From a virus: 46,036 nucleotides of DNA. Numbering within the stretch: position 1 is the first letter of the stretch; each line of letters starts with the position of its first letter. This document shows, piece by piece, positions 1-46,036 of the stretch. A program made the translations under genes and the position numbers. The notes below the pieces were generated by a model. The model saw nothing but the letters and a program-made list of their open reading frames with translations, did not search any database and was not told the origin of the DNA. Location: positions 1-46,036 of the IMG/VR virus record IMGVR_UViG_3300032132_000014, one strand, 5' to 3'.

Positions 1-85
1 GTATGGAGCGATGGCTGAAAATGAAGAAGGAGACCATAACACTTGTATTGGATATACATCTGGAGAGCACTCTACTGCTGCCGCA
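1..85. repeat. Terminal direct repeat, left copy (circular overlap)
   Basis: These 85 bases are identical to 45952-46036. Joining the two copies once restores one open reading frame for the tail spike, so this is the overlap of a circular or circularly permuted assembly and not a gene duplication. The unique genome is 45,951 bp. A true short terminal repeat of the virion DNA is less likely, because it lies inside a coding region far from the terminase genes. Confidence 0.9.
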
Positions 86-676
86 GATGTAACATCTCCA
101 GACCAATGTACTCTTCTTGGCAGTGCGGTAAGAACAAGTAGCACTACACCTACCAATCAAATAGGAATTGGGTATGATGTAGATGTTGCAGCTGACAATT
201 ATGCAATGATTGGCAACGGAAGTATAACAAGACTTTATGCGGCTGATGATACTGGAGCTACATTATACGCTGGAAGTGCAACAGTTCAAACTTCAGATAG
301 AAGAATAAAGGAAAATATTAAAGATATTTCATTTGGTCTTGATTTTATAAATCAGTTAAAGCCAGTCGAGTATAATAAAAAGCAACCTGCTGATTATGAA
401 GACAGTTTAAAAGAGAATATGAATTGGTATAAAAATGGAAAAGAGCCAAGAGTTTTAAATGACACTGAAAAATCTAAATCAAGAGTTGGCTTCATTGCTC
501 AAGATGTTGGTGATGTTTTAAAAGATTTAGGATTTGATAATAATAATGATATTGTGGATGTTGATGAAGATACAACACAACAACATATAGCATATTCTAA
601 AATTGTAGCTCCTCTTGTAAAAGCAGTTCAAGAGCTATCCCAGCAAGTGAAAGATTTAGAAGCAAAAATTAATTAA
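1..676 (+). CDS. Tail spike/adhesin, C-terminal part with peptidase S74 chaperone domain (5' part at 44072-46036)
   Basis: This is the 3' end of the gene that begins at 44072. Across the join the full protein is 851 residues. The segment holds the last YadA-head-like repeats, then a Ser-Asp pair followed by RRIKENI at about residues 725-732 of the joined protein, then an Ile/Phe/Leu-rich stretch and a predicted C-terminal coiled coil ending in VKDLEAKIN. The S-D-x-R-x-K pattern is the signature of the peptidase S74 intramolecular chaperone of endosialidases and many tail spikes. In that family the domain trimerises and folds the spike, then cleaves itself off just before the Ser. Cleavage here would release about 127 residues. 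The gene following starts 12 bases downstream with its own AGGAG ribosome site. The S74 call is firm; the receptor is unknown. Confidence 0.9.
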   Translation, partial: YGAMAENEEGDHNTCIGYTSGEHSTAAADVTSPDQCTLLGSAVRTSSTTPTNQIGIGYDVDVAADNYAMIGNGSITRLYAADDTGATLYAGSATVQTSDRRIKENIKDISFGLDFINQLKPVEYNKKQPADYEDSLKENMNWYKNGKEPRVLNDTEKSKSRVGFIAQDVGDVLKDLGFDNNNDIVDVDEDTTQQHIAYSKIVAPLVKAVQELSQQVKDLEAKIN

Positions 677-687
677 CAGGAGATAAA

Positions 688-1029
688 ATGCATAATTATA
701 AAGCATTAAAATCGGCAAGTAAAGCATCAGTACAGAAAGTCAAAGTGGTTGATAAACCTGCTGTAGAAGCTGTAGAAGAAGTAAGAGATGGTGATGGGAT
801 TATTACTACTCATTCTGTAAGCGCTGAACCAGAACGGTCACACGAAGAACTTCAAGTAGTTACCAAGTCTTACGACCCTAGTACTGGAGAAGCTCAAGAT
901 GACTCTGTGAAAGCTTATTCACTTTCAGATGTGAAGCGTGAAATAGACCATTGTAAAGCAGAAGTTGTAAAAATAGAAGCTCACCAAGCTGACTTGGAAC
1001 AACTTGAAACAGATTTAAAAGCACTATAA
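688..1029 (+). CDS. Hypothetical spike-adjacent protein
   Basis: A 113-residue soluble protein with no domain I recognise. The first half is basic then Val/Glu-rich and low in complexity. The C-terminal 35 residues (REIDHCKAEVVKIEAH onward) form a likely coiled coil. It starts 12 bases after the tail-spike stop behind an ACAGGAG ribosome site, so it is probably co-transcribed with the spike. The place is often taken by small fibre-assembly or virion-associated proteins, but nothing in the sequence proves that role. Confidence 0.7.
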   Translation: MHNYKALKSASKASVQKVKVVDKPAVEAVEEVRDGDGIITTHSVSAEPERSHEELQVVTKSYDPSTGEAQDDSVKAYSLSDVKREIDHCKAEVVKIEAHQADLEQLETDLKAL

Positions 1030-1031
1030 TT

Positions 1032-1056
1032 AATCAGAGCCAGAACTGGTATGATT
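1032..1056. promoter_or_regulatory. Imperfect inverted repeat between small genes
   Basis: AATCA at 1032-1036 pairs with TGATT at 1052-1056, and CCAG at 1040-1043 pairs with CTGG at 1046-1049, separated by a small internal loop. It fills much of the 59-base gap between two genes. It may be a weak terminator or processing site; there is no real T-run after it, so the role is uncertain. Confidence 0.3.
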
Positions 1057-1088
1057 AGTTATTACATAAAACAAAACAGGAGTACGCA

Positions 1089-1310
1089 ATGGCTAAAAAA
1101 GAAAAAGAAAAGCCGGTATTAACGATTGATGGAAAAGAATATAGTAGCGAATCTTTAACCGATGAACAGCAAACAATGGTAAATCACATAGATGATCTCA
1201 ATAGAAAAATTGCATCAAGCGAGTTTAACCTTGTTCAGCTAAGATTCGGCAGACAAGCTTTTATTGAAGGATTGAAGACGAGCTTAGACAGCAAAGAACA
1301 GGATGCATGA
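1089..1310 (+). CDS. Small phage protein resembling the DUF6447 family
   Basis: The 73-residue protein starts MAKKEKEKPVLTIDGKEY, has an acidic linker (LTDEQQ), then a long amphipathic helix with two coiled-coil heptad stretches. The opening 'V-T-I-D-G-K-E-Y', followed by a helix containing 'D-L-N-R-K-I', resembles the small phage protein family DUF6447, whose function is unknown. It has a good AACAGGAG ribosome site. Its stop overlaps the next start by ATGA, so the two are translationally coupled. The family call is from memory of the pattern. Confidence 0.65.
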   Translation: MAKKEKEKPVLTIDGKEYSSESLTDEQQTMVNHIDDLNRKIASSEFNLVQLRFGRQAFIEGLKTSLDSKEQDA

Positions 1311-1582
1311 AATCAAAAATAGACGATTCTCTGAATGTAACAATCAACATCAAGTGGCTTGTCCAGCTGATCGTCATCATTGGTTCCTGTTTGGCAGCTT
1401 ATTACAATATCCGGATGGATATTAAAAGCGTAGAGGCCGAACTTGTAGAATTAAGAACAACAACTAAACTCCAGTTAAGCGATATGCATGGCCGCCTTGA
1501 AATTCTTGAGCAGGCACGCACGGCGCAACTGGAGGAAATGAATAAATCAATGTTTAAGAAAATGTTTGGAAAAGATGAATGA
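1307..1582 (+). CDS. Membrane-anchored coiled-coil protein, probable lysis accessory
   Basis: 91 residues. A short polar N-terminus is followed by one hydrophobic segment at about residues 17-32 (WLVQLIVIIGSCLAAYY), then a long charged coiled coil to the end. This is the layout of small phage membrane proteins that sit with holins, and also of inner-membrane spanin subunits. It overlaps the gene before and the gene after by 4 bases each (ATGA), forming a tight cassette. The lysis role is inferred from architecture and from the endolysin 2.3 kb downstream. Confidence 0.7.
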   Translation: MKSKIDDSLNVTINIKWLVQLIVIIGSCLAAYYNIRMDIKSVEAELVELRTTTKLQLSDMHGRLEILEQARTAQLEEMNKSMFKKMFGKDE

Positions 1583-1854
1583 TGGACGAAAAAATAGTGA
1601 TGGCAATAATTGGCATTGTTGGAGGTCTGTTAACTTTTTTACAAAAAGTTTTATACAACCAGGGCAAAGCTAATTATGAGATTATTGTGAAATTAATTGA
1701 TCGTTTCAATAAATCAGACACTCGCTTAGAAGCGATGGCGGATCAACTGAGTTCAGCCGCAGATCGCAGACACGAAAAAATAATTGACGAGCTTAATGAT
1801 CTTACAGATGATATAAATTTTGTTAAAGGCCGTCTTAACGGCAAATCGCAATGA
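1579..1854 (+). CDS. Small protein with N-terminal membrane segment, holin-like candidate
   Basis: 91 residues with a hydrophobic N-terminal segment (IVMAIIGIVGGLLTFLQ, about residues 6-22) and a charged helical tail. Two ATGs stand side by side at 1579 and 1582; a two-start arrangement is familiar from holin/antiholin genes, although here the starts differ by only one residue. It overlaps the upstream gene by ATGA. I cannot distinguish a holin from a membrane-tethered accessory protein. Confidence 0.65.
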   Translation: MMDEKIVMAIIGIVGGLLTFLQKVLYNQGKANYEIIVKLIDRFNKSDTRLEAMADQLSSAADRRHEKIIDELNDLTDDINFVKGRLNGKSQ

Positions 1855-1967
1855 AACCATTTCGTTCGTCATACCCGGCCCAGCTGCCACCTCACCTAAT
1901 CCTCCTTGTGGTGTCGATTACTGGCTCAATAGACACGATAACCGTGCAGCTGGGCCACCCCTTTTAG
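1851..1967 (+). CDS. Possible 38-residue membrane peptide
   Basis: This ORF starts by an ATGA overlap with the upstream gene and runs 38 codons. It encodes a Pro-rich start, then a hydrophobic stretch (LILLVVSITG), then a short polar end. Position and coupling fit a tiny lysis-cassette gene, but there is no lipobox, so it is not an obvious outer-membrane spanin. It also contains both arms of a perfect 10-bp inverted repeat, so it may instead be a structured spacer. Confidence 0.35.
   Translation: MKPFRSSYPAQLPPHLILLVVSITGSIDTITVQLGHPF
1877..1956. repeat. Perfect 10-bp inverted repeat
   Basis: GGCCCAGCTG at 1877-1886 is the exact reverse complement of CAGCTGGGCC at 1947-1956, with 60 bases between. 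The arms are GC-rich in an AT-rich neighbourhood and contain the palindrome CAGCTG. No T-run follows, so it is not a classic terminator. Confidence 0.6.
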
Positions 1968-1982
1968 ACTATATTATATGGT

Positions 1983-2210
1983 ATGCCGAATATCAGAAGA
2001 ACAGAGCTTCAAAAATACCGCGACACGGTTATCGTGGAGTTGAAGTATATTCGGAAAACAGTAGCCAAAAATGAATCATCACTTGAAAAACTTAATGGGC
2101 GAGTTAGGCAAAACGAGCAAGGCCTCGAACGACTTAAAGGAATTACTTCTGTCGTTGGCGTTGTTTTTGCTGGTTTTGTTGCTTGGTTATTTAAAATGAA
2201 AGGGAACTGA
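1983..2210 (+). CDS. Tail-anchored coiled-coil membrane protein, XhlA-like layout
   Basis: 75 residues. A basic helical N-terminus leads into a coiled coil (residues about 20-52), then a C-terminal hydrophobic segment (VVGVVFAGFVAWLF, about residues 57-70) and a short Lys tail. This is the layout of XhlA-type phage haemolysin/holin partners, which are cytoplasmic coiled coils anchored by a C-terminal membrane helix. The family itself is not certain. It is followed after one base by another membrane protein gene. The ribosome site is weak. Confidence 0.65.
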   Translation: MPNIRRTELQKYRDTVIVELKYIRKTVAKNESSLEKLNGRVRQNEQGLERLKGITSVVGVVFAGFVAWLFKMKGN

Positions 2211-2211
2211 T

Positions 2212-2445
2212 ATGGAATGGTTAAGTTGGTCAAATGCTGCTTATTTAGCGGCAATAATAGTTGGCGGTTGCGTAACCTTTGCTGCAACTAAATATCGTAA
2301 AGTGCTGAAAGAGGTTCAAGAAGCTCTGGACGCATATCACGAAGCGGCAAAAGATGGGAAAATTACGGATGAGGAAAGAGATCATGTCGTAAAAGAAGTC
2401 CTTGATATTGCGCGGGCTGGTGTAAAAATATTTTGGAAATGGTAA
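2212..2445 (+). CDS. Small membrane protein, probable holin
   Basis: 77 residues with one hydrophobic segment near the N-terminus (AAYLAAIIVGGCVTFAAT, about residues 9-26) and a long charged helix containing KDGKITDEERDHVVKEVLDIA. That 'D-G-K-I-T-D-E-E' pattern after a membrane helix is common in small phage holin-type proteins. The ribosome site AAAGGGAAC lies just upstream. Together with 1307-2210 it makes a block of small membrane proteins ahead of the endolysin. Which one forms the pore cannot be decided from sequence. Confidence 0.65.
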   Translation: MEWLSWSNAAYLAAIIVGGCVTFAATKYRKVLKEVQEALDAYHEAAKDGKITDEERDHVVKEVLDIARAGVKIFWKW

Positions 2446-2460
2446 AGATATTATTTTGTA

Positions 2461-3705
2461 ATGCCATTTTTAGCTATAGACGATGAGGGCAATTATCTAA
2501 GCTGTCCTGATTGTGGCTCCTCAAATTTAATACGCAAGGGGCATAAAGAAACCAAAGACGGACAGCGAAAGCAGCGTTGGTTTTGTTCTCATTGTAATTA
2601 TCGTACCATATATCCTGTTCGCAACAGCCGAGATACCATTGTTGAGAATGTTCGGTTAAGTAAGCAGAAGCAGAGCTATCAGGATCGCAACCGGATTGAG
2701 CGTAAGTCCTTCAGGGAATATGCCCGATTAGAAAACGCAGTTTCTGAACTAAATAAAAAGCTGATTGTCTTATTAAAGGAGCATAAGCTATCCCCCCTTA
2801 AAAGAATAAAAAAAGAAAATGACAGTTGCGTTGGCGTGCTGCAGCTATCAGATAATCACTTAAATGAGCGTGTCGATCTGCCGCACAACACCTTTAACTA
2901 TGAAATAGCCGGGAAACGCTTAAAATTGCTCACAGAACGCGCTAAAATGTTTTTTAAGGTATCTGGCATATCAAATGTTCTTGTGGCTTTTACAGGTGAT
3001 CTACTAAACTCTGATAGAAGATTGGATGAGTACCTTACCAACGCAGGCAACCGATCGGCTGCAGTATTTTGTGCCGTTGATCTATACCAGCAGATGATTC
3101 GTGACCTGCAAAAAAGCTTTAACTTGTCTGTATTAAGTGTCAGCGGCAACGAGTCGAGAGTCAAAGAGGATTATGGCTGGGTTGATGTGGTAGCCACTGA
3201 TAATTACGATCACACCATTGTTAATATGCTGCGCTATATATTCAAAGATAACGATATAGATTTCATTGATGGAGATCCGATGGAAAAGGTTATTGACCTG
3301 GCGGGACAAAAAGTTTTATTTATGCACGGACACGGAAGAATAAAAGCAAATCACGAAACATCCATTAATCAGATCAAAGGTGTATATACATCAAGAGGCA
3401 TTAATTTGGATTATGTGGTATCAGGTCACATACACTCTGCAAGGGTTGGCGACACCTTCTCCCGATCGGCATCGCTGGTTGGTGCTAATGATTACAGCGA
3501 GAAAGCCTTGAATCTTGAAGGCCGCGCATCACAGAATTGTTATGTGTTTCACGATAACGGCAACCGGGACGGCATCAAGATCGACCTAAATAATGTGAAA
3601 AACATAGAGGCTGGATATGCCGTGTCTGAAGAAACAGAAGCATACCACGCAAAATCGTACGATAAATTACACGAACCGGTTACAATAATGAAGATACAGG
3701 TATGA
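2461..3705 (+). CDS. Zinc-ribbon/calcineurin-like metallophosphoesterase fusion
   Basis: 414 residues. Residues 15-45 form a zinc ribbon (C15-x2-C18 and C42-x2-C45) of the type in IS-element InsA-like and terminase-like DNA-binding ribbons. Residues about 60-120 are basic and helical. The rest is a calcineurin-like phosphoesterase: D131-x-H133, G179-D180, a G-N-E at 229-231 where most members have G-N-H-E, H289-G-H291 and G-H-I-H at 322-325. These residues bind two metals in the family, which includes Mre11/SbcD nucleases and phosphodiesterases. A DNA-directed nuclease or phosphatase is likely, with the ribbon targeting nucleic acid. Its stop overlaps the next start by ATGA. No clear ribosome site precedes this start. 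Confidence 0.8.
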   Translation: MPFLAIDDEGNYLSCPDCGSSNLIRKGHKETKDGQRKQRWFCSHCNYRTIYPVRNSRDTIVENVRLSKQKQSYQDRNRIERKSFREYARLENAVSELNKKLIVLLKEHKLSPLKRIKKENDSCVGVLQLSDNHLNERVDLPHNTFNYEIAGKRLKLLTERAKMFFKVSGISNVLVAFTGDLLNSDRRLDEYLTNAGNRSAAVFCAVDLYQQMIRDLQKSFNLSVLSVSGNESRVKEDYGWVDVVATDNYDHTIVNMLRYIFKDNDIDFIDGDPMEKVIDLAGQKVLFMHGHGRIKANHETSINQIKGVYTSRGINLDYVVSGHIHSARVGDTFSRSASLVGANDYSEKALNLEGRASQNCYVFHDNGNRDGIKIDLNNVKNIEAGYAVSEETEAYHAKSYDKLHEPVTIMKIQV

Positions 3706-3953
3706 AAAAGAAAAAGACAATTTCCAAACATGACATTGTTCGCGCGCTCAATATGTTAAATCACAGTACCACTAATCTTGTTACAAGACTTGAGCTGCTC
3801 GAAAAGAATTTTGGCGAATATGTTGAGATGAATAATAATGTAGAGAATCTAAAAAAATATCAAAGTAAAAAAAAAGAGGGAAAACAGAAATGGACAGATC
3901 GTTTGAAACAATGGTTAAAAAGATTATTGAAAGAGAAGGCGGGTCAAAGTTAA
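3702..3953 (+). CDS. Small basic coiled-coil protein
   Basis: 83 residues, starting by ATGA overlap with the phosphoesterase gene. It has a Lys-rich start, a helical middle with leucine heptads (LVTRLELLEKNF) and a very basic end (WTDRLKQWLKRLLKEK). It overlaps the endolysin gene by 64 bases in another frame. The amphipathic basic C-terminal helix could bind membrane or nucleic acid. I recognise no family. Confidence 0.55.
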   Translation: MKKKKTISKHDIVRALNMLNHSTTNLVTRLELLEKNFGEYVEMNNNVENLKKYQSKKKEGKQKWTDRLKQWLKRLLKEKAGQS

Positions 3954-4378
3954 CACGCGATCCTGACGATCCGGGCGGAACCACTAAATATGGCATAAGC
4001 CAGCGAGCGCATAAGGATGTTGATATTGAGAACTTAACATACAATCAGGCCGTGGATATTTATAACAAGCATTATTATAAGCCTTCCAAGGCAAGTTCAT
4101 TTCCTCCGGAATTACAGGAGATATATCTTGATATGGTTGTGAATATGGGTTATTCAAGAGCTGTTAAGCAAGTTCAAAGGGCAGCAAATGCTAAAGGTGC
4201 TGGGATAGAGGAAGATGGTAAACTTGGGCCTGCCACATTAAAAGCTGTTAAAGATACAAAGCTTGAGCCTGAAAGACTTACCGCCTATCGTGTTGCCTAT
4301 TATGTAGAACTTTGCAAAAAAAGACCTTCATTGTGGAAGTTTTACTTTGGATGGTTTCGCCGTTCGATTGAAATATAA
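3890..4378 (+). CDS. Endolysin, glycoside hydrolase family 108 type
   Basis: 162 residues. The N-terminus carries E-R-E-G-G at residues 14-18, with the expected catalytic Glu at 16, followed by DPDDPGGTTKYGIS, the hallmark of GH108 phage lysozymes. The C-terminal half (NMGYSRAVKQVQRA, then DGKLGPATLKAV) matches the peptidoglycan-binding domain that accompanies GH108. The enzyme should cut the glycan backbone of peptidoglycan to release virions. There is no signal peptide, so a holin is needed, which fits the membrane genes upstream. The ribosome site AGAGGGAAAAC lies within the preceding gene. Confidence 0.88.
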   Translation: MDRSFETMVKKIIEREGGSKLTRDPDDPGGTTKYGISQRAHKDVDIENLTYNQAVDIYNKHYYKPSKASSFPPELQEIYLDMVVNMGYSRAVKQVQRAANAKGAGIEEDGKLGPATLKAVKDTKLEPERLTAYRVAYYVELCKKRPSLWKFYFGWFRRSIEI

Positions 4379-4451
4379 TAGTTTTCTAATAAAATATTGC
4401 CCGAAGTAGTCTTTTTGGCGTACTTTTTAGCCGAAACAAGAGGACTAAAAT

Positions 4452-4658
4452 ATGATAATCAAGGCTTCACAAGTACGAAAACTGTTTAATGAGCGCAATA
4501 TTCAGGTAAGCGATGATGCTATTAAAGTGATTGGGGATATGGTATCAAGGGACATCAGAAGAATGGTTGCCCGGTGTGTTGAGGGCAATGTTCCACGACT
4601 CACACCTGACATTATTTATATTGCGCTTGGAAATTTAACGAACAAACACAGGGAGTAA
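4452..4658 (+). CDS. Histone-fold-like small DNA-binding protein (candidate)
   Basis: 68 residues with the spacing of a single histone fold: a short helix at about 5-13, the turn Q-V-S-D-D-A at 18-23, a long helix at about 22-43, a loop with P48-R49-L50-T51, and a last helix starting T-P-D-I-I-Y-I-A-L. Archaeal histones show V-S-D-D-A at the same place and A-E-D-I-E-L-A at the end, and eukaryotic H4 ends T-A-M-D-V-V-Y-A-L. No other domain is present. It has an AGAGGAC ribosome site and lies three bases before the recombination nuclease. Role inferred: compacting phage DNA or acting with the recombination and replication proteins. The fold call rests on pattern matching only. Confidence 0.6.
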   Translation: MIIKASQVRKLFNERNIQVSDDAIKVIGDMVSRDIRRMVARCVEGNVPRLTPDIIYIALGNLTNKHRE

Positions 4659-4661
4659 CCG

Positions 4662-5615
4662 ATGGATAGAGAGCAATTCCTGAAGGAGCGCCTTACAGGA
4701 CTTGGTGGATCGGACATTCACCATTTATTTTATGAGAAACCATACGGATGTTCGCGAAAGTTATGGTATGAAAAAACGAGCCAGCAGCCTGACTATCCAG
4801 TCATTGCTTCTAATATTATGAAAAGGGGCAACAAGCTTGAGCAGCTGATCAGAGATGAATATGTTCTGCGAACTGAGAGGAAAATTCGCCGGGTAAATCG
4901 TATGATAACCAATAGTTCCCATCCTTGGGCAATGGCACATCTTGATGCAGAGATTGTCGCATTTGACGATCGCAAAACCGGGATACTGGAGTGTAAGTCA
5001 GTTGGCAGGCCAATGTATTATAAGATCAGGGATGAGGGCATACCTACCAGTTGGATATGGCAGATGCAGCACTACTTATTAACCACCAATCGAAGTTGGG
5101 GTAGCTACGCTGTACTCTGGGCGGATAATTGGGAGTTTGTTCACTTTGATGTTGAAAGAGATGCAGACTTGCAGCAATCGATCATTGAGGCCGGAACGAA
5201 TTTTTGGCGGATGGTTGAGAACGGCCCTGCGCCTGAACGGCTGGAAGCAAAAGACAAGCGCTGCAGTAATTGTGAGTTTCGTAATACTTGTCAAGGAGAA
5301 AAATTGATGGAACTTGCACAGGGAAATTCTGAAGACATACCATTCGATACTTCACTTGATGAGCTTATGAATGACTATGCATCATTAAAGGTATTGCAGG
5401 AAGAAGCAGCCGACCTGGTGGAAGGAAAGAAACAGGAGATTAAGGCCTCTCTGGGTGATCGGGTGTTAGTTGATTGCACCGGATTTCGTCTGTATTACAA
5501 GCCAGTTGAATCAACGCGGTTCAAGAGTTCTGCCTTAAAAAAGGAGAATCCTGAACTTTATGAGAAATATGCTTACAAAAGCGTATCAAGACCTTTTCGC
5601 ATTAAATCAATATAG
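4662..5615 (+). CDS. YqaJ-family viral recombinase exonuclease with Cas4/AddB-type Fe-S cysteines
   Basis: 317 residues. The PD-(D/E)xK core is visible as E60, D95 and E110-C-K112, with Q134-x-Q-x2-Y behind it, and the N-terminal G-G-S-D typical of the YqaJ family (lambda-exonuclease-like). Four cysteines (C30 in GCSRKLWY, then C201-x2-C204-x5-C210) match the one-plus-three pattern that holds a 4Fe-4S cluster in Cas4, AddB and Dna2. The enzyme should resect DNA ends 5' to 3' to make single strands for the annealase encoded next. The C-terminal 100 residues are helical and may contact the partner. The RecT gene follows after 9 bases. Confidence 0.88.
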   Translation: MDREQFLKERLTGLGGSDIHHLFYEKPYGCSRKLWYEKTSQQPDYPVIASNIMKRGNKLEQLIRDEYVLRTERKIRRVNRMITNSSHPWAMAHLDAEIVAFDDRKTGILECKSVGRPMYYKIRDEGIPTSWIWQMQHYLLTTNRSWGSYAVLWADNWEFVHFDVERDADLQQSIIEAGTNFWRMVENGPAPERLEAKDKRCSNCEFRNTCQGEKLMELAQGNSEDIPFDTSLDELMNDYASLKVLQEEAADLVEGKKQEIKASLGDRVLVDCTGFRLYYKPVESTRFKSSALKKENPELYEKYAYKSVSRPFRIKSI

Positions 5616-5624
5616 GAGGATAAG

Positions 5625-6440
5625 ATGACGAAAGAAACAAGCGTGGTAATTCAAGATGTCGATTTCACCCCGGGACAGATTACCACAATAAAAGAAACTG
5701 TTGCCAATGGCGCATCAGATAATGAGCTGAAACTATTTTTGTACCAGTGTAGTCGCACTGGTCTTGATCCATTAAGTAGGCAGATTCATTTCATTAAAAG
5801 AGGTAGTAAGGCAACGATTCAAACCGGGATTGACGGCTTTAGGGCCATTGCTGAACGAACAGGCCACTATGCCGGTAATGATGATTACCTTTTTAATAAC
5901 GATATGACGATGTATGAAATGTTGAAGGCAAAGATGGAACACCCGATTACAGCAACGGCGACTGTTTATAAGATCGTTGGTGGTGTTAGGGTTTCATTTT
6001 CTGCTACGGCGATATGGGATGCTTACTGTCCTAAAGGCAATGAATCGTTTATGTGGAAAAAGATGCCGTATCTAATGCTGGGCAAGTGTGCTGAAGCATT
6101 GGCCTTGCGTAAGGCTTTTCCAAACGATTTAAGCGGTGTCTATACCGATGATGAGATGGCACAGGCACAATCACCGGCAGAGGTTGTGGTAAATGCAACT
6201 AATGAAAAAACAAAAGCGCTGAAAGCAAAGGTTGAAAAGGCTAAGAACGGCAAGAAGGAATCGAACGATGATATAGCAATGACAGATGATCAGCGAAAAG
6301 AGATTGAAAAGTTGCTCGAGTCCGAGCAGTGCGCTGGTGTAAAAGACAATGTTGAATCGTGGTTGGATAAGGATATATTACATACTTCCAAGGCAGCTGA
6401 CAGTACAATCAATAAACTAAAAAAGATAATTACCGGATGA
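5625..6440 (+). CDS. bet: RecT/Bet-family single-strand annealing protein
   Basis: 271 residues. The segment L-F-L-Y-Q-C-x-R-T-G-L-D-P-L-x-R-Q-I and the following I-Q-T-G-I-D-G-F-R-x-I-A are the core of the Bet branch of phage annealing proteins. Residues about 195-225 are a Lys/Glu-rich linker, and the last 50 form a small helical C-terminal domain. It anneals complementary single strands produced by the nuclease encoded just upstream, which drives recombination and concatemer formation. A strong AGGAGG ribosome site precedes the start, and the stop overlaps the next gene by ATGA. Confidence 0.92.
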   Translation: MTKETSVVIQDVDFTPGQITTIKETVANGASDNELKLFLYQCSRTGLDPLSRQIHFIKRGSKATIQTGIDGFRAIAERTGHYAGNDDYLFNNDMTMYEMLKAKMEHPITATATVYKIVGGVRVSFSATAIWDAYCPKGNESFMWKKMPYLMLGKCAEALALRKAFPNDLSGVYTDDEMAQAQSPAEVVVNATNEKTKALKAKVEKAKNGKKESNDDIAMTDDQRKEIEKLLESEQCAGVKDNVESWLDKDILHTSKAADSTINKLKKIITG

Positions 6441-6925
6441 GATATTACGAGGTGTCAGTCAGAACTTGGGTTTCTGCTGACTTTAAGGCTTTAACGCAGG
6501 ATGGGCAGCTTCTTTGGCTGTTCTTCCTGTGTGGGCCTATTAAAACGCCTTTACCGGGGTTTTATAGTGTCGGGATGGGTGCTTGCTTAGATCATTTGCG
6601 TTGGGAGCCAGACAGATTCAAAAAAGCGTTCAAGGAACTACAGGACAGGGATATGTTGCAGTTTGACGATCAGAACAATGTCATCTATTTGCCGAACTGG
6701 GTAAAATACAATCGACCGCCATCAAATCCCAATGTGATGAAAAGCTGGTTGTCGTTGCTTGAGAATATTCCTGACTGTGATTTAAAGACCGTTTATGTTG
6801 ATAATCTTGTTACAATGGTTCGCCATCTGGACAAGTCAATACAGGGCATATTCGATAATTGGACAGCCTTATACGGTTTCTCCACCGATAACATTAAAGA
6901 TATGGATATTGATTACGATGTCTGA
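6437..6925 (+). CDS. Replication-initiator-like protein with winged-helix N-terminus
   Basis: 162 residues. The N-terminus (VRTWVSADFKALTQDGQLLWLFFL ... GFYSVGMGACLDHL) and the later Y-L-P-N-W-V-K-Y-N-R-P-x-N-P-N-V-M-K match the DNA-binding half of phage replication initiators found in many phages and prophages. In that group the protein binds the origin. The usual C-terminal half is absent here and the next gene overlaps by 8 bases, so initiation may be split over two proteins. Its start is coupled to RecT by ATGA. Confidence 0.75.
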   Translation: MRYYEVSVRTWVSADFKALTQDGQLLWLFFLCGPIKTPLPGFYSVGMGACLDHLRWEPDRFKKAFKELQDRDMLQFDDQNNVIYLPNWVKYNRPPSNPNVMKSWLSLLENIPDCDLKTVYVDNLVTMVRHLDKSIQGIFDNWTALYGFSTDNIKDMDIDYDV

Positions 6926-7559
6926 TAGCGTAAAACCATACAGCAGAATGTCTGATGTTGAGAAAAAAAAGTACTCAAAATTTATTCAAACAAAATACAT
7001 AGCAGATTTTGCAGAGTATTTAGAGATTATAAACAAAGGGCGGATCACATTACATAAACGGCAGCTCATTGATTGGGTTGAGGGTTTGCGCACTTTCGGC
7101 CCTGAAGTATTAAAAGCCGGATGGAAGGGATGGATTCAAAAGCTAAAACCACATTATATGCCTTCCATTGCTGATGCCATTGAACATTTTAAAAGAACAT
7201 CAGCGACAATGGCAACAACTGAACACAAAAAAATAACTGAAGAACCAGTCAGCGTTGATGATAAAAGTGATTTCGGCAGGTTGATGCATATTTGTATGAA
7301 ATACGGCACTATCGGCCCAATAGCATTTCATAAAAGATGTATTGAGTTTTATAAAAGTATGGTTTCTAAAGAAAAAGACAGGGATAATGCTTTATCGTTC
7401 AATGATGCTATTCACGAACACACAAGGCAGTTGAAAGAGGCGGAGGCATCACCATTAATAAGGCAGGTATCCAAAGAAAACCAAGAAAAGGTTGTTAATA
7501 GGATCGAAGAATTGTTTGTTGAAGGGAAAGAATTAAAAGGGGATGAAAGTCCAATATAA
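6918..7559 (+). CDS. Probable replication partner protein (helicase-loader-like position)
   Basis: 213 residues from the ATG at 6918, which overlaps the initiator-like gene by 8 bases. A longer frame opens at 6795 but would lie deep inside the neighbour, so I prefer 6918. Residues about 15-75 are helical (KYIADFAEYLEIINKGRITLHKRQL) and rich in Trp/Lys (AGWKGWIQKLKPHYMPS). The C-terminus is charged and helical. Position after an initiator suggests a helicase loader or second initiator subunit, but I see no ATP-binding motif and do not recognise the family. Confidence 0.6.
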   Translation: MSDSVKPYSRMSDVEKKKYSKFIQTKYIADFAEYLEIINKGRITLHKRQLIDWVEGLRTFGPEVLKAGWKGWIQKLKPHYMPSIADAIEHFKRTSATMATTEHKKITEEPVSVDDKSDFGRLMHICMKYGTIGPIAFHKRCIEFYKSMVSKEKDRDNALSFNDAIHEHTRQLKEAEASPLIRQVSKENQEKVVNRIEELFVEGKELKGDESPI

Positions 7560-7571
7560 AGGAGAGTTACA

Positions 7572-7706
7572 ATGATGGAAATTTCAACATTTATTGCTAA
7601 TATGTTTATTTTTGCAATAGCTGCTATTCTATGGCTGGCTGTTATAACTATCGCACTGCTTTTAATTAAAAGAGTTAGTGAAGTAATAGAACAATATCGG
7701 GGTTGA
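7572..7706 (+). CDS. 44-residue single-pass membrane peptide
   Basis: The ORF starts at twin ATGs behind AAAGGAGAG, a strong ribosome site. The hydrophobic core runs from about residue 7 to 34 (MFIFAIAAILWLAVITIALL), followed by KRVSEVIEQYRG. It lies in the early block between replication genes and small soluble genes. A role at the host membrane, such as exclusion or replication anchoring, is possible but unproven. Confidence 0.65.
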   Translation: MMEISTFIANMFIFAIAAILWLAVITIALLLIKRVSEVIEQYRG

Positions 7707-7707
7707 T

Positions 7708-7965
7708 ATGGGTAAGGTTGCTACAGTAACTATAAAATATACAGAAGCAGAAGTTGAATTATTGATTAATAGTTTGGAGATGACGATCTCAACAAGAGTT
7801 CCGTGTGTTGATAGCGGTCAATGGAAAACTCCTTACGAGAGTCTGCAAAAAGATTTGCGCGATGTAAAAGAAAAACTAATTAGATATAAACATTCAAAAA
7901 CAATAGACCAAAAGCATCCTACAGGCACTAACAACCCTGAAGAATGTTACGATTGCGAGGATTAA
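7708..7965 (+). CDS. Hypothetical 85-residue early protein
   Basis: It begins one base after the preceding stop. The N-terminal half looks like an alpha/beta start followed by a helix (YTEAEVELLINSLEM), and the end holds three cysteines in all, two of them in the C-terminal ECYDCED. It has the size and charge of small early phage proteins. No family recognised. Confidence 0.55.
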   Translation: MGKVATVTIKYTEAEVELLINSLEMTISTRVPCVDSGQWKTPYESLQKDLRDVKEKLIRYKHSKTIDQKHPTGTNNPEECYDCED

Positions 7966-7967
7966 CT

Positions 7968-8141
7968 ATGAGTCATACAACTATGAATAATTCGCTATCT
8001 ATTGCTAAAGCAATACATATGTATGAAAAATTAATAAAAGAACGAAAGATAAAAAAAGATGGCGCTGCATATAAGAGATTGCAATATTTTAAACATTTAA
8101 AAGAAGCAGGCTACCGCAAATTACCATCCGACACCAGATAG
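7968..8141 (+). CDS. Small basic helical protein
   Basis: 57 residues from the ATG at 7968, two bases after the previous stop. An in-frame ATG at 7944 lies inside the previous gene and lacks spacing for it. The protein is helical and Lys-rich (AIHMYEKLIKERKIKKDGAAYKRLQYF). It could bind nucleic acid; no family recognised. Confidence 0.5.
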   Translation: MSHTTMNNSLSIAKAIHMYEKLIKERKIKKDGAAYKRLQYFKHLKEAGYRKLPSDTR

Positions 8142-8152
8142 GATTATTGAAA

Positions 8153-8296
8153 ATGGCTGATAATCACGATAGGCAAGTAAAGATAAAAGATGTAAAAAAG
8201 TATTTGAAAGAAGAATACCATCATATACTTGCAAAGATAAGGGACAGCGAACTACACTCACTATGGAAAGCCTTACATGGTAAAACTGCTCAATAA
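8153..8296 (+). CDS. 47-residue charged helical peptide
   Basis: ATG at 8153 to TAA at 8296. The product is a charged helix (VKIKDVKKYLKEEYHHILAKI) with a His pair. It overlaps the next small ORF by 20 bases. It fits the packing of the surrounding early genes, but its small size makes the call tentative. Confidence 0.4.
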   Translation: MADNHDRQVKIKDVKKYLKEEYHHILAKIRDSELHSLWKALHGKTAQ

Positions 8297-8447
8297 ATTT
8301 TATAGGCTTATCATTAAGGTTCGCCTCCCATTCGCTTCTCATATTCGTAACCGCAGCACTACGCCGGTTCCGTATTTTTATGTGCCAAGCAGCATAGTAT
8401 TCCAGGCGGCTGAAAAAGGATGGGAGATAGTAAATGAAAAAATATAA
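8277..8447 (+). CDS. 56-residue hypothetical peptide
   Basis: ATG at 8277 to TAA at 8447, bridging the preceding and following small genes by overlap (20 bases before, 14 after). The product is basic at the start (KLLNKFYRLIIKVRLPF) and ends VFQAAEKGWEIVNEKI, which reads as a helix and strand. It explains a stretch that would otherwise be non-coding. No family recognised. Confidence 0.4.
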   Translation: MVKLLNKFYRLIIKVRLPFASHIRNRSTTPVPYFYVPSSIVFQAAEKGWEIVNEKI

Positions 8448-8586
8448 ACATCGTTCTTATAAGTATGATTGGAAAAATAAAAAAGGATGGCCTTATAAAG
8501 ACAATCCTTTAGAAGACCCTGAGTATATAAGAGACAGAAATGCTTTATTTAAAGAGAATGGCAACGGATGGTGGTGGTATCAATGA
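8434..8586 (+). CDS. 50-residue aromatic-rich peptide
   Basis: ATG at 8434 to TGA at 8586, coupled by ATGA to the next gene. It is rich in Tyr, Trp and Lys, with a striking W-W-W-Y end. An early-region peptide with no recognised relatives. Confidence 0.5.
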   Translation: MKKYKHRSYKYDWKNKKGWPYKDNPLEDPEYIRDRNALFKENGNGWWWYQ

Positions 8587-9359
8587 CAACAGATGCTGAC
8601 GCAACATTCGCAGTTCGCAATATCAACCGCATAGATATAGCGCAAGAAAAGACAGATGAATATTTTGGCAAAGAGCATGGTTCGTTTTATATGGGGATAG
8701 GTTTCGACTCCAAGAAGAACAGAGTACCAAAAAAAGATTGGTGGAAATTCCCTTTATTTCTCCGCAAAATGCCAGACTCCTGTCTTGTAGAAAATGGAAT
8801 ATTTTATTTCATTGAATCTAAGGGATGCTCAGATACTTTAAAATTAAAACACGAAGATATTGAATGTTATGATATGTGGGAAAAAAAAGCGCCTATATGT
8901 ATGTCTTTGTATTCTACTGAAAATGGTAGATTAAAAACAATAGGTTATAAACAATTAAAAAAAATTGCAGTGGGTTGTGAAACAGGCGTATATGACGACA
9001 ATAATAAAAAATATTACGATATACCTTGGGGATCTATACCAAGCAAAGAAAATTCAATCGAAAATAAAAAAAGGATAAATCAAATGGCAGATAAGAAATA
9101 TATTAATATGTGCTGGTTTCGTGAAAAGAAGTTTGATAATGGCGGATCAGTAATTAATTGCGGGTTCAACATTGAAGAACTGCAAAAACACGCAGACGAA
9201 AATGGTTGGGTGAATATGGTAATTGCTGAAAGAAAAACAGTAAGTGATAAAGGCTATACTCATTATGCGTATGAAGATGAGTTCAAACCAAAGACTCAGC
9301 AATCTTACACATCAGAACCGGATGTTGCAGATAATGATACGATGCCTTGGGATGAATGA
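8583..9359 (+). CDS. PD-(D/E)xK-like nuclease fused to an SSB-like C-terminal domain
   Basis: 258 residues from the ATG at 8583, which gives an ATGA overlap and is preferred to the ATG at 8568. Residues about 20-130 look like a PD-(D/E)xK resolvase-like nuclease: a DWWKFP segment, then F-I-E-S-K-G, then K-H-E-D-I-E-C-Y-D-M-W with strands PICMSLYS. Residues 168-258 form a separate unit that opens MADKKYINMCWFREKKF, continues through strand-rich sequence and ends in the acidic tail DNDTMPWDE. That tail resembles the acidic hydrophobic tip of single-stranded DNA binding proteins. An internal ATG with its own ribosome site sits exactly at the boundary. RusA follows by ATGA overlap. Both domain calls are from motifs only. 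Confidence 0.6.
   Translation: MTTDADATFAVRNINRIDIAQEKTDEYFGKEHGSFYMGIGFDSKKNRVPKKDWWKFPLFLRKMPDSCLVENGIFYFIESKGCSDTLKLKHEDIECYDMWEKKAPICMSLYSTENGRLKTIGYKQLKKIAVGCETGVYDDNNKKYYDIPWGSIPSKENSIENKKRINQMADKKYINMCWFREKKFDNGGSVINCGFNIEELQKHADENGWVNMVIAERKTVSDKGYTHYAYEDEFKPKTQQSYTSEPDVADNDTMPWDE
9072..9086 (+). promoter_or_regulatory. Internal ribosome binding site and start at the domain boundary
   Basis: AAGGA lies eight bases upstream of an in-frame ATG at 9084, which would make the last 91 residues of the 8583-9359 gene as a free SSB-like protein. The spacing is ideal and the start falls precisely where the second domain begins. Confidence 0.5.
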
Positions 9360-9736
9360 TTAAAACGCTTACCATTGAAGGTACGCCAAAAGCACAGAAA
9401 AGGCACAGGTTTGGCAAGGGCTTCGTTTACGATCCTTCAAAGAAGGATAAACAACTACTCCTTCCACTAATTCGCAACCAGTTAGGCTCATTACTGGTTA
9501 GCGAGCCAGTAAGCGTTGCTCTTGCCTTTTATATGCCGATTCCGAAAAGCTATACCAAGAAAAAAAAGAAAGAACTGTCAGGCGAAAATACTCCTCACAC
9601 TAATAAGCCTGACATTGACAATATGATTAAGTTTTATCTTGATTGCTTGGATTTTGATGATAAAGTGATATATAAAATAAAGGCCGAGAAGATTTATTCT
9701 CCTCGGCCTCGTGTTGAGATGCTTATATTCTACTGA
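9356..9736 (+). CDS. rusA: RusA-type Holliday junction resolvase
   Basis: 126 residues. The family core is plain: basic N-terminus (PKAQKRHRF), then K-P-D86-I-D88-N-M-I-K-F-Y-L-D-C-L and D101-D102, the acidic residues that bind metal, with the Lys of the motif at 92. RusA enzymes are dimers that cut Holliday junctions symmetrically. Here it would resolve joints made by the nuclease and annealase. It is the last gene of this plus-strand unit and meets convergent genes 17 bases downstream. Its 3' end carries an antisense terminator for those genes. Confidence 0.9.
   Translation: MIKTLTIEGTPKAQKRHRFGKGFVYDPSKKDKQLLLPLIRNQLGSLLVSEPVSVALAFYMPIPKSYTKKKKKELSGENTPHTNKPDIDNMIKFYLDCLDFDDKVIYKIKAEKIYSPRPRVEMLIFY
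9671..9709 (-). terminator. Rho-independent terminator for the minus-strand unit, buried in rusA
   Basis: Read on the minus strand, AGGCCGAG (9709-9702) pairs with CTCGGCCT (9688-9681). The stem extends by a G.T wobble and AGA/TCT to about 12 bp around a five-base ATAAA loop, then runs straight into a T-rich tail opposite 9680-9671. The plus strand has no T-run on its side, so the signal is one-directional. It stops transcripts of 12165-9754. Confidence 0.8.
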
Positions 9737-9744
9737 ATATTGTT

Positions 9745-9761
9745 CTGATTATATCAATCAG
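9745..9761. repeat. Small palindrome at the convergent junction
   Basis: CTGATT (9745-9750) and AATCAG (9756-9761) form a perfect 6-bp inverted repeat around five bases. It covers the 3' end of the minus-strand gene and the gap after rusA. It may help end plus-strand transcription but has no T-run. Confidence 0.3.
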
Positions 9762-10098
9762 TATCGCCACTATTATTATCGAGGATATTAGAGCCATTAA
9801 AAACTCTATTCTTTGTCTGGCTTGTTTCATTGGATATGTGTCCTTCTTTCATATGTATATTTATTTTTCCATTCAAGTTATGTAAACCCTGTTCAAAACT
9901 TGCCATGTGTTCTATCATCTGCAAGAATTGTTTTTCAAGACTATCAACTTTATCTGTTATTATTTTTAAACTCATTTTTTTCTCCTTTCTTTTTTTCTTT
10001 AGCATATCGCGAAATATAGTCGAAGCCTTTTTATCGTTTCTGCTCTCGGCTTTTCTAATTTCCAATTTAATTTCGTGAGCAGTTATCTGGTGGCTCAC
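9754..10098 (-). CDS. Two-part small protein with internal start
   Basis: 114 residues from a GTG at 10098 that overlaps the previous stop as GTGA. Residues 1-41 are a very basic helix (IFRDMLKKKRKEKK). Residues 42-114 open with Met and form a coiled coil (DKVDSLEKQFLQMIEHMASFEQGL), then a polar, probably unfolded tail. A near-perfect ribosome site precedes the internal Met at 9975. Both a long and a 73-residue product are possible. No family recognised. Confidence 0.6.
   Translation of the reverse strand: MSHQITAHEIKLEIRKAESRNDKKASTIFRDMLKKKRKEKKMSLKIITDKVDSLEKQFLQMIEHMASFEQGLHNLNGKINIHMKEGHISNETSQTKNRVFNGSNILDNNSGDTD
9973..9989 (-). promoter_or_regulatory. Strong internal Shine-Dalgarno site and ATG
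   Basis: On the minus strand GAAAGGAG (9989-9982) is followed after six A residues by ATG at 9975. This is the best ribosome site of the minus block and lies inside an open frame, so it likely drives a separate product of 73 residues. Confidence 0.55.
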
Positions 10099-10538
10099 TC
10101 TAAGTACCCTGCATATTCCATACCGGGTTCATCGAAAAACCACGATATTCCGAGGTCTGGGAAATTGGCCTTTATATAATCGCAAACTTCTTGAGGTGGA
10201 CACCAAGCCGTATCAAACTGAAGACGAATATTATCATCACAATCAGGGTCGTCATCATAGGCTTCTACATCCCATTTAGTACCCCAATGAGCATTATTCC
10301 AATCATACCAATCTTTATATCCGTATTTTTTGATATTCTCGGCTTGTTGCTTTTCCAATTCCTTTTGCTCTGGCGTACCCTTACCCATAAATCCGGCTGT
10401 AATGTCCAACTCTTTCGGTCTTGGTATCAGGTTAGCGAATTGGAATTTTCCATCCTTGTCAAAGGCTTTCTCCCGAAATGCTTTTATTTCGTCTGGCTCG
10501 CCCCATATTTCTACTCTATTTTCACACCAATTAGGCAT
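10095..10538 (-). CDS. DUF1281/YubB ferredoxin-like (Api92-like) protein
   Basis: 147 residues. The start M-P-N-W-C-E-N-R-V-E-I, the middle F-x-N-L-I-P-R-P, and the paired W-Y-D-W-N-N-A-H-W-G-T-K-W and F-D-T-A-W-C-P-P are the hallmarks of the family named after YubB and the phage protein Api92. Those proteins have a ferredoxin-like fold and occur on plasmids and phages; the function is unknown. It overlaps its upstream neighbour by 8 bases and its downstream neighbour by GTGA. Confidence 0.85.
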   Translation of the reverse strand: MPNWCENRVEIWGEPDEIKAFREKAFDKDGKFQFANLIPRPKELDITAGFMGKGTPEQKELEKQQAENIKKYGYKDWYDWNNAHWGTKWDVEAYDDDPDCDDNIRLQFDTAWCPPQEVCDYIKANFPDLGISWFFDEPGMEYAGYLE

Positions 10539-10731
10539 CTTTTACTCCTTTCTTATCGTTAAGTGCAACCCAACAATCCTCCTTAATACAAAATGAATGT
10601 CCTTTTGGACATTGCCCTGTACTCTGCGATCGTTGGATAATCACTATTTGTTTAATAAAACTATCTAACTCGAAAGATGTATTTTTGCTTTCGAATAGTT
10701 TTTCATCAATAGGTTTACCGCCCTCTGCCAT
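10531..10731 (-). CDS. Small Cys-containing hypothetical protein
   Basis: 66 residues. The C-terminal half carries C-P-K-G-H-S-F-C-I-K-E-D-C, which could hold a metal. Its start shares one base with the preceding stop (TGATG). No family recognised. Confidence 0.5.
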   Translation of the reverse strand: MAEGGKPIDEKLFESKNTSFELDSFIKQIVIIQRSQSTGQCPKGHSFCIKEDCWVALNDKKGVKDA

Positions 10732-11003
10732 TATCTACTCCTTTCCTTAATTAAAATATCAAAATGCTTCCTTGAGTCTCCATCCATATAACTTGTTACA
10801 GGATGCCCTTGATATTCATTGAATCTATCTAACCAAGTTTTAAAATATCCCTTGTCGTGTTCAGGACTTCGTTTAAATCTGCGCCAAAACCATTCGCGGA
10901 CAAATTCTTCTGTGGCTATCACACTTTCGTATGCACATCTATCAGCTTCATCCCAATTATTCGCCTTCCTCATTTCCTCGTATAATTCTCCCATCTTACT
11001 CAT
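10731..11003 (-). CDS. Hypothetical 90-residue protein
   Basis: I choose the ATG at 11003 because it shares a TGATG junction with the previous stop; a GTG lies one codon earlier. The protein is helical and rich in Trp, Glu and Arg (EEFVREWFWRRFKRSPEHDKGYF). No family recognised. It belongs to a row of small minus-strand genes joined by one-base overlaps. Confidence 0.55.
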   Translation of the reverse strand: MSKMGELYEEMRKANNWDEADRCAYESVIATEEFVREWFWRRFKRSPEHDKGYFKTWLDRFNEYQGHPVTSYMDGDSRKHFDILIKERSR

Positions 11004-11161
11004 CACCCCACCTCACTTTCTATTTTTTCATTCCACCATTTTGGAATACAACCATCACAATAAATCTTGTTATCCCAATCTTGACCATATAACAAGGGTA
11101 AATCATCTTCATTAAACGAACCATCTTTCTTACACCCATCACATTGTAATCTATCTTCCAT
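11003..11161 (-). CDS. 52-residue zinc-ribbon-like protein
   Basis: ATG at 11161 to TGA at 11003, with TGATG junctions on both sides. Two C-D-G-C pairs about 27 residues apart (near residues 7-10 and 37-40) form a treble of a small zinc ribbon. It may bind nucleic acid or protein. It is missed by a 60-residue cutoff, but the tight junctions support it. Confidence 0.6.
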   Translation of the reverse strand: MEDRLQCDGCKKDGSFNEDDLPLLYGQDWDNKIYCDGCIPKWWNEKIESEVG

Positions 11162-11355
11162 CACTCCACCTCGCTTTCAGACACCTCATTGAATAAGTTT
11201 TTTATAAATAGCTTTACATCGTCTATTAAATCCCCAACTGTATCACTATTTTCTGTTCCACCATATCGTCTTGGTAAAGATTTGGTTTCTTTATCAAGTG
11301 TGTTGTCAATATCGATTATATTGCAATAGGCATTTGATACTTCATTTCTATTCAT
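11161..11355 (-). CDS. Hypothetical acidic protein
   Basis: 64 residues from the ATG at 11355 (TGATG junction); a GTG one codon upstream is less likely. AGGAGG lies just upstream. The protein is acidic, with a C-terminal helix (VGDLIDDVKLFIKNLFNEVSE). No family recognised. Confidence 0.55.
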   Translation of the reverse strand: MNRNEVSNAYCNIIDIDNTLDKETKSLPRRYGGTENSDTVGDLIDDVKLFIKNLFNEVSESEVE

Positions 11356-11606
11356 CACTCCACCTCCTTTTTTAATTCCTCAACGATACTGCGCCCACTC
11401 ATAGGCCACATAAACCACATTGGCGGTATTATGTCCATAGAATTATCGTATGAAGATTCAAAAAACAATTCATTTACAAGGCCCATAACAACCGATACGC
11501 CGGCTATCATATCGGCCTCCGATTCTATTGCGCCAAGCCTTGCCCTTTCCATCAAACAATTCTCGACTCTTTTCTGTGCCTCTGCTTTAAATTCGGCTTT
11601 TGTCAT
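11355..11606 (-). CDS. Hypothetical helical protein
   Basis: 83 residues. The N-terminal half is a charged helix, the middle is hydrophobic (MIAGVSVVMGLVNELFFES), and the end is rich in Met, Trp and Pro then charged. It starts four bases after the deformylase stop and continues the operon. No family recognised. Confidence 0.5.
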   Translation of the reverse strand: MTKAEFKAEAQKRVENCLMERARLGAIESEADMIAGVSVVMGLVNELFFESSYDNSMDIIPPMWFMWPMSGRSIVEELKKEVE

Positions 11607-11610
11607 CTTG

Positions 11611-12165
11611 TTATCCTTCCTTTTGTTTTGTTATACAACACCGCTTGTACTTCCTACCTGATCCACAGTAACAAGGTGAGTTCCGCTTTGGCTTCGCTGA
11701 TCCTGTTATTGGCTTTAAGGCCTTATCCATAATGGTAATGCCGTTCAGGTGGTCTATTTCGTGCTGAATTGCTATTGTTTTCAAGTATTCATCCCATTCC
11801 GGCTTCACACTACCAGACTCAAATTCGCCTGTTGATGTTTTGACCTTAATCCATCCGTAGCGAACCACTTTTTTCTCTTGACCCGGGTAAGACATACAAC
11901 CCTCTTTTAATGCTTTAATCGGATAATCTTTTTCTATGATCTCAGGATTAATAAGTATTAAAGGCTCATCGTCTGGTTCAATATGGACAACCGCCACGCG
12001 ATAAGGTAGGCCGATCTGATTAGCAGACATTCCTATTGCTATGGGTTTGTTATCTTTTATTTCACGAATCAGTAACTTTGCAATCTTCTTGGCTTTCCAC
12101 TTGGAAACAGTCTTGCACGATCCGTGTAATAGTTGGTGGTCGTTAGGTATTAGTTTATTATCCAT
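11611..12165 (-). CDS. def: Peptide deformylase with C-terminal SEC-C zinc motif
   Basis: 184 residues. All three deformylase motifs are present: motif 1 as G45-M-S-A-N-Q50-I-G, motif 2 as E88-G-C90-M-S, and motif 3 as Q134-H135-E136-I-D-H139. C90, H135 and H139 are the metal ligands and E136 is the catalytic base. The enzyme removes the formyl group from new N-terminal Met; phage versions are thought to help mature proteins late or early in infection. Residues 164-177 add a SEC-C motif (C165-x-C167-x8-C176-C177), seen at the tail of SecA and other proteins, which binds zinc. This fusion is unusual. It is the first gene of the 12165-9754 unit, behind a GGGAGGCG ribosome site. Confidence 0.92.
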   Translation of the reverse strand: MDNKLIPNDHQLLHGSCKTVSKWKAKKIAKLLIREIKDNKPIAIGMSANQIGLPYRVAVVHIEPDDEPLILINPEIIEKDYPIKALKEGCMSYPGQEKKVVRYGWIKVKTSTGEFESGSVKPEWDEYLKTIAIQHEIDHLNGITIMDKALKPITGSAKPKRNSPCYCGSGRKYKRCCITKQKEG

Positions 12166-12460
12166 TATTCGCCTCCCATTGTAATTAGTCGCTCACCATT
12201 AAAGTAATGGCAAAAAAATATAGTAAAAAAAAGATTGTTAAAAATACGCGCCGCTTCCGTTCCTGGCCGGGCCGGGCGCTTAAAATATGCAGAGCAGCTC
12301 GAAACCTCAAACCGGGGCAAACCAGAGAAAACAGGGGAAAAAGTGGCGAAAGTGTAAAAAACGAGGCGTAAAAATGGGGCAAGGTGGCCGGAACTCATCC
12401 GGAGGCGGTACATTGTCCGCGCGTTTTCTGGGTGTTTGTTGGGGTGGGTAACAGGCAAAG
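12166..12460 (-). promoter_or_regulatory. Leader and promoter region of the deformylase unit
   Basis: No supported gene lies here on either strand; two minus-strand frames are low in complexity and mutually contradictory. On the minus strand, TATATT-like and TTAACA-like boxes stand near 12222-12243, but only 13 bases apart, so the promoter is not convincing. CCATTA (12196-12201) and TAATGG (12205-12210) form a perfect inverted repeat just ahead of the deformylase start and look like an operator. The segment 12245-12285 is much richer in G and C than the genome. Confidence 0.4.
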
Positions 12461-12501
12461 AAAAACGCGCCCCCGGTTTGAATTGTACCGGGTGGCGCGT
12501 T
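12461..12501 (-). terminator. Strong rho-independent terminator on the minus strand
   Basis: Minus-strand arm AACGCGCC-A-CCCGGT (12501-12487) pairs with ACCGGG-GGCGCGTT (12477-12464), giving a 14-bp stem with a single bulged A and a nine-base loop, then a run of T opposite 12465-12461. It lies 33 bases past the stop of the 12534-13058 gene and so ends that unit and separates it from the deformylase unit. Confidence 0.88.
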
Positions 12502-12533
12502 GTGTGGGTGTGTGGCGTGTTGCGGATCGTGTT

Positions 12534-13058
12534 CTACTCTTTATCTTGGGCGACTTCTATCACCTTATTCAATCGCCGTTCTTTTTCGTCTTCTGGTAGG
12601 CGTTCCCAATCATCAGGAAACGAGAGCAAAGGCGCGCCGGTTGGGTCTTTAGGCACAGAGGCCGAAAGCATCCGTTTTTTCCAAGCGTTAGCCTCCTTTT
12701 TATCCTTGCCGAGTACATCGCCCAGACTCGCAACCATCGCGCCCAAGCGCACCGGGTCAGCTTCGCTCTGGTCTTTGCGTTCTCTTATTATCTGTTTCAG
12801 CTCGTCCGTGCCTACTTCCACCGCATCCACCCTTGGTCTGGCGTGGGTTAAGTGTATCGAGGTTGTAACGCTGTATTTTTCGACATTTACAAACCATCCC
12901 CGGCCTGATACCCAAGCCACCAGAGGCCAATGGAAGCCGTAGGAGTAAACCGCGTAAATGGTGCGCTCATCGTTCCAATGGCTGAAAAGGTTCGAGCCTT
13001 TGAACTCCTCGCGACAGTACACAAGCGCCCGCGCATCTCTGTTTGATGTGTGAATCAT
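12534..13058 (-). CDS. Conserved phage/plasmid protein with Y-S-Y-G-x-H-W-P and Y-S-V-T-T-S motifs
   Basis: 174 residues. The N-terminal half carries I-Y-A-V-Y-S-Y-G-F-H-W-P-L-V-A-W and K-Y-S-V-T-T-S-I-H-L-T, a pattern I recall from small proteins of phages and plasmids of unknown function (DUF8033-like). The C-terminal half is charged and helical (TDELKQIIRERKDQ and ERLPEDEKERRLNKV). It starts by ATGA overlap and is the last gene of its unit, 33 bases from a strong terminator. The local DNA is visibly richer in G and C than the rest of the map. Confidence 0.65.
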   Translation of the reverse strand: MIHTSNRDARALVYCREEFKGSNLFSHWNDERTIYAVYSYGFHWPLVAWVSGRGWFVNVEKYSVTTSIHLTHARPRVDAVEVGTDELKQIIRERKDQSEADPVRLGAMVASLGDVLGKDKKEANAWKKRMLSASVPKDPTGAPLLSFPDDWERLPEDEKERRLNKVIEVAQDKE

Positions 13059-13231
13059 TGGCCGGCCTCCTTATGCATTGTGTAATCAGTAAAGAACACC
13101 GAAAACACGGCCAGAACATAACAGGACACGACAACGACCACAGGCGCACCCCAGACCGCGCCAAAATAAGGCACGAACTGACACACGGCCAGAGCCGTAA
13201 ATATGCATAATATCCTCTTTTTCTTGCTCAT
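13055..13231 (-). CDS. 58-residue two-pass membrane protein
   Basis: ATG at 13231 to TGA at 13055, coupled by ATGA on both sides. After MSKKKR come two hydrophobic segments (ILCIFTALAVCQFVPYF, and APVVVVVSCYVLAVFSVFF), with a short polar tail. Basic N-terminus and two helices fit an inner-membrane hairpin. A host-membrane role such as exclusion is possible. It falls below a 60-residue cutoff, but the couplings support it. Confidence 0.7.
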   Translation of the reverse strand: MSKKKRILCIFTALAVCQFVPYFGAVWGAPVVVVVSCYVLAVFSVFFTDYTMHKEAGQ

Positions 13232-13413
13232 TGTATAATCCCTTTCTTTTTATATAGCCGGTTTAATATTGCCCGGCTCTTGGTTGTTAGTTTCCATTCT
13301 TTAAAGAAAAGCCGGAATCCATTATTTAGCAGGAAGCCGAAGCGGTTACCCTGCTTTATTGGTCGGTCGATAGACTCGGCGTGGTCTGTTAAGAACTCAT
13401 TTATGAATAGCAA
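13228..13413 (-). CDS. Hypothetical basic protein, TTG start
   Basis: 61 residues from a TTG at 13413 that stands four bases after AGGAGG, the best ribosome site nearby; no in-frame ATG fits. The protein is basic and aromatic (RFGFLLNNGFRLFFKEWKLTTKSRAILNRLYKKKG) and may bind nucleic acid. It heads the minus-strand unit 13413-12534 and faces the control region. No family recognised. Confidence 0.5.
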   Translation of the reverse strand: MLFINEFLTDHAESIDRPIKQGNRFGFLLNNGFRLFFKEWKLTTKSRAILNRLYKKKGIIQ

Positions 13414-13710
13414 AACGCCTCCTTTTGTCTTGGTGTATTATGAGAGGGAAAAGAGTCAGGGAAGGCCGTGTTTGATGGCCTCCGCTCGTGGGTAGGTTGA
13501 TACCTATGGATAATCTGGCTCATTTCCATTGAAGAATTTACATTCGCCACCATTAAAAGACCACCGCAAACCCCCAAGCGCGCAGAGGGCAAAGGTGCGG
13601 ATCTATCAGCCAGGACAAACGCCGGCGGCCGGGATCCGTAGGCTCTCCGATCTGCTGGCCGTGGCCGTTGCCCCTGATTTATAAAAGATTGTCTGAAAGA
13701 CTCGCCATTT

Positions 13711-13729
13711 TTACGGAAAACTTACGGAA
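13711..13729 (+). repeat. Two TTACGGAA direct repeats one helical turn apart
   Basis: TTACGGAA occurs at 13711-13718 and 13722-13729, an 11-base period that puts both on one face of the helix. A GTCT-GAA-AGAC palindrome lies at 13691-13701. This looks like a paired protein-binding site. Confidence 0.55.
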
Positions 13730-13870
13730 TGGACACCAGACCCGGGGCGTGGCCGGCCACACTAAAACCAATTTTTCTGCTCAACGAGTTTCACCGATTG
13801 GCTTCCGTTTCGCACCCCCCGGGCCGCTATGTAGTAGCCTTCCATAGATTTTACGAGCTATTTTTGGCTA

Positions 13871-13898
13871 ATTGATATTTATTGTTTATCAATATATT
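13871..13898 (+). promoter_or_regulatory. Palindrome over a promoter-like TTGATA...TATATT
   Basis: ATTGATA (13871-13877) and TATCAAT (13887-13893) form a 7-bp inverted repeat with a nine-base loop. TTGATA and a downstream TATATT are spaced 15 bases apart, a little short for a sigma-70 promoter pointing at terS. It may be a regulated promoter with an operator, or an initiator site. Confidence 0.4.
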
Positions 13899-13899
13899 T

Positions 13900-13988
13900 A
13901 AAGGGTTTCAGCAATCCTTTTTTAAAAATAAAACAACCACTACTGGAAGCCTTTCTTAAAGGGTTAAGCAAAGGGTTACTGAAAGGCT
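13900..13988 (+). repeat. AAAGGGTT iteron-like repeats within an inverted repeat
   Basis: AAAGGGTT is found at 13900-13907, 13958-13965 and 13970-13977. The last two lie between AGCCTTTC (13948-13955) and GAAAGGCT (13981-13988), a perfect 8-bp inverted repeat. These are candidate initiator-binding sites. Confidence 0.5.
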
Positions 13989-13990
13989 CC

Positions 13991-14040
13991 CTATATGTAT
14001 ATGTTTATGATTATGTATATGCTTATGATTATGATTATGT
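13991..14040 (+). repeat. AT-rich tandem array of TATGATTATG-type units
   Basis: The segment is built of degenerate units of TTATGATTATG and TATATG, repeated about five times with no G/C-rich break. It ends 44 bases before the terS start. Easily melted tandem DNA beside direct repeats is what an origin unwinding element looks like. Confidence 0.55.
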
Positions 14041-14083
14041 AAAAGAAGCGAAACATTTTAAATTTTTTTTTGTATATTGAAAA

Positions 14084-14887
14084 GTGGAAATTCAATGCCG
14101 CAACAAAGTTTTTGATGTATTCGAGATTTCAGAAGCTGACGATCTCGGAATAGATTACAGTTCTGATTGGCGTAATGCATCCAAAGGCGAATGGGTATTG
14201 ACTGCTGATGATAAGGTTTTACAAGTATTAGGCCGTAGGGATTACAAAAAAGGCAGAAAGAAGAAAATATATCTAATTAGAACTGGCTATGGTGAAACTC
14301 CGACATACAAATCTCAAATATACTCCCGCAAGCAGCCTGACTACGAGTGGGACACCCGCTACAAGAAGGGTTTAACAAGAAATGTTAAGCCTACAGCCTT
14401 ACAAAGCGCCTTTATTCACCAGCTCACAGAGAATTTTGAGCCTGATGAGCGTGGAATTTGGAAGATTCACGATATTCTTGATGCCTATATGTCCGTATAT
14501 TGCGATAACAATCCGTCAAGCTCTCTCAGGAGGGCAATGGCAATTCTTAGAAAGGATACTGTAAAAACTGCTATGTCTAAAATTATGAAAGAACGCTTGG
14601 AATCTGTTGGCATCGATGACGAATATGTCGCTAAAAGATATAAAAAATTTATTGAGGATAATGACGCACCCGCCAGTACGCGCCTTCAAGCACTAAACAG
14701 GGTTAGCGATATTATGGGACATATCGAGAAAAAGGAAAGCAATACCGAACATACTCTTGTTATGCTCTCAGATGGCGATAAAAAATTGCTTGCACAACAC
14801 AAACGCAAGCTTCCTGACAAACAATTAGGCGAAATGATCACAAATGGCTCAAATGGAACAACGCCAAAAAACATCAATTCAGCTTAA
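14084..14887 (+). CDS. Terminase small subunit (TerS)
   Basis: 267 residues from a GTG at 14084. The first 100 residues are strand-rich and basic. Residues about 105-165 hold a helix-turn-helix-like segment (IWKIHDILDAYMSVYCDNNPSSSLRRAM), and the next part (RYKKFIEDNDAPASTRLQALNRVSDIMG) resembles the conserved region of small terminases that ends in 'L-x-A-L-x-x-I'. It is followed by the large subunit two genes later. TerS picks the packaging site and regulates TerL. The call rests on context and motif; the N-terminal part is not a standard TerS module. No good ribosome site precedes the GTG. Confidence 0.7.
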   Translation: MEIQCRNKVFDVFEISEADDLGIDYSSDWRNASKGEWVLTADDKVLQVLGRRDYKKGRKKKIYLIRTGYGETPTYKSQIYSRKQPDYEWDTRYKKGLTRNVKPTALQSAFIHQLTENFEPDERGIWKIHDILDAYMSVYCDNNPSSSLRRAMAILRKDTVKTAMSKIMKERLESVGIDDEYVAKRYKKFIEDNDAPASTRLQALNRVSDIMGHIEKKESNTEHTLVMLSDGDKKLLAQHKRKLPDKQLGEMITNGSNGTTPKNINSA

Positions 14888-15053
14888 AAGAGATATTGAG
14901 GACATTAGTGTCGGATTTATCTGCATCGAAGGAAAAACATACGATATTCCTCCGGCTGTTACCGCCTGTATTATTGATATTCTGGATGAAATAAATGAAC
15001 TTGAAAATTTACTGTCAAATTTGAAATACTCTGATAATGTTGCAAGGTCTTAA
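14844..15053 (+). CDS. Small hypothetical protein overlapping terS
   Basis: 69 residues, starting 44 bases inside the end of terS in another frame (an ATG at 14853 is an alternative). It has a charged N-terminus, a strand-rich middle (VGFICIEGKTYDIPP) and a helical end (ACIIDILDEINELENLLSNL). No family recognised. Confidence 0.55.
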   Translation: MAQMEQRQKTSIQLKRDIEDISVGFICIEGKTYDIPPAVTACIIDILDEINELENLLSNLKYSDNVARS

Positions 15054-15057
15054 AACT

Positions 15058-15951
15058 ATGGCTGATTCAAGCGGATTTTTTAACGAAGGTATTCTAAACT
15101 ACCTATTTGGGCAGCAACAAGCAAATGCTGTTGAGCAGCAACACGCATTGCAGCCGCTTCAGCAAAATCAGCCAGTTGAAGAACTGACTCCAGAATTTAA
15201 CCAATCTTCAAATATTATGGCTCAAAGAGATGCAGAATGGGAAAAACATAAAAAAAGAGAAAATCTGGACTTTCCAGACAGGTTAGATAAAGATGGAAGA
15301 CTTGTAAATTTAGAAGAATATCACGCCAAGCACAAATGGTCAAGAGATAAATTTTTTACTAATGCGCAAAGCTTTGATTGGTCGAAACAAAAAGTAAAAG
15401 ATCAACCGGAATGGCTGCAAAAAGAGCTTAAAGAAACAAGGCCGTTCCCTGAATTGCCAAAAGAAAAAGATAAAGACAGTTGGGGTGTAATGGAATGGCC
15501 TGAGTTTGTGCGAATGAAGGATGGTTCAACCAAAAAAGTCCATGTCGGTTCTTCTTTTTTTGATATAGACGAGAAAGAAAAAACAGAGGCTTGGAAAAAC
15601 AGAGATAAACTATTTAATTTTACTTATAAAAAAGATACAAAAAATTTTAAAAAAACAGACAAAGACAAGGAAAAAGATCAAGATTTAAAAGATTTTTCTA
15701 AATTTTTATATTTGGATGTTAACGACAAGGATGCTTGGTCTGAATATATAGAAGAAAAAAAAGATTGGCGCGGTCGAAAATACAATGACATAAAAAAAGA
15801 ATATGTAGAATTGTTTAATAACGCCTATAAATTTCAAGAAAAAGCAAATCAAGAAACCCATAAACCAGCTGTTCTTTACGATGGCTTGTATTATGAAAAC
15901 CCATTTTATGAAAAAGGTGAAATATTTAGGGAGAATATCTTCGGATGGTAG
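15058..15951 (+). CDS. Large charged hypothetical protein between terminase subunits
   Basis: 297 residues from the ATG at 15058, five bases after the previous stop; an in-frame ATG at 15037 lies inside the neighbour. The first 50 residues are Gln/Asn-rich (LFGQQQANAVEQQHALQ). The rest is Lys/Glu/Asp/Trp-rich with many charged runs and probably unfolded segments. It could be a virion or packaging accessory by position. I recognise no domain. Confidence 0.65.
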   Translation: MADSSGFFNEGILNYLFGQQQANAVEQQHALQPLQQNQPVEELTPEFNQSSNIMAQRDAEWEKHKKRENLDFPDRLDKDGRLVNLEEYHAKHKWSRDKFFTNAQSFDWSKQKVKDQPEWLQKELKETRPFPELPKEKDKDSWGVMEWPEFVRMKDGSTKKVHVGSSFFDIDEKEKTEAWKNRDKLFNFTYKKDTKNFKKTDKDKEKDQDLKDFSKFLYLDVNDKDAWSEYIEEKKDWRGRKYNDIKKEYVELFNNAYKFQEKANQETHKPAVLYDGLYYENPFYEKGEIFRENIFGW

Positions 15952-17570
15952 AAAACCAAACATCTGACCGCAAAAAAATACTGCAAAGAATGTATCTTGA
16001 TCCATTTTTCTTCGCTAAAGTACTTTTTGGGGACGAAAAAAACCATATGCACTACCATATGCGCTGCGATTCACCTAAATTTCACAGAGAAATTTTTGAC
16101 GATTTGCGTTCATTGGAAAAAGGCGACAAAATTGCAGTGGTTGCACCCAGAGGACACGCAAAAACTACCCTTGTTTCATTTATTTACCCGCTTCACCAGA
16201 TGCTTTTTGGCGAAGAAGACTTTATTCTCTTAATTTCTGAGTCAGAAACACAGTCTAAATATCTTTTAGAAGCAATTGGGAATGAACTCGAGTATAATAA
16301 AAAAGTTCACGAATATTTTGGCAATAGAATGGGCGAAACCTGGGGGAAAGAAGAAAAAGAAGTGATTACCGGCTTTGACGAAAATGGAAACCCGGCTGGA
16401 ATGTGTAAAGTCTTGATCCGTGGAACCGGACAAAAAGTTAGAGGTTTGAAATATGGCCCATATCGTCCTACATTAACTATCGTTGATGATGGCGAAGGCG
16501 AATCGAACACGATGACTGAGCTGTCAAGGGATAAATTCAAGCGATGGTTCAACGCAGCTGTAATTCCCGGTTCAACAGACGCAAAGCTGTGTTTCATTGG
16601 AACCATTGTTGACGATAATTCGTATTTAAACCGAATTGCAGGACGCAGATCATACAATAAGGCTGGAGAACGAATCGTAAAGGGATGGAAAACTCGATTC
16701 TATCAGGCAATTCCACAAAATGTGGACGAAGGGCATTTTACTGCATCCGGCAAAGAATATAAAAAAAACAAGCAAGTTCAAGTCTTGTGGAAGGAGCATA
16801 GATCGTATAAATGGCTAAAGGGAGAAAAAGACAGATTGTCTTCTGAGGGCCATGTCTCGTATTTCTATCAGGAGTATCAAAATATTCCGATGGATGATTC
16901 GTTTAGAGTCTTTAAAGAATCCGATATACAGTATTGGGACGGACACTATTCATACGATGGCGGTCAATCTTATGTTACTAAAATATCTGAAAAAGGCGAG
17001 GAAAGAGTTCCTGTTAACATTTTTGTGGGCGTTGACCCAGCTTCCTCGGAAAATAAAAAAGCTGACTACACTGTAATTATGGTTATTGCGGTCGATCCTG
17101 ATTTCAATATCTATGTGGTTGACTATTTTAGAGGTCAAGTTTCTCCTATGGACGGAGCAGATCGCATATTTGCAATGGCTGATATTTATAACCCGCGGGA
17201 TATAAAGATCGAAGAAACAGGTCATGTTATGCTTGCGGATTATATTCAAAGAAGAAGTAAAGAGTCTGGCAGGTTTTTGAATATTAATCCTAAAAAAGCG
17301 ATAAAAAATAAACATTACCGCATTAAACAGATGCAGCCGTATTTTGCGTCTAAAGCAATTTTTGTTAAGCAAACACATTACGATCTCATTGATGAACTTT
17401 TACAGTTTAAAGAAGTGGGTTCGTTTAAAAAAGATACGCTTGATGCCCTCCGCTGGGCGCTTGATGATATGTGGAAACCGAATTTGCAGTTTAAAGACAA
17501 TGCATGGGTCGAACCGGAAACAACTAAAATAAGGGCCGACTGGGAAACCGGTCAGGTATTCTATAGCTGA
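15945..17570 (+). CDS. Terminase large subunit (TerL)
   Basis: 541 residues. The Walker A motif is A-P-R-G-H-A-K-T-T at 67-75, Walker B is L-T-I-V-D181-D182-G-E-G-E, and a coupling motif I-G-T-I-V-D-D follows near 208-216. The nuclease half opens with V-G-V-D-P-A-S-S-x6-A-D-Y-T and ends with K-D-T-L-D-A-L-R-W-A, giving the Asp residues that bind metal. It pumps DNA into the prohead and cuts it. The start overlaps the upstream gene by 7 bases, and the stop overlaps the portal by one (TGATGG). Confidence 0.95.
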   Translation: MVENQTSDRKKILQRMYLDPFFFAKVLFGDEKNHMHYHMRCDSPKFHREIFDDLRSLEKGDKIAVVAPRGHAKTTLVSFIYPLHQMLFGEEDFILLISESETQSKYLLEAIGNELEYNKKVHEYFGNRMGETWGKEEKEVITGFDENGNPAGMCKVLIRGTGQKVRGLKYGPYRPTLTIVDDGEGESNTMTELSRDKFKRWFNAAVIPGSTDAKLCFIGTIVDDNSYLNRIAGRRSYNKAGERIVKGWKTRFYQAIPQNVDEGHFTASGKEYKKNKQVQVLWKEHRSYKWLKGEKDRLSSEGHVSYFYQEYQNIPMDDSFRVFKESDIQYWDGHYSYDGGQSYVTKISEKGEERVPVNIFVGVDPASSENKKADYTVIMVIAVDPDFNIYVVDYFRGQVSPMDGADRIFAMADIYNPRDIKIEETGHVMLADYIQRRSKESGRFLNINPKKAIKNKHYRIKQMQPYFASKAIFVKQTHYDLIDELLQFKEVGSFKKDTLDALRWALDDMWKPNLQFKDNAWVEPETTKIRADWETGQVFYS

Positions 17571-19582
17571 TGGCAATAAGCATAAAAAAACTCGACCTTC
17601 CAAAAATTGACCACACCGAAGTGTGGCACGAATATAAACTGTTTCAGTCTGCAGGCGAGCAGTGGCGCTATCAAATAGCTGAAGATGAAGATTTTTATCT
17701 CGGCAACCAGCTTACAGATACTCAAAAAGAATATCTCGAATCCGTGGGACAGCCGCCGGAGGCTAATAATAAAATTAGGCCGGCTGTTGAAACTGTGTTG
17801 GCAAACATAGCGGCGGCTTCCCCCGAATGGGATGTAAGGCCAATAGGTAAAACAGACAACGATATGGCTTTTGTGTGCAATCAGATGCTCGATTGGATAT
17901 GGCGGGAATCACAAGGAGATGTCCAATTTCGTAAGTCTTGCAAAGATTTCATTGTAAAAGGACTTACTTATTTTTATGTATATCCTGATTGGAACGCAGA
18001 CGGCGGTATGGGCGGCGTAAGGGTGCGTAGATTGTCGCCTGAATCAGTATTTGTCGATCCTAATACAATGCTTTCTGATTATTCCGACTCATCTTCAATG
18101 ATTTTTTCAGATTTGCATACAAAACAAGCACTAAAAGCTGTGTTTCCGCAATATGTAAAAGAAATTGACGAAGCAAGAGAAGATCACGAAGTTAATGAGC
18201 AGGGTTCTGGAAAATATTCGAGAGATGAAGTGTGGACAAGAGATGATGTGGGAAAAGATCATCAAGAAATGGTTCGCAAATATGTGCGTTTTAGCAAAGT
18301 CAATGTGCCAATGGTAATGATTACCGATATGAATACCGGTAAATCTCAAAAATTTAATCGCGATCAATATAAGGAAATGACTAAAGATCAGCGCTACAGC
18401 GAATTGGTAAAACAAAGTATGCTGATGGAAGAACTTGTGTATGAGAAACATATTAGGGAAGTTGCTCTTTTTGGCGATCAGATTATATATGATGAGGTTT
18501 TGCCAATTACCGAGTATCCAATTATTCCTGCCTGTAACGAACACACATCTACGCCGTATCCTTCCGGAGATGTGCGTCATTCGAAATCACCACAACGGAT
18601 GCTAAACAGAACAGAAGCGCTTTTAATTTCGCACACCAGCGCTACAACAAATTTTAAACTGCTTTATGAGGATGGCGCGATCGACCCGGGTGAAGTTAAT
18701 AAGTGGCATATTCCAAATGCGCTAATTCGCGTTAATCCGGGTGCTTTGAGGGAGCAGAAAATAAAAGAGTTCGCGCCACCCTCTGTTAGTAGCCAGCTAT
18801 ATACAGAAAAACAGCGATATGAGATTGACATTGAGCAGGTTTTTGGCGCATACAAATATCTTCAGGGTTCAGCATCTGATGCACCGGGATCTGTAGGTGA
18901 AGCGCAAATCGTTGATGAAGCAGTGGCAAGAAAGCAAAATTGGAAGATACTTCCAGTGTATGATATGATCACTAAAGCAGCACTGGTGGCGCAAGAGTGG
19001 ATGCCTCATGTTTACACAAGCCAAAGAACTTTAAGGGTAGTTAATCCTGACGGACAGGAAAAAGAATTAATGCTTAATGAACCGGTAATTGATGATAAAA
19101 CCGGAGCCGTACTGAAAATGTACGATATGCAGTCTGCAAAAGTAGATATAAAAGTTGTGATCGGCAGCACAAGGGCGAAATCACCCGCGGCTGATCTGCA
19201 AAGAGATTTGACGCTTTTAAATGCCGGCATATACGACAGAACACAGGTTATTATGAATATGCAGGGAGATATGGATAAAGCATCATTAATAGCACGGCAT
19301 AGCGAGATTCAGCAGCTTCGCGGAGCAGTTGAACAAATGGAAGAACAGATGAAACAGTTGCAGGGAGATATGCAAACACGCGAAAGAGAAATCTTCCACG
19401 CTAACATGAGAGCAGAAATTGCTGAAGCAACCAAGCCAGTACAACAGGCTTTAAGCAATGTAAAGGCGAACGCAAAACTTGAAGAAGCGAGACAGAGAGA
19501 TGCCTCGAAAAAGGTAAAAGAGGGTGCATCTTCTGTTCTAAACGCGATTAACTCTGAAACAGCGGCTCCAGCAATTGGATAA
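17570..19582 (+). CDS. Portal protein, P22 type
   Basis: 670 residues. Features of the P22-like portal family are visible: an N-terminal D-E-D-F-Y-L-G-x-Q-L-T, then E-A-N-N-K-I-R-P-A-V-E-T-V, Y-P-D-W-N near 145 and R-L-S-P-E-S-V-F-V-D-P-N. The C-terminal 80 residues form a long helical barrel-like coiled coil (IQQLRGAVEQMEEQMKQLQGD). It makes the dodecameric ring at one capsid vertex for DNA entry and exit and nucleates assembly. It is coupled to TerL by TGATG. Length is close to the 725 residues of P22 portal. Confidence 0.92.
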   Translation: MAISIKKLDLPKIDHTEVWHEYKLFQSAGEQWRYQIAEDEDFYLGNQLTDTQKEYLESVGQPPEANNKIRPAVETVLANIAAASPEWDVRPIGKTDNDMAFVCNQMLDWIWRESQGDVQFRKSCKDFIVKGLTYFYVYPDWNADGGMGGVRVRRLSPESVFVDPNTMLSDYSDSSSMIFSDLHTKQALKAVFPQYVKEIDEAREDHEVNEQGSGKYSRDEVWTRDDVGKDHQEMVRKYVRFSKVNVPMVMITDMNTGKSQKFNRDQYKEMTKDQRYSELVKQSMLMEELVYEKHIREVALFGDQIIYDEVLPITEYPIIPACNEHTSTPYPSGDVRHSKSPQRMLNRTEALLISHTSATTNFKLLYEDGAIDPGEVNKWHIPNALIRVNPGALREQKIKEFAPPSVSSQLYTEKQRYEIDIEQVFGAYKYLQGSASDAPGSVGEAQIVDEAVARKQNWKILPVYDMITKAALVAQEWMPHVYTSQRTLRVVNPDGQEKELMLNEPVIDDKTGAVLKMYDMQSAKVDIKVVIGSTRAKSPAADLQRDLTLLNAGIYDRTQVIMNMQGDMDKASLIARHSEIQQLRGAVEQMEEQMKQLQGDMQTREREIFHANMRAEIAEATKPVQQALSNVKANAKLEEARQRDASKKVKEGASSVLNAINSETAAPAIG

Positions 19583-19605
19583 CCGCACAACAACAGGAGC
19601 ATCGA

Positions 19606-20514
19606 ATGGCTAATGAACAAGCGCAGGTAACAACACCCCCGGCTGGAGATAACTCAAGTGGCGACTTTATGATGGACACATTAAGTGAGTTCAATAAAGG
19701 TCACAGTGGCTCTCCTGATGAAAATCAGGCTGGACAAGATGTATCTGCTGAAGATAGTGCTGACTCACAGCAACAAATGACTGCGCAGGAGAAGGAGAAC
19801 TGGCTAATTGATAACAAATTTCGGGATACCCCGGAAGGCCGTGAAAAATTGGCTGATTCATACAAACAACTGCAAAGTGAGAAGGATCGAATCACAAATC
19901 AAGCGGGAAGTGACTCCGATCGATACAAGAAATTGGATCAATTGGATACCTTTTTGCACGAGAATCCGGAAATTGTGGAGAAACTTCGTGGTGAGATAAG
20001 CAATGTAAGTCAAGAAACCAAACCGCCGGAAAAACCTGAAGATTATGATCCTTACGAGGAAAATATCGATGGTTCTTCCTCACAGAAGTACCGGCAGGAT
20101 TATGATAAGTATCTTGTAAGCGCGGGCGCGGATGAAGCTAAAAAGGAACTTGCCGGTTTCCGGCAGGAACTTGCGGCTAAAGAAGCAGTCCAGGCTGAAG
20201 AAGATACGCTTCGCAATCTTGGTCTTTCATCGACTGACATTACAGAGTACAGGGATTTTATTAACGATCCCAATATTGTTACTCCTGAAAATCTCGTCAA
20301 TATTTGGCGCTTTATGAGTGAGCAAAGAAAAAAGAAAACTGTACCGGATGAACTGTCCGCAAATCAACCTTCCGGCTCTGGAGGTCGAACAAGCCTTGCG
20401 AGTGTTAGTGGAGTTACACCTTCTCCGATAAACTCGCCAACTAAGGAAGTGGGAGATTTTATGGACGGCATAATGCAGTTTTCTAATAACTATACCCCTG
20501 ACAAAAGGAAATAA
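19606..20514 (+). CDS. Scaffolding protein
   Basis: 302 residues, highly acidic and polar, with few aromatic residues and a low-complexity start (TTPPAGDNSSG...SADSQQQ). A long helical middle (KEELAGFRQELAAKEAVQAEEDTL) and a basic C-terminal patch (MSEQRKKKTVPDE) are followed by a polar tail. Position between portal and capsid and this composition are those of phage scaffolds, which guide capsid assembly and then leave. An AACAGGAGC ribosome site precedes it. Confidence 0.85.
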   Translation: MANEQAQVTTPPAGDNSSGDFMMDTLSEFNKGHSGSPDENQAGQDVSAEDSADSQQQMTAQEKENWLIDNKFRDTPEGREKLADSYKQLQSEKDRITNQAGSDSDRYKKLDQLDTFLHENPEIVEKLRGEISNVSQETKPPEKPEDYDPYEENIDGSSSQKYRQDYDKYLVSAGADEAKKELAGFRQELAAKEAVQAEEDTLRNLGLSSTDITEYRDFINDPNIVTPENLVNIWRFMSEQRKKKTVPDELSANQPSGSGGRTSLASVSGVTPSPINSPTKEVGDFMDGIMQFSNNYTPDKRK

Positions 20515-20519
20515 TAATA

Positions 20520-22058
20520 ATGGCTACTACTTATGGAACCGGTACCGCAATTCAGTTCAGTGATGACACTCAACGGCAGGTACTTGAACTTGGAAGTAAA
20601 ATTCACTATTACAATCCCGATGTAACACCGATTCTTTCCATCTTTGGAATGAAAAGCTCTGTAACACCAGTGCCGATCTTCGAATGGATGGAAGATGAGT
20701 ATATGCTGAAGCGTACCATCAAACAGGATGTGTACGATACCGGGGCTAACTCGGCTACTACAGCTATCTCTGATACGGCATACGAAACAACGCAAGGGGC
20801 CAACAACGGCGCGTCTATCATTAACTTTGATAGACAAGCGCAGATGGAAGGCCTTGAAGCAGGCGCTGTGTACTCTGTTTCTTTTACAGAAACTTCCGGA
20901 ACTACGGCAACATTGCCTACAGCTAACACCCATGTATTGTGTGTTGCTGTTGGTGTGAATGTTGACTGTGATACCGCGAGTCACAAAGCTGCTCAATTCG
21001 TTGGATGTCATACAGGCACTGTTGGAAGTGATTCTGTATGGTATATCGAAGCTAACGCTGATGGAGTTGATCTGTTTACAGGCGACTCTGATGCTCATAT
21101 CAATCTAACATATGTTAACAATGCTGGCGCATTTTATGATGCCGGTAGTGCGACCGCTTATTATGGTCATAACATATCTCCGACTGGCGCTAATAGCGGT
21201 TTTGGTCTTCATAACCTTGCGGATGCAGATTACTTCATCCAAGAGAATGGAGTATCCGGAATTGCTGAAGGTGCCGCAGTTGGTGTAGAAACACGGAAAA
21301 AAGTTCGCAGACTAAAGAACTGCACACAGATTTTTCGTGAACCTTACACTATCACTGGTACTGCCGATGCTGCAAAGCATTACGGCGGATCGGAACTGGC
21401 TCGTCTTCAGGCACGAAAACTTGCAAAGATCAAGGTCGATTGCGAATACGCATTGATGACCAATGGTAATGTCAGTTTAGACGCTACATCCGAAAATCCA
21501 AAACGGACATTTGCCGGTTTTGGTATCGGAGGTTCAGCTCTGACAGGATTTGTCCAGACCAATGATGGTCGCGGCAATTCCAATTTGCAATTGGGTTATG
21601 CATCTGGAACGATGAGTGATATGGATGGTGTATGTGAATACATTTTCCATGACATGATTGATGGTTCAATGCGTAAAACAGTGTTTGCATCGAATAAGTG
21701 GCTAAGAAAACTCGCTTCAATGATTAGACTTGGAACCGGTTCTGGAACCGGAACCACGGCTTTTTATGATCTTGGCGATTCTTCACAGGCCGCTGGTGTT
21801 CGCGTGCGCCGATTCGTTGGCGCAGTTGGTGAATTAGACTTTATTCCTCACCCCCTCTTGAATGGTGTTTTAGAAGATTACGCTCTTGTGATCGACCCGG
21901 CGAACTTTGCGGTTCGTCCGTTGGCAGGTCGCGATATGCAGCTTCGTAAAGACATCGTTAAAGATGGTCGTGATGGACAAACTGATGAATGGATGATTGA
22001 GTTCGGCCCGGAAGCCCGGAATGAACAAACTCACGCTATTCTGAAGTTGTCAGCATAA
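20520..22058 (+). CDS. Major capsid protein, SU10/DUF5309-like
   Basis: 512 residues. After an N-terminal arm (residues 1-45) comes P-I-F-E-W-M-E-D-E-Y at about 53-62, the signature of the DUF5309/SU10-like HK97-fold capsid group. The C-terminal half has a G-A-V-G-E-L-D-F-I-P-H motif (about 430-440), then A-L-V-I-D-P-A-N-F-A-V-R-P, ending with the usual late-capsid R-K-D-I-V-K-D-G. Residues about 95-235 are a glycine/threonine-rich beta insertion that makes this protein longer than most members and may stand out on the capsid surface. An AAAAGGAA ribosome site precedes it. The N-terminal arm is echoed by the small gene at 22778. Confidence 0.85.
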   Translation: MATTYGTGTAIQFSDDTQRQVLELGSKIHYYNPDVTPILSIFGMKSSVTPVPIFEWMEDEYMLKRTIKQDVYDTGANSATTAISDTAYETTQGANNGASIINFDRQAQMEGLEAGAVYSVSFTETSGTTATLPTANTHVLCVAVGVNVDCDTASHKAAQFVGCHTGTVGSDSVWYIEANADGVDLFTGDSDAHINLTYVNNAGAFYDAGSATAYYGHNISPTGANSGFGLHNLADADYFIQENGVSGIAEGAAVGVETRKKVRRLKNCTQIFREPYTITGTADAAKHYGGSELARLQARKLAKIKVDCEYALMTNGNVSLDATSENPKRTFAGFGIGGSALTGFVQTNDGRGNSNLQLGYASGTMSDMDGVCEYIFHDMIDGSMRKTVFASNKWLRKLASMIRLGTGSGTGTTAFYDLGDSSQAAGVRVRRFVGAVGELDFIPHPLLNGVLEDYALVIDPANFAVRPLAGRDMQLRKDIVKDGRDGQTDEWMIEFGPEARNEQTHAILKLSA

Positions 22059-22080
22059 GTCTGATTACTTTCATATGAAC

Positions 22081-22110
22081 TGTTTGGGGGGCGGTTTTCC
22101 GCCCCCTGAA
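22081..22110 (+). terminator. Strong GC hairpin after the capsid gene
   Basis: The left arm 22081-22094 (ending GGGGGGCGG) pairs with 22099-22112 (starting CCGCCCCC) through a TTTT loop, a 14-bp stem with two G.T wobbles. An A-run, not a T-run, follows, so it may be a pause, an RNA-stability element or a partial terminator that lowers read-through from capsid into later genes. Confidence 0.5.
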
Positions 22111-22130
22111 CAAAAAAAAAGGAAAAAAAT

Positions 22131-22235
22131 ATGCCTAAAGTTGGCAAAAAACATTATGCTTATACCGAGAAAGGTAAAGCAGCTGCAAAACGCGCACGAA
22201 AGCGTTTGCGAAAAAAGAAAAAAAGTGATAAGTAA
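22131..22235 (+). CDS. 34-residue basic peptide (MPKVG-type)
   Basis: The ATG at 22131 follows AAAAAAGGAAAAAAAT. The product opens M-P-K-V-G-K-K-H-Y-A-Y-T-E-K-G-K-A-A-A-K and continues into a Lys/Arg run. Peptides with this opening stand near capsid genes in many marine podophages. The likely role is a virion-bound basic peptide; function is unproven. The stop overlaps the next start (TAATG). Confidence 0.7.
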   Translation: MPKVGKKHYAYTEKGKAAAKRARKRLRKKKKSDK

Positions 22236-22327
22236 TGAATCAAAAGTTTGGAAATTTATATGCGAGGTTTTTAGTCGTATTTGGTGTATGGACAACAATC
22301 GCATTTGTAACTGGAATAGGATGGTAA
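22235..22327 (+). CDS. 30-residue membrane peptide
   Basis: It starts on the TAATG shared with the previous stop. Sequence reads as a short polar start, then a hydrophobic span (RFLVVFGVWTTIAFVTGIGW) to the stop. It is a minimal single-pass peptide, unusual inside a structural gene block. Coupling favours translation. Confidence 0.5.
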   Translation: MNQKFGNLYARFLVVFGVWTTIAFVTGIGW

Positions 22328-22328
22328 A

Positions 22329-22559
22329 ATGAAAAATATGGATTTGCCTCAAATAATTTTAGCTGGAGCATCAATGATTATTATTGGTATGTGCGGATGG
22401 TTATTAACAACGGTAAATGCAATGGAAAAAGAAGTGCAGCTAATTAGTTACAAATTATCTGAGGCGGAAGATGAGCTTCACTCAATTCAACTTACAGACC
22501 CTTCTCATAGTCCTGCGCATTGCCCAATTTGTTTACATATGAAGTTAGGATATGAATGA
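22329..22559 (+). CDS. 76-residue membrane protein with C-terminal Cys/His cluster
   Basis: A short acidic start leads into a hydrophobic segment (IILAGASMIIIGMCGWLLTTV, about 8-28), a helical coil, and a C-terminal H-S-P-A-H-C-P-I-C-L-H, a likely small metal site. It is an anchored helix with a zinc-like tip. It overlaps the next gene by ATGA. No family recognised; a membrane function during infection is possible. Confidence 0.6.
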   Translation: MKNMDLPQIILAGASMIIIGMCGWLLTTVNAMEKEVQLISYKLSEAEDELHSIQLTDPSHSPAHCPICLHMKLGYE

Positions 22560-22699
22560 TATGGTTTTATGCACATTGTGTGATTGCGATTGTGATTGTA
22601 ATTGCGGATGCAAAAGGAACGCTGGAGCCAACAGTAAAATGTTGGGAGAAAAATTTGGGAATACCAGTTCCAGAGGAAGTGAATGAAAGCAATCAATGA
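22556..22699 (+). CDS. 47-residue peptide with hydrophobic N-terminus
   Basis: ATGA overlap with the previous gene. The first 17 residues are hydrophobic (MIWFYAHCVIAIVIVIA), then D-A-K-G-T-L-E-P, a Cys-Trp and an acidic tail. The start resembles a signal or anchor peptide followed by a small exported domain. Function unknown. Confidence 0.5.
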   Translation: MIWFYAHCVIAIVIVIADAKGTLEPTVKCWEKNLGIPVPEEVNESNQ

Positions 22700-22785
22700 T
22701 GGATGTATTTATATTTATATTTGTTATGGCAATAGTTGGAATGATTGTTATGAAAGTAAGCGAAAATAAATATTTTAATGGCTGA
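22696..22785 (+). CDS. 29-residue membrane peptide
   Basis: It begins by ATGA overlap (a second ATG follows at once) and is nearly all hydrophobic (VFIFIFVMAIVGMIVM), with a short charged end. It overlaps the next start by 8 bases. Translation is supported only by the couplings. Confidence 0.4.
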   Translation: MMDVFIFIFVMAIVGMIVMKVSENKYFNG

Positions 22786-22900
22786 TACTACTTACGGAAC
22801 TGGAGCAACTGTGTTCTCTGATGGGAGTCAAAGAACTGTTAGCGGTTTATCCAAAATGAAAAAAAAGCGTAAAAAACGCAAAAAGAAGAATAAAAAATAA
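22778..22900 (+). CDS. Capsid-N-terminus mimic fused to a poly-basic tail
   Basis: 40 residues. Residues 1-25 read MADTTYGTGATVFSDGSQRT then VSGLSK, against MATTYGTGTAIQFSDDTQRQ then VLELGSK in the major capsid protein. The shared T-T-Y-G-T-G, F-S-D, Q-R, V, L, S-K keep order and spacing apart from a single-residue gap at two places. The last 14 residues are almost all Lys and Arg. DNA of the two starts has diverged, mostly at third positions, so it is an old, selected duplicate and not an assembly artefact. It could co-assemble with capsid through the arm and carry a DNA-binding tail into the head. The stop overlaps the adaptor start (TAATG). Confidence 0.75.
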   Translation: MADTTYGTGATVFSDGSQRTVSGLSKMKKKRKKRKKKNKK

Positions 22901-23796
22901 TGAGATATAGAGAAGCATACGAACTTATTGATGCCGCTGTAAATAAAGCGGATATTGGCTATCCGGTGACGGAAACGCTAAAAGCGATGTTTTTCGATCA
23001 GGAAGTGGAGAACATTGGATTGCGCTTGGTAAAAAAATCAATCCGCGCAAGTTTTTCAGTTTCGGGGAAAGAGTATGTTATAACCGATTCAAAACGATCA
23101 AACAAGATTTATAAAGTTGAACTGGAAGATAGTACAGGCTCAACCAGGGCAGTGCCTTATATTGACGATAGTGTTATGTTTTTCAGCACGGATGAAGATA
23201 CGATACCGAGTATCGGCTATACATTGAGAACAGACGCAACATCAGGAAGCCTTACTGCCGGGACAAGAGCCAATCCCTGCTCAATTACCTCTGCTTCCCA
23301 CGGACTTGACTCTGGGGATTATGCAATATTCAGTGAAGTGGTTGGGCTTGACCTTACAGCAACAGGTGTCAATGCGCTTAACGGCAAAAGACTTGAAGTT
23401 ACAGTAACGGATGCAAATACTTTTACTGTAGCCGTAAATACCAGTTCAGGATATGGGGCAAATGCCACAGCCGGGAAATGGCAGGAAGACACAGTAAAAA
23501 TTGTTTTTAATAAGACTCCTTCATCAGACAGTTCATCTGTCCGGGTGTTTTATTATGCAAGACCAGAACCAAAAACAGATAATACGAGTCGCGTTGATCT
23601 GCCAGCCCAGCTCATACCCGCAGCAATACACCGGGCAGCGGCTCAAATCATTAACCTTGACGGCAATTTACAGCTTGGATCAGGGCATCGTGGGTTGGCA
23701 AAGGCTTTGGAAGCAGAATATATGGGAACTGACAGAGCGAGAGAAGCGATGCCCGATCTTGTTCCTCAACCACTACAAGATTTTGTGAGTAAATAA
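22900..23796 (+). CDS. Head-tail adaptor protein with inserted beta module
   Basis: 298 residues. The N-terminal helical part (YREAYELIDAAVNKADIGYPVTETLKAMFFDQ) and the C-terminal helical part (LPAQLIPAAIHRAAAQIINLDGN) bracket a beta module at about 115-195 that opens S-I-T-S-A-S-H-G-L and includes L-N-G-K-R-L-E-V-T-V-T-D-A-N-T-F-T-V. Its place right after capsid genes and before the tail genes matches gp4-like adaptors of P22-type podophages. Such proteins fit under the portal ring. Coupled on both sides by TAATG. Confidence 0.65.
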   Translation: MRYREAYELIDAAVNKADIGYPVTETLKAMFFDQEVENIGLRLVKKSIRASFSVSGKEYVITDSKRSNKIYKVELEDSTGSTRAVPYIDDSVMFFSTDEDTIPSIGYTLRTDATSGSLTAGTRANPCSITSASHGLDSGDYAIFSEVVGLDLTATGVNALNGKRLEVTVTDANTFTVAVNTSSGYGANATAGKWQEDTVKIVFNKTPSSDSSSVRVFYYARPEPKTDNTSRVDLPAQLIPAAIHRAAAQIINLDGNLQLGSGHRGLAKALEAEYMGTDRAREAMPDLVPQPLQDFVSK

Positions 23797-25385
23797 TGGC
23801 TACATTTCAAGTTAGAGTAGAAGATTTAATAGGATCGGTTGGCGATACCCAACTGATCACTGACAGTTTAACAGATTCGGCGGCTGAAATAATCAGCGTA
23901 CTTCCTAAAGAATGTTTGTGGGTTGCTTCGACCAATACAGGCGATATTACAGCATTAAACTATAATGTTGAAAAATGTCTTGTTTTAAATGTAATAAGAG
24001 AAAATGGAACTAATGGTGAATATGAGGATTGTAAATTAGTTCCAACTTCATACTTTCGCCGGGTGCAGGATGTGAACAGTATGTGGTATCCGTCAACTTC
24101 AGAGCCTGTGTATATTCTTAAAAATAGTCATGTTTTTGTCTATCCTGCTCCATCAACAAGCCCAAACGCATTTCAGGTGGAGTATGTAACTAATCCTTCC
24201 GTTGCTTTTGGTTCATCTTCAATTACCGGATTTCCTGATGAATATGAATATGTTGTTGTTATCGGCGCTTCGATGAAATGCTTACAAAGAATTATGGTAA
24301 ATAACATTGCCAGTATTACTGCAGTACCGCCTGATGTTCCTGCCCTTCCGGTAATATCTTATGAAAATGCGAATGTGGGTGCTGCGATTACTGCAGCAGT
24401 GGATTCCATAAATGCTGCGCAAGACCCAGTATCAGCTGCGGTAGATTCAATCACACATGGGCCGACAGATGCAACTGGTATAACTGATTCAGATGCTCCG
24501 TCAGACGCAGCTGGAGTATCTCGGACAGATGCTCCGGCAGATGCAACTGGGGACGGAGGTTCTACTTATACAACACCAACAATTACTACTGGTACCGGTT
24601 TAACAATAATGGATGCAGTTGCTGGGGAAGAAACACCGCTGGGTACAGATGCTGATTTTGACAATTGGGCGCAATGGTTTAATGTAGCCGGCGAATATAT
24701 AGAGGACGAAGAAGACCTTGAATTAGCTAACGCTCAAATATCTAAAATTAGAACATTTATTGATGCTTTCAGGGCTGAAGTGCAAGATGCACAAGCAGCT
24801 ATGCAGGCCACGATTGAAGATTCAAGACTATTAACACAGGCCTCAATTGCCAACGCTGCTAACGATGTTTCAACAAATAATGCCTCCATGTCGAGCCTAA
24901 CTCAAGCATCAATTGCTAACGCCTCTAACGATGTATCTACTAATAATGCTTCCATAGCAAGCAGGACTCAAGCTTCTATTGCTAATGCTTCGAATGATGT
25001 TAATGCTTCTATAGCTAAAATGAGAGAATCAACAGGGGCTGCTACAGCGAAGATGCAGCAATCTACTTCCGCGGCAACATCAAAAATGCAACTATCTACA
25101 CAGGCTTCTATAGAGAAAATGCGTCAATCTACCAGTGTAAATGTTCAAAATGCAGCGCAGACAATGGAAGCGACCATGCAGGATTACAGGTTGACGCTAA
25201 ACAGGTTCTCTGAAGAAGTAAAAGAATTTTCAGCTGAAGTAGCTAAAGAAGTGCAGGAACAAACATTAAAATTTCAACAGCACACAAGAATATATGATCA
25301 ATTACAATCAGATTATGAGCGCGGACTGAAAGTGATTATAGGAAGATTTTCTCAGTACCAGCAGCCACAGAGAGCTGAAAGCTAA
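23796..25385 (+). CDS. Tail/connector protein with repeat-rich coiled coil
   Basis: 529 residues. Residues 1-175 look like a connector-type domain (F-P-D-E-Y-E-Y-V-V-V-I-G-A-S-M-K-C-L near 149-166 is usual in phage tail-completion proteins). Residues about 215-265 are Asp/Ala/Thr-rich repeats (T-D-A-P-A-D-A-T-G). Residues 345-420 have three copies of a 22-residue unit around T-Q-A-S-I-A-N-A-S-N-D-V, then further coiled coil to the end (SAEVAKEVQEQTLKFQQH). The fusion of connector and long coil suggests a structural arm or a tail-needle-like rod. Exact role unknown. Confidence 0.6.
   Translation: MATFQVRVEDLIGSVGDTQLITDSLTDSAAEIISVLPKECLWVASTNTGDITALNYNVEKCLVLNVIRENGTNGEYEDCKLVPTSYFRRVQDVNSMWYPSTSEPVYILKNSHVFVYPAPSTSPNAFQVEYVTNPSVAFGSSSITGFPDEYEYVVVIGASMKCLQRIMVNNIASITAVPPDVPALPVISYENANVGAAITAAVDSINAAQDPVSAAVDSITHGPTDATGITDSDAPSDAAGVSRTDAPADATGDGGSTYTTPTITTGTGLTIMDAVAGEETPLGTDADFDNWAQWFNVAGEYIEDEEDLELANAQISKIRTFIDAFRAEVQDAQAAMQATIEDSRLLTQASIANAANDVSTNNASMSSLTQASIANASNDVSTNNASIASRTQASIANASNDVNASIAKMRESTGAATAKMQQSTSAATSKMQLSTQASIEKMRQSTSVNVQNAAQTMEATMQDYRLTLNRFSEEVKEFSAEVAKEVQEQTLKFQQHTRIYDQLQSDYERGLKVIIGRFSQYQQPQRAES
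24832..25020 (+). repeat. 66-base coding tandem repeats
   Basis: Three imperfect copies encode T-Q-A-S-I-A-N-A-[SA]-N-D-V-S-T-N-N-A-S and its variants. Copies differ mainly at silent positions, so the protein repeat is under selection. With the phage's own annealase, copy number could change by slippage or recombination. Confidence 0.75.
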
Positions 25386-25792
25386 TGGCGACCAATGATG
25401 TAACATTGACCTACAAAAACTTTTGTGTACCGCAGGAATTGGATAGCACAGGTGCGCGGTGGTTTTTGGACAGCGACTGCGGACGCAAGCTATCAGGCAC
25501 TTCTGTTATGTCAAGCGAGATGGGAAACACGGTTAATTATGTTGATTCAGCTACAATAACCCAAAGCGCGTCTTCCGCTATTGATCTTGAAAATGGTTTT
25601 GATTTTTTTTATTTAAAATGCGTTGGCGGGGATGATATAAAACTTTCTTTAGATGGCGGCTCGAATTACCTGATTTCACTTTCGTCTGGTCAGGCTTTTG
25701 CTTCCTTTGTAGATAGTACAGCAGCCGATATAAAATTTGATACAACAGTCGAAGACGGAAGTTCAGTCGTTCAATATTTAACAGTAACATAA
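25385..25792 (+). CDS. Beta-rich structural protein, copy A
   Basis: 135 residues, with Gly/Ser/Thr-rich strands. The end F-F-Y-L-K-C-V-G-G-D-D-I-K-L-S-L-D-G-G-S followed by S-L-S-S-G-Q-A resembles the C-terminal part of the next gene product, so the two are probably paralogues. It sits in the tail region with one-base couplings at both ends. Likely a virion protein of unknown place. Confidence 0.6.
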   Translation: MATNDVTLTYKNFCVPQELDSTGARWFLDSDCGRKLSGTSVMSSEMGNTVNYVDSATITQSASSAIDLENGFDFFYLKCVGGDDIKLSLDGGSNYLISLSSGQAFASFVDSTAADIKFDTTVEDGSSVVQYLTVT

Positions 25793-26340
25793 TGGCTCAA
25801 GATAGAAAAATACAGTTTGCGACTCAGGTTATACCTAAGATAGAAGCCCAACAAGCGGCAACTACTGGTAGTCTTGAAGAATATGACCTTTCCAAAGCTG
25901 CTTATCAATATAATAAAACACATACGAGTGTTAATAAAACGCTTGGTGGAAATGGTTATATCGATGTAAACAGTACGCAATGGGGTGATGCTTGGACATC
26001 CATGTCCGTAGTAACAAGGACAGCTTGGGAAGATTTTGATGAGGTGTGGAATACTACGGCTTCAACTTGGGATATAGGCAGCGGCGATGTTGCTATTTCA
26101 AGCTCTGTTGTTCAATTAACAAGCAGCTCAAATACTATGGCTTTTTGTTATATAAAAAATACAGGATTAAATGTGGTGAAGGTTACACTGGAATACGGCG
26201 CAGGTTCGCCCACATACCCGATAAAGCTAAAAGGTGGGGCGAGTGTCCAATTCAGAGGGAACGGACTGAATACCAACAAAATTGGCGTAATAAGAGACTC
26301 TGCTGATTCAACCATAGAATATGTGATTGCGAAAGCATAG
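25792..26340 (+). CDS. Beta-rich structural protein, copy B
   Basis: 182 residues. A variable N-terminal part of about 90 residues is followed by the shared beta segment (MAFCYIKNTGLNVVKVTLEY then KLKGGASVQF) seen in the gene before. Extra sequence at the front suggests divergence after duplication. Probably a virion component; function not recognised. Confidence 0.6.
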   Translation: MAQDRKIQFATQVIPKIEAQQAATTGSLEEYDLSKAAYQYNKTHTSVNKTLGGNGYIDVNSTQWGDAWTSMSVVTRTAWEDFDEVWNTTASTWDIGSGDVAISSSVVQLTSSSNTMAFCYIKNTGLNVVKVTLEYGAGSPTYPIKLKGGASVQFRGNGLNTNKIGVIRDSADSTIEYVIAKA

Positions 26341-26342
26341 AT

Positions 26343-29300
26343 ATGTCTAAGCGATTAAAAGTAATAGAAGATTTTTCCGGTGGGTTGAACACCTTCAGCG
26401 GCGCGCGGCAGATCGCCGACAATGAATTTGTTAAATTAGAAGCTTTGTCTGTTGGTGCCAACGGAGTTTTAAGGTCAGGCGCTATCGGGACTTCAGTAAC
26501 ATCAGCTGCTGTTGGCAATGGACTTGATCCATATCCGACTGCTCTTAATACAAATAACTTAGCTGGGCATAATTTATTCTCATTTTCATCAGACCGGCAC
26601 TACAATGGCAAACAGGATGATGGAAGTTTTGTAGGCGGTGAGCATTGGGTTGCGTTAGCTGACAAAACCGGCACAAATAAAGTTAATATTTTTGGAAGAT
26701 ATAACGGACAGTCACTAACAATAAGCGCAATTACAGCAGCATCTGACGCTGCTATTACTACTTCAGCTTCTCACAACTTGACCACTTCAAGTTATGTAAG
26801 ATTTGCTGGTATATCTGGAACAATGGGTACACTATTAAACAATACAATTCACAAGGTAAAAACACAAAATGGCAGTACTGGATTTACAATTGAAGAAGAT
26901 AGTTCTTCGGCAAGTACGACTATAGGAAGTGCCGGAAGGGTAAAAGGCGGCGCTCCGGGCTGGATTGACACAGGAGATGAACCGCAGCCTTCTGATGACA
27001 CTAATTCAATGATTGACTTTGCTTTTGCGGATGGAGCGCTGAGAACATCAAGTGGAAATTTCTCCTATAGCGGTCATTCTAATAAATGGTGGGGATATAT
27101 AGCAAGAACGCTGTTTGAAGATACAAGTCAAACCGATAGTGTCCCTGCTGAGTATTATCCATTAAATGCTGAGTGCGCGAAACCAAACCCATCAACTTTT
27201 AAACTCGCGGAAACTATTGGTCTTGTGGCATCTGCGACACATTCTTACAATCCGTCACTTTCGGGCAATGGCGGAGCATCTGCAACTGACACACATTTTC
27301 AAACTGAGGCCACTATGGATGCGGATACTTTGAGCAACAATCCAACAATTGAATCCATTACAATAGATGTTGATGTTGTAGATGAAATGAGTGGTTCAGG
27401 CGCTTACAGTGGTATTCAAATTCAAATAGGGCGTTCTGTAGATACAGGAAGCAGTTTTGACAGCACAAATTATCACACTTGGACAATTTCCGGGCGTGGA
27501 ACAAGCTCGCGACAGCTTTCTTGGACAGGAAGTTGGGCCATTGCAGATGGAAGCGCAGATGGACTTTTATCAAAATTAACGATCGTGGATGCAGATGTTG
27601 ATGACGCTATTACTGTTAGCATATCGAATATAACTGTAAATGAAACCTCTGGCTCTTGGTCAAACCACGCAGGATTGCAAGGAAATAATATCCATGTCGG
27701 ATTTGCCGAAGATACTTTGGCTGGATCAACAGGATGGGGCGGAAATTGGGAAGTTGGCGTAAGTCTTTTATACGATGATCCGCGTAAGCAGGAAAGTTTA
27801 ATTACGCTCTGCACGAATGAAACTGGCGGTGGTGCAGAGCATATTGTGCTGACAGAAGGAAAAGCTCCGGCTATTCCAATATTTATAAAATACGACAACG
27901 ATTCTGGTACATCCTCGCTTAACTGGAATAAGCGCGTTACAGGGTGTAAAGTGTATATGCGCGAACTTCAATCGCCAAAAAGCAGTGATAGATCGGAATG
28001 GTTCCCGCAGGCGGAGTGTGATTTTGTCGCTGGTACAGTAAAAGCCTTTGAAAGCGGAAAAACTTCTCCCGCAGAATGGAACTCAGGTAATACCCAGCAT
28101 ATATTTTACCTTGCGAAAGAAAATTTTATCAGACCGCACAAAAGATCAACATTCGAGATAGAAAGCGGTATTCCTGAAGATGAAAAATCTACAATGCCGA
28201 GATATAAAACTTCTGTTGTAGCCAATCGCAGACTGTATGTTGGCAATCTTATGGTGTCATACGATGATGGTACTGAAGAAGTGATGGGCGATACGATGAT
28301 CAAATCGGTCGTGGATAATTATGATGTTTTGCCTGTATCAAACAGAATAGATGCAGCAATAAAAGACGGCGATTCAATTGTCAGGCTGATGGAATATGGG
28401 GATCGAATACTGCAGTTTAAAGAGAAAACCCTGTATGTAATAAACATAGCCCAGGACAGAGAATTTCTTGAAGGCACTTACAAGGGAAAAGGGATACCTG
28501 TAAAGTCTGCTGCTGTGCAAACAGATTACGGCATTGCGTGGGTGAACCAGCACGGATGCTACCTCTACAATGGCAGAACTATTGTTGACCTTATGGTTGA
28601 TAGGAACGGACGGAAGAAAATTGATCCTGAAGTGTGGGCCGGATCGATCGGGCAGGATGTTGATTCGCCAGTGAATGTTGGGTACAGTGCGACAGGCAAG
28701 GTTCTGGTTGTTGATTTAGATGCTTCAAATGTAACCTATAAGAACGCTTATGTCTATGATTTCAAAACCGGTGCTTGGTCATTTCATCCTGACAGCCTCA
28801 CTTCACACGCCTCATATAAACAAAGAAGCAATATGGTGGAAAGATGGGACGGAGAATTGATGTATTCCACTTATGGGGCTTTTCATTTGTGGAAAGATGA
28901 AGTGAATAAGGACGATAAAGCACAAATGATAACAAAGGATTTTGTTATTGGCGGGCCGAACAAAAAAGTGAAGCTGTATAATGTTTATCTCACTTATAAA
29001 ACAACTGCAGCAATTGCAAATGCGGCAACAGGAAAATTTCAATATGCTCTTGACGGCACTGGTCAATTCAATAATTTTAATGCTGTGTATGTTGATGGTG
29101 CAGCTGTTACAAATATAGCATCCACATTTACGAACCTGCAAACTTCCACAACAAATATTTTACTCGATGGAACCGTTGCCGATGGAGCGACTAATTATAC
29201 AGTTACTTTAGATGCTAATGGAACAAATGAGCTTGTCCCGGGAGATTTTATAGCCGCTGGAGGCACTGAATACATAAAAGTTTTAGAAATGCCAACCAGC

Positions 29301-29525
29301 ACCGTGTTGAAAGTTAAAAGGGGGCATCCTATTGGTGGCGTAATTGGTGCGCTAACAAATAATGAACAAATAACAGTTTTGCGCTGGAAACAGGCAAGGT
29401 TTGCGATCACAACGCCTCCAAAGTGCAATAGTGTCCAGATAAGGTTTGCGCCCGCAACAGCCACAGCTGTAATGATTCAAAATATTACACTTGAGTATCG
29501 CCCTTTATTTAAGGAGACAACCTGA
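26343..29525 (+). CDS. Large tail nozzle-like protein
   Basis: 1,060 residues, mostly beta with Gly, Ser and Thr. Near residues 125-200 is a module starting I-T-T-S-A-S-H-N-L, similar to that in the adaptor. The middle has repeated strand-rich domains (about 290-460). The region 600-870 (N-R-R-L-Y-V-G-N-L-M-V-S, then Y-G-D-R-I-L-Q-F-K-E-K-T-L-Y-V-I-N) is the beta-propeller-like part typical of podophage nozzle proteins (P22 gp10, T7 gp12). A second small beta module lies near the end (L-V-P-G-D-F-I-A-A-G-G-T-E-Y). It would form the tail tube below the adaptor. No strong ribosome site is seen. Confidence 0.7.
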   Translation: MSKRLKVIEDFSGGLNTFSGARQIADNEFVKLEALSVGANGVLRSGAIGTSVTSAAVGNGLDPYPTALNTNNLAGHNLFSFSSDRHYNGKQDDGSFVGGEHWVALADKTGTNKVNIFGRYNGQSLTISAITAASDAAITTSASHNLTTSSYVRFAGISGTMGTLLNNTIHKVKTQNGSTGFTIEEDSSSASTTIGSAGRVKGGAPGWIDTGDEPQPSDDTNSMIDFAFADGALRTSSGNFSYSGHSNKWWGYIARTLFEDTSQTDSVPAEYYPLNAECAKPNPSTFKLAETIGLVASATHSYNPSLSGNGGASATDTHFQTEATMDADTLSNNPTIESITIDVDVVDEMSGSGAYSGIQIQIGRSVDTGSSFDSTNYHTWTISGRGTSSRQLSWTGSWAIADGSADGLLSKLTIVDADVDDAITVSISNITVNETSGSWSNHAGLQGNNIHVGFAEDTLAGSTGWGGNWEVGVSLLYDDPRKQESLITLCTNETGGGAEHIVLTEGKAPAIPIFIKYDNDSGTSSLNWNKRVTGCKVYMRELQSPKSSDRSEWFPQAECDFVAGTVKAFESGKTSPAEWNSGNTQHIFYLAKENFIRPHKRSTFEIESGIPEDEKSTMPRYKTSVVANRRLYVGNLMVSYDDGTEEVMGDTMIKSVVDNYDVLPVSNRIDAAIKDGDSIVRLMEYGDRILQFKEKTLYVINIAQDREFLEGTYKGKGIPVKSAAVQTDYGIAWVNQHGCYLYNGRTIVDLMVDRNGRKKIDPEVWAGSIGQDVDSPVNVGYSATGKVLVVDLDASNVTYKNAYVYDFKTGAWSFHPDSLTSHASYKQRSNMVERWDGELMYSTYGAFHLWKDEVNKDDKAQMITKDFVIGGPNKKVKLYNVYLTYKTTAAIANAATGKFQYALDGTGQFNNFNAVYVDGAAVTNIASTFTNLQTSTTNILLDGTVADGATNYTVTLDANGTNELVPGDFIAAGGTEYIKVLEMPTSTVLKVKRGHPIGGVIGALTNNEQITVLRWKQARFAITTPPKCNSVQIRFAPATATAVMIQNITLEYRPLFKETT

Positions 29526-29908
29526 TGGCCTATATGGATGAACAGGGATTTATGCCGGGAAACAGCGAAGATGAAACGGATCTATACCGTGAAGTTCAGG
29601 CTGTTAAAAACGGCACTCAAAAGAAGATTGAAGTTGAGATGGGTTATCCAAGAAAGGCGGAACTGGATAATGGTTCAATTTCTATAAGATATGTACCGGG
29701 GCAGGGCGTATTTTTATTCGTAAAATTTATGAACAAATTGTTTAACACAAGATTGGCAGAAGAAGGCCGTACTGGTATTTCAAAGCTTATTGACAGCACT
29801 GGCGGTACAGTAAGCGATACATTAGATTGCACGACAACAACATCTGGACAGGATGATGATTTTGCTGCTTTAGCTGCCAAAGTAAATGAAATAATAGGGA
29901 AACTATAA
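29525..29908 (+). CDS. Small tail-region hypothetical protein
   Basis: 127 residues, coupled at both ends by one or more bases. The start M-A-Y-M-D-E-Q-G-F-M-P-G-N and the middle S-I-S-I-R-Y-V-P-G-Q-G-V-F-L-F-V-K-F-M look like a short beta domain; the end is helical (FAALAAKVNEIIGKL). Probably a virion or assembly protein. No family recognised. Confidence 0.55.
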   Translation: MAYMDEQGFMPGNSEDETDLYREVQAVKNGTQKKIEVEMGYPRKAELDNGSISIRYVPGQGVFLFVKFMNKLFNTRLAEEGRTGISKLIDSTGGTVSDTLDCTTTTSGQDDDFAALAAKVNEIIGKL

Positions 29909-30990
29909 TGGCTGTAGATATTCAAGCACCACAATACCCAGCACCGATCACACCAAGCTTTGCATCCTTTTCAGCGCGTCAGCGAATGGAGATTGAGGAT
30001 GCGTTGGCTGCAGAGCAAGCGCAAAAAGAACGGCAGCTGGCTGTAGGTAGGGCTGGATTAAAGTTTGGATATGAATATGACAAGATGTTGCGCGGCTATA
30101 TGGAAGCTAAGTTTGCTAATCCTGAATTGACATATTGGGATTATGTTAGAAAACCTGCTGTTGGCGGTGCCTTTAGAGCTGAAGGCCGTAAAAAGATTGC
30201 AGAACATATTAAAGCAGGTGGGGATATAGATGAACTTCCCGGCATGACATTTAGTGAAAGACATAAAGCCGGGTTAAAGGGTTTGTTTGAAAAGAAAGCA
30301 AAAGAACCAAAACTTCCGGATGTACCAACAGAGTATCCCGCAGGACATCCAAGGGCAAGAGCAGAATCAGCTCTTAATGTTGAAAAGGCAATTGCAGAAT
30401 CTGATGCTCTTAAAAAGGCTGATGTTATGCCAGCTGCCAATGTGCCTCTTGAAGACTTAGACGCTTCAAAATTATTAAGCAAATCTGCTGAAATGAAGAA
30501 AGCAACAGGTTCAGCGGTGGAGACAATTGGAAAACTTATAGAAACACCTAAACCTGTAGCTGCGGTTGGCCCTCAAACCAGTATTGGTGAGATAACGCAG
30601 GCGAAGAATTTGCCCCATGGTACTGATGTCTCTAAATTAGACCCAACATCGGCTGCTGGGTTAGAGACTGGCGCTGGCGAAGCTACTAAAGCCGGATTAA
30701 AAGAAACATTAGGTAAAGGCGCAGCTGGACTTGGGTATGGAGCCTCTGTTGTATCAGGAGCGCAAAGATTGGCAGAAGGCAAAACTACGGAAGAAAAAAT
30801 TGGTGGTGGACTGCAAGTTGCTGGAGGCGCAGCAGGATTGGTTGCGATGACTAATTTCTGGAATCCTGTTGGTTGGGCGGCAGCAATACCAGCAGCATTA
30901 AGTATTGGTGGCGGTCTTATGGGTGGTGGTAGTGATCCTCTTGCAAGGACTCCACTTGGAAGATATAGAAGAAGGGTTGGAATAGGATAA
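29908..30990 (+). CDS. Probable internal virion (ejection) protein
   Basis: 360 residues. The first half is charged and helical (RQRMEIEDALAAEQAQKERQ). The C-terminal 80 residues turn hydrophobic and Gly/Ala-rich (GLQVAGGAAGLVAM and GWAAAIPAALSIGGGLMGGG), as in phage ejection proteins that insert in the host envelope. Its place between nozzle and the giant protein supports that role. The stop overlaps the next start (TAATG). Confidence 0.6.
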   Translation: MAVDIQAPQYPAPITPSFASFSARQRMEIEDALAAEQAQKERQLAVGRAGLKFGYEYDKMLRGYMEAKFANPELTYWDYVRKPAVGGAFRAEGRKKIAEHIKAGGDIDELPGMTFSERHKAGLKGLFEKKAKEPKLPDVPTEYPAGHPRARAESALNVEKAIAESDALKKADVMPAANVPLEDLDASKLLSKSAEMKKATGSAVETIGKLIETPKPVAAVGPQTSIGEITQAKNLPHGTDVSKLDPTSAAGLETGAGEATKAGLKETLGKGAAGLGYGASVVSGAQRLAEGKTTEEKIGGGLQVAGGAAGLVAMTNFWNPVGWAAAIPAALSIGGGLMGGGSDPLARTPLGRYRRRVGIG

Positions 30991-31505
30991 TGCCACAGCC
31001 AATGATACAGATAACAAAAGCAACGCCTGAAGATATGTATGATGTGGCTGATATGATCGTGCGTTCTTTTGGCGAAGAAACTACGGCGAACATAAAAGAA
31101 CTTGGAGATGCGAAGAAGAAGGGATCGCGTTTTATGTTTATCGCACGATACATTGATTCTCTAAAAAATAGAGAACCTTATATGTGTTATGTTGCAAAAA
31201 AGGATGATGAAGTAATTGGTGCTTCGGCTGGATATACACATTCTTATCAGTGGGGATACCAGTTATGGGGTACAGAAGATTTTTGGTATGTTAAAAAAGA
31301 GCATAGAAGCGGTAGGACAGGACTGTTATTGTATAACAAACTGATGGATTGGTTTAAAGAAATGGATGTTGATAAGGTACATATGATGCACTACACTTGG
31401 AATCCGAAAGTAGGAGATTTCTATAAACGCAAAGGTTTTGTTCCCTTTGAACTGTCCTATGTGAAAAATATGAAAAAGGAAGAAAATGGCACATCAAGTA
31501 GGTAA
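30990..31505 (+). CDS. GNAT-family N-acetyltransferase-like protein
   Basis: 171 residues. The GNAT fold shows in T-P-E-D-M-Y-D-V-A-D-M-I near the start, the strands M-C-Y-V-A and V-I-G-A-S-A-G-Y, and the acetyl-CoA-binding R-S-G-R-T-G followed by L-L-L-Y-N-K-L-M-D-W-F. The end F-Y-K-R-K-G-F-V-P also fits. GNAT-like genes occur among ejection genes of T7-like podophages, so it may modify a virion or host protein or serve a structural role. It is coupled to its upstream neighbour. Confidence 0.85.
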   Translation: MPQPMIQITKATPEDMYDVADMIVRSFGEETTANIKELGDAKKKGSRFMFIARYIDSLKNREPYMCYVAKKDDEVIGASAGYTHSYQWGYQLWGTEDFWYVKKEHRSGRTGLLLYNKLMDWFKEMDVDKVHMMHYTWNPKVGDFYKRKGFVPFELSYVKNMKKEENGTSSR

Positions 31506-32088
31506 ACAAGTACAAAAAGGCTGGGAATGGCTTACACCGTCTGGTTCAACAAAGTGGTTATCACACGATCCAAGTAAAGCTCGGGAAGCCCGGCAAACTG
31601 CAGGAAAAGGCCTTAAAGCTCTTGAAGAATATGAAGCTCAAGTAGAGGGACGAAAAGGCGATATTGAGGGTTATTATGATGAGCAGCGGGAATTACTGGG
31701 TCAGGAATACGATGTAAGGAGTAGGGGCATTGGCCTTCAGCAGGAAAGGCTTGGCTTGCAGGAGTCGCAGAATTTGACACAATTTTTAGGGGATGCATAT
31801 AGTTTTCGCAAACAATCTGAGGTGGAGAAGGCAACAGGCGGATTATATTCATCTGAAGCGGAAAGAATGACAGGGCGCAAGCGGGCTACAATGTCCGATA
31901 TGATGCAGGGAAGACAAGAACAGTTGGATATATCAGGTCGGGAGCTTGGTTTGCAAAGTGAAGGAATGGGCATAGCGCAGGCAAGATCGCTTGCAGATTT
32001 ACTAAAATCTCAGGGCATTGAATTATCTGGGATAGAAGATTTACTATATCAAATTGAAACAGAAAGAATTTCATACGAGGGAGTATAA
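31486..32088 (+). CDS. Helical internal virion protein candidate
   Basis: 200 residues, starting inside the end of the acetyltransferase gene behind AAGGAAG. Nearly all helical and Gln/Glu/Leu-rich (EAQVEGRKGDIEGYYDEQRELLGQEYD and GIGLQQERLGLQESQ), with repeated G-L-Q-x-E/S motifs. No membrane segment. Gene order suggests a small ejection or core protein. No family recognised. Confidence 0.55.
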   Translation: MAHQVGKQVQKGWEWLTPSGSTKWLSHDPSKAREARQTAGKGLKALEEYEAQVEGRKGDIEGYYDEQRELLGQEYDVRSRGIGLQQERLGLQESQNLTQFLGDAYSFRKQSEVEKATGGLYSSEAERMTGRKRATMSDMMQGRQEQLDISGRELGLQSEGMGIAQARSLADLLKSQGIELSGIEDLLYQIETERISYEGV

Positions 32089-33071
32089 TGGCAAGATCAT
32101 ACGGATCATTTTTTAGACAGCAGGATTTAGACAAACCTTATCGCGGCGCAGAGCTTGCGCTTGGATTTTTAGGAGATATTTTAGCGTCCAAGAATAAGGC
32201 AGCTCTTGGCTATGAAGCGCTGGCGCAAGAAGCCACAAAAGCAGAAGAATTAAAAGAGTATAGAGAAATGTCACTGGAATCAAAAACTTTTACTGATAAA
32301 ACAACCGGTCAAAGTTTTTCATTTGATGTTGAAACAGGCGGATATACAACACCAATTGGAGCTGGTGGAACACCTACTAATTGGGGAAAGATTTATGGCG
32401 ATGACTTCTTTGACAGATATTTAAGTGGCAATGTTGAATATGAGGATGCAGACAAGGATGGTGTACCTGATAAAACATATGTAGGCCCGGAAGCTGCTCT
32501 TTGGCGCAATTATCAAACTGCGAAAGCAAAGAATACACCGGGTTGGGAAGATATGAGTCCTGAAAAGGTAGTTGCTGAATACAGTAGTTATAAGGGCAAT
32601 GATCCGACAAAAATCGCTGAGATAAATAGCTACTTTGAAGGTATAGACGACTATCAAACGAAATACGGAGATTATCAACAGCTTGTCAATATGCCGCCCG
32701 GGGTAAAAGATACGCAGGCGCAAAGATTGCTAAAAACTTTGGATGAAAAATACAAGCCTAAAAAATTATCCTATCAGGACAAAACCAGTATTCAAGGTCT
32801 TATGAATGAAAAAGAAAAATATATTGGCTGGTTAACTGGTGCGACAAAAATTACAAGATATAAAGGTGCTGAATTTTGGGAAGGTGAGGATACTTCCGAT
32901 TTTAAGCGCGAGAGCGAATCAATAAAAGCAATTGTTTTAACTGACGATCAAAGAGAAGACCTTAAAACAAAAATAAAAGCAATTGAAGATATGTTAGGCG
33001 TTTACGATGTAAAGTATATTCCTTATGAAGAAATCAACCCGCTTGACAACAAAGCGCCGTGGATACAATAA
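32088..33071 (+). CDS. Internal virion or tail-associated protein
   Basis: 327 residues. Starts M-A-R-S-Y-G-S-F-F-R-Q-Q-D-L-D-K-P-Y-R-G-A-E-L-A, then a charged helical part, then a segment with W-G-K-I-Y-G-D-D-F-F-D-R-Y. Mostly soluble. It overlaps the upstream gene by one base (TAATG) and abuts the giant gene directly. Role inferred from place among ejection genes only. Confidence 0.55.
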   Translation: MARSYGSFFRQQDLDKPYRGAELALGFLGDILASKNKAALGYEALAQEATKAEELKEYREMSLESKTFTDKTTGQSFSFDVETGGYTTPIGAGGTPTNWGKIYGDDFFDRYLSGNVEYEDADKDGVPDKTYVGPEAALWRNYQTAKAKNTPGWEDMSPEKVVAEYSSYKGNDPTKIAEINSYFEGIDDYQTKYGDYQQLVNMPPGVKDTQAQRLLKTLDEKYKPKKLSYQDKTSIQGLMNEKEKYIGWLTGATKITRYKGAEFWEGEDTSDFKRESESIKAIVLTDDQREDLKTKIKAIEDMLGVYDVKYIPYEEINPLDNKAPWIQ

Positions 33072-36000
33072 ATGCCACAGCAAAATTTGCAATGGATATA
33101 TGACTCTGCAATAAAAAATGGGTTGCAAATCGGTGAGTATGATCAATTCACCGATGCGATGAAGGATGAAAATAATCGCAAATGGTTGTATGATGGGTTG
33201 TCAAAAAAGGATGTAGAACTTGGCGACTACAATCAATTTAATGAGCAGCTTGAATCATTAAGTCCCACCGATCAATTATATGGCCCGCCTGATCCAGCTC
33301 CAGTGGATTCAGTTGATTACGATGCTGAAAATATTTTATCACATGAAATATCAAGTCCTGATTCATCTGTAGAAAAAATAACACAAGCAGGATTTTTTGG
33401 TAGTAGTGCTGAAGCAGGAAAAGATGTTGTCCATTCCTCTGACTATAACATACCGCAGATCAATGATAGAGTTTGGGGAGATATATTTAAGGAAAAGTAT
33501 AATAAAAACCTAAATGATGCTCTGCCAGAGGAGGCTATAGATTTTGCTATCAATAGAATACTATTCAACAGTGAGGGGGATAGTCCATTAAAAATACAGA
33601 ACTGGGAAGCATATAATAATGGCTCTTGGGCGAAGTATAAGGACTACACAAACGAAGACTATGTAGCAGTAATGGGTGCTGATCCGAAACACCTTGCTAT
33701 GATAGATTCTCTTGCAGGGCCGGAAGCATCTACAATCAAAGCAGTATTTGCTGCTGAATCAGATTTTGATTCTTCTAAAATTAATACCAATTATATGCCG
33801 AGTAAGGAAAGCGGTATAGAATCAGATGGCAGCGCTGCAAAGCGTGAAGTTGGAATCTACGGACTTGAAAAAGTGGATGTTGCTGGCGAACCTAAATATA
33901 CAATCTCACAAGCACCGGAAGAATCAATATCAGATAGATTCCTTAATCGTTTAGGCAATATGTGGAAGTATCGCGATCTAAGTATTTCAGGCCCATCTAA
34001 AGAAGCAACAGGCGCTCGCGCGACAGTAGAATTTAATAATATGCAGTTTATGAAGGACAGGGCTGCAAAGATCGGTATATATCACCATCCTCGATCACCT
34101 AAATTTGACAAGGAAGTTCGGGAGCAAGTCGCGTGGAATACTATGAGTGCGCCAATGTTATTTACAGGGCCGCAAACCGATCCGATAGGAAGAATGTTTG
34201 GAGCTGCTGCGGTTAAGGGAAGATTCGGAATAGGTGAACTGGGTAAGGCTGAATATGATGAGAGGATGCGCAGGATGGCGAATCCAAGAGAGCATTATAG
34301 AAGAAGATTAAAAGAGATCGGGTTAGATGTAACTGACGGTGATTTTATGGCTTCAGCTTGGACAAACTCTTTATCAGGGATGGCATGGAGCATTGCAACC
34401 GGCAATACACCTGATCTGACCTTTTATCAACCCAGCGACCAGGAGCAGATTGCAGCAGGGATTATGGGACTGATGATGCCATTGGATGCTATATCTTTTG
34501 GTGTTGGTAGTACTATAGCAAAGGGTGCTGTAAAAACAGCCGGAATGTTTACAAGCAAACAATTATTAAAATTAGGTGTTAGTTCTTCGACTGTTAATCG
34601 CGGAATAGCTTTGGGAAAGTCAGGTATTGCACAGGGCATGATCGGTATGGGTGGTGCTTTAGGTACATATGAAGGTCTTGGCAGTCCTTTAAGGCAATGG
34701 ACACAATTAGGTTATATAGACGGACGACAGTGGGCAAAAGATGTGGTAGCTCATACTGCGCTTGGTATGGTTACAGGCGCTCTTGGCGAAGGCGGAATGG
34801 CCTTTGGTAAGTATGTAAGACCTGTAGGCAGGGGATCGAAACTTATACCGGAAGGCTCAAAGTTTGTTGGTGAAGTAATTGGATTCGGCGGATTTTCACC
34901 AATGATAGTTGAGGGAGAAGCACCAGAGTGGCACGATTTTTACGATGCTGCTGCCTTCCTGATCGGAATGAAACTGGCAGCGCCAATGCAGCAGATATAT
35001 GGAAAAGGTTCATATGACTATGTGAAAACTGGCGTATCTAAGATGCTGCGGATGGAGTATTTGCGTAATGGCGGAGATTTTGGCAAAGCACAGGAAACAG
35101 TAAAGAATGGAATTACATCAGCCGTTGAACTTGCAATGGAAGGCAACATTGCTTGGGAGAAAGGCGCGCCATCTGGAGTATCAACAGGAGGAAAGGGTGT
35201 TATATTAGGAGAAAAGCCCAATTTGTCGGTCGATGAGAAGGGCGTTGCGATCATATACGATGAAAAAGGCAATCGTATTCCATTTAAACCTGCTCTTACT
35301 CAAAAAGAATTAGTTTTAACAGGTGAAATCCAAAAGCCAAGGGTTGATTCTGAGGGCAAACCGATCATTGGCCCTGATGGTAAGCCTGAGATGGTTACTG
35401 TTGCGGAAGGTAGAGGTCAGGTTCCTGAAAAAGCACCGGGTGAAACGATGGTTCAAGAAGCGCCTGAAGGCTCTGGTGTTGTATATACTGAACCAGTAGT
35501 TGAAAGAGGCAAGGTTGTTAAAGAAGGTGTCTATACTGCAGTCTATGGGGGAAAAAATGTAGGCGAATTTGCGACAAGGGCAGAGGCTAATGCTAAAATA
35601 GAAGGCCTTACTAAAGAATCAGTACCCCCAGTACCAGTCAGTAAGGCTGTGGCAGAACAGCTGGAAGTACCGGCTCACCTTAGAAAAGAAGCACTGCAAG
35701 GACAATCGGATGCCGTTTTAGATACAATGTATAAACAGGCAAAAACGCCAAGAGAAAAACAGATCATTCGTGTTGAGCAGGAACGCAGGAAACTGACTGC
35801 ACCGAAAGAAGAAGATGTAAGCTCATTAGTTCAAGAGCGTGGTGCATTGCAAGTTGAGCAAAATCGTTTATTTGAAGAATTACAGGCATTGCCGGAAGGT
35901 TCACCTGAATATATAAGGAAAGAACAGCAAATCGTTGAGATGGGTGATCGTATGCAGACGCTGGACAATCAGATCGCTGGTAAAGTTGTTCCAGTTGAGG

Positions 36001-39000
36001 AAGCTAAAGTTCCAAAAGCAGAAGAACCGCCTAAAAAAAAGCCTTCTAAAGAAGAACCACCGACTGAAGTTCCGCCAGTAGAACCGACTAAGCCTCCAAA
36101 AAAAGAACCGCCTTCAAAGAAAGAATTAGACGCAGCTGGAGAAAAACTTGATGTATTATTTAATAAAGAAACTGAATTAATAAAGGAAGCGTTTGGCAAG
36201 GATTCAGATGTAGAGGACATTATTATTAATGAAGATGTTGGTAAAGGAATTGATGTTGCTGGTGAAACATATCATCGACAAAGATGGGAGATAAATCCAG
36301 AGATCAAAGGGGAATTAACCAAATCTCAAAGAGATAAGGCGCAAAAATTAGCTGATGAAGCAAATGCTATCGAGAGAAAATTGTTTGGGCCTGAAGCTAA
36401 AGCACCAGTAGAAAAAGCGCCTGAAACTAAAGAGCCTGAACCAGCTAAAGAAGAACTGCAAAGTAAGTTAGATAAGTATGCTCCTGATTTGGAAGCAGAA
36501 TTAAATCAACTAATTGAAAAAAATAAAAATGCACCATTTCTTACTGAATCGGATACTAAAGAATTACAAGAACGGTTAGATGCTTCAAAGGGTTTTGCTG
36601 AAGTCGTTGAAGCAAGGTTGGAAAAGTTTACCGATGAGGCTTTGTCAAAAGCAAGTGAAAAGACTAAAGAAATGTGGGAAGCTGATGTTAATCGACTTAT
36701 TAAGCATAACGCGGAAGTAACTCTTTTAGAGGCTGAGTTAGCAAAGAGAGGTGGTGGTACTGCTGAAGCACCAGAGGAGTCCGGTGTTACTCTAAGTGAG
36801 TTTATAAAAGCCAAAACAAAGGTTGTATATCGAACTTTTTTTGAAGCACCTCGTGTAGGGTCTTACAATTATAGAAGATTAGAGGATGGAACTTGGTTAA
36901 GCGAAAGGCTGGCTGATCCGACACCAGTTAAAAGTAAATCCTTAATTAAAAAGTTAGAGGCTAAGTTTGAAGCAGATATGGCGGCAGGGAAGACTGATCC
37001 GCTTGAAACCCGTTATCCAGAATTTGATAAAGCAGAAGCGCCAGCTGAACCGCCTGCACCTAAAAAGATTAAGCCTAAAAAATGGGTTGACATCACCGGC
37101 TCTAAGGGAAACAAGCTGGGTGAGTTTGATCAATTACAAGAAGGAGGCGGATATTTTAATTATGGTATAAGAAAAAACAAAAAAGGCGGAGATTTTGAAT
37201 ATAAAATTGTAGAAAAAAAAGCAGATGAATATGGAGTGCGACATAAGACTGTGGAGGGAGAAGTGTTTGATACTTACGAGAAAGCCTTCAATGCGCTGGC
37301 TGATCGTATAGCAAGGCTTGATAGCGGTATGGACAGAAGTAAACTTGTTCCTGAATTACAAAAAGCCGTGTTGGATATAGAAGCTACATTTGATCATCCT
37401 GCTTTAAGGAAAAATAGAAAGGAAGACTTGGTTGATAAATTTTCTAAGAGAGAATTAATAGATATTGCAGACGAAACAATACATCAGCCTGGAGTAAAAG
37501 GATTTCGTTATCAGAGCCTCGGTTCTTTGCCAAAACCAAAGCTTGTTGATGCTATGTTATCGTGGCAAAAACAAGGTGATGTAGCGCGAAAGAAAACTGA
37601 TCCAGAGCTTGCTAAATACACTGAGCCTGAAGCTCCAGCACCAGTTGGAAGGCCGAGTAGCGAGATTATTGGGGAAAAAATAAATAAGGCCAATCTTGAT
37701 ATAGAACAAGCTGCTCTTAAAACAAAATATCCGGATGAGTATAGCGCTCTCACTACGGAAAGAAAATCCGAAGGGGTCGATGGATTGTATCAAGAACTTT
37801 ATGGTAATAAAGAAAAAATAGATGCTATAGAAAAAGATTTAAAAGATCGCAAAATAAGAACACATCGAAGGAATGACTCAAGTTTAGATGTAAATCTTGT
37901 TGATTTGTCAATGAAAAGTGGGTCTTGGAAAGATGTTAGCCACAGGTCGCCTAAACAGTTACTTATTTCTTTAGCGAAAGGAGAGCAAATAGTAGAGAAA
38001 GCTCCTCCTAAAGCACCAGCAAAAGAACCAAAGCCGTTAACAGACAAAGAAAGAGAAAATATAGAGGAAAAGCTTTTAGGGGAATTTGGGTATAAACGAG
38101 GAGAAGTTGTAAATGAAGAAAGGCTTTTAGAGCAGCCAGCGGACTTTGAAAAAGCAAGTCAGCTTCTTTCCTTGGGTGAGGTTGCGTATTACGCTGAGAA
38201 ACCTCTGACTGACACGGTAGTTGCTTGGTCAGACGGAGTTCGTTTAGGCGAATTTGGAAGCAAAGCAGAAGCTCATAAAGTTCTTAATAAATATGTTAAA
38301 AAACACCATAAGGGAATAAGGGGTATAGTAGGCCCTGATGTTCCAAAACCTTTGTTCGAAGTGGGAGAAAAAGTTAAGCTATCGGAAATTCTCGGTAAAA
38401 AATGGGGCGCTGGTGGTGAAACTGTTAAAATTTTATCGAATAATAAAGTAAGAGTAGGAAACGAATGGAAATACGAAGTACAAACTAAGGGAGGTGAAAG
38501 ATTTTGGACAAATGAGCTTGGGATTATGTCTCGACCAGCAAGATCAGCGAAGCCTGTTAGTGAAAATTTAGCTAAAGCAAAAGTAAGTGGGGATAAGAAA
38601 AAAGTTGAAGCGATTGAGGATGCTGAAAAAGGCAAGGTCAGGGAAGATGAGCCGCTGGCTGTGCTTGAATTACTCGCTGAAAGAGCAAAGATTAATGCCA
38701 AAATTATAGCAGAGTTTGGAAAGAAACGACCAAACGAAGATAAGATTCGGGATTTAGCGGTCGAAAGATCAGCTTTAACCGAAGAAATAGGAAAAGCGAA
38801 GCTCGGAAAACCTCGAACTGGCGATCAGGTTACACTTACACCGACTAAAAAGACTAAAAAGGGCGAGAAAAAGGTTGTAAAGAAACCTATTGATGATCCT
38901 GCAATGCGTGGCAAGATTGAATTGCAAAACATTTTTGAGAGTATAAGAGATCAAGTAGAGATTCAGATTGCAGAAAGCGGAGTTACTGGCACTGAGTATG

Positions 39001-42000
39001 TCGGAAAGCCGCTTGAGATAGATTGGGATAGGGTTGTAGCTCCAGAGAATAGCAGATTTGTAGATGCGCCGATGGAGGGTAAGCCGGGATGGTTTCGTTA
39101 TGACCTTGAAATTAACCTGCCAAATGTAAATGGGACATATAGTGTAAATGTTCCTGAAAGTGTAATTATCAAGGGCGGAAAAATTGATTTAAAGACAGGA
39201 GGGGGCGCGTTTTTTGGAAAATTTAGTAAGGCTAATATAACGAAAGCATTTAAAAATCCAACAGTCCCAACACTTCGCGGAGCAAGTTTACGCGGCCCAG
39301 AAAATGCACCTCAATTTACTGCTCCTGCGCGTAAATCACTTGCCCAGCAGGATCATAAAGCACTGAATACGGCGCTTAGTGGCTATAAGAAGCGCTTAAA
39401 AAAGTATCAGGCATATAAGAAGCCTACAGGGGATGTTCAGCGCTCTATTGGCGAATTAAAAGAAGCAATTAAAATTGCGGAAGATTTAGTAAAGGTACAA
39501 AAAGAGGCCGATCGGCTGGGTGGCGCGGTGGTTGGTATGGATTTCATACCCGGAACTACTGCTTTCTTTAATGCAATGCGCCGGTGGAAACGATCTAAAC
39601 TGCCGATTTCAGATCGTAAAAAGCTGGACAGTCTTATAAAGCGCTCTAATAAACTACATAATAAATGGGTAGCTGAAGGTCGGGTTGACAGGGAAATGGA
39701 AGGTCGCCTTGGGAAATTAAGCGATGAGATCGTGGCGCTGGAGAATAAGGTAAAAAATCAAATTCCATCTGAAACAGAGATGGTTAAGATTAGTCAGGAT
39801 ATTAAATGGCCTTCGAGGACAACGGATCTCCGCCGGACACATAAGAAACAGCGCGATTTGACGAAGAAGCTGGAGGAAGTTGGCGTTGAAAGTGTTGATG
39901 AGAACTTTCGCGATATAAAACTTCAAGTAACAAAAGGTCGTTCAGACTCTCAAAAAGATTTTACCAAAGAAGAAATTGTATTATATGAAGAAATTTTAGA
40001 TAGAATGACTAATAATGGCGGCTATCTTGACGATATGCCGGTTATGTTGACAGAGTTATCGAAGAATGAGAATTTATGGGCAAATAAGGTTCATCAGACA
40101 TTTGGTTTTGCTTTTTCAAATATATCAAGAATAAAAGCTATGGGTGCAGCGGGTAGAGAATTAGCGCAGAAAGCCACAGATTTCGTGATCAGGCAGACGC
40201 AATTAACTGGTGATGGTGAAGCGACATTATATAGAATCGGTAAATTAATCGGCAGAAAGAATATGAAATACTTTTCGGCTGCTGTTGATCCGTATCTGGC
40301 AGAAGGAGTGGATTTTAAGGGTAAGAACAAGGAAAAGTTTTTAAATGATCCTAAGACAAAAGAAGCAGTACGATTATGGAGGGAATATACAGATCGGCTG
40401 CACGCTTTAAGAGTTGAGCATGACACTTATGTTGTAAAAGATATTGATGGTAAAAAAGTAAAAGTTGACGCAGCAGACACATATATTGACAATTGGTTGA
40501 GGCGGCAGTTAAAAGTTGATGTTTATAAAGAGCTTGTTGGAGGAGGAAAAAAGTATGAAAGAGAAATTGAACGATTGATGAAAAGAGGACAGGCAAAAAC
40601 AAGAGCAGAAGCAGAGCAAGCTATTGGAGCGTGGCTGCGGAGATCGCCGTATTATGAACAGGAAGTAAGATATGGATCAGCGGACAGGCCTCGGCTATTG
40701 GAGCTTTCGCCTGAATTGTATGAAACAGACTTCACGATAATCGCGCCCGGGATCACACGCCGTTATGCGACATTTCTTGCCGGCGCAGAGGTTTTTACTC
40801 AGGATATGAAGGTTAGGGATCAGCTGGTGGGCCGCATAGGTACAACAGTTGGGGGAAAGAACTCAATAGAAGCGTCTGAAATAATGCAGACTATAATTGA
40901 AGGATCAAGACACCAGCCGCCGTGGGGAGCTATGGGATCGACAAGATTTGTTAGCGCCCTCCATCTTACTTCCCCAAGAACATTCTATAATAATATTATG
41001 TATTCGCATAACACTGATTATCCTGCTATGGGAACAAGGGCAGTAGTAAAAGGATGGTTTAATTTTTTAAGACATCCTATAGCGTCATTAATGACTGCAA
41101 GAGAAGCAGGTCAGCTCGGTGTTGGAGTACGCGAGATCGAAGCAATTACTTTTGAAAAAGGACTGAAAAGATGGCTGGGCTGGTTTCCCGGAGGTATTAT
41201 ACCTTCTGAATTGGGAAATCGCGGGAGAGCAACAATTTCAGCGGGTACAGCTGCTGAAATGTATCTAAGATATATGAAAAATGATATATCACCTGAAATA
41301 ATGCAGATGCTTCCAAGGAGATTACATACAAAATTAAAGGCAAAAACAGGAAGATTGTTTTTTCAAGATTTTGGAGGGTTTAGTAATAAGCAAATAGATA
41401 AAATTGTGGAGCGCGGGTATTTGACAGATGCCGAGATTAAAAGAATGGAAACTTTCCTACCATCAGTTACGCAGGGATCGACACACCCATACTTTATGCC
41501 GGAAATGTTCTCAGGAAAACTTTCATTCCTGGGGGGTTTGCAAAAGATGTCTTACCGCGCCACTGCCGGTGTATATAAAGCGGCGTTTAAACCAGCAATG
41601 CACGCAGATTTTGGCCCAATGGCAAGATGGATCGCTGCTGGAGCTATTGGTGGTGAACTATCATACTATATTAATTATGCTTTATTCGGATGGGAACATC
41701 CGGAAGGTGGTGATATTGATAATTTTATTGAACATCTGCACGGAGATGCTGCAAATAAAGATAAGATAAAAGCAAGTTTGCTTCGGGTAGGCCGCAATAT
41801 GTTACGAGCTTCAGGCTTTGGTATAATGTCTGATTGGTTTAAGGGGTACGGATTTGCACCGGTCATATTTGACGCATATAAGAATTTTCATAATGAGATA
41901 GGTTATGTATTAACAAACAAAAAGAGTTTTGGGCAATTAGGTAACGATCTGGGCGAAGCGCAGGTTGCCATATATCGTGATTGGGTGCGGCTTCAAAGAG

Positions 42001-42554
42001 CAAGATTACAGCCAAGATCAGCTGAATACAGAAATTACTCTAATGTAAAAAGATATAATAGCCAGTTCATTAAAGAGATCAGGCCTCAAAAGAAACAGGA
42101 TACACAATATACTTTAAGCGATAATTCATTGCCTTTCAGGGAAATAAGAGAGGCTTGGTGGGTAGCTGATGCAGATGAAATGGAAAAAGTTATGTATGCC
42201 GCAAGAAAAACAATAGGAGATAGAAAAGTAGCGCTCCGCGAAACTGCAGAAGGAAAATTTGAGTTAAAAGGCAAAGATCAATACAAAGGCTTGGAAAGAT
42301 GGGGAACCATAGAAGCACAAAAATCAATCAGTGGCCTGATCCGCGGGATGCACCCGCTGGATGGAATTTCCGGGAATCTTGTTGTTACAGTTGATGGCAA
42401 ACGCTACACGCTTAAATCTTCAACAAGCAAGAGTCCTGATGCGAATATATTCTGGGAAGGCCTGAAGCCGCACCAGCAAAGAAATGTATTAAAGGCAGTG
42501 GAAGACTACAAGAATATTTATAAGGAACTAAAATTAAGTAGATATGTTAAATAA
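33072..42554 (+). CDS. Giant 3,160-residue ejection/polyvalent protein
   Basis: The gene takes a fifth of the genome. The N-terminus holds two copies of W-[IL]-Y-D-x-[GA] ... E-[YF]-[DN]-Q-F units (residues about 8-60). Residues about 430-650 carry hydrophobic and Gly-rich helices (IAAGIMGLMMPLDAISFGVG and GMIGMGGALGTYEG), and a second set lies near 2840-2870 (RWIAAGAIGGELSYYINYAL). Residues about 970-1,030 are a Pro/Lys/Glu linker, and more such linkers follow. Two short repeats (V-Y-G-G-K-N-V-G-E-F-A-T-R-A-E-A near 820, and W-S-D-G-V-R-L-G-E-F-G-S-K-A-E-A near 1,718) suggest a recurring small domain. Near 1,450-1,500 is a SAP/Rho-N-like helix pair. I see no clear lytic transglycosylase or polymerase motif. 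Such proteins are packaged and pass into the host with the DNA. Domain-by-domain function is open. Confidence 0.75.
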   Translation: MPQQNLQWIYDSAIKNGLQIGEYDQFTDAMKDENNRKWLYDGLSKKDVELGDYNQFNEQLESLSPTDQLYGPPDPAPVDSVDYDAENILSHEISSPDSSVEKITQAGFFGSSAEAGKDVVHSSDYNIPQINDRVWGDIFKEKYNKNLNDALPEEAIDFAINRILFNSEGDSPLKIQNWEAYNNGSWAKYKDYTNEDYVAVMGADPKHLAMIDSLAGPEASTIKAVFAAESDFDSSKINTNYMPSKESGIESDGSAAKREVGIYGLEKVDVAGEPKYTISQAPEESISDRFLNRLGNMWKYRDLSISGPSKEATGARATVEFNNMQFMKDRAAKIGIYHHPRSPKFDKEVREQVAWNTMSAPMLFTGPQTDPIGRMFGAAAVKGRFGIGELGKAEYDERMRRMANPREHYRRRLKEIGLDVTDGDFMASAWTNSLSGMAWSIATGNTPDLTFYQPSDQEQIAAGIMGLMMPLDAISFGVGSTIAKGAVKTAGMFTSKQLLKLGVSSSTVNRGIALGKSGIAQGMIGMGGALGTYEGLGSPLRQWTQLGYIDGRQWAKDVVAHTALGMVTGALGEGGMAFGKYVRPVGRGSKLIPEGSKFVGEVIGFGGFSPMIVEGEAPEWHDFYDAAAFLIGMKLAAPMQQIYGKGSYDYVKTGVSKMLRMEYLRNGGDFGKAQETVKNGITSAVELAMEGNIAWEKGAPSGVSTGGKGVILGEKPNLSVDEKGVAIIYDEKGNRIPFKPALTQKELVLTGEIQKPRVDSEGKPIIGPDGKPEMVTVAEGRGQVPEKAPGETMVQEAPEGSGVVYTEPVVERGKVVKEGVYTAVYGGKNVGEFATRAEANAKIEGLTKESVPPVPVSKAVAEQLEVPAHLRKEALQGQSDAVLDTMYKQAKTPREKQIIRVEQERRKLTAPKEEDVSSLVQERGALQVEQNRLFEELQALPEGSPEYIRKEQQIVEMGDRMQTLDNQIAGKVVPVEEAKVPKAEEPPKKKPSKEEPPTEVPPVEPTKPPKKEPPSKKELDAAGEKLDVLFNKETELIKEAFGKDSDVEDIIINEDVGKGIDVAGETYHRQRWEINPEIKGELTKSQRDKAQKLADEANAIERKLFGPEAKAPVEKAPETKEPEPAKEELQSKLDKYAPDLEAELNQLIEKNKNAPFLTESDTKELQERLDASKGFAEVVEARLEKFTDEALSKASEKTKEMWEADVNRLIKHNAEVTLLEAELAKRGGGTAEAPEESGVTLSEFIKAKTKVVYRTFFEAPRVGSYNYRRLEDGTWLSERLADPTPVKSKSLIKKLEAKFEADMAAGKTDPLETRYPEFDKAEAPAEPPAPKKIKPKKWVDITGSKGNKLGEFDQLQEGGGYFNYGIRKNKKGGDFEYKIVEKKADEYGVRHKTVEGEVFDTYEKAFNALADRIARLDSGMDRSKLVPELQKAVLDIEATFDHPALRKNRKEDLVDKFSKRELIDIADETIHQPGVKGFRYQSLGSLPKPKLVDAMLSWQKQGDVARKKTDPELAKYTEPEAPAPVGRPSSEIIGEKINKANLDIEQAALKTKYPDEYSALTTERKSEGVDGLYQELYGNKEKIDAIEKDLKDRKIRTHRRNDSSLDVNLVDLSMKSGSWKDVSHRSPKQLLISLAKGEQIVEKAPPKAPAKEPKPLTDKERENIEEKLLGEFGYKRGEVVNEERLLEQPADFEKASQLLSLGEVAYYAEKPLTDTVVAWSDGVRLGEFGSKAEAHKVLNKYVKKHHKGIRGIVGPDVPKPLFEVGEKVKLSEILGKKWGAGGETVKILSNNKVRVGNEWKYEVQTKGGERFWTNELGIMSRPARSAKPVSENLAKAKVSGDKKKVEAIEDAEKGKVREDEPLAVLELLAERAKINAKIIAEFGKKRPNEDKIRDLAVERSALTEEIGKAKLGKPRTGDQVTLTPTKKTKKGEKKVVKKPIDDPAMRGKIELQNIFESIRDQVEIQIAESGVTGTEYVGKPLEIDWDRVVAPENSRFVDAPMEGKPGWFRYDLEINLPNVNGTYSVNVPESVIIKGGKIDLKTGGGAFFGKFSKANITKAFKNPTVPTLRGASLRGPENAPQFTAPARKSLAQQDHKALNTALSGYKKRLKKYQAYKKPTGDVQRSIGELKEAIKIAEDLVKVQKEADRLGGAVVGMDFIPGTTAFFNAMRRWKRSKLPISDRKKLDSLIKRSNKLHNKWVAEGRVDREMEGRLGKLSDEIVALENKVKNQIPSETEMVKISQDIKWPSRTTDLRRTHKKQRDLTKKLEEVGVESVDENFRDIKLQVTKGRSDSQKDFTKEEIVLYEEILDRMTNNGGYLDDMPVMLTELSKNENLWANKVHQTFGFAFSNISRIKAMGAAGRELAQKATDFVIRQTQLTGDGEATLYRIGKLIGRKNMKYFSAAVDPYLAEGVDFKGKNKEKFLNDPKTKEAVRLWREYTDRLHALRVEHDTYVVKDIDGKKVKVDAADTYIDNWLRRQLKVDVYKELVGGGKKYEREIERLMKRGQAKTRAEAEQAIGAWLRRSPYYEQEVRYGSADRPRLLELSPELYETDFTIIAPGITRRYATFLAGAEVFTQDMKVRDQLVGRIGTTVGGKNSIEASEIMQTIIEGSRHQPPWGAMGSTRFVSALHLTSPRTFYNNIMYSHNTDYPAMGTRAVVKGWFNFLRHPIASLMTAREAGQLGVGVREIEAITFEKGLKRWLGWFPGGIIPSELGNRGRATISAGTAAEMYLRYMKNDISPEIMQMLPRRLHTKLKAKTGRLFFQDFGGFSNKQIDKIVERGYLTDAEIKRMETFLPSVTQGSTHPYFMPEMFSGKLSFLGGLQKMSYRATAGVYKAAFKPAMHADFGPMARWIAAGAIGGELSYYINYALFGWEHPEGGDIDNFIEHLHGDAANKDKIKASLLRVGRNMLRASGFGIMSDWFKGYGFAPVIFDAYKNFHNEIGYVLTNKKSFGQLGNDLGEAQVAIYRDWVRLQRARLQPRSAEYRNYSNVKRYNSQFIKEIRPQKKQDTQYTLSDNSLPFREIREAWWVADADEMEKVMYAARKTIGDRKVALRETAEGKFELKGKDQYKGLERWGTIEAQKSISGLIRGMHPLDGISGNLVVTVDGKRYTLKSSTSKSPDANIFWEGLKPHQQRNVLKAVEDYKNIYKELKLSRYVK

Positions 42555-42589
42555 AATGGTTAACTTACCAGTCCTCCCTCAAGTCTTTT

Positions 42590-42617
42590 TTGACAAATTA
42601 ATCAGTTATTATGATAT
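42590..42617 (+). promoter_or_regulatory. Sigma-70-like promoter before the fibre cassette
   Basis: A perfect TTGACA at 42590-42595 is followed after 16 bases by TGATAT (42612-42617); a TATGAT two bases earlier is an alternative. It lies in the 119-base gap ahead of the fibre gene, the only large gap in the late region. Confidence 0.6.
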
Positions 42618-42673
42618 GCCCATGTCATCCAGTTCTCGGACGGTAAGGCATACAAAACAAAAAGGAGAACATC

Positions 42674-43918
42674 GTGGCACTTCATACCACACCGACAATA
42701 GATAAATATACGGTTAAGGAAGTCCTTAACAAGGTCATCAACACAGATGCTGATGCCTTAAAAGTTGATATTGACAATGTAACCCTTAAAACAGAGGGTT
42801 CTGATATAAACATCGAGGTTCATACCGATAAGGCTGAAGACTCAATGATGATATGGACGCATACCGTTAAAACAGGTACTGGCGGCACAAGTTATGTCCC
42901 TCTCGTGGATTCCGATGGTCACCTCCAGGTTGACACTTTATCAAGTGCATTGCCTTCTGGCGCTGCTACTGCCGCTAATCAAGTAACAATTATAGGCCAT
43001 GTTGATGGAGTAGAAACTTTAATAACATCTACCAATTCAAAGATTGATACATTTGATGCAGTATTAGATAGCATACTTGTAAAAAATACTGAGATAGATG
43101 CAGTGCTTGATACTATAAAAATAGATACAGAAGCAATAGAAACTGCTGTAGAATTATTAGATAACGCTATTGATGGCACTGAAATGCAAGTTGATGTTGT
43201 TGCTGCACTTCCTTCCGGTTCAAATACAATAGGAGTAGTTGATCTTGGAAGTACTGATAATGCAGTATTAGATGCAATAGCAGCTTCACTTGCTTTATTA
43301 GATAACTCAATAGCATCGGGAAATGAATTACAAGTAGATGTAGTTGCTTCTCTACCTGCTGGTAGTGCAGCTATTGGTAAGTTAGCAGCTAATAGTGGTG
43401 TAGATATTGGAGATGTAGATGTAACAAGTATTGTACCGGGTACAGGAGCTACTAATTTAGGTAAAGCTGAAGACGCAGCTCATAGTTCAGGTGATACAGG
43501 TGTTATGCCATTAGCAGTTAGAAATGATGATATAGCTGCTCTTTCTGGAGCTGATGGAGATTATTCACCAATGCAAGTAAACGCAGCTGGTTCTTTATAT
43601 ACTGTTGATGAAACAGGAGCAGCAGGGTCTATTCTTGTTACTGGTACATCTGCTGTTGCTGCTACTATTAGTGGTACTTGTTTTGTAGCAATACAATTTA
43701 TTGAAGATACAATATTTGATAGCACTGATGGATTGGTTGCTACGGATGCCACGCTTTATCCTGATGATGCCGGAACTGGAGCAGGTATTTCTTCTGGCGG
43801 TGGAGGAGCAGCTTCAGATGGAGTTACATTCCCCCAGGGCATGACAATATTTGGAAGATGGTCTGGTTTTAAATTGACTGCAACAGGTTCAGTTATTGCC
43901 TATATAGGTTACATCTAA
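42674..43918 (+). CDS. Fibre-like virion protein with repeats
   Basis: 414 residues from a GTG at 42674 behind AAGGAGAAC. Residues 90-250 contain repeated E-x-Q-V-D-V-V-A-x-L-P-[SA]-G-S-x-x-I-G units and coiled-coil runs (STNSKIDTFDAVLDSILVKNTEIDAVLDTI). The C-terminus is a compact beta domain ending G-R-W-S-G-F-K-L-T-A-T-G-S-V-I-A-Y-I-G-Y-I, a common end of phage fibre and decoration proteins. Middle codons use T and A at third positions more than neighbours, matching the spike gene. Likely a trimeric fibre or spike partner. The stop overlaps the next start (TAATG). Confidence 0.65.
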   Translation: MALHTTPTIDKYTVKEVLNKVINTDADALKVDIDNVTLKTEGSDINIEVHTDKAEDSMMIWTHTVKTGTGGTSYVPLVDSDGHLQVDTLSSALPSGAATAANQVTIIGHVDGVETLITSTNSKIDTFDAVLDSILVKNTEIDAVLDTIKIDTEAIETAVELLDNAIDGTEMQVDVVAALPSGSNTIGVVDLGSTDNAVLDAIAASLALLDNSIASGNELQVDVVASLPAGSAAIGKLAANSGVDIGDVDVTSIVPGTGATNLGKAEDAAHSSGDTGVMPLAVRNDDIAALSGADGDYSPMQVNAAGSLYTVDETGAAGSILVTGTSAVAATISGTCFVAIQFIEDTIFDSTDGLVATDATLYPDDAGTGAGISSGGGGAASDGVTFPQGMTIFGRWSGFKLTATGSVIAYIGYI

Positions 43919-44046
43919 TGTTTCCATCTTTAAGGCTCAATCTTAGATCAATGGCTTCGCAGACAGCCAGACTTGCAAGAGATTTATGGAGTAAAGTCAA
44001 TGATGTATGGGAAAATGAACTACGAAAGTGGGAAGATATAATATGA
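43918..44046 (+). CDS. 42-residue peptide before the spike gene
   Basis: TAATG overlap with the fibre-like gene. The product is Arg-rich at first (LRLNLRSMASQTARLARDLW) and ends with an acidic Trp/Glu helix. A further 9-residue frame (44043-44072) starts by ATGA and ends on the TAATG of the spike start, so translation may be handed from gene to gene. Function unknown. Confidence 0.45.
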   Translation: MFPSLRLNLRSMASQTARLARDLWSKVNDVWENELRKWEDII

Positions 44047-44071
44047 AAAATTTTAATATGAGGAAAATATA

Positions 44072-46036
44072 ATGGCGAAGTTAACAGGCCAAACCATAGC
44101 GGCGAGTTATGACCAATTACTTATAGTAGGTGATGCAGATGGTATAACTGCAACCGCACAAGCTGTAGAAAGTGCAGATACTGGTGGTAACGCATCTTTA
44201 CTTTATTTATCAACTACTGAAGTGTACTGTCCCGGCCCAGGAGGTACATCAAATACTACATTTGGTAAAAACGCAGGTGATGCTCTTACTACTAATGGTA
44301 ACTATAATGTTTTTCTTGGTGAAGAAGCTGGTAGTGCGATGGCTACAGGTGTAGATAATGTTGCAATTGGGTATGGTGCATTTGACGCTGCTGATGCAGG
44401 TGAATCTGACTGTATAGCTATAGGATTTAATGCTTTAGGTAATTTAAATAATGGTGGAGCAGATAACAATATAGCTATTGGTTCAGGAGCTTTGGATGGA
44501 TTGGGAACTGTCGCTGGGTATGATAATATTGGAATAGGAAAAGATGCGTTAGGCGGAACATGGACTACTGCTATATCAAATTATAATGTTGGAATTGGTA
44601 ATGGTGTTATGGCTGGGGCGATGAATGGAGCGCTTAAAAATGTAGCTGTTGGACATGGTGCGTTAGCAGCTCTAACTATAGGCGACCAAAATATTGCTAT
44701 TGGCTATAACGCTTTAACAGCAAATACAGAAGGTTTGGAAAATATTGCCATTGGTCGTGATGCTATGGACGCTAATCTGGTAGCAGATTATAATATAGCA
44801 ATTGGCTCTAATGCTCTTGGAACTGTAGCAAATGTGGCTTCAGATTTTAATGTTGCTATTGGATATGATTCTATGGGTACTGCAAATCATGTTGATATAG
44901 ATGGTTGTATTGCAATTGGTCGTTCTACTCTTTATGCTTTAGGTGAAAATGCTGGAGCAATTGGTACAGTAGCTATTGGTAATCAAGCTCTTTCAGCCCT
45001 CGTAAGTGGTGCTGGGAATATAGCTATTGGATATCAGGCATTAGATGCTGTAACAACAGGGGGTCACAACATAGCAATCGGATATTTAGCTGCTGATTCT
45101 GTTCTTGCGGGATTTGATTCAAATATTGCAATCGGAACAAATGCTCTGGGTGGAACTCATGCAACTGCTGCTTCAGTTCAAAATGTTGCGATAGGTGGAG
45201 ATGCTTTAGCTGGAGCCATGAATGATGCTGATAATAATACGGCTGTTGGGTTTACAGCAGGTCAAGCTGTAACAACTGCCGATGATAGTGTTTTTATAGG
45301 AGCAGAGGCAGGCAAAGGAATAACTCTTGCATTGGGTAATATTGCTGTAGGTAAAAATGCTATGGGTGGTGTAACAACTCAAGCTGCAAATTATAATGTA
45401 GCTATAGGACATAGTGCTTTACAAGGAACTTCAGCCACTAATCAAGTTGGTACATCTGCAATTGGTTTCAATGCTCTATCAAGTTTAACAACTGGTGCTG
45501 GGAATACCGCTATTGGGTATAGGTCTGGACAAGCCATCACAACTGAAAATCAAAGTACTTTTATTGGTTATCAAGCTGGAATGGCGAATGTTGATGGTGG
45601 TAGGAATATGGGTATAGGCTATAATGCTATGTCTCAAACAGGAGGAACTACAGCCACCGATTCTGGTGACAATACTTTTATAGGAGCACATGCAGGTAGT
45701 GGAGATTGGGCAGATGCTGTTTCAAGTTATAATGTAGGTGTTGGTAATTATGTGATGGATGCGGTTATGAACGCAGCTACAAACAATTCTGCTTTTGGAT
45801 ATGGAGCTCTCGGTGCTCTTACACAGGGAGATAATAATGTGGCCATAGGTTATCTAGCAGGTGAAGAAATCACCACTGGTTCTACTAACACAGGTGTTGG
45901 CGTTACTGTTATGGCTGACCTTGTAAATGGTGGTGCTAATACTGCCGTTGGGTATGGAGCGATGGCTGAAAATGAAGAAGGAGACCATAACACTTGTATT
46001 GGATATACATCTGGAGAGCACTCTACTGCTGCCGCA
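44072..46036 (+). CDS. Tail spike/adhesin, N-terminal part with YadA-head-like repeats (continues at 1-676)
   Basis: The frame is open from the ATG at 44072 to the end of the window and continues at base 1 after the 85-base overlap is removed, for 851 residues in all. After a short N-terminal anchor (about 45 residues), dozens of units with a [VI]-[AG]-[IV]-G-x-x-[AS]-[LM] core, such as N-I-A-I-G-Y-N-A-L, repeat every 14-26 residues. This is the pattern of the left-handed beta-roll head of YadA-type trimeric adhesins. The C-terminus is the S74 chaperone described for 1-676. The protein should form a trimeric rod that binds the host surface. The AGGA ribosome site is eight bases before the start. 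The best-supported receptor-binding protein here. Confidence 0.9.
   Translation, partial: MAKLTGQTIAASYDQLLIVGDADGITATAQAVESADTGGNASLLYLSTTEVYCPGPGGTSNTTFGKNAGDALTTNGNYNVFLGEEAGSAMATGVDNVAIGYGAFDAADAGESDCIAIGFNALGNLNNGGADNNIAIGSGALDGLGTVAGYDNIGIGKDALGGTWTTAISNYNVGIGNGVMAGAMNGALKNVAVGHGALAALTIGDQNIAIGYNALTANTEGLENIAIGRDAMDANLVADYNIAIGSNALGTVANVASDFNVAIGYDSMGTANHVDIDGCIAIGRSTLYALGENAGAIGTVAIGNQALSALVSGAGNIAIGYQALDAVTTGGHNIAIGYLAADSVLAGFDSNIAIGTNALGGTHATAASVQNVAIGGDALAGAMNDADNNTAVGFTAGQAVTTADDSVFIGAEAGKGITLALGNIAVGKNAMGGVTTQAANYNVAIGHSALQGTSATNQVGTSAIGFNALSSLTTGAGNTAIGYRSGQAITTENQSTFIGYQAGMANVDGGRNMGIGYNAMSQTGGTTATDSGDNTFIGAHAGSGDWADAVSSYNVGVGNYVMDAVMNAATNNSAFGYGALGALTQGDNNVAIGYLAGEEITTGSTNTGVGVTVMADLVNGGANTAVGYGAMAENEEGDHNTCIGYTSGEHSTAAA
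45952..46036. repeat. Terminal direct repeat, right copy
   Basis: Identical to bases 1-85. It should be counted once when the map is closed into a circle. Confidence 0.9.

Follow-up and report, generated by a model that had tools for sequence, protein, structure and literature searches.

A short basic protein with a predicted histone fold, encoded just ahead of recombination genes in a tailed phage and its relatives

The DNA analysed here, called the window throughout, is a stretch of 46,036 nucleotides comprising positions 1 to 46,036 of the IMG/VR record IMGVR_UViG_3300032132_000014. It carries genes for a large terminase, a P22-like portal and an SU10-type capsid protein, which identifies the source as a tailed phage, in keeping with the phage origin assumed in a preliminary description of the locus, and the host is likely to be a bacterium. 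One relative sits on a contig of 7.4 kb that is assigned to a Marinimicrobia MAG, although this assignment could be a binning error. The locus consists of a short gene for a basic protein, preceded by an endolysin gene and followed in the same direction by genes for DNA recombination and a putative helicase loader, with the following features.

3890-4378: endolysin gene, upstream of the histone-fold gene
4368..4395, plus strand: promoter-like match before the histone-fold gene (TTGAAA, 16, TAAAAT)
4382..4407, no strand assigned: AT-rich palindrome, degenerate here, of which several relatives have an intact copy in their leaders
4452..4658, plus strand: gene for the predicted histone-fold protein, 68 residues plus stop, basic (open reading frame translation, model, relatives)
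4464..4493, plus strand: predicted helix 1, residues 5-14, K/R9 kept in 29 of 29 members (A4 model, family alignment)
4512..4583, plus strand: predicted long helix 2, residues 21-44 (both AlphaFold2 models)
4584..4607, plus strand: loop L2, residues 45-52, G-N-V-P/K-R-L-T-P, conserved (partly fixed by the search pattern)
4605..4625, plus strand: predicted helix 3, residues 52-58, of lower confidence (A4 model)
4662..5615, plus strand: YqaJ/RecE-like exonuclease, starting 4 nt past the histone-fold gene (Pfam YqaJ, 5.7e-28)
5625..6440, plus strand: RecT ssDNA annealase (Pfam RecT, 1.3e-30)
6437..6925, plus strand: weakly DnaD-like helicase-loader protein, downstream in the same direction (phrog_1701, 2.6e-7)

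Promoter-like matches of this kind are no commoner here than in shuffled sequences. Elsewhere, the window encodes, ahead of the endolysin gene, an exonuclease-like metallophosphoesterase whose N-terminus is zinc-ribbon-like (2461-3705, plus strand; phrog_284, 9.5e-54). It also encodes a phage-borne peptide deformylase with a SEC-C motif at its C-terminus (11611-12165, minus strand) and, at 33072-42554 on the plus strand, a single open reading frame of 3160 aa which takes up about one fifth of the contig.

The 68-residue reading frame lies at exactly the coordinates first given for it, and the translation of 4452-4658 contains both of the motifs quoted at that time, V-S-D-D-A as residues 19-23 and T-P-D-I-I-Y-I-A-L as residues 51-59. 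Homologues are present in many viral contigs, and dN/dS lies between 0.05 and 0.25 in 10 of the 12 computed pairs of relatives, namely those with dS below 1.5, which indicates purifying selection. Because of these relatives and the low dN/dS, 4452-4658 is regarded as a gene and not as a chance reading frame; in one further contig of the window's clade, the reading frame is broken across two frames. The 68-residue protein by itself gave chance-level matches only in Pfam and PHROG (DUF1186 and an RNA polymerase PHROG), and a sequence search of the PDB likewise returned only chance matches (CBS-domain, PPR and ClpX).

The fold of the protein was addressed by AlphaFold2 models of single chains. 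The first model, obtained from the shallow 13-row alignment A4, has a pLDDT of 78.8 and a pTM of 0.58, with helices at residues 5-14, 21-44 and 52-58 and an unstructured end at residues 61-68. The second was obtained from alignment A8, which holds four distant relatives (L042, L044, L045 and L036) and leaves out the window protein; its best model has helices at 5-14, 21-44 and 52-60 (pLDDT 76.1), the remaining four of the five having a mean pLDDT of only 52-56. As the four rows of A8 also belong to A4, this is a separate yet not fully independent test. A short-long-short layout of three helices is common to both models, and the long middle helix noted in the preliminary description is residues 21-44 in each. 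All 50 PDB matches listed per search, with Foldseek and VIA and for both models, are histones, NF-Y or chains of TFIID/SAGA-type complexes, the last of these being counted as histone folds on the strength of their titles. Among the matches listed by VIA for the window model, the best are HLp (Z 6.2, 2.0 Å over 55 residues), HTkC (Z 6.1) and HBb (Z 5.8), which superpose at an rmsd of 1.6-2.1 Å over 52-57 residues, while HMfB reaches Z 4.8 with 3.0 Å over 62 residues. The best Foldseek match against the PDB has a probability of 1.00 with an E-value of 0.15, and such E-values are by themselves not significant; a Z of 5-6 is middling for a helical protein. The fold argument therefore rests on the uniform match lists and on the agreement of the two models, by which the histone fold proposed earlier is supported as a prediction.

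It is distinctly unlikely that the protein is no histone at all but a generic three-helix phage protein whose models are similar to histones by chance. Histones are not clearly found by sequence profiles, and helix 3 and the tail are of low model confidence, both of which would fit such a protein; against this, the two models converge, the listed matches are uniformly histone folds, and a basic charge is maintained throughout the family. Furthermore, among predicted viral proteins in BFVD, an unnamed 64-residue entry modelled by others matches with a TM of 0.83 and an E-value of 1.3e-3. A further match, with a TM of 0.69, is to a protein of 64 residues from an uncultured phage of the Caudovirales. 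The BFVD entries A0A516LUS5 and A0A6J5QYV5 are candidates for membership of the same family.

At the level of sequence profiles, the likeness to histones is only marginally above background. CENP-X (PF09415) and CBFD_NFYB_HMF (PF00808) are histone-fold families. The former is weakly matched by 6 of 13 members (best E 0.0086) and by 6 of 29 in a wider Pfam scan, the latter by 3 of 13 (best E 0.06), in each case below the curated cut-off (one CENP-X score is 12.5 bits against a cut-off of 25) and alongside other matches such as T4_CASP and TFX_C. The profile of the window's clade scores 20.6 against four archaeal histones, above all of 200 column shuffles (mean 9.7, maximum 18.2). The whole-family profile scores 17.1 and that of the distant members 15.6, the latter in an alignment that is out of register, and three of the 200 shuffles reach each of these scores; when PDB sequences were searched with the profile of all 29 members, no histone came up. 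Of the profile similarity to which the preliminary description had looked, the rise of the clade profile above every shuffle stands, but clear similarity is not supported. The motifs do not carry the argument either, although they had been read as signs of a histone: D21 is kept in 11, D22 in 14 and an aspartate at residue 53 in 13 of the 29 aligned members, so VSDDA and TPDII mark the window's clade and not the family. The comparison with the C-terminal motif of H4 (T-A-M-D-V-V-Y-A-L) is one residue out of register, and the term "doublet" does not apply, as there is one fold per chain.

In predicted structure, the closest known proteins are alpha3 histones of prokaryotes (HLp from Leptospira perolatii, HTkC from Thermococcus kodakarensis and HBb, or Bd0055, from Bdellovibrio), with which the window protein has in common a single short histone fold, a similar length and a basic L2 loop. 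Unlike these, it is encoded by a phage beside recombination genes, and it lacks the R-D clamp described for alpha3 histones (R51-D58 in HBb, R55-D62 in HLp): V/I47 is found in 29 of 29 members and residue 54 is never an aspartate. According to Schwab et al. 2024 (PMC11390915), alpha3 histones have a helix 3 of 3-4 residues and a helix 2 that falls 4-5 residues short of the nucleosomal one, whereas helix 3 of the window family is predicted, with moderate confidence, at 7-9 residues. This is too long for the window protein to be called a member of the alpha3 histones, and it is described as closest to them instead. Predicted helix 2 has 24 residues in both models, and residues 1-62 of the model align with HMfB 1-67; the overall span, as distinct from the helix ends, would be consistent with a shortened helix 2. 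With HMfB, the window model shares the three-helix fold, the SDDA turn of the window's clade and a basic residue, R9 at the place of R10; it differs in being about 5 residues shorter over the aligned span and in having Q18 at the place of R19. The places of the HMfB R52-D59 salt bridge would correspond to V47 and I54, judging from the structure alignment.

Virus-encoded histone folds have been described before. In the "phage histones" of Schwab et al. 2024 (PMC11390915), the histone fold is followed by a helical domain at the C-terminus, for which tetramerisation is predicted, and the RxTxxxD motif is missing. The window protein resembles them (example A0A2E7QIQ9) in its tailed-phage origin, its alpha3-like fold and the absence of this motif; in the window protein, R49 and T51 are present but there is no aspartate at the motif position. 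However, its chain stops at residue 68, once the histone fold is complete, and has no counterpart of the tetramerisation domain. For this reason it is not filed under "phage histones", a separation made by description and not by sequence. Histones of giant and other eukaryotic viruses are likewise virus-encoded, but they are reported to be similar to the core histones of eukaryotes, with fused doublets among them in several cases, while the window protein is one short fold. The H1-like protein reported from large aquatic phages is a different thing (PMC12619734). Searches of open-licence papers found no description of single-domain phage histones, and on the evidence of the models, the family may represent a further type of prokaryotic histone-fold protein, unnamed in the databases searched.

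The extent of this family was explored by scanning viral contigs (denoted by L numbers) for a DNA pattern that covers loop L2 together with helix 3 and in which residues 45-47, 49-51 and 57-60 were fixed. The pattern matched 48 stretches, 21 of the window's clade and 27 new and distant ones; a family HMM confirms 46 of these, and the remaining two are fragments that were read by eye. Of the distant reading frames, 26 are whole, most of them 61-71 aa long and three longer (84, 84 and 146 aa, with starts upstream). Alignment A9 takes 18 of the 26, leaving out seven near-duplicates and the longer reading frame of L091, and its distant members have 34-45% identity to the window protein. No convincing Pfam or PHROG match was found for family members; one member matched phrog_23914 at 1.3e-4. 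A tblastn search with eight members against 50,697 phage records gave nothing significant: six had no match (at an E limit of 10 for two and of 1 for four), and the best E for the other two was 0.8.

A more distant homologue of 102 aa and 29% identity is encoded at L063:1501-1809, in a genome from the same phylum as the Marinimicrobia MAG. Its contig bears an integrase and a major tail protein and is probably a prophage; a search of the viral contigs found no relatives of this protein. Beyond the histone part, it has a cysteine pair and a helix-like C-terminal stretch, and it might connect the window's family to the published phage histones. A small cysteine-rich gene recurs near the distant members in L081, L085, L090, L095, L102 and L116. 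In L091:9604-10044 (minus strand), one 146-aa reading frame joins a cysteine-rich stretch and the histone fold, or else the true start differs from the upstream one; if real, this fusion would recall ZZ histones. Five cultured phages, of Marinitoga, Listeria, Exiguobacterium, Enterococcus and Geobacillus, also have small genes in front of YqaJ, and these were considered as homologues and rejected as unrelated by eye, one of them being annotated as helix-turn-helix. A host histone as the source was likewise rejected, as no match above the PF00808 cut-off exists in 244 genomes from the phylum of one relative's MAG, with a profile that may miss alpha3 histones.

Conservation within the family is informative about a possible DNA-binding face. 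All 29 aligned members are basic, with a pI of 8.7-10.7. Outside the search pattern, K/R9, F12 and Q18 are each kept in 29 of 29 members, K/R48 in 25 and Y/W56 in 23; R49 and T51, each in 28 of 29, fall within the pattern, so that the conservation of residues 45-47, 49-51 and 57-60 in distant members exists by construction. If positions are counted from the SDD turn, residues 9 and 18 would match R10 and R19 of HMfB, which anchor that histone in minor grooves (PMC6136690), and residues 48-49 would fall on the position of the KT motif in loop L2 of HBb, which contacts DNA (PMC11317129). By this analogy, the conserved basic and polar residues would map to the DNA-binding face of a histone dimer, formed by the start of helix 1 and the two loops. 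Published work describes HBb as a dimer that bends DNA and HLp as a tetramer that wraps it, and bending by a dimer is therefore the simplest expectation.

The genomic neighbourhood further links the family to DNA recombination. As the preliminary description had pointed out, the gene stands just before the YqaJ nuclease, which begins at 4662, and the annealase, RecT at 5625. This order of histone-fold gene, YqaJ and RecT is that of the window's clade, where a gap of 2-4 nt precedes YqaJ in every one of the 23 contigs, window included, that have an unbroken or 5'-truncated copy of the histone-fold gene. At 18 of the 26 distant loci, a gene for a RusA-like resolvase lies less than 1 kb away on the same strand, and phrog_244 was confirmed in all four such loci scanned. 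Other distant members have genes nearby for Sak4-like (L114), DnaB (L105) and ParB (L106) proteins, a DNA methyltransferase (L107) and a Cas4-type exonuclease (L113). As the family gene is encoded beside recombination genes, a DNA-binding role is suggested; the neighbourhood fits a helper of replication or recombination, equally as nucleoid protein, branched-DNA factor or regulator.

The protein could serve branched DNA (forks, D-loops, Holliday junctions) and aid exonuclease, annealase or resolvase in the manner of MHF (CENP-S/CENP-X), and not form bulk chromatin. No other Pfam family is touched by as many members as CENP-X (6 of 13 and 6 of 29), recombination genes adjoin the family gene in both clades, and a link to DNA recombination may be common to the family and MHF2/CENP-X. 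MHF2 works as a heterodimer with MHF1. This reading is nevertheless considered fairly unlikely, as the CENP-X scores lie under the Pfam cut-off alongside chance matches and the nearest folds are dimeric or tetrameric alpha3 histones. Put more broadly, and with a similarly small share of our belief, these widespread minimal phage histones would be a recombination cofactor, a counterpart of MHF that, as a dimer, would attach to phage DNA that is branched or resected and direct enzymes of the YqaJ-RecT or RusA type.

The leader of the histone-fold gene, on its endolysin side, is conserved as well, and several relatives hold an AT-rich palindrome in it, about ATTTCTcaTAATATATTAgcAGAAAT (L042:3741-3766, L004:2879-2902), of which no further copies exist elsewhere in the window. 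The palindrome is a possible operator, which raises the idea of an early-operon regulator that binds its own leader and is no general coat of phage DNA. In the related phage L050 (3759-3971), and likewise in L049, both with a RecT that is 68% identical, the slot before YqaJ is occupied by an HTH_17 protein of the excisionase kind instead of the histone-fold gene, which would agree with such a function. On the other hand, the window has only a degenerate copy of the palindrome, which may be there for another regulator, and most single histone folds bind DNA without sequence specificity, so that regulation of this kind seems unlikely. Very improbable is an anti-host role, by which the protein would silence the host chromosome or shield phage DNA from host nucleases; it is indeed a small, basic, presumably early phage protein, and a host histone is not evident from the PF00808 search, but the neighbouring genes tie to recombination and none points to defence or takeover.

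The explanation that we favour, with somewhat more belief than doubt, is that of a basic single-domain histone-fold dimer which binds and bends phage DNA as an early nucleoid protein in replication and recombination. The window protein would fold as a single basic histone domain, for which the alpha3 histones of prokaryotes are the nearest structures, and two chains would pair head-to-tail. Such a dimer may grip double-stranded DNA regardless of its sequence, by way of the helix 1 start (K/R9), L1 (Q18) and L2 (K/R48, R49 and T51), and would bend or compact the DNA bound. The gene is probably co-transcribed with YqaJ and RecT, so the protein could act early in infection, as a nucleoid protein on phage DNA that is being replicated and recombined.

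Few histones are known from bacteria or the viruses that infect them, their recognition is recent, and the published phage type has an extra tetramerising helix. Phage proteins of mostly 61-71 residues that consist of the histone fold only and are encoded next to recombination genes in many environmental phages would broaden the known range of histone folds. The family supplies very small proteins for structural and DNA-binding work, and it makes the use of histones by phages testable as chromatin, regulation or recombination. If the recombination-cofactor reading were true, histone folds would have entered the service of DNA repair in viruses of bacteria.

Follow-up and report, generated by a model that had tools for sequence, protein, structure and literature searches.

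A 40-residue protein of SU10-type phages that shares the N-terminal arm of the major capsid protein and carries a basic tail

We describe a real, conserved gene under purifying selection that encodes a 40-residue peptide and sits among the head genes of a virus, between the major capsid protein (MCP) gene and an adaptor-like gene. The first 25 residues of the peptide are related to the N-terminal arm of the MCP, and the remainder is strongly basic. We rank as most likely, with a probability of roughly 0.5, that the product is a virion or procapsid micro-protein that would dock at the site of the MCP arm and show a basic helix to the DNA or to the acidic scaffold. Our analysis covers a viral record 46,036 bases long, hereafter the window, with 1,266 open reading frames (ORFs). 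The head module is of the short-tailed-phage type, with the scaffold and the MCP encoded by separate genes and a run of small ORFs between the MCP and the 40-residue ORF. The features considered are as follows.

15945..17570: terminase
17570..19582: P22-like portal
19606..20514, plus strand: probable scaffolding protein preceding the MCP, 302 residues, very acidic (net charge -23), a putative function
20520..22058, plus strand: MCP of SU10 type (Pfam PF17236 SU10_MCP, E 4.5e-35)
20520..20597, plus strand: MCP N-terminal arm, residues 1-26, matching the copy in the peptide (hhalign); the MCP starts MATTYGTGTAIQFSDDTQRQVLELGSKIHYYNP
22081..22112, plus strand: strong RNA hairpin shortly downstream of the MCP stop (MFE -27.7 kcal/mol, z -4.6)
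22131..22235, plus strand: second small basic protein MPKVGKKHYAYTEKGKAAAKRARKRLRKKKKSDK (MPKVGKKHYAYTEKGKAAAKRARK..), without a capsid arm (phrog_33179, E 3e-7)
22696..22785, plus strand: small ORF from the ORF list (MMDVFIFIFVMAIVGMIVMKV..), sharing 8 nt with the start of the peptide ORF
22778..22900, plus strand: ORF of the 40-residue peptide MADTTYGTGATVFSDGSQRTVSGLSKMKKKRKKRKKKNKK, between the MCP and the adaptor-like gene
22778..22852, plus strand: capsid-arm copy, peptide residues 1-25 (hhalign against the MCP alignment)
22853..22900, plus strand: basic Lys/Arg tail, peptide residues 26-40, and stop codon (from the sequence; K/R-rich in every relative)
22900..23796, plus strand: adaptor-like gene (SU10_adaptor PF24175, E 3e-5, below the curated cut-off)

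Relatives of the window MCP in the PDB are VP1 (9in6), SU10 (7z45) and Pa223 (9ny2). Across the related loci, the net charge of the scaffold ranges from -15 to -41 and its C-terminal F/W-x-GIM motif is conserved. As read directly in the window, the stop codon of the peptide and the start codon of the adaptor-like gene share 1 nt (TAATG). Elsewhere in the record, a GNAT acetyltransferase (30990..31505) lies within the late structural module, which is closed by a 3160-residue ORF (33072..42554) that has no Pfam match.

The relation between the peptide and the MCP arm was confirmed by several searches. With the MCP arm (first 35 residues) as query against all 1,266 window ORFs, the peptide (E=0.0016) was outscored only by the MCP itself, and the ORF ranked below it had an E value of 9. 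A profile of the MCP arm run against the 65,646 ORFs of all loci gave up to 24.5 bits for the peptides and at most 8.5 bits for any ORF unrelated to their family. Profile-profile alignment with hhalign matched peptide residues 1-25 with MCP residues 1-26 (probability 95, E=3e-8, 56% identity), upholding the alignment of the two starts in the original prediction, which had extended the MCP part to residue 27. The switch that it had described to about 14 Lys/Arg/Asn residues was also seen, as the tail comprises 14 residues, nearly all K, R or N. A model made from eight peptides and applied to 29 complete virus records matched only peptides and the MCP start (MCP E values from 4e-5 to 0.02), the latter being the sole match in records without the peptide. 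In both proteins the likeness begins at the N terminus. The peptide arm conserves T-Y-G-T-G-A-T-x-F-S-D-G-S-x-R among 25 distinct relatives, and the MCP arm is kept in 52/52 aligned MCPs with invariant Y5, G6, G8, F13 and R19. Both arms share fixed Y, G and F residues and an almost fixed R, and D is frequent; at the turn position the peptide holds D-G (or N-G), and the MCP is variable there.

A search with the MCP yielded 80 related loci on contigs of uncultivated viruses, and later scans added further loci. The peptide is known from metagenome contigs alone, all of its carriers being uncultivated; on our own reading of their context, rather than from any tool result, the relatives appear to be of marine origin. 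In the clade of the window, the peptide accompanies every distinct MCP that has a legible downstream region (44 of 44), always between the MCP and the adaptor, and the contigs of this clade that lack it are contigs that were cut off. When its presence or absence was placed on an MCP tree built with the arm columns left out, the label changed only twice. Unlike the peptide, other small genes of the MCP-adaptor gap come and go among relatives. In loci L026, L027, L038, L046, L048 and L078, a gene of 158-221 residues (MAESYKDSLRI../MSNSYKDALRI..) is inserted between the MCP and the peptide; no PHROGs match was found for the two examples checked.

Selection acts on the protein. Among close relatives, pN/pS was about 0.25 (0.26 for the peptide arm and 0.23 for the tail), compared with 0.16 for the MCP arm, and reading the peptide arm in frame +1 gave 1.45 over all pairs. 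At larger distance the tail reached 0.87, although the register of the K/R run is uncertain there, and its sequence is free to change while staying basic. Synonymous change in the peptide arm is near saturation while the amino-acid sequence is conserved. This conservation and the pN/pS values rule out a non-coding or chance ORF. They bear out the selection first suspected from the window, and the check then proposed, a search of relatives for a small gene between capsid and adaptor with a match of about 25 residues to the capsid start, found that gene present.

The two arms do not change together. Among 26 divergent pairs, peptides matched their own MCP at 8.65 of 15 positions and foreign MCPs at 8.67 of 15 (permutation p=0.69), a test of low power given that the arm is nearly invariant, and the MCP changes TSYG, YGAG, YGSG and FSSGEQR are not mirrored in the peptide. 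The co-variation of the two starts that the original prediction had anticipated was therefore not borne out, and the idea of a copy that tracks its own capsid is rejected on this comparison (p=0.69, 26 pairs). At identical residues, peptide and MCP codons agreed in 28% of cases within a genome and in 30% between genomes. The low value within genomes agrees with the third-position differences already noticed between the two DNA copies. Since the two proportions are alike, a recent copying event or gene conversion is ruled out, and the split of the copies must be ancient, each having been under its own constraint. The arm is thus an old, constrained motif. It is probably a truncated MCP duplicate, and we infer that copying went from the MCP to the peptide because the MCP arm is spread more widely.

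In neighbouring capsid clades, a second branch of the family is found upstream of terL instead of after the MCP (for example, MRKLYSTGQAKFTDGSSRLKTTLGKVRKWKKKKKKVSIKKLKS and MPDIDYGTGSIEYTDGTSRMETTLKKYKKMKKKKKKTKKGHKSK). Its members have the same arm-plus-basic-tail layout, but most have lost the YGTG part and share mainly F-T-D-G-S-S-R. The existence of this branch indicates that the family is older than the clade of the window and that its role is independent of the adaptor neighbourhood. Still other MCP clades (e.g., ..SVTPLLTLMGR.., in records of 37-43 kb) have the MCP arm and lack the peptide, and small basic ORFs without an arm fill the same slot. Relatives lacking the gene had been named beforehand as evidence against the proposal; they exist in these other clades and not in the window's own, and the expectation that the gene would be universal fails for the wider capsid family.

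How the peptide might work can be outlined from these observations. In an ancestor of marine SU10-capsid phages, the 5' end of the MCP gene would have been copied and joined to a basic tail. AlphaFold2 (AF2) modelling of the peptide family predicted a beta-hairpin (10-12, 18-20) with an SDGS turn, followed by a helix at 21-39 in the basic region, at a mean pLDDT of 84; for peptides that are short and charged, such single-chain models are weak evidence. The arm half, for which this hairpin with its S-D-G-S turn is predicted, retains the residues that the MCP arm cannot change (Y-G-x-G, F and R). The peptide therefore probably takes the docking position of an MCP arm while the procapsid assembles, either on an adjacent capsid subunit or on the scaffold. 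From there its K/R helix might point inward and bind packaged DNA or the acidic scaffold. Placement in the shell, binding of nucleic acid by the tail and action as a decoy, as put forward in the original prediction, are hypothetical roles. In the AF2 model of the window MCP, residues 1-39 had pLDDT below 50, too weak to place the arm. A more specific version, which we offer tentatively, is a new type of head component: a detached copy of the MCP N-terminal arm that would fill arm-binding sites of the shell, such as vacant ones at the vertices or near the portal, and tether a protamine-like basic helix to the inside of the shell, where it would help to pack the genome. The arm-plus-tail layout also persists at a distance from the adaptor, as the branch upstream of terL shows. 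Against the docking reading stand the missing co-variation with the own MCP, which close mimicry of a changing site might show, the loss of YGTG in most terL-upstream peptides and the incomplete occurrence in the wider capsid family.

Next in rank after docking on the shell, and distinctly less probable, is a regulator of assembly directed at the scaffold: the arm would mimic the face of the MCP arm that binds scaffold, the basic tail would hold the acidic scaffold, and the peptide would compete with the MCP or aid the exit of the scaffold, in which case it need not stay in the virion. The strongly negative scaffolds with their conserved C-terminal motif fit such a role, as does the binding of the P22 and 80alpha coat N-arms by the scaffold C-terminus (PMC9965877, PMC5644958). 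However, in P22 the basic residues of the scaffold bind an acidic N-arm, whereas the MCP arm here is near neutral. We consider it unlikely that the same short motif arose in both proteins through one shared binding partner, without common origin. Codon agreement no higher within than between genomes would suit such convergence, and so would the branch that shares mainly F-T-D-G-S-S-R, but the likeness starts at residue 1 and continues collinearly for about 25 residues with a single gap, and the two genes are neighbours; the function would in any case hardly differ from docking on the shell.

Ribosomes are slowed by polybasic chains, and in many relatives the peptide stop overlaps the adaptor ATG (TAATG or ATGA), as expected of a leader-type short ORF whose translation and basic codons would set ribosome flow into the adaptor gene while its product does little. 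This is improbable, because the amino-acid sequence of the arm is conserved, and not charge alone, with synonymous changes nearly saturated. The overlap is also missing where another gene separates the two and in the terL-upstream branch, which weakens an adaptor leader ORF as the common function. Least probable of all, and by our estimate very improbable, is a basic peptide directed at the host, binding nucleoid or ribosome, with the arm as a remnant: the composition of the tail would allow it and arm-less basic ORFs sit in the same gap in other clades, but arm and tail are conserved to a similar degree and the gene sits among head genes.

The gap that holds the peptide has other elements. 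The small ORF at 22696..22785, through its overlap with the peptide start, is likely translationally coupled to it. Proteins of phrog_33179 resemble the peptide in lying in the same gap after the MCP, in size and in Lys/Arg content; unlike the peptide, they have no capsid arm and are restricted to some of the relatives. In other clades the gap contains additional Lys-rich ORFs (MASKIMKKMAKK.., MPYGKGTYGKKKGRP..), and together with the phrog_33179 protein these suggest that phages may repeatedly require a small basic protein encoded after the MCP. The hairpin after the MCP stop is of the type GGGGGGCGG-UUUU-CCGCCCCC and precedes an A-run instead of a T-run; similar GC-rich inverted repeats occur before the peptide in relatives.

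These results suggest a very small accessory component that would attach to the phage head through an arm taken from the shell protein. Its family consists of short proteins that gene callers readily overlook, and it is strictly retained within its clade. Should the peptide dock in the manner of a capsid arm, it would be a minimal tag, derived from the shell protein itself, for positioning cargo on the shell; it would set basic charge against the packaged DNA with the MCP unchanged, and it would offer a simple handle on the contacts of SU10-type capsid N-arms.

We know of no described accessory head protein that consists of a capsid arm only, and no description of such a protein was found in the open-access literature searched. 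The window peptide had no match in Pfam (including PF17236), PHROGs, NCBIfam or the PDB, and the best PHROGs E value among 25 peptide relatives was 0.057. With respect to PF17236, the peptide has the N-terminal arm sequence of this MCP group (residues 1-25, at the hhalign E value of 3e-8) and lacks the HK97 fold with its P and A domains and E-loop, its 40 residues matching in the arm only. A tblastn search of cultured phages found no peptide, short 40-residue queries and the low-complexity filter making such a search insensitive, and a scan of genome contigs gave none that could be confirmed. Searching five GenBank SU10-type relatives with their own arms revealed no small copy of the arm; the only copy was a full MCP paralogue, in Cronobacter phage A24 (L255). 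In this phage, tandem full-length MCP paralogues (4818-5756 and 5837-6922) are almost identical over their first ~36 residues, and the second has an extra C-terminal region. MCP duplication thus occurs in SU10-type phages.

Judged against known systems, we rate the peptide as a putative MCP-derived or tag-directed accessory head protein rather than as an established internal protein of T4 type. The N-arms of the P22 and 80alpha coat proteins lie inside and bind scaffold in procapsids (PMC9965877, PMC5644958); in P22, the scaffold anchors to the arm on the inside and the arm shifts into the neighbouring subunit on maturation (PMC9965877), and the N-arm of phi12 CP runs along the inner shell (PMC8569155). 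The scaffolds P22 gp8 and 80alpha SP act on this coat N-arm region inside the procapsid, but they bind the arm whereas the peptide resembles it, and no sequence relation between either of them and the peptide was found. A coat-arm-binding scaffold is a longer protein with a helical C-terminal coat-binding motif, unlike the peptide with its 40 strongly basic residues; the acidic 302-residue gene product before the MCP fits that role. SaPIbov5 Ccm co-assembles with CP (PMC8569155). Like the putative origin of the peptide, Ccm and the second MCP of A24, which directly follows the first, are MCP-derived, but both are full-length HK97-fold proteins, whereas the peptide keeps only about 25 arm residues. 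T4 internal proteins enter proheads through an N-terminal tag of ~10 residues that is removed by the head protease (PMC7697877). IPI-III are small head-associated proteins with such a short N-terminal tag (the capsid targeting sequence), and the peptide, presumably head-associated itself, resembles them in this. To our knowledge, the T4 tag does not reproduce the start of the T4 capsid protein, whereas the tag of the peptide matches its MCP.
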